From assembly GCF_037975245.1 (NCBI RefSeq), contig NC_092565.1:16461499-16525498 (forward strand): DNA of 64,000 nucleotides. The letters are read 5' to 3'. Position 1 is the first letter of the stretch. Every line of letters begins with the position of its first letter. This stretch comes from Apostichopus japonicus (taxonomy: Eukaryota; Echinodermata; Holothuroidea; Aspidochirotida; Stichopodidae). Positions 1 to 64,000 of the stretch are shown here, in pieces. A program made the translations under genes and the position numbers. The notes below the pieces were generated by a model. It did not search any database and was not told the DNA's origin. It worked only from the letters and a program-made list of their open reading frames with translations.

Positions 1-1506
1 AGCTACAGAGCGTAGTAAAAATGAAACTGAGACTATAGAAAAAAAACATTTCAAACTTAGAGAAATATTATCATAATATGCCATCGCCGGATACTTTAAA
101 AAATATTAGCAATTAAAAGAATTATACTGAAGCAATTGTTTGACTATAAATAACTAGGTATTATTGTTCTCTCCGGAGCAAGATGGTTAGGGCAAGGTGA
201 GAAAAATACAAGTTATTTTTTAAACCTGGAAAGACGTTATAAGTCTGTTAATGTTATTCGTAATTAAAAAACACATACTGGTACCAATATTACCGATAAA
301 ACTTGAATTCTTCATGAAATGTTTTTATTTTATAATGAATTGTGTTCTAGTCAAGGCCTCACCTCCTTTTTTCGTGGCTTTAAAATCCCTAGGTCTTTGA
401 ATGAGGATGATGCGAACTTATATGACGGCCCCTTAAAAGAGGATTAGTGTAAATCTGCCATTTTTTCAATGTGCAATGGTAAAAGCTCGGGTAATGAAAG
501 TTATCAGTGAAATTTTACAGTTTTTCTGCCAGATATTGGTAGAAATGTTACTAATTCCTTTAATTTCGCTTTCCAAAAGTCTTCTCTTTCATGTTAGCAG
601 TCTCGTAGCCTCCTTACTCTTATTCCAAAACGAGAAAAAGATCATATTTGTGTTAAGAATTTTCGTCCCATTTCACTATTAAATACAGACTACAAAATTA
701 GTTCTAAGGCATTAGCAACGAGAGTTAAGAAATTTCTCAACTCAGTTATTGGTTCTAGTCGAACTGGTTATATTGAAGGTCGCTTTATCGTGGAAAATGT
801 TCGATGTGTTTTAGATTCTATTGATTATTGTAAAACAAATATAATTCATTTTTTTTTGTTTCTGAAGAAAGCTTTTGATAGTTTGAAATGGATGTTTTTA
901 AGTTTAAGATTAATGATGATTTTTGTCCATGGGTTGGAACTCAATACTCTGGCTCCTCTGCAACTGTTTGTAATAATGGTTTTGCGTCTCAGTCGTTTAT
1001 TATTATTATTAACCTTTAAAAGGGTGACTCGGTTAGCCGAAGCTAATCTTCCCCGAGTCCCTAAATTTGACAATTTGACATTACTAGAGGGGTTAGACAA
1101 AGTTGCCCTTAAAGTTCTTATATTTTCATTTTATGCGTTGAACTGCTGGCGCAAGAAAGTTAATACAAATGCAAATATCAGAGATATTTCGGTTCTCAAT
1201 CAGGATTCTTCAATATGCCGATGACACTATTTTGTTCCTAGACGGTTCAGATAATGCACTTAGGGAGACTGTTTTGCTTTTGAAAGAGTTTGCATCGGCA
1301 TCATGACTTAAATCAGCATTTTGCGTCATCTGCTATGGTTTTTCCCATCCTCGCTGATTCCACGATGCCATAACGACATACATAACTAGCTTATCTATTC
1401 AAATCTTACTTCAAATGGTGGCGTAAAAGTCGAACAATATACAACTTTCAACTTTGTTTTTCTCGAAGATATTTTCCATTGGGATCCAAATAAATCTCGC
1501 CCATAT
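1..1506 (+). pseudogene. Tx1/L1-clade LINE, reverse transcriptase region (block A copy)
   Basis: This is a degraded non-LTR retrotransposon. Conceptual translation across frames gives reverse-transcriptase blocks in order: a KNFRPISLLNTDYK segment near 650-690, ALATRVKKFL near 710, GYIEGRFI near 770, KKAFDSLKW near 870, and the catalytic YADD at about 1,211-1,222. These blocks, especially the 'ISLLNTDYKI.SKALA' style, are typical of L1/Tx1-clade elements. Frameshifts and stops break every long frame, so it cannot make an enzyme. The matching copy is at 47,143-48,571. The endonuclease half that precedes the B copy would lie left of this window. Clade assignment is from memory of motifs. Confidence 0.85.
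996..1073 (-). mobile_element. 78-bp LINE 3' tail inserted in the Tx1 LINE (block A only)
   Basis: Block B reads straight from 'cagtcg' to 'tttgaca', whereas block A has 78 extra bases between them. On the minus strand the insert reads GGGACTCGGGGAAGATTAGC and onward, ending in a (TAA)n run. This resembles the 3' end of the antisense LINE near 13,210-13,310 and 60,130-60,210. It looks like a very short 5'-truncated retrotransposition that happened after the duplication. I could not define a clean target duplication. Confidence 0.65.
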
Positions 1507-1531
1507 TATGAAAATTGAAAAGCTACGAACG

Positions 1532-2170
1532 CAGTGGCGTAGCTACGGGGGGCCTGGGGGGGGGGGGGGCCGGGGCCCCCATGAAATCGGCTGGCCCCCC
1601 CACTGGCCCCCCCACTGGGAATGGGGTAAAAAAAATTGTAAAAAAAAAAAACAACTCATCAGTGGGATTCACTAATATTTTTTGTTCAATAATTTGGGAA
1701 ATAGAGTTACACAATTTTCTCGTCTGCATCTGGCAGAATAAGAATAATATAATATCTGTAGTAATCATGAGAATGGTCATACAGTATGGCATGGCAATGG
1801 TCGATGCGACGGTTGCGACCATACACCGAACCTTGTGCATGTGCTGCGCGATATCGATATCTACCAATACATGTTATCGGTCATGGATTGGCACAAAAAC
1901 CCAGATTCTGATGACAGCTGCCTCAAGAAACCCAATAAATGGCATAATTAGCACTGAGCCACCAATGTGGACCATTACCGAAACATCGATGCGTGTTAGT
2001 CTTCCATCCCCTTCCTTTAATGCTATTTAAGTCCACATGTGGGCATTTCCTGCAAACCTACCGGTAGCCCACAGGGGTTTGAGTTGGGAAAAGGCCTTGA
2101 CACCTTGAAACAACAAATGATGCCAACCATAGGCGTACGAGGCGGGGGTGCAGGGGGGCAGACTGCCCCC

Positions 2171-2220
<50 letters not shown>

Positions 2221-3922
2221 AATATGCAGTAGCTTGCCCGAATATTTTTCAAATTTTTGCCCGACAATTCCATGATTTTCTTTATTTAGCATCATGATGC
2301 CCGAATATTTCCGTGTAACACCACTGTAAGCGCAGTTCATCTGGGCTACCACGCTTTTTGCACGATCAATTTTTTTTCTTCTAACTAGTCAATTGTATAC
2401 CTGGACCAAGGGCGGCGGAACCGGGGGGAAAAAGGGGGCACGTGCCCCTCCCCCACTTTTCCTCAGGTTAGAAATGTGCCTTTTTTCTACATAAAAATTG
2501 AGGTGCCTCAAGTTAGCAAGAGGCCAGGGAACCAGATTGAACACTCGGGAAGGGCCGTTTCCGGCCATCTGAGGGGTTTGTAAAACCAAAAATTTTCTAA
2601 AAGTACGCTCCGCGCCAACCGATGGTGGCGCTCCGCTCAGATAGCAGTGCATACAACTTTGCAAATCCTGGCTAAGCCCGTGACTTTTAACGAATTTCTG
2701 TGAGCCAAACTCAAAGCATTTTCGAATGGAAAAAATTTGTTAAGATATTAAAAAGAAAAAAACTCTAATTCGGAAGATTCCTACATTAGCAACTAGCATG
2801 ATTTCACCTCATTTTGTCTCAAAAGAAAACTTGTTCCTTGTTTCCCAATTTGCGCATTGGATATTGCAGTGCTAGTATGCATATTTTCCTTGAGGGAGGG
2901 GGGGGGGGGACGTTGATGGAGTGATGTGTATACACAAATAAGATAATACAATAAGAGTTATAAAGGGTACTGAATATGACGCTGCATCATTCCAATCGAA
3001 TTTCTGCAAAGTGCCCTTTGATGTCGGTGCCCCCCCCCCAGATTAAAAGTGCTTCCGCCGTCCTTGACCTGGATATCCCCGACATGAGTGTATAAAAGAA
3101 ACATTTTCTTTTTCATGGATGGTGGGGGGGGGGGGGAGTGTATACAAGCCTAGAAGTACAGGTTTATCATATTCTTTGTTATATTTTATACTTTTTTGTG
3201 AGACAAATTGCAGTCTCACCCGACACAGCGACAGTATCCCGCCTACGTGTCGTTGAACAATGTTTTTCTGGAGGTAGCTGAGTACTCTGTTAAAATAATA
3301 AATAAGGTAACTAAATATAGCAGCTTAAAAAATATACTGTCCCATTTTTCCCCTTCAAAGTGATGATACCATTTTTTCTTCTTCTAATTTACCAAATTTT
3401 TGGGGAACTGTAAATTTCTAAAACGTGAGATTATAAAATAAAGAATGTTTAGATGCAACTTGCAAGGCCTCAGAAGTGCCGTTTCCGGCAATCTGAGAGG
3501 CATTGTGTGCCAAAAATTTTCTTTTTCGCTACGCGCCAACCGATGGTGGCGCTCCGCTTAGATAGTGTCACGGGAACTTTCGGGCACAAAAATCTCTGCC
3601 CCCCAAAACTGAAATGGTCCCGTACGCCTTTGATGTCAACTTCACTCAAGTTAAAAGTCTGGCTGAGTTGGCAAGGCCAATCAGCATGAAAGAGAAAATT
3701 TTTTTTTTGCATTTCTGTCACCAAAGTTGCACATCTTTTTGGTTGCTATTTTGCCTCACAGGTGCCATCTCCTGCGATCTGGGGTGTGCTGAAATCTCAA
3801 ATTTTCTCTGTACGCTCCGCGCCAATCAAGGTGGCGCTCCGCTCAGATAGTAACCTCCGGCCCCCCACAAGAAAGAACAGCCCCCCATGGCCCCCACTCA
3901 AAAAATCCTAGCTACGCCACTG
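1532..3922. mobile_element. hAT-type non-autonomous transposon with 8-bp target duplication
   Basis: Terminal inverted repeats CAGTGGCGTAGCTAC at 1,532 and its complement ending at 3,922 bound a 2,391-bp element. It is flanked by perfect 8-bp direct repeats 'tacgaacg' (1,524-1,531 and 3,923-3,930), the hAT signature. No transposase frame is present. Inside are another hAT (2,407-3,066), AT microsatellites near 2,173-2,222, G-runs, and several copies of the 'gatggtggcgctccgct.agatag' core that marks most hAT-like elements in this window. It is absent from block B. Confidence 0.88.
2407..3066. mobile_element. Nested hAT-type element
   Basis: Ends are CAAGGGCGGCGGAA at 2,407 and the complement of CAAGGACGGCGGAAGC ending at 3,066. 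The 8-bp flanks are 'acctggac' and 'acctggat' (7 of 8 identical), which supports an independent hAT insertion inside the element at 1,532-3,922. A relative of this 660-bp element lies in inverted orientation at about 17,515-18,177 with the same two ends. It has no coding capacity. Confidence 0.72.
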
Positions 3923-4405
3923 TACGAACGTCATTGGCCAATACGTAATACAACACCATGCTTCATTTGTATAGATTGTCCAGCTCGCTGGTTGTACCAA
4001 GTTACCAACTCGACGTTTTGAATCCATATTTAGGAACGGCTCATAACTATACCTGCATCTCTGATTGTTTGAATTGGTTGAAAGTGAGCTAGGGGAACTG
4101 TATGCGATTAATATTAAATGTGTAATTTGTCGGAGGACACTTTTCTCATTATCTGCAAATGTCCTTAAGTACTCGCCGGCAGCTTCATTTGGTCCAGGAA
4201 AGCAGACAAAATTAAGCACACTACACTAATAAGCTCTATATCAGATGGGAGGGGGGGGGGGGGTTAATATGCAACCCATATTAAAGGTTTTATAAATGGT
4301 TTGAAATGCACTTGGGTTGAACGATATACTGTTGTAAATGTTGCTTTTTTGGTAAATTTACTTCAATTATTATCTTAAAGAGCAGGGGGGCTAATTTAAT
4401 TTGTG

Positions 4406-4935
4406 ATTGCAACTACAAGGCAGATGATGTGGACACTCATAAATGCATTCATTAATGATATTCTTAATGCTTGGTATGATTTTGCATTTAAAGAAGTTAA
4501 TGATAACTTTAAAAGTCAAGTCATCTGGAATAATCATCTAAAGTAAATGACAAGGTAATATTTTATAAAACATAATTAAATAAAGGAAGAAGATGCATAA
4601 ATGGTGTAATTGATGAACATTATCACTTTTTATCGTTCTCAGACTTCAGAGAAAAGTATTACATTAACTGCCCATTGACTGTTTAATGTAGTACTATTAA
4701 TGCCATCATAGCTAACTGGAGAAGGTCATTGAATCGATTGAGAAGATTTGCCAAATCAAATTTAAATACCATTTTCATATGAAAAAGGCAACAAGTGAAC
4801 ATGATCTTTGAGATGTGTCAAAAGTTACCAGTCTTTGTGACTATGAAATGGTTGCAAGAAATAGAAGTGAGTTCGGTAGTTTAACGTCATTCAGGCTAAC
4901 TGGTGCAGGCAGTAGAGCGATGATTGTGATCATAG
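4406..4935 (+). pseudogene. Tx1/L1 LINE, C-terminal region (block A copy)
   Basis: Translation gives the post-RT part of the LINE: CNYKADDVDTLK..., then INDILNAW..F.FKEVND and SQVIWNNHLK (about 4,440-4,545), and further on FLSFSDFREKYYINCPL (about 4,627-4,680). The 'SQVIWNN' and 'FLSF.DF..KY' blocks are characteristic of the C-terminal half of Tx1-like L1 ORF2. Stops interrupt the frame. In block B the same segment (48,572-49,110) directly follows the RT part. Confidence 0.75.
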
Positions 4936-7380
4936 TTATCAGGGACCAAATAAAATGGTAGTCCGATCGTCCAAGACGACCAAAATTTATATCCCTTTCT
5001 ACAACCCTCGTTCTAACCTTGATAGAGCAGTCATTCAGCCACCATGTAGCCCGCTACAACCCCTTATTAACCTTGGAAGTGCAGGAATACAGCCACACCT
5101 GCTATCCTTGGGAATGCAGTGCTACCACAACTCACCCACCTAATCCGAACCTTATCCTGAAACCCAGAAAACCGAGCGAAGAACGTCGTTTCTGTAGCGT
5201 CCTATAACTAGAACGCAATGCAAAACAGACAGCCCTCGTTCATATAATTTCGTGCACTGAAATTGCGCCACCTCTTCAGTACACTTGGCTTACAGAGCGA
5301 ATTGACCCGGTATTGAACCCTATTACATATATGTCATAGCATGTATACCCTAATACAAATAAAAAATAGTGGCGCTCGTCCGTTTTGTTATCACCGAAAT
5401 CTTCCCCCTCCTCCAGCAAAAAGGACGTAAAAACCGTCTTCAATATTACTTTTTGCAAATAAAGGTATGTGTCCAAGGAATTGCTAAAATATTTGAACAC
5501 GCTCATACTGTAGACTGTCACAAACAAGTCTACTGTGTCTACAAGGGTCCGCAAGGGTCTACAAGGGTCGACTATGTAGGTAACAAACCCAATTAGAAAA
5601 CGTTTAGATTATTTAGGTCCAACTTCTTCTTGACCGATCTGAACTATCAATCTCGTTTGGGATTAATTGATCGGACTAAGCAACACTTTTAGATTTTTCA
5701 TCAAAGTAACTTTAACGTTAGTGTGCAACTAAAGAATTCGATTAATCCCTCGATGATACATTCGTCGCCCAAAAACTTATTCTGAGCCGCCTTCATCATC
5801 TTGCTTGTACCATCGGTTACAGCACCGAAATCTTTCTGAGGGAATCTCTCAGCTAATGTAATGGTCACGGCGTTTGTCATTTTAAATAAATCTGTTATCA
5901 GTAATGCGTTTGGTAAGTGCCATGCTATATATTTCTTATCTGACTAGTGTGTTAAAGTAATTGTATTTCTTTAACACTATACAGGTACGTGTTAGTTTAA
6001 CAGTTGAATTTTATTCTTGGTGTAAAATTAGGTCTACCAACAGTTCAGTACAACTACATTAGCATACCACTAACAAAAATAAAAAATAAAAAAAATCATT
6101 GGATGAACAGGGAGATGTAAAATGCAGATATGAAGGCTTGAATAGTATTGGACAAAAAAAAATCCCCGAATTTTTAATTGATTATTCCCCAAAATATCTA
6201 AGCTCAGTATCAACGCCAAAGAATACCCATAAGTATCATATGATAGAAGGTTCCACGGAATGTTTATGAATAGTTTAACTAAAGCAAACTTGGGTGAATT
6301 AATTAAATTGTCAAATTTAGTAAACGGAGGTAGTCTCCAACGAATGTAATTTCCTTTACGATAGTGAGAATTTGAAAATAAGAAAGTTTGGGAAGAGAAT
6401 TCGTGTTTGTTATATAAATATCATTAATTAACTGATCTCGACAACTTTTGTTATTAGTCATTTACCATATCATTTTGTGTACTACTTTTGCTTTAATGTA
6501 AAGTGTTAATACAGAGGTCCAGACATTTTCCTTATTTCTTTCTTCCTTTCCTGCATGGAAGTGTGTTCTGCTTTGTTTCCCTAAGCAATTATATCTGTAT
6601 ATTGCATATTGGCAACAACAAATAAATGAAATGAAATATAAAACTAAATGGACTTAGACTAAGACTCTCGGTGGAAAGCACGTTTCTTGTTCTATAATGA
6701 TGTGGCTTGCTTTTAAATGTGTCTCTTAAATAAAACATTTAGTTCATTTTCAATTGACAAAAATATACGTCAGTTTAAAAGTGCCATCAAAGATTAGAAT
6801 ACGTCACCTTAATTAGATAGCGTTTTGCAGAAATATTTTAGAGTGACGATATGTAATAAGTGGCTATTTCATCAGTTTTTAAAATAATTGTTAAACCGCA
6901 AGATTGTAAAAAAATCAACAACTTAGCGTTTTGCAGAAAATTGTTGAAACGACGAGATAAACCTTTCATAAACTGTTATTTCAACCATTTAATTTTGGAA
7001 CAATTTTGAATTTGCCGATGTGGAAAGGTGTCAACATTTGAACATTTTCCAGAATATTGGTGATATTACGAGATGTTATAAGTTGTTAATTCAGCATTTT
7101 GCAGAAAATCGCTAATGTAAAGAAATTGTTATCTTGATGGCACGTGAAAGCTGCAACAAAGTATAACAGAGTACAAAGTAGTATAAACAGGAAGTTAGCA
7201 AGTGAAAAGAATTGAAACTCCCATGTAGGCTTGGTACTCCTGAACAAATACGATTAATAAGAGAAAAGGGCAATGTATTGTATTTATTTTCACAATTCAA
7301 TACAAAGCAGTGTGGTAAAGTAGTAACGGGAAAATTCTAAATTTGGCGAGATATTCATCAACTTGTATCTAGTATGAAGC
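4936..7380. other. Duplicated intergenic DNA without a supported gene
   Basis: The only frames are short and not conserved in length between the two blocks. The block B counterpart is about 49,110-51,569. Near 6,560-6,645 a stretch ending in 'aataaatgaaatgaaat' resembles a LINE 3' tail, but this is weak. I see no exon, RNA gene or strong promoter here. Confidence 0.6.
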
Positions 7381-10300
7381 TTACACAAATAATCTATCTG
7401 GTCTTGCCAGGATAGGTTCATATCTATCCTGATGCTGACGGTGTTATACACAATCTATTTGGTCTTGCCAGGATATAGGTTCATATCTATCCTGGTGCTG
7501 AGGGTGTTACACGCATAATCTATTTGGTCTTGCCAGGATAGGTTCATATCTATCCTAGTGCTGACGGTGTTACACACATAATCTATTTGGTCTTGCCAGG
7601 ATAGGTTCATATCTATCCTGATGCTGAGGGTGTTACAAACATAATCTAATTGGTCGAACCAGGATAGGTTCATATCTATCCTGATGCTGAGGGTGTTACA
7701 CACATAATCTATTTGGTCTTGCCAGGATAGGTTCATATCTATCCTGGTGTTGATGGTGTTACACAGTGTAATCTATTGGTCTTGCCAGGATAGGTTCATA
7801 TCTATCCTGGTGTTGACGGTGTTACACACATAATCTATTTGGTCTTGCCAGGATAGGTTCATATCTATCCTGGTGTTGATGGTGTTACACACATAATCTA
7901 TTTGGTCTTGCCAGGATAGGTTCATATCTATCCTAGTGCTGACGGTGTTACACACATAATCTATTTGGTCTTGCCAGGATAGGTTCATATCTATCCTGAT
8001 GCTGAGGGTGTTACAAACATAATCTAATTGGTCGAACCAGGATAGGTTCATATCTATCCTGATGCTGAGGGTGTTACACACATAATCTATTTGGTCTTGC
8101 CAGGATAGGTTCATATCTATCCTGGTGTTGATGGTGTTACACAGTGTAATCTATTGGTCTTGCCAGGATAGGTTCATATCTATCCTGGTGTTGACGGTGT
8201 TACACACATAATCTATCTGGTCTTGCCAGGATAGGTTCATATCTATCCTGGTGTTGATGGTGTTACACACATAATCTATTTGGTCTTGCCAGGATAGGTT
8301 CATATCTATCCTGGTGTTGATGGTGTTACACACATAATCTATTTGGTCTTGCTAGGATAGGTTCATATCTGTCCTGGTGTTGATGGTTTTACACACATAA
8401 TCTATTTGGTCTTGTCAGGATAGGTTCATATCTATCCTGGTGTTGACGGTGTTACACACATAATCTATTTGGTCTTGCCAGGATAGGTTCATATCTATTC
8501 TGAAACTGCGAGTATTACACACATAATCTATATGGTCTTGCCAGGATAGGTTCATATCTATCCTGGTGTTGACGGTGTTACACACATAATCTATTTGGTT
8601 TTGCCAGGATAGATTCATATCTATCCTGGTGTTGATGGTGTTACACACATAATCTATCTGGTCTTGCCAGGATAGGTTCATATCTATCCTGGTGTTAATG
8701 GTGTTACACACATAATCTATTTGGTCTTGCCAGGATAGGTTCATATCTATTCTGAAACTGCGAGTATTACACACATAATCTATTTGGTCTTGCCAGGATA
8801 GGTTCAAATCTATCCTGGTGTTGACGGTGTTACACACATAATCTATTTGGTTTTGCCAGGATAGGTTCATATCTATCCTGATGCTGACGGTGTTATACAC
8901 AATCTGTTTGGTCTTGCCAGGATATAGGTTCATATCTATCCTGGTGCTGAGGGTGTTACACGCATAATCTATTTGGTCTTGCCAGGATAGGTTCATATCT
9001 ATCCTAGTGCTGACGGTGTTACACACATAATCTATTTGGTCTTGCCAGGATAGGTTCATATCTATCCTGATGCTGAGGGTGTTACAAACATAATCTTATT
9101 GGTCTTGCCAGGATAGGTTCATATCTATCCTGATGCTGAGGGTGTTACACACATAATCTATTTGGTCTTGCCAGGATAGGTTCATATCTATCCTGGTGTT
9201 GATGGTGTTACACAGTGTAATCTATTGGTCTTGCCAGGATAGGTTCATATCTATCCTGGTGTTGACGGTGTTACACACATAATCTATCTGGTCTTGCCAG
9301 GATAGGTTCATATCTATCCTGGTGTTGATGGTGTTACACACATAATCTATTTGGTCTTGCCAGGATAGGTTCATATCTATCCTGGTGTTGACGGTGTTAC
9401 ACACATAATCTATTTGGTTTTGCCAGGATAGGTTCATATCTATCCTGGTGTTGATGGTGTTACACACATAATCTATTTGGTCTTGCCAGGATAGGTTCAT
9501 ATCTATCCTGGTGTTGATGGTGTTACACACATAATCTATTTGGTCTTGCCAGGATCGGTTCATATCTATCCTGGTGTTGACGGTGTTACACACATAATCT
9601 ATTTGGTTTTGCCAGGATAGGTTCATATCTATCCTGGTGTTAATGGTGTTACACACATAATCTATTTGGTTTTGCCAGGATAGGTTCATGTCTATCCTAG
9701 TGCTGACGGTCTTACAAACATAATCTATTTGGTCTTGTCAGGATAGGTTCATATCTATTCTGAAACTGCGAGTATTACACACATAATCTATTTGGTCTTG
9801 TCAGGATAGGTTCATATCTATCCTGGTGTTAATGGTGTTACACACATAATCTATTTGGTTTTGCCAGGATAGGTTCATGTCTATCCTTGTGCTGACGGTC
9901 TTACAAACATAATCTATTTGGTCTTGCCAGGATAGGTTCATATCTATTCTGGTGTTGACGGTGTTACACACATAATCTAATAGGTTTTGCCAGGATAGGT
10001 TCATATCTATCCTAGTGTTGATGGTGTTACACACATAATCTATCTGGTCTTGCCAGGATAGGTTCATATCTATCCTGGTGTTGATGGTGTTACACACATA
10101 ATCTATTTGGTCTTGTCAGGATAGGTTCATATCTATCCTGGTGTTGATGGTGTTACACACATAATCTATTTGGTCTTGCCAGGATAGGTTCATATCTATC
10201 CTGGTGTTGATGGTGTTACACACATAATCTATTTGGTCTTGCCAGGATAGGTTCATATCTATCCTGGTGTTGATGGTTTTACACACATAATCTATTTGGT

Positions 10301-12632
10301 CTTGCCAGGATAGGTTCATATCTATCCTGGTGTTGACGGTGTTACACACATAATCTATTTGGTCTTGCCAGGATAGGTTCATATCTATCCTGGTGTTGAT
10401 GGTGTTACACACATAATCTATTTGGTCTTGTCAGGATAGGTTCATATCTATCCTGGTGTTGATGGTGTTACACACATAATCTATTTGGTCTTGCCAGGAT
10501 AGGTTCATATCTATCCTGGTGTTGATGGTGTTACACACATAATCTATTTGGTCTTGCCAGGATAGGTTCATATCTATCCTGGTGTTGATGGTTTTACACA
10601 CATAATCTATTTGGTCTTGCCAGGATAGGTTCATATCTATCCTGGTGTTGACGGTGTTACACACATAATCTATTTGGTTTTGCCAGGATCGGTTCATATC
10701 TATCCTGGTGTGGACGGTGTTACACACATAATCTATTTGGTTTTGCCAGGATAGGTTCATATCTATCCTGGTGTTGATGGTGTTACACACATAATCTATT
10801 TGGTTTTGCCAGGATAGGTTCATGTCTATCCTAGTGCTGACGGTCTTACAAACATAATCTATTTGGTCTTGTCAGGATAGGTTCATATCTATTCTGAAAC
10901 TGCGAGTATTACACACATAATCTATTTGGTCTTGTCAGGATAGGTTCATATCTATCCTGGTGTTAATGGTGTTACACACATAATCTATTTGGTTTTGCCA
11001 GGATAGGTTCATGTCTGTCCTTGTGCTGACGGTCTTACAAACATAATCTATTTGGTCTTGCCAGGATAGGTTCATATCTATTCTGGTGTTGACGGTGTTA
11101 CACACATAATCTATTAGGTTTTGCCAGGATAGGTTCATATCTATCCTAGTGTTGATGGTGTTACACACATAATCTATCTGGTCTTGCCAGGATAGGTTCA
11201 TATCTATCCTGGTGTTGATGGTGTTACACACATAATCTATTTGGTCTTGTCAGGATAGGTTCATATCTATCCTGGTGTTGATGGTGTTACACACATAATC
11301 TATTTGGTCTTGCCAGGATAGGTTCATATCTATCCTGGTGTTGATGGTGTTACACACATAATCTATTTGGTCTTGCCAGGATAGGTTCATATCTATCCTG
11401 GTGTTGATGGTTTTACACACATAATCTATTTGGTCTTGTCAGGATAGGTTCATATCTATCCTGGTGTTGACGGTGTTACACACATAATCTATTTGGTCTT
11501 GCCAGGATAGGTTCATATCTATCCTGGTGTTGATGGTGTTACACACACAATCTATTTGGTCTTGTCAGGATAGGTTCATATCTATCCTGGTGTTGATGGT
11601 GTTACACACATAATCTATTTGGTCTTGCCAGGATAGGTTCATATCTATCCTGGTGTTGATGGTGTTACACACATAATCTATTTGGTCTTGCCAGGATAGG
11701 TTCATATCTATCCTGGTGTTGATGGTTTTACACACATAATCTATTTGGTCTTGCCAGGATAGGTTCATATCTATCCTGGTGTTGACGGTGTTACACACAT
11801 AATCTATTTGGTCTTGCCAGGATAGGTTCATATCTATCCTGGTGTTGATGGTGTTACACACATAATCTATCTGATCTTGCCAGGATAGGTTCATATCTAT
11901 CCTGGTGTTAATGGTGTTACACACATAATCTATTTGGTCTTGCCAGGATAGTTTCATATCTATTCTGAAACTGCGAGTATTACACACATAATCTATTTGG
12001 TCTTGCCAGGAGATGTTCATATCTATCCTGGTGTTGATGGTGTTACACACATAATCTATTTGGTCTTGCCAGGATAGGTTCATATATATTCTGAAACTGC
12101 GAGTATTACACACATAATCTATTTGGTCTTGCCAGGATAGGTTCATATCTATCCTGGTGTTGACGGTGTTACACACATAATCTATCTGGTCTTGCCAGGA
12201 TAGGTTCATATCTATCCTGGTGTTGATGGTGTTACACACATAATCTATTTGGTCTTGCCAGGATAGGTTAATATCTATCCTGGTGTTGATGGTGTTACAC
12301 ACATAATCTATTTGGTCTTGCCAGGATAGGTTCATATCTATCCTGGTGTTGACGGTGTTACACACATAATCTCTCTGGTCTTGCCAGGATAGGTTCATAT
12401 CTATCCTGGTGTTGATGGTGTTACACACATAATCTATTTGGTCTTGCCAGGATAGGTTCATCTCTATCCTGGTGTTGATGGTGTTACACACATGATCTAT
12501 TTGGTCTTGCCAGGATAGGTTTATATCTATCCTGGTGTTGATGGAATTACACACATAATCTATTTGGTCTTATCAGGATAGGTTCATATATAACCTATTG
12601 CTGTCTTACATACGTAATCTATTTAGTCGTCA
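7381..12632. repeat. 63-bp minisatellite array 1, about 83 copies
   Basis: Head-to-tail units of 63 bp. Each contains a stem-loop (CCAGGATAG, loop GTTCATAT, CTATCCTGG) followed by 'tggtgttgatggtgttacac' and an 'ataatctatttggtcttg' segment. Because 63 is divisible by 3 and one minus-strand frame has no stop, the array produces long repetitive minus-strand frames with a 21-residue period (MNLSWQDQIDYVCNT.NTRID). I read these as a by-product, not a gene. Multi-unit blocks also recur, for example the shared variant pattern near 9,700 and 10,835, about 18 units apart. The array ends about 150 bp before the TATA box at 12,785. Confidence 0.97.
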
Positions 12633-12784
12633 GTTGCGAAATGTTGAATAATTTAACCAGACAGTGCACCACCATACAACTTTGACGAATCAACTGTGAC
12701 AAAGTTTGTATAAGTTAATTAGTTCCTCCTTTTTTTTTATTGTGTTTATAATCACGCTACCACAGACATCTTTGAAAAGAAGCA

Positions 12785-12792
12785 TATAAATA
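12785..12792 (+). promoter_or_regulatory. TATA box of receptor gene A
   Basis: TATAAATA lies 75 bp before the start codon at 12,860. The same motif sits at the same distance from the start codon in paralogue B (52,438-52,445). The start site itself is inferred, not seen. Confidence 0.65.
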
Positions 12793-12859
12793 AGAACAGT
12801 AGAGCCGTTTTTTTGTCAGACGACAATTCCCTCCGTGCACACGAATTGGCGGTTTAGTG

Positions 12860-12956
12860 ATGGAACCGTTACCCATTTGGTGTTACTTTCTTTTATTAGG
12901 GTCCATGCAGGCAGTTAATCCAGTAACTGCTATCAAGAATGACTGCCCGCTCGCAG
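12860..12956 (+). CDS. Receptor A exon 1: signal peptide
   Basis: Begins at the ATG in 'agtgatggaaccg' and encodes a short hydrophobic leader (CYFLLLGSMQA) followed by a mature start VNPVTA. It ends after 32 codons plus one base at donor gtaagg. The identical layout in block B supports the start. Residue differences from B are Leu4Ile, Pro5Leu and Ile25Leu. Confidence 0.85.
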
Positions 12957-15900
12957 GTAAGGTTTATTTAATAATGCGCTCTCTGATTTTAAAAATGTAG
13001 CCAAAACACTTAATCGTGGAATGGTATCGGGGAGTGGGGAGACAAGTGCGACTGGCAATTTCTTTCTATAATAAGATATAAAATAGAAATAAAGACGAAC
13101 AAAAGCTATATTGTAAGTACTTACCGACGTTTATACGCGGTCATCCGTTGTTTTATGTAGTACTTGTACTTGTACTAAGTATAGTTTTTAAATGGAGTAA
13201 TTCACATGTTGTTTAGTTATTTATTTACTCATTTCAACTTTATTTTGCCAGAGAGGGTTACTCGGTTTGTCGAGACTTATCTCCCACGAGGCCCTATTAA
13301 ATAAAGTTGTTCAAAACATATTGGTGTAAAATGCAATAATAAGTCTGAATGTAAAAAAAAACAAGATGTAAAAAGATCATAAAAGATAGATATACTAAAT
13401 GTAAACGAAAAAAAAATGCCCAATTTAAAACTCTGAATGGAAGCACCAACATGTAAACTGAACATAAAACTAATTTAATAGATAGATAACGGTAAACGGA
13501 TAAATTGATCCCCAATGAAAAACATATACATATAAAATAGGTTAGATGTTACAAAGCTAAATATCATAAACTTAAGAATTTTTCAAAAAATTGTAAGATC
13601 TGTAGAACATTTGCATAAATTAACATAAATATACAATTTCTTTCACAAATCTTTAAAACTGCTAAATTTGTGTGCATTTCTGTCAAATGGAGGCAACTCA
13701 TTCCATTCTTTTGTAGCAATACATGAAACTCTTTTCTAATGTATTTCGGTCCTCTTGACGTCACAGACCGTAGAGCATAATTGTGGCCATTTCATATGGC
13801 GGTATACATCTCATTCATATAATTGGGTGCTAATCCGTTAGGAGATTTAAATACAATAATTAATCGTTCATATATTGAATGTACATCAAAAGAACATTAA
13901 AATGGTCACATTATCTTGCGTGATAAGTTGCGCTTAATGTAATTATAGCAGCACTTTTTTGCAGCTTAGTTATCGTATTAATATATCCCTGATTACATGA
14001 TCCCGATAAAAGATTGCAGTAATCGAGGTACGGAAGAGTGTATCCATTATAATATAAAACTCAAGTTGGCACACCAGTATATTGCTTCATTAGAAGGCCA
14101 ACCTGGTGCTGACAGTCTTACACACATAATCCATTTGTTCTTGCCAGGATAGTTTCATAATATCCTGATGCTGACGGTCTTATATACATAATCTATTTGG
14201 TCTTGTCAGGATAGGTTCAAATCTATCCTGATGCTGAGGGTCTTATATACATAAACTATTTGGTCTTGTCAGGATAGGTTCATACCTATCCTGGTGCTGA
14301 CGGTTTTACACAAATCTATTTGGTCTTGTCAGGATAGGTTCATATCTATCCTGGTGCTGACGGTCTCACACACATAATCTATTTGGTCTTGTCAGGATAG
14401 GTTCATACCTATCCTGATGCTGACGGTCTTACATACATAAGCTATTTGGTCTTGTCAGGACAGGTTCATATCTATCCTGATGCTGACGGTTTACACTCAT
14501 AATCTATTTGTTCTTGCCAGGATAGGTTCATACCTATCCTGATGCTGAGGGTGTTACACACATCATCTGTTTGGTCTTGCCAGGATAGTTCATATCTATC
14601 CTGGTGCTGACGGTCTTATATACATAATCTATTTGGTCTTGTCAGGATAGGTTCATACCTATCCTGATGCTGACGGTCTTACATACATAATCTATTTGGT
14701 CTTGTCAGGACAGGTTCATACCTATCCTGATGCTGACGGTCTTACATACATAATCTATTTGGTCTTGTCAGGATAGGTTCATACCTATCCTGATGCTGAC
14801 GGTCTTACATACATAATCTATTTGGTCTTGTCAGGCTAGGTTCATACCTATCCTGGTGCTGACGGTCTTACATACATAATCTATTTGTTCTTGTCAGGAT
14901 CCTGATGCTGACGGTATTACATACATAATCTATTTGGTCTTGCCAGGATAGGTTCATACTTATCCTGGTGCTGACGGTATTACACACATAATCTATTTGA
15001 TCTTGCCAGGATAGGTTTATACCTATCCTGGTGCTGAGGGTGTTACACACATAATCTGTTTGGTCTTGCCAGGATAGTTCATATCTATCCTGACACCTCA
15101 GAGCCTTTTACATTTTACATTTGCAAGTTGATTTACATTCATATGCACTTAGAAGGTCAGTATTTGTTAATGTACGTTACCTTTGTCTTGAAAAGACTAC
15201 AGCATTTAGTTTCGTCTATATTTATTACCATCATATTATTACTACATCTATATTCGTATATCTTCAGTTTAATTTGTGTAAAAATTATGAGATAAGTCCG
15301 TTATGGTTTTCCCCACTAACATGGAAAAGTTGTATACGTCTCCATACACATTAGCGTTGCAGTGTGATCGACATAAATCAAAGTGATTAATTTAGAGTAA
15401 AAAACGGTAATGGACCAACAATAGATCCCTGCAGTGGCACACCGCTTTGCATGGTCATGCAGGTTGAATGAACCCCATTATAACAAAGACGCTTTGAATT
15501 ATATCACACAGGTAAGACTTTAACCGTTCAAAACAATCTTTGGAGCATTGATATATACTTAGTATTTTTTACAATATAGTAGCATGGATGACTAATCAAA
15601 CGCCTATACGTAAATCTATTAGAATTGACTTACCATAAGTCCTTTTTCTACATCCAACCGTCTATCAATAACTAATAATGCTGTCTCACACGAATGCATT
15701 GCCATGAATCCAGATTGTGCTACTCGTGGTAAATTAAACTTTTCAACCTATTCGTGAAGAGATCCATATACAGGGGTGTAGGAGCCGGGGGGCGGGGCAC
15801 TGGGGGAAAGTGCCCTCATTTTTTTCCAAAATAGCAAATGTGCCCTACTGACAAATAAAATGCGCCCCTTTGATGAAGAACTGTCTTTTGGATATCTGAA

Positions 15901-18900
15901 GCCTTTGTTATTTTAATATTTTTTTAAATTATTTCTTTTGAGTCTGTAGATGCTATTTCTAAAATAGCATCCCATATCTTGCTGTAGCACGGTTAACAAT
16001 AAACAATCTCAATAAATAGTATTGATAGCATACTAACACATCATATATATTTAAGTGATATGGCCGGTGTGTATCAGTTTATAGTATAACGAGTGGTGGT
16101 TGTGGAATGAGGAAGTGCCCCTCTGATGTTGTGACCCCCACTTTTTGGAAGTTTCCTACCCCATGTCGATGTACATTTTTGTCCAAGGTCTTTTTGAAAC
16201 TACGGTTATCACTGATATTGGTCTATAATTCCACACGTCTAGTTTCGACCCATTGTCGTAGGTAGGTATCACTTTTGCCACCGTCCATCTGGACGCCGGG
16301 AAAACATATAAGTTGCCCACTTTTTTTAACATGTTAGCGCTGATTTTATCGGTACCCGTAGCTGTTGAATTATCAAGATGCTGTAGATACCTAATAACAA
16401 ATTCATGTGATAATTTAGGAATATTTAACAGAAATCCATTTGAAATCTCTGACAATACATATTGCTTTAACGTTTCCATACTTTTGTTTTCCTGTGAATT
16501 CTGGCTTGTCGCAAATTTGTTTGCTACAGATGTAAAAAGAAAAGAAAATAATTTGCGATATCGATATCGTTATTGATATCTGTATCAAGTACCTGTAAGA
16601 TAGATGTAGCCCAACATTGTCACGTGTTCCCCATTGATTGTACATTTCTCAAAGCTTGCCAGATATATATTTCCATTATTCTTTAAGATTTCATTTTTAC
16701 AACGGGTCTGTTTGGCAAGTCTGTGTTGCATTGTTTGTAGCTATTTTGACGATGGATATACTGTATGGGCTGGGTTAATAAGAACATTTCTTAGCACTTA
16801 ACAGGCGCGTATCCAGGATTTTCTAACCCGGGGGGCCCGAATTACTATCTAAGCGGAGCGCCACCATCGGCTGTCGCACAGCGTACAAGAAAATTTCTGA
16901 TTTTGATACCACCCAGATCACCGGAATGGCACTTCTCAGGCTTGAAAATAGCCAACCAGATGTACACTTTTTGCCTGAGAACCAAGTATTTCCCAATAGT
17001 TTTTTTCCATCCATAACCTTTTTGAAGATTGTCACCAGTCACAAAACATGTTTGACCTCATCGCATCTCCCGTGGATCATTGCTTTTGTCTAGGTGATTC
17101 TACGTCGCGGCACACAATATACGTCAGCCCCACATTTCAAGGTTTTAAGCCCATTGTTTGTTCAGAATTTGAAAATTCACGTTTCTCGTGAATAAACTCA
17201 CCTCAAAACATACCCATAACGTTGCACAAAATTTCATCTATGGACAAACAATATAGAAAAACCTCCTTCAACCCCTAACAGACCGGTCAAAATTGCACGA
17301 GTAGAGGGAAGTGCTGTGATGAAGAATGTTGGTCAGAAATTTTCGAAAATTCAGACACAGTTAATTTCTTGGTGTACAAATATTAAAACCTCTTATAACG
17401 GCCATTATAAACCTTCACACAAAACCTTAACACACATAGGCTTAGGAGGCGAAGGGTGGGGGTGGGGGCTGCAGCCCCTAATTCGCCATTACTAATGTAA
17501 AAGAGAGTTTTGACCAACGGCCGCGGAAGCACTTTTAATCTGGGGGGGGGGAGGGGGTGGGCACCGACACCAAAGGGCACTTTGCAGAAATTCGATTGGA
17601 CTGATGCAGCCTTATATTTAGTACCCTTTATAACTCTTATTGTATTATCTTATTTGCGAATACACATCACTCCATCAACGCCCCCCATCCCCTCAAGGAA
17701 AATGTGCATACTAGCACTACAATATCCAATGTGTAAATTGGGAAACAAGGAACAAGTTTTCTTTTGAGACAAAATGAGGTGAAATCATGCTAGTTGCTAA
17801 TGTAGGAATCTTCCGAATTTGAGTTTATTTCTTGTTAATATCTTAACACATTTTTTCCATTCGAAGTAGCTTTGAGTTTGACCCACAGAAATTCATCAAA
17901 AGTCAAGGGCGTAGCTAGGATTTGCAAAGTATATGCACGACTATCTGAGCGGAGCGCCACCATCGGTTGGCGCGGAGCGTGCAATAAAAGTTTTGGTTTT
18001 ACAAACCCCTCAGATGGCCGGAAACGGCCCTTCCCGAGTGTTCATTCTGGTTCCCTGGCCTCTTGCTAACTTGAGACACCTCAATTTTTACATAGAAAAA
18101 GGGCACATTTTTAACCTGAGGAAAAGTGGAGGGGGGGGGGGCACGTGCCCCTGTGCCCCCCGGTTCCGCCGCCCTTGTTTTTTTTGCGAAATTTTTGGCT
18201 ATTTTGTTCGGGCAAGTCGGACAATTTTGAGGCTGTTCATCCTGTAACGCCATTTTCATGCTCACTGATATGATGTGATATCTACTGTTTGCTTTACAAA
18301 TTTAAACAGGCTCGTAGCGAGGAATTTGCCAAGGGAGGGGCGAAGCCTGTAGGCAAATTATCTAAGCGTAGCGCCACCATAAGTTTGCGCGAAGCGTAAA
18401 AGAAAATTTTGTCCGAAAATGCCTCCCAGATCGCTGGAAATGGCACTTCCCACCACCATTTGTTGGCGCGAAGCGTACAAGCAAATTTTGGCCGAAAATG
18501 GAAATGGCACTTCCCAGGCCTTGTAAGTTGCATCTAAGCACTTTCTATTTTATTTTTGAAATTACAAGCGATATCATAAAAAATAATGCTGAAGGGGGGG
18601 GGGGGGTCGCCCCTTCCCGAAATGCGTCATGTTCGAGTTCGAGACCAGCCACAGTTGGTTTCATAGCACAATTCTACAATTGTTTAAGACGTATATAAAC
18701 ACACACGCGTTATGACAGACCATATATAGTATATATATATAGATCATGAGTGAGAGAGGAAAAATGGAAACGTCAAAAATGGAGTTGTCGATGTAAGGGG
18801 TAGGGTGAGGCACACGCCACTTCCGAAATCCTTGATCCGTCACTGGCTACCCTGTGTATGTAATAGGGATCAGCGCTGTAACGATGTCACTGTTCCTCTT

Positions 18901-19663
18901 TCTCTTCCCGGTGTCTTGGCGTGTTCTAGCTTCTACTCTCTCCTTTTCTTCTTTTTTTTTCTCTTTCTTCTTTTTCGTTTCCCTTCCTTCCTCTCACCTC
19001 CTCTTTTTTCCTTCTCTTTTTTTTTCTCTCCTCTCTTTCTTACCCGGGGGGCGCGCGCCCCCAACGCCCCCCTGGATACGCGCCTGCTTAATGTTCGTTG
19101 TAGAAACGAAGGAATTCAAACATGTCTTGAGGCGTTAACATTAAATGTTGATATATAACATTATTGCATTTTATTTTTTTTGTAAATGTTTTATGATTTA
19201 CAGCTTGTTCTCATACATACATGTCAAGGAATCACTGAGCTAGTTGGATGTCTGTGTTAATGTGTTACTTAAAATTCTTGTAAAGTTTTGAGCTAAATTT
19301 CAACATGATCTAGTCTCACTATCATTTTTGATACTTTTGCAACTTAGGCAGAAGGAAACTTTAAGATGTCAGTGGCATACATTTATGTACTTGTGATCAG
19401 AGGTTTATAAACCTGACAACTCACCATGTCCAGCATATACGAGCTTTAGAATATACAATTTTACAACAGGGAGTGAAAAATTGTGGCCAAATGCAGATGA
19501 TCCAGTCATCACGATTGGAACACCAGACAAAACTTAATCCGTCTGTGAGACATCTAATGTAATGATCATTTTTTCACTTGTTCTTTTGTAAATTAATTTA
19601 CTTTCTTTGTAAAGCGCCTTGAGCAGTGACTTTTGGTTACTGATTTGGCGCTATATAAGTCTC

Positions 19664-19702
<39 letters not shown>

Positions 19703-22700
19703 CCAGCGTAAAGCTGGATAACTTTGCAGATAATACAAAACTTTACCAGCAATTCTTGTTATCAACACTGTTGTTATTATGGCATCGTCTATACCCGCGC
19801 TGTATCATACTTTGCTTTCAGTGTGAGTTTGCATGCTGTGTCATCTGCTGAAAGATATATACGGGCGATTGAATACTCAAAGAGTATCATATCCATAAGA
19901 TCCACTTCTGATTCGCTTCGTATGGGACTCTGTGTAGTTTTGCTAATGAATGCTCTACATCAGCTCTCCACGTACAAATGGTGGAACATTTCCATGACTG
20001 ACATTAAATATGTTTGATTAAAATAAAAACCTACTCCAAAAGTATATGTATATAGTAGCTTAATATATCACCTCAACTTTCATTGCGACACGTACCCAGC
20101 GTGACTAAGTACAGTACCGTGAATGCATGGTGTATAGCCGTGTCAAATGTAACTGCTATTTTAAACTCACAAAAGATACGTGTTGATCTCATAAACTTGA
20201 ACTTCCTCAAAACGGAATTCCCTTATCTGGAAACGTGTTCTCTAAAAGTCAGTATTGCGTACTTTGTCTAGATTGAGATTGTTGTTCCTTCTTGTACCAT
20301 GTTCATTAATTCTATACTTCTTTCAATGTGGGGTCTTTTCCCCGCTTTTGCACTTCCCATTTGACTTTATCACGCTTTGTCTTTTGTATCTGAACCTGTT
20401 ACTTTCCCTTGAACCCGAATAGTACGGTCGGCATCACATGATATGGCAAGCCATCAGTCTCAAACCGTGCAGGAATCGACATATACCGATTTAAATCGAC
20501 ATATACCAATTTATTAAACTGGAATAAGTCGATTTAAATCGGTAAAAGTCAATTTTAAGCTGCTGGAAACTGGTTTAAGTCGAAGGAAATTGGTATATGT
20601 CGATTTAAATCGGTATACGTCGATTCCCCACGATTTAAGACTGATGGCCCGCCATAGCAGCCCTCCTCTCACTACATGTCAAGTTGCTTTGCTGCAGCTA
20701 AAACCTTTGTCAGCCTAACGAGGGCGAATATCTCAGTCTATGATAACAACTGAGACATTTGTACCACTATTCAGCCCTGCAGGTTACTTCATATGCTTTA
20801 CAGACCAAGCACTTTAACTGTCGAGGCTGACTTTATCAGTCAGGTGCGTATCCGGGGGGGCGTTGGGGGCGGGCGCCCCCCGGGTAAGGAAAAGAGGAGA
20901 GAAAAAAAGAGAAGAAAAAGGGAAAAGGAGGGGGGAAAAAGAAAAGGAGGAGAGGAAGGAAGGGAAAAGAAAAAGAAAAAGAGAGAAAAATGAGAAAAGG
21001 AGGGAGTAGAAGATAGCCAAGACCTCGGGAAGAGAAAGAGGAACAGTCATAGTTAAAGCGATGATCCCTATTATATACACAGGGTAGCCAGTGACAGATC
21101 AAGGATTACGGAGCGGGTGTGCGCCTCACCCTACCCCTTACACCGACAACTCCATTTTTGACGTTTCCATATTTCCTCCCTCACTAATGTATCTATATAA
21201 ATACTATATATGGTCTATCATAACGCGCGTGTGTGTATGGACGCCTTAAACAATTGTACGATTGTGCAATATGGAACCAACTGTGGCTGATCTTGAACTC
21301 GACCGAGTCGTCGGGGAACATGACGCATTTCGGGAAGGGGGCGACGGCCCCGAGCAAATTTTCTTTATGACATCGCTAGTAATTTCAAAATAGACAATGC
21401 TTAGATGCAACTTACAAGGCCTGAGAAGTGTCATTTCCAGCGATCTGGGAGGCATTTTCGGCCAAAATTTTTATTGTACGCTTCGCGCCAACTCATGGTG
21501 GCGCTTCGCTTAGATAGTTTGCCTACCGGCTTCGCCCCTCCCTTGGCAATTACTCGCTACACGCCTGTTCGAGTTTGTAAAGCAAAGAGCAGATATAACA
21601 TCGTATCAGTGAGCATTGAAATGCATGTTCCACGATGAACAGTCTCAAAAACTGTCTATGTGTATCAGGGGCGGATGCAGGATTTTTGACAGGGGGGGGG
21701 GTCTGACTGGTCCAGCCGCGCCTGATCGAAAGACTATCTAAGCGGAGCGCCACCATCGGTTAGCGCGGAGCGTACCAGAAAATTTTGGGTTTTACAAACC
21801 CCCCCAGATGGCCGGAAACGGCACTTCCCGAGTATTCTAAGCTGCATGTACCTAGCCTGAAAATATGGATCTCATGTCTGCACTTTCTCAATTGATGAGA
21901 AAAAAACAATCTATGAAATATGGTAATACATATCAGATGAGTTGAGATGATACAAAAATCATAATGCCTTTAACCACCAATCCCCCTCCCGTTCCGTCAC
22001 CACTGTTTGATGCAGGGCCGGATCCAGGATTCTGGAAGGGTGAGGGGTTTGGCCTCCAGTGATCCTAGGGTCTAAGGGGAGTGGGTTTCCCTCTATCCAT
22101 TGTGAAATTCTTGGATACTTAAGTACAACAGGGAACCCCCTTCAATTTAGCCATTCAAAGCACCTACAAAAACTCACTCGAAATGTATCTGCATCAGTAC
22201 GAGTTAGCTAGTTTTATTGATGATCTATTCATGGTAGATTGGAGAGAACAAACGCCGTGGATGTTTCTCAATGAACTTTCGGACCACTTCGTCAGTGTCG
22301 ATAGGAGTGTTATAATACGTGTTCATGAGAACAAGAGCTGTGAGACGTTCCTTGCCCATTGTTGATCGGAGAACAGTTTTATGCCTTCTCACCGCAGAAA
22401 ACGATCTCTCATGAAGAATTCGTCGGCGCATCCTATGCAGCCTACCGCTCTGCCACCTCACCGCCCAAAACAATTCGAACACCACCTCAATTTTGAAACT
22501 TTTCGGTCTGAAAATTGAGATTTTTAGGCATTTTTTGCACGTGTAGCACGCGTGCACACTATAGTTCATTTGACGGAAAAGACACACCTGGCTGACTTGT
22601 AAGGATAACCGCCCTTCTGACGTCCTACATGTTTAAAGTTGGCGTTTACTTTAATTATTTTTTCTCTCTCTCTTTTTTTCTCTCTTTTTTTTTCTCTTTT

Positions 22701-25700
22701 TTTTTTCTCTTTTTTTTTTCTCTCTTTTTTTTTTGGCCAAGAGCAGGGGGTCCGGACCCCCTGGACCCCCCCTGGATCCGCGCCTGTGTATAGTCAAAGG
22801 CGTAGGAGCCCAATTTGATTTGGGGGCTGTAACGAAAAAAAAAAGGTCAACATTTTTCGCGCGCAAAGCGCGCGCTCAATACATCGATGCCAATATCATA
22901 CAAGCAAGCATCGGTCATTACATTGCGTGGCATCGTGTACCGAACGGTCCGTGAAAGTTACACAGTATACCCGCCGGATGCTAATGTAAACAACCAATGT
23001 CTTATGTAGATGGAGAAAAAGCATACAGATCCATTTATGTCAAAACTCTCTTTTACAGTAGTAATGTCGGTCAAGCTTACAACTTTATTTTAATTACCAA
23101 GGAGATCATTTTTAAGCTATTCATTGCTATTTATTTTTCTTTAAGTAGGTGCCCGCCCGAAGAAAATGGGAAAAATTTGGTTGCGGGGGAGGGGGGGGGG
23201 GCACTCCTACGGGACCTACGCCTATGTGTGTAGTGTTCGGTTTCGATATACCTGATATCGGAAATATCTGCTATTTTTCATTTCCTTCAACCAAGTTTTA
23301 TAATAGCCATTTATAAGAGGTTTTAATATTTCTACACCAATAAATTAACTGTGTCTGAATTTTCAAAAAATTTCCTGACAAACATTCTTCATCATACTTT
23401 TCTCTACTCGTGCAATTTTGACCTGTCTTTTAGGGGTTCAAGGAGGTTTTTTCTATATTGGTTGTCCATAGATTGAATTTTGTGCAACATTATGGGTATG
23501 TTTTGAAGTGATTTTATTCACGAGAAATGTGAATTTTCAAATTCTCAACAAATAATGGGCTAAAAACCTTGAAAAGTTTGGCTTTCGGACATTGTGGGCC
23601 GTGACGTAGAATCACCTACAAAGGCAATGATCCATAGGACATGCAATGAGGTCGAACATGATGTGACTGGTGACAATCTTCAAAAGGTTATGGATGGGGG
23701 AAAAAACTTGGGAAATACTTGGTTCTCAGGCAAAAGTGTACATCTGGTTGCTCATTTTCAAGCCCGAGAAGTGCCATTTCCGGTGATCTGGGGGGTATCA
23801 AAACCAGAAATTTTCTTGTACGCTCCGCGCCAACCGATGGTGGCGCTCCGCTTAGATAGTAATTCGCGCCCCCCGGGTTAGAAAGTCCTGGATACGCGCC
23901 TGATCAGTAACGTTTCTCAAAGTGTGTGTACTTTAATGCCTTTCCCAATGTGGGTATTTGTTCTCACGCTTGTTGCTACAATGTTAGGGTTTATTACTTT
24001 TGCAACAATCCGGCTTGAATAGTTGTCTTCATCGCTATTTTTCTTGTATATTATGCAGAATGACTTCACGAATAACACGATATCAATCCATGTTGGATCA
24101 ACTTTATATAAAGGTCGCTATGTAGCTTTTTCTTGTTTTTACTTTTTACTATAACGTTAACATTCATAGCAGCCTCTCAACTAAGATAATATACTATCTT
24201 TACACAGGGTTTAGAAGCTTTTGTCGTGAATGGACTGTTATACTTGTTAACAAGATTCAAATGCTGCATGCATTCTTGGCTGCTTTTATAGTGAGTCCAT
24301 ATACTGGTAATCGTATTCTAGCAAATTAGTTACTTTAACTACTACTGTTGTCTCGTACTACAAGTCTGAATGTGTTGTTCGCAGGCGCGTAGCCGGGGGG
24401 GGGGGGGGGTCGAAGGGGGCGACCGCCCCCCTTGAGCATATTTGTTTGAATGTTTTTATGATATCGCTAGTAATTTCAAGCTTTTAGATGGGAAGTGCCA
24501 TTTCCAGCGATCTGGGAGGCAGTTTGAGCCAATTTTTTTTTTTTTTTTTTTTACGCATACCGCCAACTTATGGTGGCGCTACGCTTAGATAGTTTTCAAT
24601 GCAGAATCTACGCGCCTGGTTGTTCGACATATTTCCCAAGTTGATGTCTGTGTTACTATTTATGAATTGATATCCATACAGATGTTCCAGCGTGTGGACC
24701 AACAGGTGTTTGTACTTGCTATGACAGTGAAGCTGATTGTGCGGATAAAGGTTTGGTTGCCTTGCCAAGAAACCTGTCATCCGACTTGCTTTACATGTAA
24801 GTGTGAGTACGTAATTACACGTGAGCATGTGACAAGATCTAGGCCTATATAACACCCGTAGGCTGGGATGTACGTTCAATGTTTCTTGGCTTCACCTCAT
24901 GTGATTGGACCACTGCAGCAAGGTGTTAATTAAAGTAATACCTTCGGAGGTGGGCTATATGATTTGGCCAATAAACACGTCGAATAAAATAACCCATGAT
25001 AGTGTCCGCCACGTCTCTAGGGCAATTTTTTCAGTCACGATAAGCGTTTGAATAAGAATTGTCTCATGATCATAACCCTCATTGCCAGCATTTTAATTTA
25101 TTCAACTCAACAGCCAATCAAATTGAACTTTTGTCGTTTATTATGGAGTAATCGACATTGTAATTTGTAGGCAGCCTAACTGTATATTTCTACTGATGTT
25201 TGTTTTTTTCCGATAAAATATACTGAAGGTAGTTTGTGTAAAGAAGTGCACGATCAAATGATATGTAAAAACTTCGAAATCCTGCCTACAACACTCACAT
25301 GGCTCAAGCAGAATAATGTGCTAGAATTGACCTTAGAAACCCATATCTTACTTAAGTCATTTCAAATTTCGAGTGTCTTAAGGCGTCTTCGTTCTTTTAC
25401 TCACGAGTTTGTGCATTTTTCTTTCTGTACAGAGACCTTTCAAGGAATGCAATTGAATGTGTTCCCACGGAATTTTTCGAACGATTTACCAATCTGAAAC
25501 AATTGTAAGTATTTTCTTTCTTATATTCAGGTTTCCAGGAGCATGACTGATACAGATTCTGGCCACACATAACTTGTATAGCAGTGTACAATGCAGTCAC
25601 TAGCTTTCAATATGTACCATGATTGCAACTGAAATTCTTTAATTTGTATAGATTACTTTCATTATAAGAAGAATACTGTTATTTTTCATTTTGTGTATGA

Positions 25701-26718
25701 TACATCAATTGATATATCACTTTATAAGAATATCTTGTTCTTCACTTATTTTTCCTTCACAGACAATTCAATAAGAATCATATTCGAAGATCATTTCACC
25801 TTCCGAAAAGTCTAGACACGCTGTGAGGAGAAAACGTTTGCAATACAACTAACTATTAAATATATTGATAGCTAAACATTTTAGAATACAGTTATTATTT
25901 TTTTAGTGTGTAAAATCTCAAATTTGGCCAGCTACTATTCGTGGTTCTTACGTTTTCTACTAAAAAACTATAGCAAAACATAAGTTTCTTATATTTTGCA
26001 AGAAAGTATAGCTGTCTTTGTATATCTTTACGTGTATATAAGTATTCGGACAAACAGCTACCACACTAGAAATATGAATGTGTATGTATGAATGTATTTT
26101 AGATCCTCCTGCAAGCAGGAACTCGCGAAGAAGCCTCATTGGCTTATCAAAGCCGCAAGCTGACCGAAGTCAATCCCTTACATTCATATTTAACGTCCAT
26201 GATTTTGAATTGTCAATTGACAACAACTCTATAACTGGACGACATACATTAATCTTGGAGTGACTCGAACCGGGGACCGTATGAGTTCCCGGTTATTTAA
26301 TATAAATATTTTAAAAAATCGACAAAAGTTGTTGGTACTTGAATCCGACATTACGAATTTCATTTCGGACACTGTACGTATATATAACTATAGAAAAGAG
26401 CAATACAATATAATGAAACAGTTTGATAAACCTGTGATTAAACCGTGTTTGTTATTTTAATTAATTATTATTTCTTATTTCATTGCAGTTACATTGAATA
26501 TAATCAACTCGAAGAAGTAAACAATTTCTTTATTCACTGCGATAACCTACAAACTGTGTAAGTCAATAGTGTATACCTAAACCTATATCTAACTTATAAT
26601 TAATATAACCAACTCATGATTGGAGACGGGTAAGTCCATGTACTCTGCCCACGTGATCTGCCCATATGATGTAACGTGTATCATTCTGTTGTTTCATCAT
26701 AGTAGATCATCAAATTTA

Positions 26719-26749
<31 letters not shown>

Positions 26750-28078
26750 GAAATGTGAATATATGAGATATTGAAGAAACTGTAACGTAGCGCAATATTT
26801 TAAGCCAGAAGGTTAGACTGTTGCTACTTTCCAAATTAATCCATTATTATTCTGCTTTGTTGTTTTTTGTCTCCTTAGATCGCTGTTCGAAAATAAGATA
26901 AGAAACATACCAGAACATGTCTTTCAAGGATGTTCCAAACTAAAACTATTGTAAGTCCCATTCCACTACTTTTACAGCTAACCAAAAGCAACATTAAAAG
27001 CATAAGAAAAAACAACAACAAACAAAAGGAATAGAGAGCAATCAACTCTCTGCTTCACAGCTAGTTCCGATGAGATGTATACAATTTATTCACTTCAAGT
27101 GCCTTTGGATAAACAGCTTTGGTCAAACATGGACTACCCATAAATGTGAGTTAAATCAGTTAAAACACTTCCAATTGGGTCAACACAGTCTTTGAATATT
27201 GTGAAATAAATTCAAAATCGGTAAGTGCATGTTGTAGAAGCATGAATGAAAAGATGTTAACACTGGTCAAAAACTGTTTTAGATGGGTAAAAATATTTTT
27301 AATGTATCGTTGTTAGTAAGCCTGAAGAAGAAAGTAAATGCGATAATCAATTCCAGTTGACTATAAATTGGAGTCGCTGACGCAACCATCATTATGCAGA
27401 TATGTGACAGAGAGGCCAATTCCTCGACGATCTAAGGATATCACCCTGTATGGAAATATGATCTGTATAAAATCTTAATGTTAACAGAACTACACTTTAC
27501 TTTCAAGTTCCTTTGGAAAGAATACAGAAATTCTGAACTGCTTTGCTCATGGTTTAGAGAAAATAACATGACATGAGGAAACAAGAGAACTTGATGTTAA
27601 AAAGCTTTAGATTTAGGCCCATTGGTTAAACGAGGTACAAGTGCCGGGCGTCTTGCGGCCAAAAACGGGTGATTTTAAATTATTCGTAATGTTTCCTTTT
27701 CTCATGTAAGAATAAAAAAAGGTGACGTTTGATATCATTTATCTGAACATATGCATTGTTAACTAATTTCGTGACGGGTGGTGCCAACGTGGATCGTTGA
27801 ATGTTTGTACTTTCCTACACCCTTGTTCTACTTCCACAGAAATTTAGACGCAAATCACTTGTCACGACTTTGGAACTACAGTTTTGCTGGGCTTGACTCT
27901 TCAACAACGTTGTACGTACATGTGCTACTCAATAGAATATTGCTATCATCTTTTTTGGTACATACTTAACGTTTTTTTTCTAATAAAAGCATTCCGCTGG
28001 TGTACGAACATTTTAGTATCAAGCTTCATAAATTTTACACTGGTTTAAGCGTATAATGTAAATATATATAAATATATA

Positions 28079-28157
<79 letters not shown>

Positions 28158-31100
28158 GCTATACTTCAATCTCAATTTCAAATACTAATTTTGACCTTCG
28201 CTCCCGACAGAAGTATGCAATGGAATGCTGGGCCTTACTTCCTTTCTGAGGAATCAATATCAATAGTGTGTTCTACCCTTGAAGAATTGTAAGTATGTAG
28301 CTAGTATATAGCTAAGTATATAGCTAGTATACAATATATATATGTAATTATATAGCTAGTATATTGTAAGTATATAGCTACAGAATATGACACCTGCAGA
28401 AGTAAGTACTTTACATTATCTTCGGAATATTGATGCCATGTTATTTTATGTCTCTATTATGTCTATAGAACCCTCAATTAGCAGACCATTAAGATCACAC
28501 AGTTAAAAATCTAACCGGTCGAGTAAAAACCATCCCAATTCCTGGTTTTATGACATGGGTTTAAAGCCTCCGTCATTATGTTAACACGTCAGCTTAATTA
28601 CAACAAGCAATTTAACTGGTACTCCTTAATATAAAAATTATTGAAAATAAATGTAAACAAGGTAAGAAATAAATAAGAAAACTAACTTACCAAGTATTGA
28701 TTCTCTTGCATCTAACTGTTATCAGCAGCCTTTCGTAGCTAATATCGCAGCCAATAACGAAAGAATTACAAATCGATTTTCTCGTTTTACTGTGTAGATG
28801 TAAATATATTAAAAATACGGTTTACACAAAACTGTTACTCAGCGATATCATGATGTCAAAAACGATATGATTTCTTCATGATTCCAAATGACCTTTACAA
28901 TAGTATAAATATACTTACTGACAACTATCGGCCCCCTTACCCCAGTGCTGTCACGGACGATCACGCAAACGCAATGTCCACTATTAAACCCGCACCCGCA
29001 GATAGTACAGGGGTTACGATAGTAAAATAAAAACGGGTTGTCTGCAGAGGTAAGCTGGTTTACAATACAATACAAAATGTCAAGGTTAGCAAATACAATT
29101 GTGATAATGCTAAGTGATTGAACACCCTATGATAAATTCTATATAGCGAACGAAGCCCCTCCATTATCACCCTTAATGCGCAAGTTGTATTCATCTCTGG
29201 CATATTTCCATTATTGGCATTTTTCCGTTACTGGCATATTTCCATTCTGCATCTCTGTAGCTTCATAGATTTTATTATGAACTATGGCGTAACTGTCTTT
29301 TAATGTTGTCATATTAAGTTGGGGACAAAGTTTTTTTTGGCAAACGTTTGGCAGACTATCAACTTTAAAGGTCAAGTGACACGTAACAGATTTCCTTCAA
29401 ACTTGCACAAATTGAGAAGCTACATATCAAAACCCTATACTCCAAATTTGGAGTTCTACGATTGTTCCTTTGCTGTTTTAATTAAGTTAATAACCAAGCT
29501 AATCCCGTAAGATAATGACGTCACGGGGGAACCGCCAATGTTACCAAAACTAGAAAGGCCTAATATGCTAACCGAGATCAAAGCCGTAAACAATACGTCA
29601 CGGACAGTAAACAAAATATCATATGAGAATGGGTGCACAACAGTACAAGAAAGTTTTGTGTTCGTCAAACACTGTATACAACGATATCTTAGTACCAGTG
29701 CACTCGGCCAGCCTAGCTGCCTAAGTAAAGATTGGCTTGGACCTTCGAGTGAATCTTATGTGTGTGTTTCCTATCGCCTATCCGCGCAACTTGGACTTGG
29801 AACACCAACAGCTCGCCGTCTACAAGACAATGCCGTTCCTTCTCTATTTGGAGAAAGTATCTTCAAATCTCGAGAAGATATAGAAACAAGTAGACCAGTG
29901 GTTGAGAAGCTGGATCGGAAGAGAGTAAGTGTATTACTAACTTAGTATTATTACTAACTTACAGTAGGCTAATTCTTATAATTTCGTTCAGTTAGTTAGG
30001 CCCTAAATTAGGTATGGCGACGATAAAGTTAGGCGTGGGCTAGGGCTAACAAAACTTGTATCAGTGGTACATCATGAAAAATCCAGGATAACAATCATCA
30101 GATGTTTACATGTCATTTTGCCCAATAATGTGCTCCCACCTATCTTCATACTCATAGCTCATATGTTGAGCAGTAAATGACATCCTTATATTTTGCCATT
30201 TTTGGTGGTAGGGCTGCAATTTTTGTTACAAGAGAAAACGCTTGTGAAAGGTGCTTTCAAACAAACAAACTGCTTTCTTAAATGAACTTTCATAACTTCC
30301 TTGTTATTTTCTTTCCCAATTTTCACTACTTAGATTAATCTAGAAGCTGTTCCCCAACCAACTGCAGTGAAAATACAAAAGCAGGATTCTGCAGAATGTA
30401 CATCTCCATCTAAAGGTAGCATGATCTTATATACATGTGCTTGTAATTACCGAAAAACAGTTGGGAAATGGGGGAGGGGAGGGTGGTGACAGGCATTAAA
30501 GATTTAAGTAGTCAGTTTTGAACGGGATACAAGGAATCTCCACCAGTAAAACATCGAGGCATGTATATGGGGGGGGGGGGGGGCAAGCTACCTGACAAAA
30601 AGGAGGCAGCAGTAGTACGCCCGAAAGGTCCCCATAAATAGGCATAAATAGAGTGATGGATGGGGGAAGCTGACTAGGGGATAACATACATTGTATTTTA
30701 TCCATCATATCCGCTTGCCTGACGAGAGTGGTTGAGGAGGCTATACCTGATGGCTTCACAGGAAAATATATAGGCTACATCTATAGTTACTGAGAGAAGG
30801 GATATTATTTTGTAGTTAAACTATATGAAACCAAGCTGAAGTCATTTGAAATGCTCATGGTGTGAGTGGCCCATATTTTTGCAGCCACATAAAGTAGAAG
30901 GGTATGCTCTCCTTGAGAAAAGAGAAGTGAACCATCTAGGCAGCTGACCCCTGTCCTAGAGTAGCCTACTGTATGTGTGTGGCATAATAAGCGTTTATTC
31001 TAATTTTCAGTGAATGTAACACATGTAGAAGTCCAGTGTTCACTGGTCCCCCTACCACCATTGAAGTTGTTGACTGAACCAACAGAGACAAGAACACCAT

Positions 31101-34100
31101 CAAAGCAACCAGGGCCATCTCACAGTGGCGATGATTGTCTGTCTGCTGCTGTGGCATCCTCATCGGGATACACCGAAAAAACCGCCAGGTAGTCCGGACT
31201 ACACTCCATCAGTTCACTCATCTGATGAATCTGAACATGACAAAGATGATGCTTCAAGGTAATTTTCAAGATTGATAGTAGATTAGTCTGGAAAATCAAT
31301 TGGTGCTAACACTTTCCGGAAAGAGGATCATTATTAACTTTGACACCAACACTGTGGAGCAGTCTGGAATGTGTGGTGAGGCCATCAGTCTTTACTTCAA
31401 TTAGCGTATACATACTGTATCTGGTAGAGTTGTCACAGCGGTATGTGAACAAGAAATAAAGGCACAAACAAGTAGTTGGATTTAACAGAGTATATTATAT
31501 CTTCACTTGGCTGGATATCTGCTACTGAATACAAATGGTGAAAGTTTCATCTTATACACTCTTTTACCATGGATTACAAGGGGATGGGACAGGATGTAAT
31601 ACTCTGTCCACATGTTTACTTTACTAAATAAACAGTGGTTAAGCTACTGAGACAATAACCACACATCCTGCTGAAGATTACATAATCCATAATATTAGGT
31701 GCACAAACAGGTGTAGGGTTTTTGTTGTAATCAGTAAAAAATATATTGGAATTGTTCAGGCACAAGTGGTCAGGTAAAACATGACCCATGTATCCACACC
31801 AATCGAGGTGTATCAGCTGTCGCCTTAGTTGGGCATCCAAAGACTTGACTGACAACTGTGCATTGTGCCATGACTTTTGACCGAAATGGAGTGATTGGAA
31901 TGCCTCTATCTAAATGGTATGTTTTCATGAACTATTATTCTTCATATCTTTACTATTCTACAGATTACGTATGGAACTGTTTGACTGCTTGCACAACTTC
32001 TGCAGAAGTGGAACTCTGGGAGAGGAGTGTCCTGTTCCTGTCAGAAAAGAGCCACCACCACTTGCAAGCTCCTATATTCATCCGAACAATGAGGATGCCA
32101 TAAAACAACACCGAAGCAGATTTCAAAAGCTTTGCTGAAGTGGTTGATGGCCTCCCAATTTCTAATTTTGTTTCATTGTAGTTGAGAGCAATCGCTTTAT
32201 GATCAAGTAACCTTGATATTCCATGGATTAATGAACAATTTCAGATTGATTTTCATTACACTTTTATTAAAATGAAAGCCTACGCTCTCCAGATCCCATT
32301 GACATAGTGGTTTAGGCTACTTCATTCAAACTGTTCTTCTATTTTAACCTAGTATATTTGAGATTTCAATCATCCAGATTTTGTTGGCAGGCTACTAGAA
32401 GTGACAGCTTTGCTTACAAGAGAGAATTTATACAAAAAATTAACTTGAGTTTTTATTATTTATTACTGTTATGTACTTCCCAAACTTGAAAATGTAAAAA
32501 TTCATCCAAGATTGTAGTTAATACCATGAACCAGAAAAATGTATGCTGGAATTCCAAAATGTTCACCATTCAGCCACAAAACAGACAGGACTGGACCCTG
32601 TTTCATTAAACTTTGCAGAAATGATAGTTTGACTTGGCATACAAAGTCCACATTCTCACAGTCTTGGTAATTTAAACCCTTCATACTGTTCAGATGGAAA
32701 AGCTGCTCGAATCCTCCTTACAGCACAGGATGGGAGAACAACACGAACCTCTTTCCCTAAAAACTGCCAGCACATCCGTACAAGTTGTCTGTATACTGTG
32801 TGTCTGTATTTCCTGTAAAATAATCATATGAAAATCAGCTATGAAAGATGAACACACAAAAGCTTGGTAGCCATCTGGGGACGTCAATTTTAAAATAAAT
32901 CTCCATATGATTTCCAGAATTTTGATTGGCCCGTAAATCTGCCTCCCCTAAAGTTTCAGGCCTAGCTATGCAATTTACACAAACTGATCATTGAATCTCG
33001 GTGACTAAAATTTGTAAATGGATCATGCCCAAGCATGGTGGACATTTTTTGTGTGGGATTTGGTTCCGTGGCTCAGTGTAAATGACTACTATGTCAGTCA
33101 GCATGATAAGGGTTAACCTCAAGGACATTGCACCAGTTTTTGTTTTTGCACAAAATGTCCTAATCAGAAGCAGGTTTTGAACATGGTGCACACATTTTCT
33201 TGATCTAATCTATATCTTAATGTAATTCCCTTCACAACAAAACTAAACTATGAATACAAGCACACCCTCTGTATTGTTACATCATTCAACAGCAGGTCAG
33301 AGCAATGAATAAAGGTATACAACAAATATAATGTATTCTCTACTTACTAATGGATGCTATTTTCCTGTGCACGGCCACCATACTGTTGACGGTACACGTT
33401 GTAGGCTGTCTGTAGCACCCATGGGTTCAGGCACACAGCTTCAAAACCTGGGTGTAAGGTGATGCATGCAGCACCTTCTTCATCCATCACATTCCTTACT
33501 TTTTCTATTTCCCTGCAGCATCTACACTCCCTTGCTGTAGGCATCACAGCACACTGGCCACAAGACACCTGTAAACAATGCAAACCAGTTCAAATGATAA
33601 AGAGCCAATTTTCAATGACTTCATACCGGCCTCAATTATTGGGCATACTAACATGTCAAAATAAAAAAAAAAACCTCTGAAGGGTTGTCTACAATTGAAG
33701 CTCCTTATAAGTGGAGGAGGGGGTAGCCTCTTCTTAGAGTTCTTGCCTCTGTTGGGACAATGCTGCAATGGAAAATAAAACATGCCGATGTTGCCTCGTT
33801 TCCAACTGTTTTTCCCACTTCTGAATCCATTCCCTAGATTGAGAAAATCTGGTTATGAAATTAGCTTAAGCAAAAATGACGAAAAGCTGGTGTGAGGTGC
33901 CACCTTCTCCCTCCCCCACCCTTTCCCTAATTTGTGGTAACTTCACTCATTTGCCACTACAACTGCTAGGAAATTAATAATAGACCACCTCTGAATTTGT
34001 TGTGCACTCTTCCAATTGGCTCCTTCAATCTACTAACCAAATGAAATATGTCTGTGTGACATGTTCCTGGGGCATGTGCTGCCACAACTTTTAAGGAAAA

Positions 34101-37100
34101 TAGTAACTCCCTTAACTTAACTCGACCGCACTCTCATCTTAATTTTGCTGCCCCATCAACAAATTGGCTAGCTAAGAGTATGAGCAAAGTTAGGAAACAT
34201 TTATCGGTTCTAGGCCTAACTAGTGACACAACTATCGGCCTATACAGTATAGTACGCTAGGCGTAACGTTACCCAGTGTGTTCCGTCAAGACGATCAATT
34301 TCGACATCGCTGTCCGATCCCGCTTCCTCTTCGCTGGTCTCCGGTTCGAACATGTAGGGAAAAACTTCCCCACGATCGTCGACCATGTCCTCCATTTCCC
34401 TGCATTCTTCGCTATTGCTATCTGAATACTGTGTGTCAATGCCACCGGCAGCCATTTCGCGATATGTATAAGCTATGCTGTGTACGCTGTGCTGTGTATA
34501 TATGCGTACTACAGTGCGTTTATAGAAACTGTTCAATGCGACGATATCATGCACTTTCGACTTGGTAAACAAATGACGTCATTTGTTTTCGACTCTCCCT
34601 GAACGAGTCAATCTAGCCGATTTTTTGCGGAGTTTATGTTTGCTTGATAGAAAGAAAATGCAAGGAATTTATGAAAAAAGAAGTCAATGGATGTTTTGTT
34701 CGATGTCTTATGTATCATTTTGTGATTTTTCATCTTAATCCAAATCTTAACTTTCTTGTAACAGACTGCTGAAAAAGGTAATATTTTCGAGAAGTTTGAG
34801 ATTTCTACATACCCAATGCACTGCGCAGAACATATACAGTTTGCACTCTTCTGCGCTCCCCCGTGACGTCACTGAATCTATTACGTAATAGTACTTTTTA
34901 CCGATTTCTACCCCTTTGGAGACGGAAAAAAATCTCGGTGTTGGGTTTTTCTTAATGTAAGAATTGTTAAGTTTAATATTATGTAAAGTCAAGTCTACGT
35001 GTCACTTGACCTTTAAGCAGAGTATTACCTAGTGCATAAGTGCATAAGGTATAGCAAAGATTTACGTAAATTAAAATATACCTAATGCCAACGTGCTATT
35101 ATGTTTTTCACTTAGGTCGATCTCAACTGACAAACTACCTTCAACTCTTCTACGAAATTGCACAGGGTTGATTCTTTTGTAAGTAAACACGACATCTGCC
35201 AGCTTTATTTTGATTTGTGATATATCACCTGTATACCAAACGGTTAATGGCTGTGAAAGTCTCTCCATTGTCAAATGTAAACCTCCTTCAAGATCTTCCA
35301 CCTTGAACATCATTTCATATCTTGGAATAACTCTTGGAACGGAACAAACCTGTGGGTATGAGACCATTTAGTAGATCCGCTGAAAGTAGAAGAGGTCAGT
35401 GAAAGGCAGAGATATATATTCTCTGACAACATCACGATTATCAGGTTTCCCGGCCACACAAATACCTATTAAGAAACTCACGTGCATTCACTTACAAGAA
35501 GTGAAACCAAAAATCTATTAAATTTGGGGTAAACGCGTAAGTGGAAATTTTGAGTGTTAAACTCATTCGACTACAGTATGCTTTTTTTGTTACTACTCAG
35601 TATTTCTGTGTGAAAGGATGCACATATTTGGATTAACTTACGCGTATTTGTGTGTTAAACATAGACGAAAAAATTTGTCGCAAAAATTAACCAGGTGTCG
35701 CGGCAGTCCTATACCTTGCATGGCCTTTTGATCTGGGTTAAAAGACATCTCAACGTCATCATACGAGCCGTGAAAATTTTGACGACCGTTTATGACGAAA
35801 TATTGGTGCCAATTGTATTATTTGGATTTATTTTGAAAATGTGAGATCATGACGTTATTATGGCTTTCGATTTTGTTTCTTTCTTCAATTGGACACATTA
35901 CCACATTATATATTCTCCACAATTTAGGCAATGTTTGCATATGCAGTTAAATCTTCTTTGGTTTAGTCAATTATGTGAGTGTATCGAAACAATATCAATG
36001 ATGAAGACTCTGTAATTTTGCAGGATATTGGTTGGATTCGCTCTCATATTGTATCAATACTAAAGTTGAAATGTGTAACTGCATATTACATGTTATTTGT
36101 AACGAAAAAAAGTCATACAAAAAGACTTAGTTCTGGTCCCAATGACGTCTGAAGGAGATGTGTAAAAGATTTACATAGCATGAGTATAAAAGAAGAATCT
36201 ACTTGTCCTCCAGATATTAATTTTTGGTGGCACCCTTATATACATGAGTACTGGAATCCCTTTGCTACAAATTGAAAAAAAAGGTAGAAAGATAAACAAG
36301 ATATGCCATGCACACAGAAACATGTGCAGTGTTTAGCTTACAAACGTATCCTTCAGATGAAGAAATAAACAACAGAACCTAAATAATAAAAGCAATCAGG
36401 AGATTTGAATAGAAATGCAGGCTGCACGTACGACTTTACTCTCCAAAAATGAATGTTTAATTGATTCACAATACCGATTTTCTTGATGTAAACTGAGCCA
36501 TCTCTTCTTTTATTCGTACACAGTGACTTACAATATACCACCTTGTTTGAAATTCCGGAAAGTTTCTTTCACACAATTCAAGGAATTAGTAAGATGTAAG
36601 ATATACTGCTGTTTCTTCTTTCATTGTTAAGAGATGTTTAGAAATTAGTAAGTTAACCGACAACCACTCCAATAACAAGAGTCAAACGAGGTATAGCTGT
36701 TGTTACGGTATCAATTAACACAACAGTTTTACACCTTGCAACCATCAAGATTCACTTTAAATGACTAGTTTCACTAGAATTGATTGACCTTTGGTTCCCA
36801 TCATCTTCATGAAGTCTCATTTCACAGCACTACCGAAAACACCTTGTCGTATCAGTTATTTTAATCACTAACTTATTTTCCCATGACAATGACATTGACC
36901 ATAGCCAATGTTTAAGTTACCGAATCATAGTGAGTCACTTATCTGCGTTTTCGTTTCATAATTTGATGAAATCATTCCTGTAAAGTCTGCCGTCTGTTCT
37001 GTTTTACAGACATATGTCATCTATCAAGCTGAAGACGATACCAGAACGACTGTTTGAATCCACTTCAGTTAATATGATTTTGTAAGTTTCATGACTAAAT

Positions 37101-40100
37101 AGGCCAAGTATCTCTTCTAAAATTTGCCTTTAACTAGAAAATATTTAAGCGATGAAACAAACGTACAGGAGAAAACCAATAATGCTTGGCCACAAAGGTA
37201 CGGTAAATTTCGACAAGGACCTAGTCTTAAACTTATCTGTTGCGTATACGCCTGTGTGGATATACTTAATGGGATTGGCATTGTTCTAATTAGCACAGAT
37301 GACAGCCTTTGTTGCATCAAAGATCAGTCGGTTCATTAACGTCAAAAGTAGAGAAAATGGTTCCATTCATTACACTGAAAACTTACCCAGATGATATTAT
37401 CCAGTGAGAAAGATGGGAACTGTGTTGAGGTGTCACATGGGAGCGACTGTTTAGGCTTGATTTCGGAAACTATTCCTAAATGCAAAAATAAAATTTATTT
37501 TTGTCTTCAACATTTCAGAGACATCGGAGACAACGATTTGGAAGAAATTCCTGCTAAATTGTTCACGATTAATCCGAAAGGTCACTATATGACAGCACTC
37601 TTTCTATGTGGTAATAAGCTGAAGTTTCTGCCGAGAGGACTGTTCGACAATGTCCATTATCTCCAAAATCTGTGAGTTAAAGAAATTAATTTTCTTTCAT
37701 AGAGAACGGAGTAAGTGTTAAAGATCCGGTCGTCATTGAAAATAAACCACGGCTGACATGCGGGCCTCAGTTTCTAATGACCATGTTTACTTACTGCATC
37801 GCTAATACTCTTCACAATAAGTTTCGAAATAATATAGAAACGCTTACCAACGTTATAAACTCGCAAATGGACTCGTCATATTGAAATATGTTTAAAGGTA
37901 GACTATAGTTTGTGATAAGGTGGGTTTTCTGTATTCATGTTACTTATTTGTAATTTTATACCAGTTAGGTGCGTCCCTTTCAATAAGATCCAAATTAGAC
38001 TATACATTAAAATCTTTGTTTATAAAATGGCAGCTAACAATTGAGGTTATCATTAACGATATTGTGAAACTTTTAGGTAGTCACTATGTAATAATCTAGT
38101 TCAGCCTTGGGTAAGTTGTCCTATACATATGATAGTTCTAAAACTTTCTAAAACTATCTCTGTATTCGGTTTGATTGTGCACGACACAGTACGAAGGAAA
38201 GGGAAATTCAAACTATCGTGATGTTAAACTTCCTGTTGGCATTATGAAACGACACATCGATAAAACGGCTGCTTCTTATACAATGTTTAAGTAGGTCGAT
38301 AAGAGGTTGCTTATCACTTTTCATTGAAAGCATTTCTATCATTTATGTTGGTGATGCTGATGGATATCTAAATACATATTTGCCATAGATCAGTTTCAGT
38401 CAGCCATTTTTGGGGTCAAATGTTTGAAACAGAACGAATCCTTTTTAAATTAAAAATATCTACTTTTAGTTCTACCTTTGAGCGGGAAGAAAAAGTCGAC
38501 CAGCGTTAAGTTCATCCGAAATAAGAATGCAAGATTTATGTTATAAAATGCGGGGATGGATGTTTATGAGCAGTTGCATTGGTTTTTCTTCTAAGGTTGC
38601 TTAATAAATCACAAGGCTCTAATACACCAATGACAGCCTCACTTTGGACGAGATGAAAGAGTCCAGCGCTACGTCCAACAGAGCCAAGAAAGTAACACGA
38701 GATCTCGCACATTACTGTATCGATACAGTAATGTGCCCTTGGATATGTCGTTGTGTAACTTTGGTAAAACAGAAATAGAAAGATAAACAGATCTTTTCTC
38801 TTTAGCTGCAGAAGTCCCGCATTAAGAAGTACTCTTAAAGGACGATGGTGTAAAGATGTTTGTAATTTAACAATTGCTTCCTTTAATTAGAATGTATGTC
38901 TCTACACCAGCTCGTGAGCAACGTGATTGTTATCATTTTGTGCGAATATACGTCAATAAAATCATCATGAAAATTCACAGTATGCATCTATTGTATGTTC
39001 TCAAATAGGCGACAGATGATCATTAAACGTTAATTCCTTTCGAATAAAGAATTTTAGTAGGTTTACGTTTCTACGATCTCAACCTGCACATTTGTTCTTC
39101 CTAACACAATGATAAAACAGATTTCTCCACGACAACAACTTGAAAACTCTACCGGGATCTATACTGGCTGCAATATCTTTGTCTAGTCTGTGAGTAGAGT
39201 TGTGTTCTATATAAATATAGATATAAATAACGAAGAAACGAAAGGTCGGAAGAGAAACGACTGGCCACGTATTGGAACAGTCTGAACTAGTCGTAAAGCG
39301 TCCCGAAATAATGAAACTTGAATGAGTAGAGAATTGTGAACGACAACTCTATGACATTACATGCATTAGTTCACACAATGAAAAGTTGCGAGCAAGCTCG
39401 TGTAGGCCACCGCTATAAAACTGGTCATAAGGCTCACCAACACTTTAGGGCTTTCTTAAAAGGCGTTTGCAATTTTACTACAGTCACATTTCTGTACTTT
39501 ATTTATACTAATAAATATGTGTTCAACTATACTTCTTTATAATGCTCTCTTGGTAGACGATTGACTATTTGTCGTTGGACGATGAAACAAACAGATGTCC
39601 AACCAACCACCTTCCGATAAACAAAAAAAGTTCCCAAAACATGTACTTAGTAATCCTAAGTAAACGTTGTGACGATTCAAATGTTAAATGGTTATACGTC
39701 GTATCAATTGCACTAATATTTCCTAATATTTCAGGTATCTGTTTCAGAACAACATAGAATACCTGACGGAACCATTATTCGGCAATAATAAACGAAATTC
39801 TACATTAAAAGAAATGTGAGTATAAAAGTTTTGGCAATTTAAGAAACACACACGTGTGTTTATGTATGCTACATAACTACGAAAAATCAAATCAGCTCGA
39901 GTAGCGACCACCTTGTTAGTGTGTTGTCACAGCTGACTTTTTCTCAATAAAGAGGGAAAGTCCCTACTTTTGAACAGAGACGTAAACGCCTAGATGCGTG
40001 TCTGTATATAGAAACGTATAGAACTTTGCACGCACGAATCAGCGCAGAAAATATTTCATATCGAACATACTTATAATGTAACGCATAACAGAAGTCTTCT

Positions 40101-43100
40101 TTTCTATCACTCAACTATTCCATTGTCATCAACAATTTATTACCCCCTTTGTCGATAAAGAAAACTATGTTAGTCAACGAGCTGTCCCTGCGTATGTATA
40201 GCGATTTATGCAACGCATTGCATGTTTCGACAATTACTCATATTTTGACAAGATGGGAGCAACTTCATCGTATTGCGTCGTATACACAATGGTACATTGC
40301 AATTGTTTGGTTGCACAGCCTATTAAAATTTCAATGGACACTGATATTAAGCACTATCTTAAAAACTCTCGACTTAAATCGATATCTGAAATAGAAGCTT
40401 TACTAGGACAGCGGCGTAACTACGAGTAAGGAAAGGTCGTGTGGGTTAAGTGTGGGTGCGTGTGGGTCTAAGGATCACTCTTTAAATTTGGTCATTGACA
40501 GTAATAGCATATCCCTTCACAGTAACCTTTTCCATCCACTACCTTGCCTCAAAAAAAAAAAAAAAAAAAAAAAAACTGATATGTTACTTGAAATATACTG
40601 ACATCTTTGAAATTACATTGAGATAGAATCACGACGTTTCATGAGTTCAGAATCCATATTTCATTGTAAAGAAATAGCAAATTGATTTAACGTTTATTTC
40701 AGCCATTTACAAGATAATCCCATCCGTCGAATATCGTCAGCAGTTATTGATGAAATGATCGACGGAGGTACCATGTAAGTTAATTTTCCTATCATTCCAA
40801 GCCTTTCATATATTTATATCGACTTTGCACTTCGTCCTGTATTCCGTGGACATAAAAAAGGACCAAGATGTACTTTGTCAGCTATTAATTATTTACACAT
40901 CTATACATTTCTAACATTCTTTGCGTCAGCATATGGATCCACAGGATTGTAATTTCCATTATTTTTAATCTCTAATTTGGATCGCAGGGATCAGCAGATC
41001 TGTATTCAATTTGACTGCCTAATAATTATCACATCGATGTTGCTTTACAATTGGACTTCTGTATTTATATATAAGTAATCAACGTGAAAGGTAAATGATT
41101 TACGTCGCGATGTTGTCAGTTGGTATCGCCTTATGAAACCAACATACACACAAAGTTGTTAAATTGTTGTGATTTTAAACTAATTTAGCCGATACTCTAA
41201 TGACTTAACACTGTTATCGAAATAACAGTTTGTAGTTGCTGAAGACTAACATTGAAATATTCCAATAACTCTCACCACGATTCATTTTAAAATATATAGG
41301 TTTCTATCTTGTGAACACCTTACAATGCCCACGATTCGGGAACAACTGAACGTGTAAGTTTATTCAATTATTTCTATTTTGGTATTGCTGATGAGTGTAA
41401 AAAATATGCCACTATGCAATAATGAACGACGTAGTACCTTCCTCTGGTGACAATCGGTGGAAGTGACTCCTCCCGCTTTACTACTATTTACGTTGTACCG
41501 GAGGGAGCCGTTACTCAACGCAGCTGTGAAAAAACCCAATTGCATACTTGTTAATAATTAATTTTAATCCCTAACTACACATCGAAGAGTTACTATTGTC
41601 TTTTCTCTGCACGGTTCAACCCGTTTTGATGTGTACACCGTGACGTGCTAAACGAGCAAAATAGAGATCAATGGCTAAGAAAAGAATGTTACTTAACTCA
41701 TTAACATTGTACTGATAAATGGATTAATGATATTTATTACAAAGATTATCAATGATATTAGAATGCAAAGAAATCATTTTATGTTACCTCCTAGTAGCAA
41801 CCCCGACCTCGCATTTGAAATTCGACTGTCAGCTGTGGTTTCGTGTAAACGAACAGTATAGTAGTCTCCCTAAATAAGCGAATGAAAATATATCATATTT
41901 ATACATAATGTCTGCACCATTTGGCTCTAGAACATGTCTGCGTCCATCGACTGTAATGGTAATGAACATTAGCTACGACGCTGCCCGGTGGTTCCAGGCT
42001 AGAGGATTTAGTTGTTTTGGACTCAAGGTGGATAATCTCCGAGAGTGTACATCTTGTCCAACTGGCACATACGGTGGACACGTAAATGACAACACTTGCC
42101 AGGCTTGTCCACGTGGTATGTATTGTCACTGGTAAACCTCTGGCAACCTTTTTTGCTTATAAACATTGAAGCCACAGTTCTCTTTTGTTTTGGCTTGATA
42201 TTTATAAGAGGATGAAGTGATGGTTTGTTCGTATTTTGGTGTTGATGCTTGTCAGTAAATACTCTTCAACTAACAGACAAGTTTGCAAAGGTTCGTTTAT
42301 CTCTAACTAAGAAAAACAGTTTTTGTATAAGAAGTATAGTATGAAAGGACATTCGCTATAACTTCAACATTATTTGTCACACATGATTGCCATATTGAAC
42401 TCTAATTTTTATAAGTCTTTCCGTATCTTTTTACAGGTGGCTTTTATCAAGATCAAGTTGGCCAATACTCCTTGGATGGAACGTCCATGAACTGTAAAAA
42501 TTGCACTGAAGGAACGTTTGTAAGGCTAGGTTCAGGAAAAGACCCCCTGAGCTGTAAAGTTTGTCCCACTGGAACAAATAAGAACGGATTGGCAGGATTT
42601 CGAGCTTGCTCATGTTTGGATAACTATTTTAGGCGTGATCGTTTTGATAAATGTGAGCTTTGTCCACAGGAGGGTGTACATTGCAAGAATGATTACATGG
42701 CCATAAGCCAAGGCTATTACTGGAACTGGAGTTACACAAATATTGATGAATACAAACGATTTGTAGAAAACCTATTGACATTTAATGACTCGTACAAAAA
42801 CGATACTACGAGATTTAATGGATCTCTTCCCAAAGCTCATAAATGTTTGAAGAGCGATAGATGCGCTAATGACGTTGATCAAATCAAAGGAAATTGTGCG
42901 GAAGGCTATATTGGTTGGATGTGCACAAACTGTGACGAAGAATTCTTCCCTATATTTGGATTTTGTCGTCCTTGTCCAGCTCTTAAATATTTCATTTTGG
43001 AATCTTCAGTCATTTTGATCATTCTTGCTCTTTTCCTCTTTCTTCTGTTCAAAACTTATCGTAATAAAAAAAGACGGTCTCGATCCCTTGTAGACAGTAC

Positions 43101-44914
43101 GTTGGCCTTGACCAAAATAGTTCTCGGATTTTATCAAATTATGGCAGAATTTTGGGAATCTATAGATGTTATCTTTTGGCCACAGTTTTTTAGAAGCATT
43201 GCTACATGGCTAGATGTTTTGCAATTTAATATTTCAAGCATACTGATAAAGCCTAAGTGTTTCTGGCCTGCATTTGAGCTAACACCGTACACAGCTTTTA
43301 CTCTGGGCGCTATGTTTCCATTCTTTTCAATGGCTTGTGCCATTCTTGCTATTGGTGCGGTAAAACTTCACGCAAGAGTTTCAGAAAAGAAGAGCCCTGC
43401 AAACGTTGACGATATTACTTTCCGCTTGCAACTTCACCAAAATAATATTCTTACCTTTCTGGTTCTTATATTATTTGTCACTTACACATCCACTTGTAAC
43501 GTTACCTTTGCACTTTACGGCCCTACTTGCGACACGTTTTCTCTTGATGAGTTTGGTGTTTATAACATTAGCATATTGCGGTCTGATTACTCAATAAACT
43601 GTAACACGACCACCCATCGTCGTTTCCAAATCGCTTCGTACTGTTCGTCAATATATGTTATTGCACTTCCGGCAGTTCTGTATCTTTTCTTGTGGAAACA
43701 TTCTCGTCGAAATGGCAGCAGCGAGCTTCATGAACACAACAATGATGACTCACCAAAGTGGTTGAGATTTCTGAATGAGAATTACCAGTCTGATTTCTGG
43801 TACTGGGAAATCATCGAACTTGTCCGTAAAGTGTCACAGACTTTCGTAATCGTCATATTTGGATGGAATGGTTATTTTTCTGTCACAATTACGTTAACAT
43901 TGGCTGTTATCTTCCTGAGTTTACATATTTCCTTCAAACCGATGAAAGACAGGGTTGAGTATTACTTACAGGTGGGTTTGAGTACTAATTGTAGAATTAA
44001 AGACGCACATGGCCCTTTTTTGGGGAAGACAGAAGTACAGTGCACCAACTTAAATTTGAATATACGGGAATGTGGAGCGGTTTGTATGCTGTTGTTAAGC
44101 ATGAATATTTATTTCAGAATGTCTTGATGGGGAAATGTTTTCATTTAGCATATCTACTACTAATAGTCTTAGCCTTTTCGTAAAGAGAGGAAAGTGGAAG
44201 TGTGGTGGGATTGAGGGTAGGGAGGTAGACATGGTACTATCTCGCGTGCTTTGGTGGTTCTGAAGACATATGGTAAATGGTATTCAAAACGTTACTCATT
44301 ATTTGTAAAATAGCTGTTCATATTGAAGATACTTTGACTCTTTTCAGCTGATGTCCCTTTGGGCCATTTTCTTCAACATGCTTGTAGCAGCAGTTCCAGC
44401 TCCGGAATCTTTCACTGGACAATTCTCAACCGATATCCTGGTCACGTTTCTGGTGATTTTAAACACCAGTGTTATTGTCATTGCACTAGGTGAGTGATGT
44501 CAAGATTATTTATAAAAAACACAATATTTGCTACGACAGTTGTCGGAAAGACTATTATTAAATGGTTATAAAATGGTTATTAGAAGCCGATTGAGGATAA
44601 TTAAGAGCAAAGAAGCATATTCAGACACAAAAAGGCATACTCTCTCCGCGTCCAAGATATTTGCAACCTTTACCTACTACCAAGGATCCAAGGCGTGATA
44701 AGTTTAAATATCCGATCAAGCAGTCATTGTAATTTAAACCAGTTCCTAAAAATATGGATAATTGCAGAAATGTCTCTTTTCAGCTGTGACCGTCTTGAAG
44801 ATGGGTAAAATTATTTACAGTAGAAATTGTCTCCGAAGAGGAGACAGCGGGTACCGAACTAACGAAGGTCAAGATGAGCACTTCTACGATGAAGTCCAAC
44901 CTCTTATCAATTGA
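12860..44914 (+). CDS. LRR / ephrin-receptor-like / multi-pass membrane receptor A (19 exons)
   Basis: Nineteen exons with GT-AG borders join in one frame to 3,201 nt (1,066 aa plus stop). Order: signal peptide (about 1-18); LRR N-terminal cysteine cap (37-70); about 14 leucine-rich repeats, mostly one 72-nt exon each and all LRR introns in the same phase (71-403); linker (403-440); cysteine-rich ephrin-receptor-like or GCC2/GCC3-like modules with repeated C..CP.GT (441-545); a CAEGYIGWMCTNC module (about 617-630); then about 8 hydrophobic segments (649-1,027) and a 40-residue cytoplasmic tail with an acidic DEHFYDEV stretch. It is probably a cell-surface receptor; the ligand and the fold of the membrane part are unknown to me. 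A tandem paralogue starts at 52,513. Coordinates span introns; exons are listed separately. A missed exon in the large introns is possible. Confidence 0.85.
14098..15094. repeat. 63-bp minisatellite array 2, about 16 copies
   Basis: Same 63-bp family and orientation as array 1 but more variable. Many units read 'ttcatacctatcc', which lengthens the stem to AGGATAGGT/ACCTATCCT with a TCAT loop. It sits inside the antisense LINE in intron 1. Block B has about 29 units at the same place (60,931-62,766). Confidence 0.95.
15771..16165. mobile_element. hAT-type element shared by both blocks (A copy)
   Basis: Starts CAGGGGTGTAGGAGCC and ends in the complement of a related terminus (CATGGGGTAGGAAAC). 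Flanks are 'tccatata' and 'tcgatgta'. The B copy at 63,432-63,834 has perfect 'tccatgta' flanks, so the A flanks are decayed. It splits the antisense LINE and was present before the duplication. Confidence 0.75.
18307..19086. mobile_element. hAT-like element, left copy of an inverted pair
   Basis: Begins CAGGCTCGTAGCGAGG and ends with the complement of CAGGCGCGTATCCAGG. It contains the 'tctaagcgtagcgccaccat' core, a Cys-poor non-coding middle and a polypyrimidine tract at about 18,895-19,040. The opposite-orientation copy is 20,841-21,567. No matching 8-bp flank was found. Confidence 0.6.
19560..19703 (+). mobile_element. L2-type LINE or SINE 3' tail with (ATT)n
   Basis: The segment 'taaagcgccttgagcagtg ... 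ggcgctatataagtc' followed by an ATT microsatellite (about 19,668-19,701) matches the well-known 3' tail style of L2-clade LINEs and the SINEs that borrow it. Only the tail is recognisable. Confidence 0.55.
20444..20654. mobile_element. Palindromic MITE, TA-flanked
   Basis: A 211-bp fold-back element. Ends TGGCAAGCCATCAGTCT and AGACTGATGGCCCGCCA are inverted, and both are bordered by TA (20,442-20,443 and 20,655-20,656), consistent with a Tc1/mariner-style target. The arms contain repeated 'cgatttaaatcg' palindromes and 'atcgacatataccgattt', so most of the element can form one hairpin. No coding sequence. Confidence 0.75.
20841..21567. mobile_element. hAT-like element, right copy of an inverted pair
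   Basis: Begins CAGGTGCGTATCCGGG and ends 'ctcgctacacgcctg'. It is the reverse complement counterpart of 18,307-19,086, including a polypurine run (about 20,888-21,005) facing the polypyrimidine run of the other copy. Flanks do not show a clean 8-bp duplication. Confidence 0.6.
21666..22786. mobile_element. hAT composite holding a transposase remnant
   Basis: CAGGGGCGGATGCAGG at 21,666 and the complement of CAGGCGCGGATCCAGG ending at 22,786 are matching termini (most of 16 positions). A solo related terminus occurs inside at 22,013. A piece of hAT transposase is on the minus strand at 22,225-22,440. Flanks overlap only as a 7-base 'tgtgtat', so the boundaries are tentative. Confidence 0.5.
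22225..22440 (-). pseudogene. hAT transposase C-terminal dimerisation fragment
   Basis: The minus-strand frame ends with ERSFSAVRRHKTVLRSTMG, then KERLTALVLMN and D.DEVVRKFIEKHPRRL. The 'ERSFSAlRR.KT.LRstMg.eRL..L.l' pattern is the hallmark of the hAT-family C-terminal dimerisation region (also seen in ZMYM1-like proteins). Only about 62 residues match and no upstream catalytic part is recognisable, so this is a remnant. It shows that the surrounding CAGG-ended repeats belong with hAT elements. Confidence 0.8.
22795..23226. mobile_element. hAT-type element (CAAAGGCGTAGG ends)
   Basis: Starts CAAAGGCGTAGGAGCC and ends with the complement of CATAGGCGTAGGTCCC. Flanking octamers 'tgtatagt' and 'tgtgtagt' agree at 7 of 8 positions. 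It includes a 'taggtgcccgcccgaagaaaat' stretch, related to the element at 56,088-56,679. Confidence 0.7.
24382..24618. mobile_element. Complete 237-bp hAT MITE
   Basis: Inverted ends CAGGCGCGTAGCCGGG and CAGGCGCGTAGATTC, with perfect 8-bp direct repeats 'gttgttcg' at 24,374-24,381 and 24,619-24,626. Inside is the shared core 'atctgggaggc ... atggtggcgctacgcttagatag'. It is the cleanest example of the short family scattered in this window. It lies in intron 1, 63 bp upstream of receptor exon 2. Confidence 0.9.
24682..24796 (+). CDS. Receptor A exon 2: LRR N-terminal cap
   Basis: 115 nt between 'ccatacag' and 'gtaagtg'. It encodes ACGPTGVCTCYDSEADC followed by DKGLVALPRNLSSDLLY, with four cysteines spaced as in LRRNT caps and the usual 'C...GL..LP.NL' entry into the first repeat. 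Confidence 0.87.
25433..25504 (+). CDS. Receptor A exon 3: LRR
   Basis: 72 nt, 24 codons, phase 2 at both ends. Encodes IDLSRNAIECVPTEFFERF..LKQL, a canonical LRR. Confidence 0.88.
25763..25822 (+). CDS. Receptor A exon 4: short LRR
   Basis: 60 nt between 'cttcacag' and 'gtgagg'. Encodes a short repeat (QFNKNHIRRSFHLPKSLDTL), four residues shorter than its neighbours. Confidence 0.75.
26095..26285 (-). mobile_element. tRNA-derived SINE, 5'-truncated
   Basis: On the minus strand the B-box 'gttcgagtc' (26,263-26,271) is followed by the same body as the SINE at 51,962-52,212 ('attaatgtatgtcgtccag ... cttcggtcagcttgcggctt ... gcaggaggatcta'). The A-box part is missing. It lies in intron 4 of receptor A. 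Confidence 0.8.
26489..26557 (+). CDS. Receptor A exon 5: LRR
   Basis: 69 nt between 'cattgcag' and 'gtaagtc'. Encodes LYIEYNQLEEVNNFFIHC followed by NLQTV. Confidence 0.85.
26879..26950 (+). CDS. Receptor A exon 6: LRR
   Basis: 72 nt after 'ctccttag' and before 'gtaagtc'. Encodes SLFENKIRNIPEHVFQGC followed by LKLL, a typical LRR. Confidence 0.88.
27840..27911 (+). CDS. Receptor A exon 7: LRR
   Basis: 72 nt between 'cttccacag' and 'gtacgt'. Encodes LNLDANHLSRLWNYSFAGL followed by STTL. Confidence 0.86.
28061..28154. repeat. (TA)n microsatellite
   Basis: Nearly uninterrupted TA dinucleotides in intron 7, about 55 bp before exon 8. Other TA runs are at 2,173-2,222, 26,718-26,742 and 62,923-62,975. 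Confidence 0.95.
28211..28288 (+). CDS. Receptor A exon 8: LRR
   Basis: 78 nt between 'cccgacag' and 'gtaagtatg', 26 codons. Encodes SMQWNAGPYFLSEESISIV followed by LEEL. A slightly longer repeat. Confidence 0.8.
28919..29041 (-). CDS. Antisense exon-like segment, cysteine-rich
   Basis: On the minus strand a 123-nt segment lies between acceptor 'ctctgcag' and donor 'gtaagt'. It encodes DNPFLFYYRNPCTICGCGF then SGHCVCVIV. Its entry phase (1) fits the exit phase of the antisense segment at 35,082-35,349. I do not recognise the family. It could be an exon of a nested antisense gene or a chance open stretch. Further exons were not identified with confidence. Confidence 0.35.
29538..32138 (+). 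pseudogene. THAP-domain transposon protein, broken and internally deleted
   Basis: Four exons are readable: 29,538-29,924, 30,334-30,415, 31,011-31,258 and 31,964-32,138. Exon 1 carries the second half of a THAP zinc finger (NNTSRTVNKISY, PSSESYVC, LGLGTPTARRLQDNAVPSLF), but the first cysteine pair of the C2CH motif is not visible. Exon 3 needs a one-base shift at the A-run 31,176-31,181 to continue as PGSPDYTPSVHSSDESEHDK; otherwise it stops at 31,190. Exon 4 reads PVRKEPPPLASSYIHPNNED then QHRSRF before a stop, a C-terminal signature I recall from THAP-type transposon proteins of fish and invertebrates. The catalytic middle is absent between exons 3 and 4, which are only 705 bp apart. Probable DNA-binding transposase relic. 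Confidence 0.68.
32139..32655. other. Spacer between the convergent transposon genes
   Basis: AT-rich sequence between the two convergent stop codons (32,138 and 32,656). No coding segment or clear polyadenylation arrangement is supported. Confidence 0.5.
32656..34455 (-). pseudogene. P2X7 cytoplasmic (ballast) domain-like protein inside the transposon
   Basis: Three minus-strand exons: 34,455-34,273 (ATG, 61 codons, acidic N-terminus with EVFPYMFEPETSEEEAGSD), 33,568-33,348, and 32,812-32,656. Exon 2 encodes HW|VSCGQCAVMPTARECRCCREI then ACITLHPGFEAVCLNPWVL and YRQQYGG. Exon 3 encodes KYRHTVYRQLVRMCW and GKEVRVVLPSCAVRRIRAAFP. The Cys/His pattern CG.C..MPT..EC.CCREI, HPGF..VCLN.WVLQTAY and PSC.V..IR..FP is the zinc-binding P2X7 tail. 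There are no P2X channel segments, so it is the standalone form. Splicing exon 2 ('..ta|gtaagt') to exon 3 ('cag|g..') creates an in-frame TAG, so this copy probably ends early or is dead. Confidence 0.78.
34574..34581. promoter_or_regulatory. CRE-like palindrome TGACGTCA near the ballast gene start
   Basis: TGACGTCA lies inside 'aaatgacgtcattt', about 120 bp upstream of the minus-strand start codon at 34,455. The same octamer is at 29,516-29,523 (15 bp before the THAP ATG) and at 34,864-34,871 in the right end. Function is inferred from motif and position only. Confidence 0.45.
35082..35349 (-). CDS. Antisense exon-like segment of unknown family
   Basis: A 268-nt minus-strand segment between acceptor 'atacccacag' and donor 'gtatat', fully open. 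It encodes 89 residues with a beta-rich look (PRYEMMFKVEDLEGGLHL, then VVFTYKRINPVQFRRRVEG, SLSVEIDLSEK). It ends in phase 1, matching the entry of 28,919-29,041. It lies just outside the right end of the TTAA transposon. No homology that I recognise. Confidence 0.4.
35350..36523. other. End of intron 8, no supported feature
   Basis: Intronic DNA between the antisense segment and receptor exon 9. Several GTAAG-type sequences occur on the minus strand, but no exon could be supported. Confidence 0.5.
36524..36595 (+). CDS. Receptor A exon 9: LRR
   Basis: 72 nt between 'cgtacacag' and 'gtaagat'. Encodes DLQYTTLFEIPESFFHTI followed by GISKM. Confidence 0.83.
37010..37081 (+). CDS. Receptor A exon 10: LRR
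   Basis: 72 nt between 'gttttacag' and 'gtaagtt'. Encodes HMSSIKLKTIPERLFEST followed by VNMIL. Confidence 0.86.
37519..37671 (+). CDS. Receptor A exon 11: double LRR
   Basis: 153 nt (51 codons) between 'catttcag' and 'gtgagtt'. It holds two repeats, DIGDNDLEEIPAKLFTINP and ALFLCGNKLKFLPRGLFDN, as if two single-LRR exons had fused by intron loss. Confidence 0.88.
38707..38736. repeat. Perfect 30-bp palindrome
   Basis: GCACATTACTGTATC followed immediately by its exact reverse complement, centred on ATCGAT, in intron 11 of receptor A. Confidence 0.95.
39121..39189 (+). CDS. Receptor A exon 12: LRR
   Basis: 69 nt between 'ataaaacag' and 'gtgagta'. Encodes FLHDNNLKTLPGSILAAI followed by LSSL. 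Confidence 0.86.
39735..39815 (+). CDS. Receptor A exon 13: LRR
   Basis: 81 nt between 'atatttcag' and 'gtgagta', 27 codons. Encodes YLFQNNIEYLTEPLFGNN followed by STLKEM. Confidence 0.86.
40703..40774 (+). CDS. Receptor A exon 14: LRR
   Basis: 72 nt between 'tatttcag' and 'gtaagtt'. Encodes HLQDNPIRRISSAVIDEMI followed by GGTM. Confidence 0.85.
41300..41353 (+). CDS. Receptor A exon 15: end of the LRR solenoid
   Basis: 54 nt between 'atatatag' and 'gtaagtt'. Encodes FLSCEHLTMPTIREQLNV, a partial repeat that closes the LRR region. Confidence 0.75.
41931..42115 (+). CDS. Receptor A exon 16: linker and first cysteine module
   Basis: 185 nt from acceptor 'ggctctag' to donor 'gtatgt'. It encodes TCLRPSTVMVMNISYDAARW, then FSCFGLKVDN and CTSCPTGTYGG...NTCQACPRG, the start of an ephrin-receptor-like or GCC2/GCC3-like module. 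The acceptor was chosen because it is the one that keeps phase with exon 15. Its pyrimidine tract is weak, so the 5' border is less certain. Confidence 0.72.
42437..43971 (+). CDS. Receptor A exon 17: cysteine modules and most membrane segments
   Basis: 1,535 nt from 'tttttacag' to donor 'gtgggt'. It encodes GFYQDQVGQ..., CKNCTEGTFV, CKVCPTGTNKNGLAGF, CELCPQEGVHC and CAEGYIGWMCTNC, with N-glycosylation sites between. Hydrophobic segments lie near residues 649-671, 747-773, 801-824, 862-884 and 930-962 of the full protein, with a basic loop (KKRRSRS) after the first. Reading past the donor would stop at 44,127, so an alternative shorter form is possible. The large single exon contrasts with the one-repeat-per-exon LRR part. 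Confidence 0.9.
44348..44489 (+). CDS. Receptor A exon 18: last membrane segments
   Basis: 142 nt between 'ctcttttcag' and 'gtgagtg'. Encodes LMSLWAIFFNMLVAAVPAPE and ILVTFLVILNTSVIVIAL, two hydrophobic segments joined by a short polar loop. Confidence 0.88.
44784..44914 (+). CDS. Receptor A exon 19: cytoplasmic tail and stop
   Basis: 131 nt after 'ctcttttcag', ending in TGA. Encodes AVTVLKMGKIIYSRNCLRRG and an acidic end DEHFYDEVQPLIN. A possible ATTAAA polyadenylation signal is at 45,296-45,301. Confidence 0.86.
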
Positions 44915-45325
44915 TATCTGCACCAGTGTACAATATATCACTTGGAGTTATCCCTATCTACAAAGAGGTTCTGTTTTGCGATAAGAAGTTGAGAGTGGCA
45001 CTTGGATTCCGATCTGTTGCATTCATTTCATTGGAAACGGTTGAAGTTGCGGCTTCGTTGATATAGCCAGTTGTGTAAAAAGCATACAGTAAATATCGCA
45101 TAAGGGAGATTAATGCTGGTTACATGCTATTGACATATAAACCTACATGAGATATATGCCACACCGTTCAGCCATTTCCTCATCCACAAGTTTGTAAACT
45201 TTTCATTACACTGCAATAATATTGCAACAGGGTATATGTCAGTGCATGACTATGTGTTTGGATCAGACAAAACTTACGTCATATAAATATGTATTATTAA
45301 AATGATTATTATTAGTTGTTATTAT

Positions 45326-45945
45326 TATTATTATTAATACTTATTCAGAATGCCATTTTGCACCGCTTCAGATGCAAATGTGAAGTATTTTAAATTGAGG
45401 TTTATTCATGATCGTACTTTAAGAACGTATAGACTGCTTAATTTAATGGGGGAAGTTGATAGCCCTCTTCGTACGTTCTGTCATATTCATACTGAAACCA
45501 TAGAACACTCTTCTGGTCATGTCAGGTCACTTCTAGTTTTCTTTTAGACTGTGAGCAAAACTATTTTGGGTGGCAGTTTATATTTTCGAAAAGAAACATT
45601 TTCTTTGGTCGAAGTCACGTTAGTTATAATCCTATTAATTTCTTTATTCTGTATTGTTAATATTATATCTTTGATTGTAAACTGAACAATAACATGCCAG
45701 ATTTCAAAATTGTTTTCCCCCCAAAATGAAGTTCATTATAAAAGTTGAGAAACACATTGCTTACAATAATAGAACTTCAAAGTCTTGCAGAAATAACCAT
45801 AAAGCATTGCAACGAAGTCTTCCTAATTGCATTGATGAATTGGAAGAATTAATTTTTGAGAACATTATACTGTATACATTATATTGTCCGTGTATGAATT
45901 ATGTAACATACGTACTGTATTTCATGAATTATATCTGAATAAAGG
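45326..45945 (+). pseudogene. Tx1/L1-clade LINE 3' fragment
   Basis: Translation gives ...KYFKLRFIHDRTLRTYRLL followed by GEVDSPLRTFCHIHTETIEH, then K..IIKVEKHIAYNN and RSLPNCIDELEELI. The 'VDSPLC.FC....ETI.H' block is the C-terminal cysteine motif of Tx1-like L1 ORF2. A 'gaataaaggag' near 45,936 marks the 3' end. It sits before, not after, the 5' half of a similar element (46,262 onward), so these are two different insertions. It lies about 400 bp after the receptor stop. Confidence 0.75.
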
Positions 45946-46261
45946 AGATGGAAAAACAATCTTCTTCTTATCATGATTATGATTTTTATTATGATATTAT
46001 TATTCTTAGTGTTATTATATGATATAATTATTATTATTTTATTATTAATGCCTTCAAAAAACAAGAAGGCCGACCACCTTCATCGAGCCAATCTTCATTT
46101 ACTCATTCTCGTTCTACATGTACGTGAACCAACAGGCCTATCGCGCTACGCAATGTGGGATCCGGAGAACAGTGATGACAAAAGTGGCGTCGATGTAGGA
46201 GGCTGAAAGGCTGCTATTGAAGGCTTTCAGCGAGTAGTAGAACGGCTCTAGAAAACCATAT

Positions 46262-47142
46262 TCTATCTTAGATGACTTGACGAGAACTGATCTCACAGAA
46301 AAGAAGAAACTTAAGAATTTTCAGAATTTTAAGAATTTTCCTTTACAAGATACGCATAGCATTCCTAATGACGAATGCCTTTGGCAAAATGAATGGGAAG
46401 GTCGAATTATTTTTAGTCATGGGTCTTCTTCTAGCAGAGGTGTTTTTATGCTCTTTAATCCTACATTAGAAGTGACCATTATCCGTTGTTAGCTTCTGCT
46501 AACGGTAGATCCATTATTACCGAGTTAAAAATCTCTGACAAAATATTCGCCATTGTTTGTTTATACGGTCCCAATTCGGACGATGCAGACTTCTTTCAAG
46601 AAATATTACTGAAACTTAATGATTATTCCCTTATCACACCCTTATCATTGGCGGTGACTTCAACTCATTTTTAAATTTACATTTAGATAAACAGGGGGGC
46701 ATTTCAAGGACTGATTTTAACGCTAGATAAAAATGTCTGGAGCTAATGTCTACTTACGACTTGATTGACATTTGGAGAGACAGTAATCCGCATAAACGAG
46801 ATTTCAGTTGGAGGTCAAATATTACTCCGGCTATTTCCTGTCGACTAGACTTTTTCTCATTTCCGAAAGGTGGGGTCTTCCATCACTCATTGTTTTTTCT
46901 CTACTTAGTTTACAGTCGGACCACTCAATTGTGAACTTCAATTTAACCACGTATTCTGGGGAAAGGGGTCCAGGTGTCTGGAAATTTACCTGCTCCTTCC
47001 TAAAGGACAATGAGTATACTCACTTCATCAGCAACATTATTCATTCAGCTAATACCACAGACCAGTATCAAAGTCCTGCGTTAAAATGGGACTTTTTAAA
47101 GTATCAACTTCGTAAGGTGTTCTTCAAATTATGGTAAAATAA
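46262..47142 (+). pseudogene. Tx1/L1 LINE endonuclease region
   Basis: Reads LQDTHSIPNDECLWQNEWEG, GVFMLFNP, IVCLYGPNSDDADFF, GGDFNSF (about 46,651-46,675), CRLDFF, QSDHSIV and RGPGVWKF across three frames. The Q.TH, CLYGPN, GGDFN and SDHS blocks are those of the APE-type endonuclease of L1-like LINEs. The following RT region begins at 47,143 and matches position 1 of the window. Frameshifts make it inactive. Confidence 0.85.
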
Positions 47143-49110
47143 GAGCTACAGAGCGTAGTAAAAATGAAACTGAGACTATAAAAAAAACATTTCAAACTTA
47201 GAGAAATATTATCATAATATGCCATCGCCGGATACTTTAAAAAATATTAGCAATTAAAAGAATTATACTGAAGCAATTGTTTGACTATAAATAACTAGGT
47301 ATTATTGTTCTCTCCGGAGAAAGATGGGTAGGGCAAGGTGGAATACAAGTTATTTTTTAAACCTGGAAAGACGCAATAAGTCTGTTAATGTTATTCGTAA
47401 TTAAAAAACACATACTGGTACCAATATTACCGATAAAACTTCAATTCTGCATGAAATGTTTTTATTTTATAATGAATTGTGTTCTAGTCAAGGCCTCACC
47501 TCCTTTTTTCGTGGCTTTAAAACCACTAGGTCTTTGAATGAGGATGATGCGAACTTATATGACGGCCCCTTAAAAGAGGATTAGTGTAAATCTGCCATTT
47601 TATCAATGTGCAATGGTAAAAGCCCGGGTAATGAAGGTTATCAGTGAAATTTTACAGTTTTTCTGCCAGATATTGGTAGAATTGTTACTAATTCCCTTAA
47701 TTTCGCTTTCCAAAAGTCTTCTCTTTCATGTTAGCAGTCTCGTAGCCTCCTTACTCTTATTCCAAAACGAGAAAAAGATCATATTTGTGTTAAGAATTTT
47801 CGTCCCATTTCACTATTAAATACAGACTACAAAATTAGTTCTAAGGCATTAGCAACGAGAGTTAAGAAATTTCTCAACTCAGTTATTGGTTCTTGTCGAA
47901 CTGGTTATATTGAAGGTCGCTTTATCGGGGAAAATGTTCGATGTGTTTTAGATTCTATTGATTATTGTAAAACAAATATAATTCATTTTTTTTTTGTTAT
48001 TGATTCTGAAGAAAGCTTTTGATAGTTTGAAATGGATGTTTTTAAGTTTAAGATTAATGATGATTTTTGTCCATGGGTTGGATCTCTATACTCTGGCTCC
48101 TCTGCAACTGTTTGTAATAATGGTTTTGCGTCTCAGTCGTTTGACATTACTAGAGGGGTTAGACGAAGTTGCCCTTAAAGTTCTTATATTTTCATTTTAT
48201 GCGTTGAACTGCTGGCTAAGAAAGTTAATACAAATGCACATATCAGAGATATTTCGGTTCTCAATCAGGATTCTTCAATATGCCGATGACACTATTTTGT
48301 TCCTAGACGGTTCAGATAATGCACTTAGGGAGACTGTTTTGCTTTTGAAAGAGTTTGCATCGGCATCAGGACTTAAATCAGCATTTTGCGTTATCTGCTA
48401 TGGTTTTTCTCATCCTCGCTGATTCCACGATGCCATAACGACATACATAACTAGCTTATCCATTCAAATCTTACTTCAAATGGTGGAGTAAAAGTCGAAC
48501 AATATACAACTTTCAACTTTGTTTTTCTCGAAGATATTTTCCATTGGGATCCAAATAAATCTCGCCCATATTGCAACTACAAGGCAGATGATGTGGACAC
48601 GCTTAAATGCATTCATTAATGATATTCTTAATGCTTGGTCTGATTTTACATTTAAAGAAGTTAATGATAACCTTAAAAGTCAAGTCATCTGGAATAATCA
48701 TCTGAAGTAAATGACAAGGTAATATTTTAAACATAATTAAATAAAGGAATAAGATGCATAAATGATATAATTGATGAACATTATCACTTTTTTTTATCGT
48801 TCTCAGACTTCAGAGAAAAGTATTACATTAACTGCCCATTGACTGTTTAATGTAGTATTATTAATGCCATCATAGCTAACTGGAGAAGGTCATTGAATCG
48901 ATTGAGAAGATTTGCCAAATCAAATTTAAATACCATTTTCATATGAAAAAGGCAACAAGTGAACATGATCTTTGAGATGTGTCAAAAGTTACCAGTCTTT
49001 GTGACTATGAAATGGTTGCAAGAAATAGAAGTGAGTTCGGTAGTTTAACGTCATTCAGGCTAACTGGTGAAGGCAGTAGAGCGATGATTGTGATCATAGT
49101 TATCAGGGAC
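47143..49110 (+). pseudogene. Tx1/L1 LINE reverse transcriptase and C-terminal region (block B copy)
   Basis: Same LINE as at 1-1,506 and 4,406-4,935, here uninterrupted. It includes NFRPISLLNTDYKI, KKAFDSLKW, TLLEGLDEVALK (a damaged RGVRQGCPL site), ILQYADDTILFLDG (about 48,265-48,305), CNYKADD and SQVIWNNHLK. Because B lacks the hAT and the LINE-tail insertion, it gives the pre-insertion sequence of block A. Confidence 0.85.
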
Positions 49111-51569
49111 CAAATTAAATGGTAGTCCGATCGTCCAAAACGACCAAAATTTATATCCCTTTCTACAACCCTCGTTCTAACCTTGATAGAGCAGTCATTC
49201 AGCCACCATGTAGCCCCCCTACAACCCCTTATTAACCTTGGAAGTGCAGGAATACAGCCACCCCATGTACAGTAGCCACACCTGCTATCCTTGGGAATGC
49301 AGTGCTACCACAACTCACCCACCTAATCCGAACCTTATCCTGAAACCCAGAAAACCGAGCGAAGAACGTCGTTTCTGTAGCGTCCTATAACTAGAACGCA
49401 ATGCAAAACAGACAGCCGTCGTTCATATAATTTCGTGCACTGAAATTGCGCCACCTCTTCAGTACACTTGGCTTACAGAGCGAATTGACCCAGTATTGAA
49501 CCCTATTACATATATGTCATAGCATGTATACCCTAATACAAATAAATAATAGTGGCGCTCGTCCGTTTTGTTATCACCGAAATCTTCCCCCCTCCTCCAG
49601 CAAAAAGGACGTAAAAACCGTCTTCAATATTACTTTTTGCAAATAAAGGTATGTGTCCAAGGAATTGCTAAAATATTTGAACACGCTCATACTGTAGACT
49701 GTCACAAACAAGTCTACTGTGTCTACAAGGGTCCACAAGGGTCTACAAGGGTCGACTATGTAGGTAACAAACCCAATTAGAAAACGTTTAGATTATTTAG
49801 GTCCAACTTCTTCTTGACCGATCTGAACTATCAATCTCGTTTGGGATTAATTGATCGGACTAAGCAACACTTTTAGATTTTTCATCAAAGTAACTTTAAC
49901 GTTAGTGTGCAACTAAAGAATTCGATTAATCCCTCGATGATACATTCGTCGCCCAAAAACTTATTCTGAGCCGCCTTCATCAACTTGCTTGTACCATCGG
50001 TTACAGCACCGAAATCTTTCTGAGGGAATCTCTCAGCTAATGTAATGGTCACGGCGTTTGTCATTTTAAATAAATCTGTTATCAGTAATGCGTTTGGTAA
50101 GTGCCATGCTATATATTTCTTATCTGACTAGTGTGTTAAAGTAATTGTATTTCTTTAACACTATACAGGTACGTGTTAGTTTAACAGTTGAATTTTATTC
50201 TTGGTGTAAAATTAGGTCTACCAACAGTTCAGTACAACTACATTAGCATACCACTAACAAAAATAAAAAATAAAAAAAATCATTGGATGAACAGGGAGAT
50301 GTAAAATGCAGATATGAAGGCTTGAATAGTATTGGACAAAACAAAATTCCCTAATTTTTAATTGATTATTCCCCAAAATATCTAAGCTCAGTATCAACGC
50401 CAAAGAAAACCCATAAGTATCATATGATAGAAGGTTCCACGGAATGTTTATGAATAGTTTAACTAAAGCAAACTTGGGTGAATTAATTAAATTGTCAAAT
50501 TTAGTAAACGGAAGTAGTCTCCAACGAATGTAATTTCCTTTACGATAGTGAGAATTTGAAAATAAGAAAGTTTGAGAAGAGAATTCGTGTTTGTTATATA
50601 AATATCATTAATTAACTGATCTCGACAACTTTTGTTATTAGTCATTTACCATATCATTTTGTGTACTACTTTTGCTTTAATGTAAAGTGTTAATACAGAG
50701 GTCCAGACATTTTCGTTATTTCTTTCTTCCTTTCCTGCATGGAAGTGTGTTCTGCTTTGTTTCCCTAAGCAATTATATCTGTATATTGCATATTGGCAAC
50801 AACAAATAAATGAAATGAAATACAAAACTATGGACTAAGACTAAGACTCTCGGTGGAAAGCACGTTTCTTGTTCTATAATGATGTGGCTTGCTTTTAAAT
50901 TTGTCTCTTAAATAAAAACGTTTAGTTCATTTTCCAATTGACAAAAATATACGGCAGTTTAAAAGTGCCATCAAAGAATAAAATATGTAACCTTAATAAG
51001 TTAGCATTTTGCAGAAATATTTTAGAGTGACGATATGTAAAAAGTGGCTATTTCATCATGTATTTAGAAAATTTGTTAAATCGCAAGATTGTAAAAATAT
51101 CAACAACTAAGCATTTTGCAGAAAATTGTTGAAACGACGAGATCAACCTTCATAAACTGTTATTTCAACCATTTAATTTTGGAACAATTTTGAATTTGCC
51201 GACGTGGAAAGATGTCAACATTTGAACATTTTCCAGAATATTGGTGATATTACGAGATGTCATAAATTGTTAATTCAACATTTTGCAGAAAATCGTTAGT
51301 GTAAAGAAATCCTTATCTTGATGGCACGTAAAAGCTGCAACAAAGTATAACAGAGTGCAAAATAGTATAAACAGGAAGTTAGCAATTGATAAGAATTGAA
51401 ATAAAACTCCCATGTAGGCTTAGAACTCCTGAACAAATACGATGAATAAGAGAAAAGGGCAATGGATTGTATTTATTTTCAAAATTCAATACAAAGCAGT
51501 GTGGTAAAGTAGTAACGGGATAATTCTAAATTTGGCAAGATATTCATCCACTTGCATCTAGTATGAAGC
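49111..51569. other. Duplicated intergenic DNA without a supported gene (block B)
   Basis: Counterpart of 4,936-7,380, with scattered substitutions and short indels, such as about 18 extra bases near 49,258. No frame is preserved in a coding-like way between the two copies. Confidence 0.6.
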
Positions 51570-51960
51570 TTACACACATAATCTATTTGGTCTTGCCAGG
51601 ATAGGTTCATACCTATCCTGGTGCTGACGGTATTACATACATAATCTATTTGGTCTTGCCAGGATAGGTTCATATCTATCCTGGTGCAGACGGTGTTACA
51701 CACATAATCTATTTGGTCTTGCCAGGATAGGTTCATACCTATCCTGGTGCTGACGGTATTACATACATAATCTATTTGGTCTTGCCAGGATAGGTTCATA
51801 TCTATCCTGGTGCAGACGGTGTTACACACATAATCTATTTGGTCTTGCCAGGATAGGTTCATATCTATCCTGGTGCTTAGGATGTTACACACATAATCTA
51901 TTTGGTCTTGCCAGGATAGGTTCATATCTATCCTGGTGTTGACTGTCTTACACACATAAT
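51570..51960. repeat. 63-bp minisatellite array 3, about 6 copies
   Basis: Block B counterpart of array 1, contracted to about six units. Units alternate between 'catacctatcc' and 'catatctatcc' types. A degenerate last unit continues after the SINE (52,213-52,285). Confidence 0.95.
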
Positions 51961-51961
51961 C

Positions 51962-52212
51962 AGGGAGTGTTAGCTCAGTGGTTAACGTCGGTGCCTTTCA
52001 ATAATAAGGTCCCGAGTTCGAGTCACTTCAAGATTAATGTATGTCGTCCAGTTACAGAGTTGTTTACAATTTACAATTCATAATCATGGACGTCAAAATA
52101 TGAATCTAAGAGACTGACTTCGGTCAGCTTGCGGCTTTGATAAGCCAATGATGGCGGCTTCGCGAGTTCCTGCTTGCAGGAGGATCTAAAAATACAAAAT
52201 ACGAATACAAAA
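51962..52212 (+). mobile_element. tRNA-derived SINE
   Basis: Starts with a tRNA-like head: A-box TAGCTCAGTGG (51,971-51,981) and B-box GTTCGAGTC (52,016-52,024), spaced as in a tRNA. A shared body and an A-rich tail follow ('ctaaaaatacaaaatacg'). It is inserted in the last minisatellite unit and is absent from block A near 12,570. A truncated relative is at 26,095-26,285 on the minus strand. The lack of tRNA-like folding after the B-box and the long body argue against a functional tRNA. Confidence 0.85.
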
Positions 52213-52437
52213 TCTATTTAATCTGGCCAGGACTGGTTCATATATATCCTATTGCTGTCTTACATACGTATTCTATTTAGTCGTCAGTTGCGAAATGTTG
52301 AAAAATTTAACCCGACAGTGTACCACCATACAACTTTGACGAATCAACTGTGACAAAGCTTGTATAAATTAATTAGTTCCTCTTTTTTTGTATTGTGTTT
52401 ATAATCACGCTACCACAGACACCGTTGGAAAGAAGCA

Positions 52438-52445
52438 TATAAATA
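52438..52445 (+). promoter_or_regulatory. TATA box of receptor gene B
   Basis: TATAAATA 75 bp before the start codon at 52,513, conserved in position with 12,785-12,792. Confidence 0.65.
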
Positions 52446-52512
52446 AGAACGGTAGAACCGTTTTTTGTCAGACGACAATTCCCTCCGTGCACACGAATTT
52501 GCGGTTTAAGTG

Positions 52513-52609
52513 ATGGAACCGATACTGATTTGGTGTTACTTTCTTTTATTAGGGTCCATGCAGGCAGTTAATCCAGTAACTGCTCTCAAGAATGACTGCC
52601 CGCTCGCAG
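52513..52609 (+). CDS. Receptor B exon 1: signal peptide (gene continues beyond window)
   Basis: 97 nt, 32 codons plus one base, ending at donor gtaagatg. It encodes a leader CYFLLLGSMQA and VNPVTAL. It differs from exon 1 of A at four bases, giving three residue changes. Exon 2 would lie beyond 64,000 if the layout matches A. I infer a tandem receptor paralogue; whether it is intact cannot be seen here. Confidence 0.8.
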
Positions 52610-53075
52610 GTAAGATGTATTTAATATTGCTCTCTCTGATTTTAAAAATGTAGCTAAACCACCAAATCGTGGAAAGGTATCAGGAGTGGGGAGACAAGTG
52701 CGACTTGCAATTTCTTTCTATAAAGAGATATAACAAAGAAATAAAGACGAAAGAAGCTATACTTTAAAGGCGATATCGCTCGTAGACTTTTTTTTGAGGG
52801 CGCTGGCATTATCGAGGTTTCAGCGAGGTTTAATGGGACCCCTATTAATCACGTGACCTCGGTGGCAAATTTAGATCAGTGAATAGCACAGGCAAGCGTA
52901 TGCGCAACAAGCCCGTACCCATGCACACATAATGTTATAACACAGCATTTCAGTTTACTGTACTGTTTACCGCATAGGACTTTCGTCCTCGATAGTTTGT
53001 TGTTTGTGTGCCTTTTGAGTAAAGAATACTGTACGATTTTCGTCCAAATACATTCGATTAGAGTATTGTGACAAT

Positions 53076-53306
53076 CATGGAAAAGGGATCAGGGCAAGGA
53101 GAATCGGGCGAAATAAAACGACCTTATCCTGGAACGAGCGTAGGCTAGGTTTAAGTGGAGGAAGGCCTTTGTTGCATGGACCTGACAAAAACAGCAGTGC
53201 AAAGGAACAACAGCGACGAAGAGATGCCACGAAGATCTATCTTCTACGTTCCTATGTAAGCTGGCAAATGGAGAAAGAACTCTACAAACATGTCCATGAT
53301 TAGACT
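53076..53306 (+). pseudogene. Possible first exon of the TTAA transposon gene
   Basis: The ATG at 53,076 opens MEKGSGQGESGEIKRPYPG and stops after about 23 codons. The neighbouring frame is open for RRLGLSGGRPLLHGPDKNS and DATKIYLLRSYVSWQMEKE before a stop. This looks like one coding region split by a frameshift. I do not recognise the family. Confidence 0.35.
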
Positions 53307-55543
53307 TCTGTGAGCAACGTATGCTTCAGGATCACACAAAAAGGTAATGATTTGCTAAGCTAGGCTAAAACTGTATAGGGTACAGTAGTTGTCCTAGGTT
53401 ACATGTATAGCCTATCAGTATTGCGAAGTACAGAATACTGCGAAGTTCGGACTCCCATAAGAAATACACGATTTCACCATGATAACCTACAAGCAAAAGC
53501 CAATATCACTAAAAACTACGAAGCTACAGTTATTTCCTCTCCAAAATGACCTATGTGCAAGTATGTACGTATATATTTGTCAATAAAATGAAGATATAGG
53601 CTAGGAGTTTTGGGGTATTTTAAGGCTTAGGTGTTCGAACTTCGCAGTGTCTAGTATGCTATTGTATTTGTAACATACATGATTTGATATGCCTAGGCTA
53701 TGTAACTAGGCCTATCATTCATTATTTTTCCAATGGGCCTAGCGTATGCTAACCTTACCATACTTATCCTAGCCCAAAATAGCAGTAAGTTGTATTACTG
53801 AGTCAGCATCATCACTGTTTGTGAATGCTTGTCATGAAGATACTGTATACAGTTAAAAATGAAAGTATCCTTTCTAAAGAAGACTGACTGATATTTATGC
53901 AATGGAAAGCTGGGCCTTCTCATCACCAAAAATTAAACTTTTTTTGCCTCAACAAATTGATGGAAATATATTTTCTAACCACTAGGCCTAGGTGATCTGT
54001 TCATCCCCACCCCCTCCAGGTTCTAAATTTTTATCAGCTGTCCTTGTTTGAAGAAGATGTTCTTGTGAATGAGCATTTGAAAAAAAAGAAAGAAGTTTGA
54101 AGCCTCATCTTTGCCCAGTCATAATTAACTAGGCATATATAGAACTAAGGCCTACAGTATAGTAATAAGTATCTGAATTTAGTGATCAAAGTAACTGCAT
54201 CCCCTAATTTTGTAATATGCACCAGTGAGGAAGGCCTACTGTGCTGTACAAGTACAACCACATGGACCTGCAGTTTTTCCTATAAAAATAATGCATCTAC
54301 ATAAATACTTTAGAATCACTCCTAACTGATTCACATGTTTTCACACCGCTACATATGCAACTATACTTCTAAGGTCAGCCACAGCCAGCATATACGCAAT
54401 CAAGTTTTAATGGTTCATTTGGGCAACGGGGTGTATATGTTATCTACTGACTCAATCATGTGTACATTTCTGCGTTTGGGATTTTTGAAGGAACCCAACT
54501 GCTATGCAAGAACTAAGGTAAATTAGCCTCACAAATTGAGGGAACATATTAGTACATATAGCTACACCTATATAAACCTTTATATTGCCATGCCTGGAGG
54601 TAAGAAAGTACCAGTTTTTTGTGTAGGCCTAATGCTATAATGTTGTGATAAGTTATCATATTTTTATATATGGGTCCATCCATGCCAAATCAACAGTGGC
54701 CTCCACGCCCACCCTCTCAGAATTGCCTGAAATTGATATGGTGTCTTGCAATATGTCTCAAAGGATGAAATTGGGCCAAAAAAAATTGGAAAACTTTTTG
54801 GTTGCTAGGATACGGCCCGCCTAGCAACCAAATCCAGATTGCATTTTAAGAGCCCTAAATGATCTGATATTTAGTGTTCAAAAATTATGATCTATTAAAT
54901 TTGGTGACCGTAACTATCTCTTGTGGAGAGTAATCTAGCGTTAATGGTAGTCTGAAAACTAGCTATGCATGTAAACAGGAATTTTCACAATGGTGGGCTT
55001 ATGTCATGGAGTAAGCTAGCATCTCAATTCTCACTCATGAAACCAACTGCTCACATAAACAGGAAGTTTACACAGTAGGTAAATAGTGAGTGTACATCAA
55101 ACTTTGATCAAAAGACTGGACATCTTTTAATGATATGAAACCAATCAGTTCACTTAGACAGGAAGTTTACATAGTAAATTGTACATTGACATGTGAGCTC
55201 AGGTTGTTGAGCAAGCAGTTGGGCAACACAAAATTATCCTCACAATTTTCTTGAAAGGTACCACGGTTTTAGGATATGTTGAAGAAGAGTATGGAAGAAT
55301 ATATCATCCTTATTTGGGTTTAAATCATTGTGGGTTAACAATATGTTATTATTGAAATCTGCCAAAGTGTTTGTTTGTTACTTTTCTCTTTCATATTTTT
55401 CTTGGGTATGATAAAAACATGTTTGTTTGTAATGATTTGGTCATTACCAGATTCATTACGCATACAATTAAGCTTGGGGTGTACAGTAAAATTACTATTT
55501 CAGTTATATGATTTACGGACAATTTTTTTGTTTCATTGAACAG

Positions 55544-57542
55544 GTGTCAAATGCATCTTTCCAGAAGGATGCCGAAAGTCAAACAGAGGCATTCTCAGCA
55601 GCTGTCACCACAGAAAGCTCAGTTGACACTCACAAAGGAGAAGGTAAATTTATATGTTTATCCTTGCATGAATAACAGACTGGAAGAGCAGTGCTAATCT
55701 TATATCTGATCTGATGTGATCAGAAAAATTAATACAATTTCATTCTCATTAAATTCCTAAAGAAAAGAAAAAAATGGTAGCATATTGCTCATCCACTAAA
55801 AAGCGTACATGTGTATGAGAATTTATATAAAAGTCAGTGGCGCTGATATTATGAGGATCTTCTTTAGAGGCAAACTGACTAGTAACAGGTAATTCAAGAG
55901 ACACAATAGAGCCTGGAACAGAGAGGACATGGTGAACACAAAGAAAGAAGTTAATGGTGTATTGAACAAAAGGAGTCAGGGAAAGCAGAGGTATTTAGAT
56001 AAACTTTGGAGTACAAAGCGAGGATTAAGAAGGAGAGAGGGGGAATGAACTATGGCAGAATACAGAGATGGAGCAGGATTAAGTTAGCATAGGCATAGGA
56101 GCCTCATTTGATTTGTGGGGGGCTTAAACGACTTGCCCGAAAAATATGACCGAAATTTTCGCGTGCTCCGCGCGCGATCAACATGTTGTTGTGCATATCA
56201 TATAGGCATTCATCGGTTATTACATCACATGCCAATAACATACAATCATTTTGCGTCTTACTGTATTAGCCTTCCATATTGGTTAAAATTATTAGGGAAT
56301 CTGTAAAACAAAAATGATCATAACAATGTAAGTTTAAACATTGAAAAACACATTGCAAAATATTCTTCTTGCAGTAGGTGCCTGAAAAATTCTCAACTTA
56401 TTGCTGAATTTTTACCAAAAAAAGTGAAAAACACATTGCAAATTATTCTTTTTTTAAGTAGGTGCCCGAAAAATTCTCAGCATATTGCCGGAATTTTCAC
56501 CGAAAAAAGTGGAAAACACATTGCAAATTATTCTTCTTTCAGTAGGTGCCCGAAAAATTTTCAGCATTTTGCACGAATTTTCACCAAAAAATGTGAAAAA
56601 CACACTGAAAATGATTCTTTTTTAGTAGGTGCCCGAAAAATTCTCAGCATATTGCCCGAATTTTCACCAAACGCCTATGTAAGTTAGTCATGTCCTTCTT
56701 GTATATTGAGCCCATTCAGTTGAATGGTGCTAAGGCATTCCGTTCACTCTCTCTATCTCTGCTGTGGTGTACTATGTCTGAGATGGTTAGTCTACGAATT
56801 TAGTTACCTGTTGGGACATGTCTTACTTTAATGGTATGAGTGGGGAACTGAAAGTGTTCCCCTACTGGAGTCTCCATTTTCATTGTATTGACCTGTGACT
56901 AGAACTGCTTATTGAGGGTGGTCTTGGTTTCACCAACATACTTGTAACTTCAATATCTTCTACTTCAATGTCCTCTAAACTCAATGACACCATTTAAATT
57001 GAAATATCAGTTTCCAGTGCTGCAAAAGTGTGATAAGTTCTAAACAAAAGTATATTTTTAGTCACAGCCATAGTAGCTATAGCAGGATACTTGCAATCTA
57101 GTAACAAATGTTTTATGTAATCTTTACAGATACTTCTGATCCAGTTACTTCAACACCTCTCAAGAAGCCATCTGCCATGTTCTGTCCAATGTCACCAGTA
57201 GGATTAGATATGGAGCAGCATGGGAGAGAAACCTCAGACCATACAAATACACATTGCCACATTTATATGATCCTGAACAAAAGAGATCATACATATGGCA
57301 GGGGCAAGCACTTTTCCCAGACTTTTATTGACAGGTTGTGCGACATTCACGTTGGATTAGCAGCTATTGATACATCTGCATCACCAGATTTAGATAAATT
57401 GCTTTCGTCCATTTTGTTCGATAGTAGCTATGACTGTGAATCAGAAGCTTGGCCACCCTCTAAGTCAAGGTGGGCAAGGTTGGGGAAATTCAATCAAGGA
57501 GTAACAATCAGAGAATGGCCAGCTTTGTATTATTGTATATAG
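55544..57542 (+). CDS. Last two exons of an unrecognised transposon-borne gene
   Basis: Exon 55,544-55,643 (acceptor 'attgaacag', donor 'gtaaat') encodes VSNASFQKDAESQTEAFSAA and more. It joins in phase to 57,130-57,542 (acceptor 'tctttacag'), which encodes DTSDPVTSTPLKKPSAMFC, later FIDRLCDIHVGLAAIDTSA and a C-terminus EWPALYYCI before TAG. Serine/threonine-rich and acidic, with no catalytic motif that I can name. An upstream open stretch ending at 54,520 with donor 'gtaaat' is in the right phase but is weakly supported. Confidence 0.42.
56088..56679. mobile_element. hAT-type element with internal 4-copy tandem repeat
   Basis: Ends CATAGGCATAGG and the complement of CATAGGCGT, with perfect 8-bp flanks 'taagttag' (56,080-56,087 and 56,680-56,687). 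From about 56,370 to the right end it is four imperfect units of about 85-90 bp, each starting 'gtaggtgcc.gaaaaatt'. It is nested in the TTAA transposon and related to 22,795-23,226. Confidence 0.83.
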
Positions 57543-60025
57543 GCCTACACAAACAGCGGGTATAAATATCTGTATCGGTTTATTTATACTGGTGTTCATA
57601 TCCGTTGCCAGGAGGCAGGAGGGGATATGATTTGAACGTGGGGTGGGGGTGGGGAAGGGGTCCCCTTTGAAGTGTTCAAACGATGCTACATTTTACATCT
57701 ATCTTCTTGAATCACATGTATATTAAACACCCCTATAGACACGATCAATCAGTCCTGTCTCTCACCTCCTCTCATGCACTGGTGTATTTATTTCCTGGCA
57801 ACATAACAGTTAGGCATAGTAAGGGTCAGAGGTCATCACAACTTAAAGAGTTGTGTGAGTCCCTGTGGTCTCTTACATCCTTGTAGCAGTAGGGAGAAGA
57901 AGCCTAATAGATCAGAAACCATGATCATCTTCTGTTGTGTCTTATTTTCCAGCATCCTTGAAACATTATATCCTTCACCTTTGATTTCTTGATGTCATAA
58001 GCTGTATTTATGTGGTGCATTATTTAATTCCAGTATTGAGATTGTATATTCTTCTTGTGTATTTGACAGTATCCCAGTGATCTCCATTTTCTGCTCTTGG
58101 TTTTCTTTTCTCTGTATTTCATATCATATCTATCTCTACCCCTAACCTCCATCTCCACATTTTCTTTACTTTCTTCCTCCATCCCTTCATCTGTCTTTCA
58201 CTCTTTCTTTTTTGACCTCTTTCCTTCCCTCTGTTTACCCTGTATGTTTTAGTTTGCCGACTCCCCCCCCTTACATCTTACCCCCCTAAAAAATGTTCAC
58301 AAGGTTGACAAGTCTCCCCATGCTAGTCCCAAGCTATACACCTTTGTTGTGGTGACCGTTCACTATACTTGCGGATCAAATGGAATGCCCCACCCCCCAC
58401 CCCTTACTTCCCAGTGTCATGAATCGGCAAATGGAAGATTATTCGGAGTTGTTCGTGATGGTTCAATGATCTTATAGTCAGGCATAGGCCTATATGGTTC
58501 TCTTTGTCCTTCATTGTAGTCGAAGTTTGAAATGAATTAATCGTACTAGGAACTTCCTGGCAATGTTTAATTTTCTGTGGCAAGAAAAAAAAGCCCCCCC
58601 CCCCAGTGTCCCTCCTGGTTGACTAGAGCCTGTACGCCTATATGGTCACACAATAGTATAGATAAGTATGAGCCATGCAGACAGCTTTTTTTTTCTTTTT
58701 CTTTTTTAAATTCAATGCAATTTGAGTTATAGTTTCGAGTTGTAATTCGAGTCAGTCGTGATGAGGTGCCCCATGGTGGGGCTGGGTAACCCACCCCCAA
58801 CCCCGTTGCCGACTTTTTGGCATTTCTTTGGGAGCCGTTCGGAACAAGAGGCAGGATAATCAATACTGGAGTACAGTACGCTGGAAAGCAATAAACTGAC
58901 GTGATTTAGAAAACAAAAGTTGTTTGCTTTGACTGCCGATGTTCAGCGAGTCACTTTTCAATGGAAATAACTTTTAATTTATTGTTCATGTACTTATTCC
59001 CTTTTTGCCAATCCTTTCTAAAGAGGGTGGAGCCGCCCGTTATGGCAACGTATTTTCGTTCCCTTTTCCGTTCAAATTTCCTTATTTTTAATTCGGGTCA
59101 AAGGGGTGCAAGGACAGGGTTTACGTGCACCGGTTAGGAGGATGGGGTGCAGCTAGGGCAAGTGTTCTGTGATCGCCTAAAGGGCCCGTTGTCAGGAGTC
59201 CAAAAATAATTAAATATACATATTTATCTATATATGGTTTATGACAAAATCCTCCTGATATATAACTAAAATTTATGTATAAAATACAATGTAAGTTGTG
59301 ACTGTGTCTATGTGTAATTAATACCTAAATTGGCTGAAATACCAATTGTTCACATATGACGGACTTGACCATACGTTTGATACCCAATGTAATCACTTTT
59401 GGCAATTTTTTCACTCATTCGCGTCTGTCCTTTTTGTGACACGAGTCAATGTATCAGACATAAACTTCACTATAAGTTTCTTGAGCTGTGAAAGAATGTC
59501 GGCTCGCAACTGAGGTTGTAATATTTCAAATACTTTACTCAGGTTAGTACAAGACTGGCGCATCTGTAAAGGTTTGGAATACACTGGTTTTTTAAAGTAA
59601 AATAGTACTGTACTTCTATAGGCTAAACTTCTGATATTCGATACAGCATAAAGCATGCAGAGCTTTCCAAATCAGTGATTCAACTACGAAACCAGGGCAT
59701 CCGTAAAACAAACCACAGAGTTTTGTATCACACAACACACACGGAAACGCGACGTAATAATTTACCGCATACTACTGACCAGGGAGTTTTTCCATAACAA
59801 CTCCCTGTAACTGACACTGCCACAGACAAGAAACTATGCAGGAATTTCGCCAAGGCCACCGTTCAAGTAACCGAACCCGTTTATTGCTTACTAGCCGTAA
59901 ATACGGGATTGCTGAGAAATTACGAAACAACAGCGACGAACCGGTAGAGGGTAGTATTGATATTATTTTTGAATCGGTTGGTGTGAAGGACAGAATTAAC
60001 GAGGAAATTACGAGCGATCCCACCT
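57543..60025. other. Right part of the TTAA transposon, no supported gene
   Basis: Contains C-runs near 58,265 and 58,595 and a polypyrimidine stretch near 58,130-58,230. An open segment at 59,836-60,025 (MQEFRQGHRSSNRTRLLLTS...) runs into the terminal repeat, so I do not call it a gene. Confidence 0.5.
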
Positions 60026-60930
60026 TTAAGTACATACCGACGTTTTATACGCTGTCATCCGTTGTTTTATGCCACTGGTCACTTGTACTAAGTAGTTTTG
60101 AAATGGAGTAATTCACATGTTGTTTATTTATTTATTTCAACTTTTTTTTGTGCCAGAGAGGGTTGCTCGGTTTGTTAAGACTTATCTTCCACGAGGCCCT
60201 ATTAAATGTAGTTGTTCAAAACATATTGGTGTAAAATGCAATAATAAGTCTGAATGTATAAAAATCTAGATGTAAAAAGATGCATGTAAACTGAAAATAA
60301 AACTAATTTAATAGATAAGTAACGGTAAACGGATAAATTGATCCCCAATGAAAAACATATACATATAAAATAGGTTAGATGTTACAAAGCTAAATATCAT
60401 AAACTTAAGAATTTCAAAAATTGTAAGATCTGTAGAACATTTGCATAAATTAACATAAATATACAATTTCTTTCACAAATCTTTAAAACTGCTAAATTTG
60501 TGTGCATTTCTGTCAAATGGAGGCAACTCATTCCATTCTTTTGTAGCAATACATGAAACTCTTTTCTAATGTATTTCGGTCCTCTTGACGTCACAGACCG
60601 TAGAGCATAATTGTGGCCATTTCATATGGCGGTATACATCTCATTCATATAATTGGGTGCTAATCCGTCAGGAGATTTAAATACAATAATTAATCGTTCA
60701 TATATTGAATGTACATCAAAAGAACATTAAAAAGGTCACATTATCTTGCGTGATAAGTTGCGCTTAAGGTAATTATAGCAGCACCTTTTTTTGCAGCTTA
60801 GTTATCGTATTAATATATCCCTGATTACATGATCCCGATACAAGATTGCAGTAATCGAGGTACAGAAGAGTGTATCCATTATAATATAAAACTCAGGTTG
60901 GCACATCAGTATTTTGCTTCTTTAGAAGGC

Positions 60931-62766
60931 CAACCTGGTGCTGACAGTCTTACACACATAATCTATTTGTTCTTGCCAGGATATTTTCATACTATCCTGA
61001 TGCTGACGGTCTTATATACATAATCTATTTGGTCTTGTCAGGATGGGTTCATATCTATACTGGTGCTGACGGTGTTACATACATAATCTATTTGGTCTTG
61101 TCAGGATGGGTTCATACCTATCTTGATGCTGACGGTCTTACATACATAATCTATTTGGTCTTGTCAGGATAGGTTCATATCTATACTGGTGCTGACGGTG
61201 TTACATACATAATCTATTTGGTCTTGCCAGGATGGGTTCATACCTATCTTGATGCTGACGGTCTTACATACATAATCTATTTGGTCTTGTCAGGATAGGT
61301 TCATACCTATCCTGATGCTGACGGTCTTATACACATAATCTATTTGGTCTTGTCAGGATAGGTTCATACCTAGCCTGGTGCAGACGGTCTTACACACATA
61401 ATCTATTTGGTCTTGCCAGGATAGGTTCATATCTATCCTGGTGCTGACGGTCTTATATACAGAATCTATTTGGTCGTGTCAGGATAGGTTCATATCTATC
61501 CTGGTGCTGACAGTCTTACACACATAATCTGTTTGGTCTTGCCAGGAAAGGTTTATACCTATCCTGGTGCTGAGGGTGTTACAGACATAATCTATTTGGT
61601 CTTGCCAGGAAAGGTTTATACCTATCCTGATGCTGACGGTCTTACATACATAATCTAGTTGGTCTTGTCAGGATAGGTTCATACCTATCCTGGTGCTGAC
61701 GGTCTTACATACATAATCTATTTGGTCGTGTCAGGATAGGTTCATATCTATCCTGGTGCTGACGGTCTTACATACATAATCTATTTGGTCTTGTCAGGAT
61801 AGGCTCATACCTATCCTGATGCTGACGGTCTTACATACATAATCTAATTGGTCTTGTCAGGATAGGTTCATACCTATCCTGGTGCTGACGGTCTTATATA
61901 CAGAATCTATTTGGTCGTGTCAGGATAGGTTCATATCTATCCTGGTGCTGACAGTCTTACACACATAATCTATTTGGTCTTGCCAGGATAGGTTCATATC
62001 TATCCTGGTGCTGACAGTCTTACACACATAATCTATTTGGTCTTTTCAGGATAGGTTCATATCTATCCTAGTGCTGACGGTCTTACACACATAATCTATT
62101 TGGTCTTGTCAGGATAGGTTCATACCTATCCTGATGCTGACGGTCTTACATACATAATCTATTTGGTCTTGTCAGGATAGGTTCATATCTATCCTGGTGC
62201 TGACGGTCTTACATACATAATCTATTTGGTCTTGTCAGGATAGGTTCATACCTATCCTGATGCTGACGGTCTTACATACATAATCTAGTTGGTCTTGTCA
62301 GGATAGGTTCATACCTATCCTGGTGCTGACGGTCTTATATACAGAATCTATTTGGTCGTGTCAGGATAGGTTCATATCTATCCTGGTGCTGACAGTCTTA
62401 CACATTTAATCTATTTGGTCTTTTCAGGATAGGTTCATATCTATCCTGGTGCTGACGGTCTTACACACATAATCTATTTGGTCTTGTCAGGATAGGTTCA
62501 TATCTATCCTGATGCTGACGGTGTTATACACATAATCTATTTGGTCTTGCCAGGATAGGTTCATATCTATCCTGGTGCTGACGGTCTTACACACATAATC
62601 TAATTGGTCTTGTCATGCAGGATAGGTTCATATCTATCCTGATGCTGAGGGTGTTACACACACAATCTATTTGGTCTTGCCAGGATAGGTTCATATCTAT
62701 CCTGGTGCTGACAGTCTTACACACATACTCTATTTGGTCTTGCCAGGATAGTTCATATCTCTCCTG
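60931..62766. repeat. 63-bp minisatellite array 4, about 29 copies
   Basis: Block B counterpart of array 2, expanded from about 16 to about 29 units. Most units are of the 'gctgacggtcttacatac' type, with 'ttcatacctatcc' and 'ttcatatctatcc' forms mixed. It is inside the antisense LINE in intron 1 of receptor B. Confidence 0.95.
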
Positions 62767-62920
62767 ACACCCCAGAGCCTTTCACATTTAACATTTGCAA
62801 GTTGATTTACATCCATATGCACTAAGAAGGTCAGTATTTGTTAATGTACGTTACCTTTGTCTTGAACAGACTACAGCATTTAGTTTCGTCTATATTTATA
62901 ACCATCATATTGTTACTACA

Positions 62921-62964
<44 letters not shown>

Positions 62965-63431
62965 TATATATATATTCGTATTTCTTCATTTAATTTATGT
63001 TATAAGTCCGTTATGGTTTTCCCCACTAACATTTTTCCTCACTAAAGTGATTAATATAGAGTAATAAACGGTAATGGACCAACAATAGATCCCTGCAGTG
63101 GCACACCGCTTTGCATGGGTATGCAGGTTGAATGAACCCCATTATAACAAAGACGCTTTGAATTATATCACACAGGTAAGACTTTAACCGTTCAAAACAA
63201 TCTTTGGAGCATTGCTATATATAGTTTTTGTAACAATGTAGTAGCAAGGTTGACTTAATCAAACGCCTACGTAAATCTATTAGCATTGACTTACCAAAAG
63301 TCATTTTTCTACATCCAACTGTCTATCAATAACGAATAATGCTGTCTCACACGATTGCTTTGCCATGAATCCAGATTGTGCTACTCTTGGTAAATTAAAC
63401 TGTTCAACCTTTTCATGAAGAGATCCATGTA

Positions 63432-63834
63432 CAGGGGTGTTGGAGCGGGGGGGGGGGGGGGGCACTGGGGGCACGTTCCCCCCACTTTTTTCCAAAATAG
63501 CAAATGTGCCTTACTGGCAAATAAAATGTGCCCATTTGATGAAGAACTGTCTTTTGGATTTCTTAAGCCTTTGTTATTTTAATATTTTATTTTAATAATT
63601 TATTTTTAGTCTGTACATGCTATTTCTAAAATAGCATCCCGTATCTTGTTGTAGCACGGTTAACAATAAACAATCTCAATAAATAGTATTGATAGCATAC
63701 TAACACATCATATATATTTAAGTGATATGGCCGGTGTGTATCAGTTTATAGTATAACGAGTGGTGGTTGTGGAATGAGGAAGTGCCCCTCTGATGTTGTG
63801 CTCCCACACTTTTTGGAAGCTTCCTACCCCCCTG
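63432..63834. mobile_element. hAT-type element shared by both blocks (B copy)
   Basis: Ends CAGGGGTGTTGGAGC and the complement of CAGGGGGGTAGGAAGC, with perfect 8-bp direct repeats 'tccatgta' (63,424-63,431 and 63,835-63,842). The A copy is 15,771-16,165. It contains a long G-run and no coding sequence. Confidence 0.88.
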
Positions 63835-64000
63835 TCCATGTACATTTTTGTCCAAAATCTTTTTGAAACTACGGTTATCACTGATATTGGTCTATAATTC
63901 CACACGTCTAGTTTCGACCTATTGTCGTAGATAGGTATCACTTTGGCCACCGTCCATCTTGACGCCGGAAAATCATATAAGTTGCGCACTTTTTTTAACA

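Follow-up and report, generated by a model that had tools for sequence, protein, structure and literature searches.

The stretch of Apostichopus japonicus DNA analysed here (C5:16461499-16525498; referred to as the window, 64 kb in length, to which all feature positions refer) contains a transposon at 29369-35012, which is delimited by a perfect 21-nt inverted pair that includes the TTAA sequence (29365-29385 and 34996-35016). The initial annotation had described TTAA on both sides and matching 17-bp inverted ends at these positions, and both were confirmed, the repeat being perfect. The left terminal inverted repeat (17 bp; 29369-29385, plus strand) starts with AG and is preceded by the left TTAA target site (29365-29368), and the right terminal inverted repeat (17 bp; 34996-35012, minus strand) is followed by the right TTAA target site (35013-35016). 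A pair of subterminal inverted 15-mers is located further inside, at 29516-29530 on the plus strand and 34857-34871 on the minus strand. Among the 43,456 TTAA pairs that lie 0.5-15 kb apart in the window, the inner 12-mers are perfectly inverted in three pairs, with 0.003 expected, and the element is one of these three. Its termini read AG...CT, which fits the 5'-RR ... YY-3' rule given for Kolobok elements (PMC9587614).

On the plus strand, the element carries a transposase-remnant gene that was modelled with four exons, i.e. exon 1 (29565-29924), exon 2 (30334-30415), exon 3 (31011-31258), and exon 4 (31964-32138), and its frame is broken in exon 3 of the window copy. Exon 1 appears to encode the end of a THAP-like domain, including the AVPSLF box, part of the domain being missing in the window copy. 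Of the THAP-type gene that had been proposed for this strand, the gene itself is present, whereas its THAP identity stays below the threshold: the CSAxF...AVPSLF stretch, which is kept in the sister copy L016, matches the C-terminal half of the Pfam THAP model with an E-value of 0.065, below the cut-off, and the window copy yielded no THAP match in Pfam even at E-values up to 10. Because the match comes from a single sister copy and is sub-threshold, the gene is likely, short of proof, to be of the THAP type. The plus-strand gene of the window has no Pfam match, and no Pfam transposase match was obtained among the exons tested. Two matches of the first exon to a heme transporter in a phmmer search against solved structures (E-value, 0.45) were attributed to chance, and this relationship was rejected.

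Exon 4 is weakly similar to the C-terminus (residues 506-547) of the transposase of a related repeat family, F4, in the same genome (E-value of 8e-4 in a single comparison), and the two have the SRF ending in common. The link between the plus-strand gene and the F4 transposase consists of this one weak C-terminal alignment and the common layout. The core of the F4 transposase had no match, at E-values up to 1, in the window element or in the 18 family loci tested. The Kolobok superfamily is characterized by TTAA targets, RR termini, and DDE and THAP domains, as described in a study of Xenopus Kolobok (PMC6004289). A DDE transposase encoded within the element was found in the related F4 family and is absent from the window element, which is therefore a non-autonomous member at most.

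The minus strand contains a three-exon gene in which the initial annotation had recognized the Cys/His pattern of the P2X7 cytoplasmic tail, and this identification proved to be correct. The gene corresponds to KolX, which is encoded together with a transposase by Kolobok elements of the Kol0 lineage and was reported to have the P2X7 cytoplasmic ballast fold with seven conserved cysteines (Kojima and Bao 2022, PMC9587614). Exon 1 (34273-34455) encodes the acidic N-terminus, exon 2 (33348-33568) encodes the zinc cysteines, and exon 3 (32656-32812) includes the stop codon. The three-exon model, joined and scored with X at one stop, matched the P2X7 C-terminal family P2RX7_C (PF20478) as strongly as had been anticipated, with a score of 58.3 bits (cut-off, 23.5) and an E-value of 1.2e-15, and exon 3 by itself matched the same model at 2.2e-7. 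Six of the seven zinc cysteines are present in the window copy, the first being lost, and a stop codon spans the junction between exons 2 and 3. As a result of these two defects, the gene should make no working protein. In the 15 copies compared, both defects occur only in the window copy and its duplicate L014; other copies of the family have their own breaks, which are seen as split exon matches. The window copy of the element is dead, a point that is absent from the initial annotation.

The whole genome (671,581,487 bases in 35 contigs) was searched for other copies with the same ends, and these were found: with two or fewer mismatches, the window end was located at 93 sites on one strand and 97 on the other, compared with nine occurrences of the reversed control. 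End pairs and ballast linkage were counted using 100 listed ends of the 190. Among these 100 ends, 18 pairs with the two ends at most 15 kb apart were found, and all 18 hold both genes, consistent with the expectation that the two genes always occur together; the 18 pairs comprise the window copy, 14 sister copies that were fetched whole, and three further pairs of >10 kb, which were fetched in part and in which both genes are present. Every one of the 14 sister copies has matches to all exons of the ballast gene and, in the transposase-remnant gene, to exon 1; the remaining exons of the latter, including exon 2, were matched in most of them. When 150 of the 151 ballast matches were used, a match was located inside (within 12.5 kb) for 85 of the 100 listed ends and outside for two, with 0.28 expected. 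Fifteen listed ends have no listed ballast match inside; at one of these, locus L002 (C1:15437799), exon 1 of the ballast gene is seen.

TTAA is present on both sides in 13 of the 14 sister copies, and L018 has GTAA on the left. The 290-bp flanks on each side also differ from those of the window copy, and from each other, in 13 of the 14; L014, which is located ~124 kb away, is the only copy with the flanks of the window copy and represents a duplicate. No transposase locus lies within 15 kb of any of the 100 listed ends, and window-type ends were not found together with a transposase in this set. With moderate certainty, the window family can be regarded as a core-deleted derivative that was moved by a transposase from elsewhere.

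The ballast domain is not confined to this family. A P2RX7_C search of the genome yielded 471 candidates, and all of the 150 that were scored exceeded the cut-off, at least 150 exon-level ballast matches thus being present; no matches were obtained in 14 control genomes. The best 30 ballast loci represent a singleton, L041, and five further repeat families, a minimum number, in which the ballast frame is diverged and intronless. Copies of F4 were found on C5, C9, and C15, with 99.3-99.8% identity to the first copy over at least 9.7 kb, and a TTAA-AGGT end is common to the three copies, beyond which the sequences diverge. An open 550-aa transposase frame is present on all three chromosomes, and an open 169-aa ballast frame (P2RX7_C, 5.3e-33) is arranged convergently to it. 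The transposase matches the Mutator-like Pfam model PF20700 (3.6e-8), and the motifs AGDG, VTDAH, DVWH, and GILES were read in it by eye and set against the DDE triad and the C/DxxH signature. The name Kolobok is provisionally applied to this transposase on the basis of the ends, the KolX partner, and these motifs, whereas Pfam classifies it as Mutator-like. In the genome, 89 and 92 occurrences of the F4 end were counted, and none of its control. An arrangement of F4 with two identical ends was considered and dropped, since the part of F4 that was read contains no matching left end and a second element of the window shows a left end that is different at 3 of 20 bases. Five F4 upstream frames gave no match to THAP.

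When the F4 transposase was used as a query, 93 matching pieces of the genome were obtained, which were merged into 60 loci. A ballast match lies within 10 kb of 35 of these loci, in the convergent orientation in 34, whereas uniform placement would give 0.16. These counts are lower bounds, since the 61 lowest-scoring of the 150 ballast matches were dropped and the other 89 used. The other 25 loci have no ballast match within 10 kb, suggesting that some related transposases are without KolX or that the match was missed. Fragments of the transposase C-terminus also adjoin the ballast frames of families F1 and F5.

The dN/dS ratios of the ballast gene, for which families F1 to F5 were represented by open frames only and L014 was left out as a duplicate, differ markedly between families: 0.03, 0.13, and 0.06 for three pairs in F1, 0.21 for one pair in F2, 0.61-0.70 for three pairs in F5, and 0.74 over 91 pairs in the window family. 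Two young pairs have ratios above 1, based on 7 and 10 changes, and no ratio could be obtained for three between-family pairs because of saturation. In the window family, the exons (0.937-0.940) are no more conserved than the introns (0.937-0.951). These values indicate that selection maintains the ballast gene in at least one family, whereas the gene drifts in the window family.

Without exception, the aligned KolX proteins of 10 relatives retain all seven zinc cysteines. The residue matching R546 of rat P2X7 is kept in all 10 and that matching R578 in nine, with the numbering counted from the alignment between the KolX profile and P2X7; this profile matches solved P2X7 at 9.1e-32. An AlphaFold prediction made from 10 sequences for the KolX frame of F4 was of poor quality (mean pLDDT, 54.5; pTM, 0.54), and the proposed identity of the KolX fold as the ballast fold is based on sequence similarity.

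The window family shares TTAA targets and RR/YY ends with the Kol0 Kolobok of the Kolobok-1_XT type (PMC9587614), and its related elements contain the same combination of a transposase and KolX; it differs from Kol0 Kolobok in that the transposase core is absent, the copies are decayed, and KolX is divided into three exons. Kol0 elements with KolX have been reported in several phyla, those named being vertebrates, annelids, cnidarians, and sponges, with no echinoderms among them (PMC9587614). By profile, the domain is the same as the C-terminal ballast domain of P2X7 (PF20478), with arginines at the positions corresponding to R546 and R578 of the rat receptor, but the window gene has no channel part, corresponds to a short solitary protein, and is devoid of the first cysteine. 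Short solitary proteins with the same domain (ZCD or NANOR-like proteins) were reported at <10 genes per species (Rump et al. 2020, PMC7016195), in contrast to at least 150 exon-level matches here. The same paper described an Ixodes protein that joins a THAP ('TAHP') domain to a ballast domain, and its text contains no word starting with 'transpos'. Viral contigs searched with the ballast protein and the exact end contained no relatives.

The inference that the ballast domain travels as the second gene of a Kolobok-like transposon is supported by the pairs of ends that hold both genes, by the ballast matches inside the ends, and by the convergent arrangement with related transposases. It is correct and has already been published: KolX was proposed to be the source of the P2X7 tail, P2X7 having arisen when KolX was fused to a P2X4-like gene (Kojima and Bao 2022, PMC9587614).

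We consider it very probable that the element belongs to the Kol0 kind of Kolobok as a decayed, non-autonomous member, with KolX as its second gene. As read from their sequences, related elements in the same genome encode a transposase and, convergently, a KolX protein with the P2X7 ballast domain. Cleavage at the AG...CT ends and insertion into TTAA would be carried out by the transposase of these relatives, and KolX may assist transposition as an accessory protein on which active families depend. The window family has the ends, the outer transposase exons, and KolX and is without the catalytic core. It spread to approximately a hundred copies, presumably on transposase made elsewhere, before the copies decayed. 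In line with the published proposal (PMC9587614), a KolX gene of this kind would be the ancestor of the P2X7 tail.

Three other explanations were weighed. The common flanks of the window copy and L014 would be expected if a two-gene host region had undergone segmental duplication, with its ends being inverted by chance. However, matching 290-bp flanks are not seen in any further pair of the 15 copies, the flanks differ outside a sharply ended common element, and the 190 ends against nine in the control are difficult to reconcile with such a duplication, which we regard as barely credible. Elements of the piggyBac type, which also use TTAA, have CC-type termini and a piggyBac transposase. A piggyBac element that acquired a KolX-like gene would account for the target site, but the AG...CT ends represent the RR/YY termini that separate Kolobok from piggyBac (PMC9587614). 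Moreover, most of the seven cysteines are missing from the piggyBac proteins in question, whereas the window copy keeps six and the relatives all seven, and the transposase adjoining KolX in F4 matches a Mutator-like model, making this origin highly implausible.

An ordinary transposon may instead have captured a host ballast gene by chance, the gene then being amplified with the element and KolX being a mere passenger in this lineage. The near-neutral evolution of the window family, as seen in its exon and intron conservation and its dN/dS ratio, is consistent with this explanation. Against it stand the diverged, intronless ballast frames of five or more further repeat families, the proximity of ballast matches to 35 of the 60 transposase loci, the low dN/dS ratios in F1 (0.03-0.13), and the published Kol0 lineage, which has KolX in several phyla (PMC9587614). 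We regard a passenger role of this type as very unlikely and retain the assignment of the element to the Kol0 kind of Kolobok.

The P-element transposase, which bears a THAP domain, needs a guanine-nucleotide switch in cis. KolX might supply such a switch in trans. If so, P2X7 would have inherited its GDP site as a relic of a co-factor for transposition, and the window family would represent a core-deleted element that formerly relied on that machinery. The conservation in KolX of the residues corresponding to R546 and R578 of rat P2X7, which contact GDP, together with the strong purifying selection in one family, is offered as support for this speculative idea, which we consider rather improbable.

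These results provide an independent, whole-genome confirmation that the domain behind the P2X7 cytoplasmic tail is a transposon gene. Beyond the published account (PMC9587614), they appear to add an echinoderm member family, the abundance of the domain in several families of one genome, the convergent layout of the two genes, and evidence of selection on the ballast gene in one family. Copies that carry both genes in open frames and are almost identical to each other could serve for testing the function of the ballast domain.

A second TTAA-flanked element lies elsewhere in the window, at 52764–60029, and bears ends of the type found in F4, a repeat family of the same genome with convergent open transposase and ballast frames, its left end differing from the F4-type end at 3 of 20 bases. 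Sequence alignment matches this element to outer parts of F4 and shows it to be missing the central 7.3 kb in which the two frames of F4 are located; it is a core-deleted relative. Perfectly inverted 12-mers also occur at two more TTAA pairs in the window, 3043–17538 and 17383–23326, which possibly represent other elements. The window also contains two long tandem arrays (7773–12569 and 51479–51997), the minus strands of which code for a repeated unit like QDQIDYVCNTINTRIDMNLSW.

The decayed ballast-bearing element of the window and its sister copy, L014, are spaced approximately 123.96–123.97 kb apart on contig C5, and two pairs of F4-type ends on this contig show the same spacing. These equal distances suggest that the region at approximately 16.44–16.65 Mb, including the window, has been duplicated in tandem or is an assembly duplicate.

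Dozens of exon matches to the P2RX7_C profile in the genome have near-equal scores (approximately 30 bits, one TGA, positions 143–192; e.g. C12:3218051 and C17:2435658), which suggests a further high-copy repeat family carrying the ballast domain. Ballast exon pairs at C17:15664174–15664847, C21:9464463–9465204, and C9:10676038–10676779 share 64–72% identity with the exons of the window copy, contain no internal stops, and are distant from the window-type 17-bp ends among the 100 of 190 listed; they may be better preserved, intron-containing relatives. At L041, a singleton locus dissimilar to other repeat families, no transposase match was found within 12 kb of the ballast frame among the matches listed. 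This frame (L041:1324–1962), which matches P2RX7_C strongly (8e-32), is a candidate host ballast gene.
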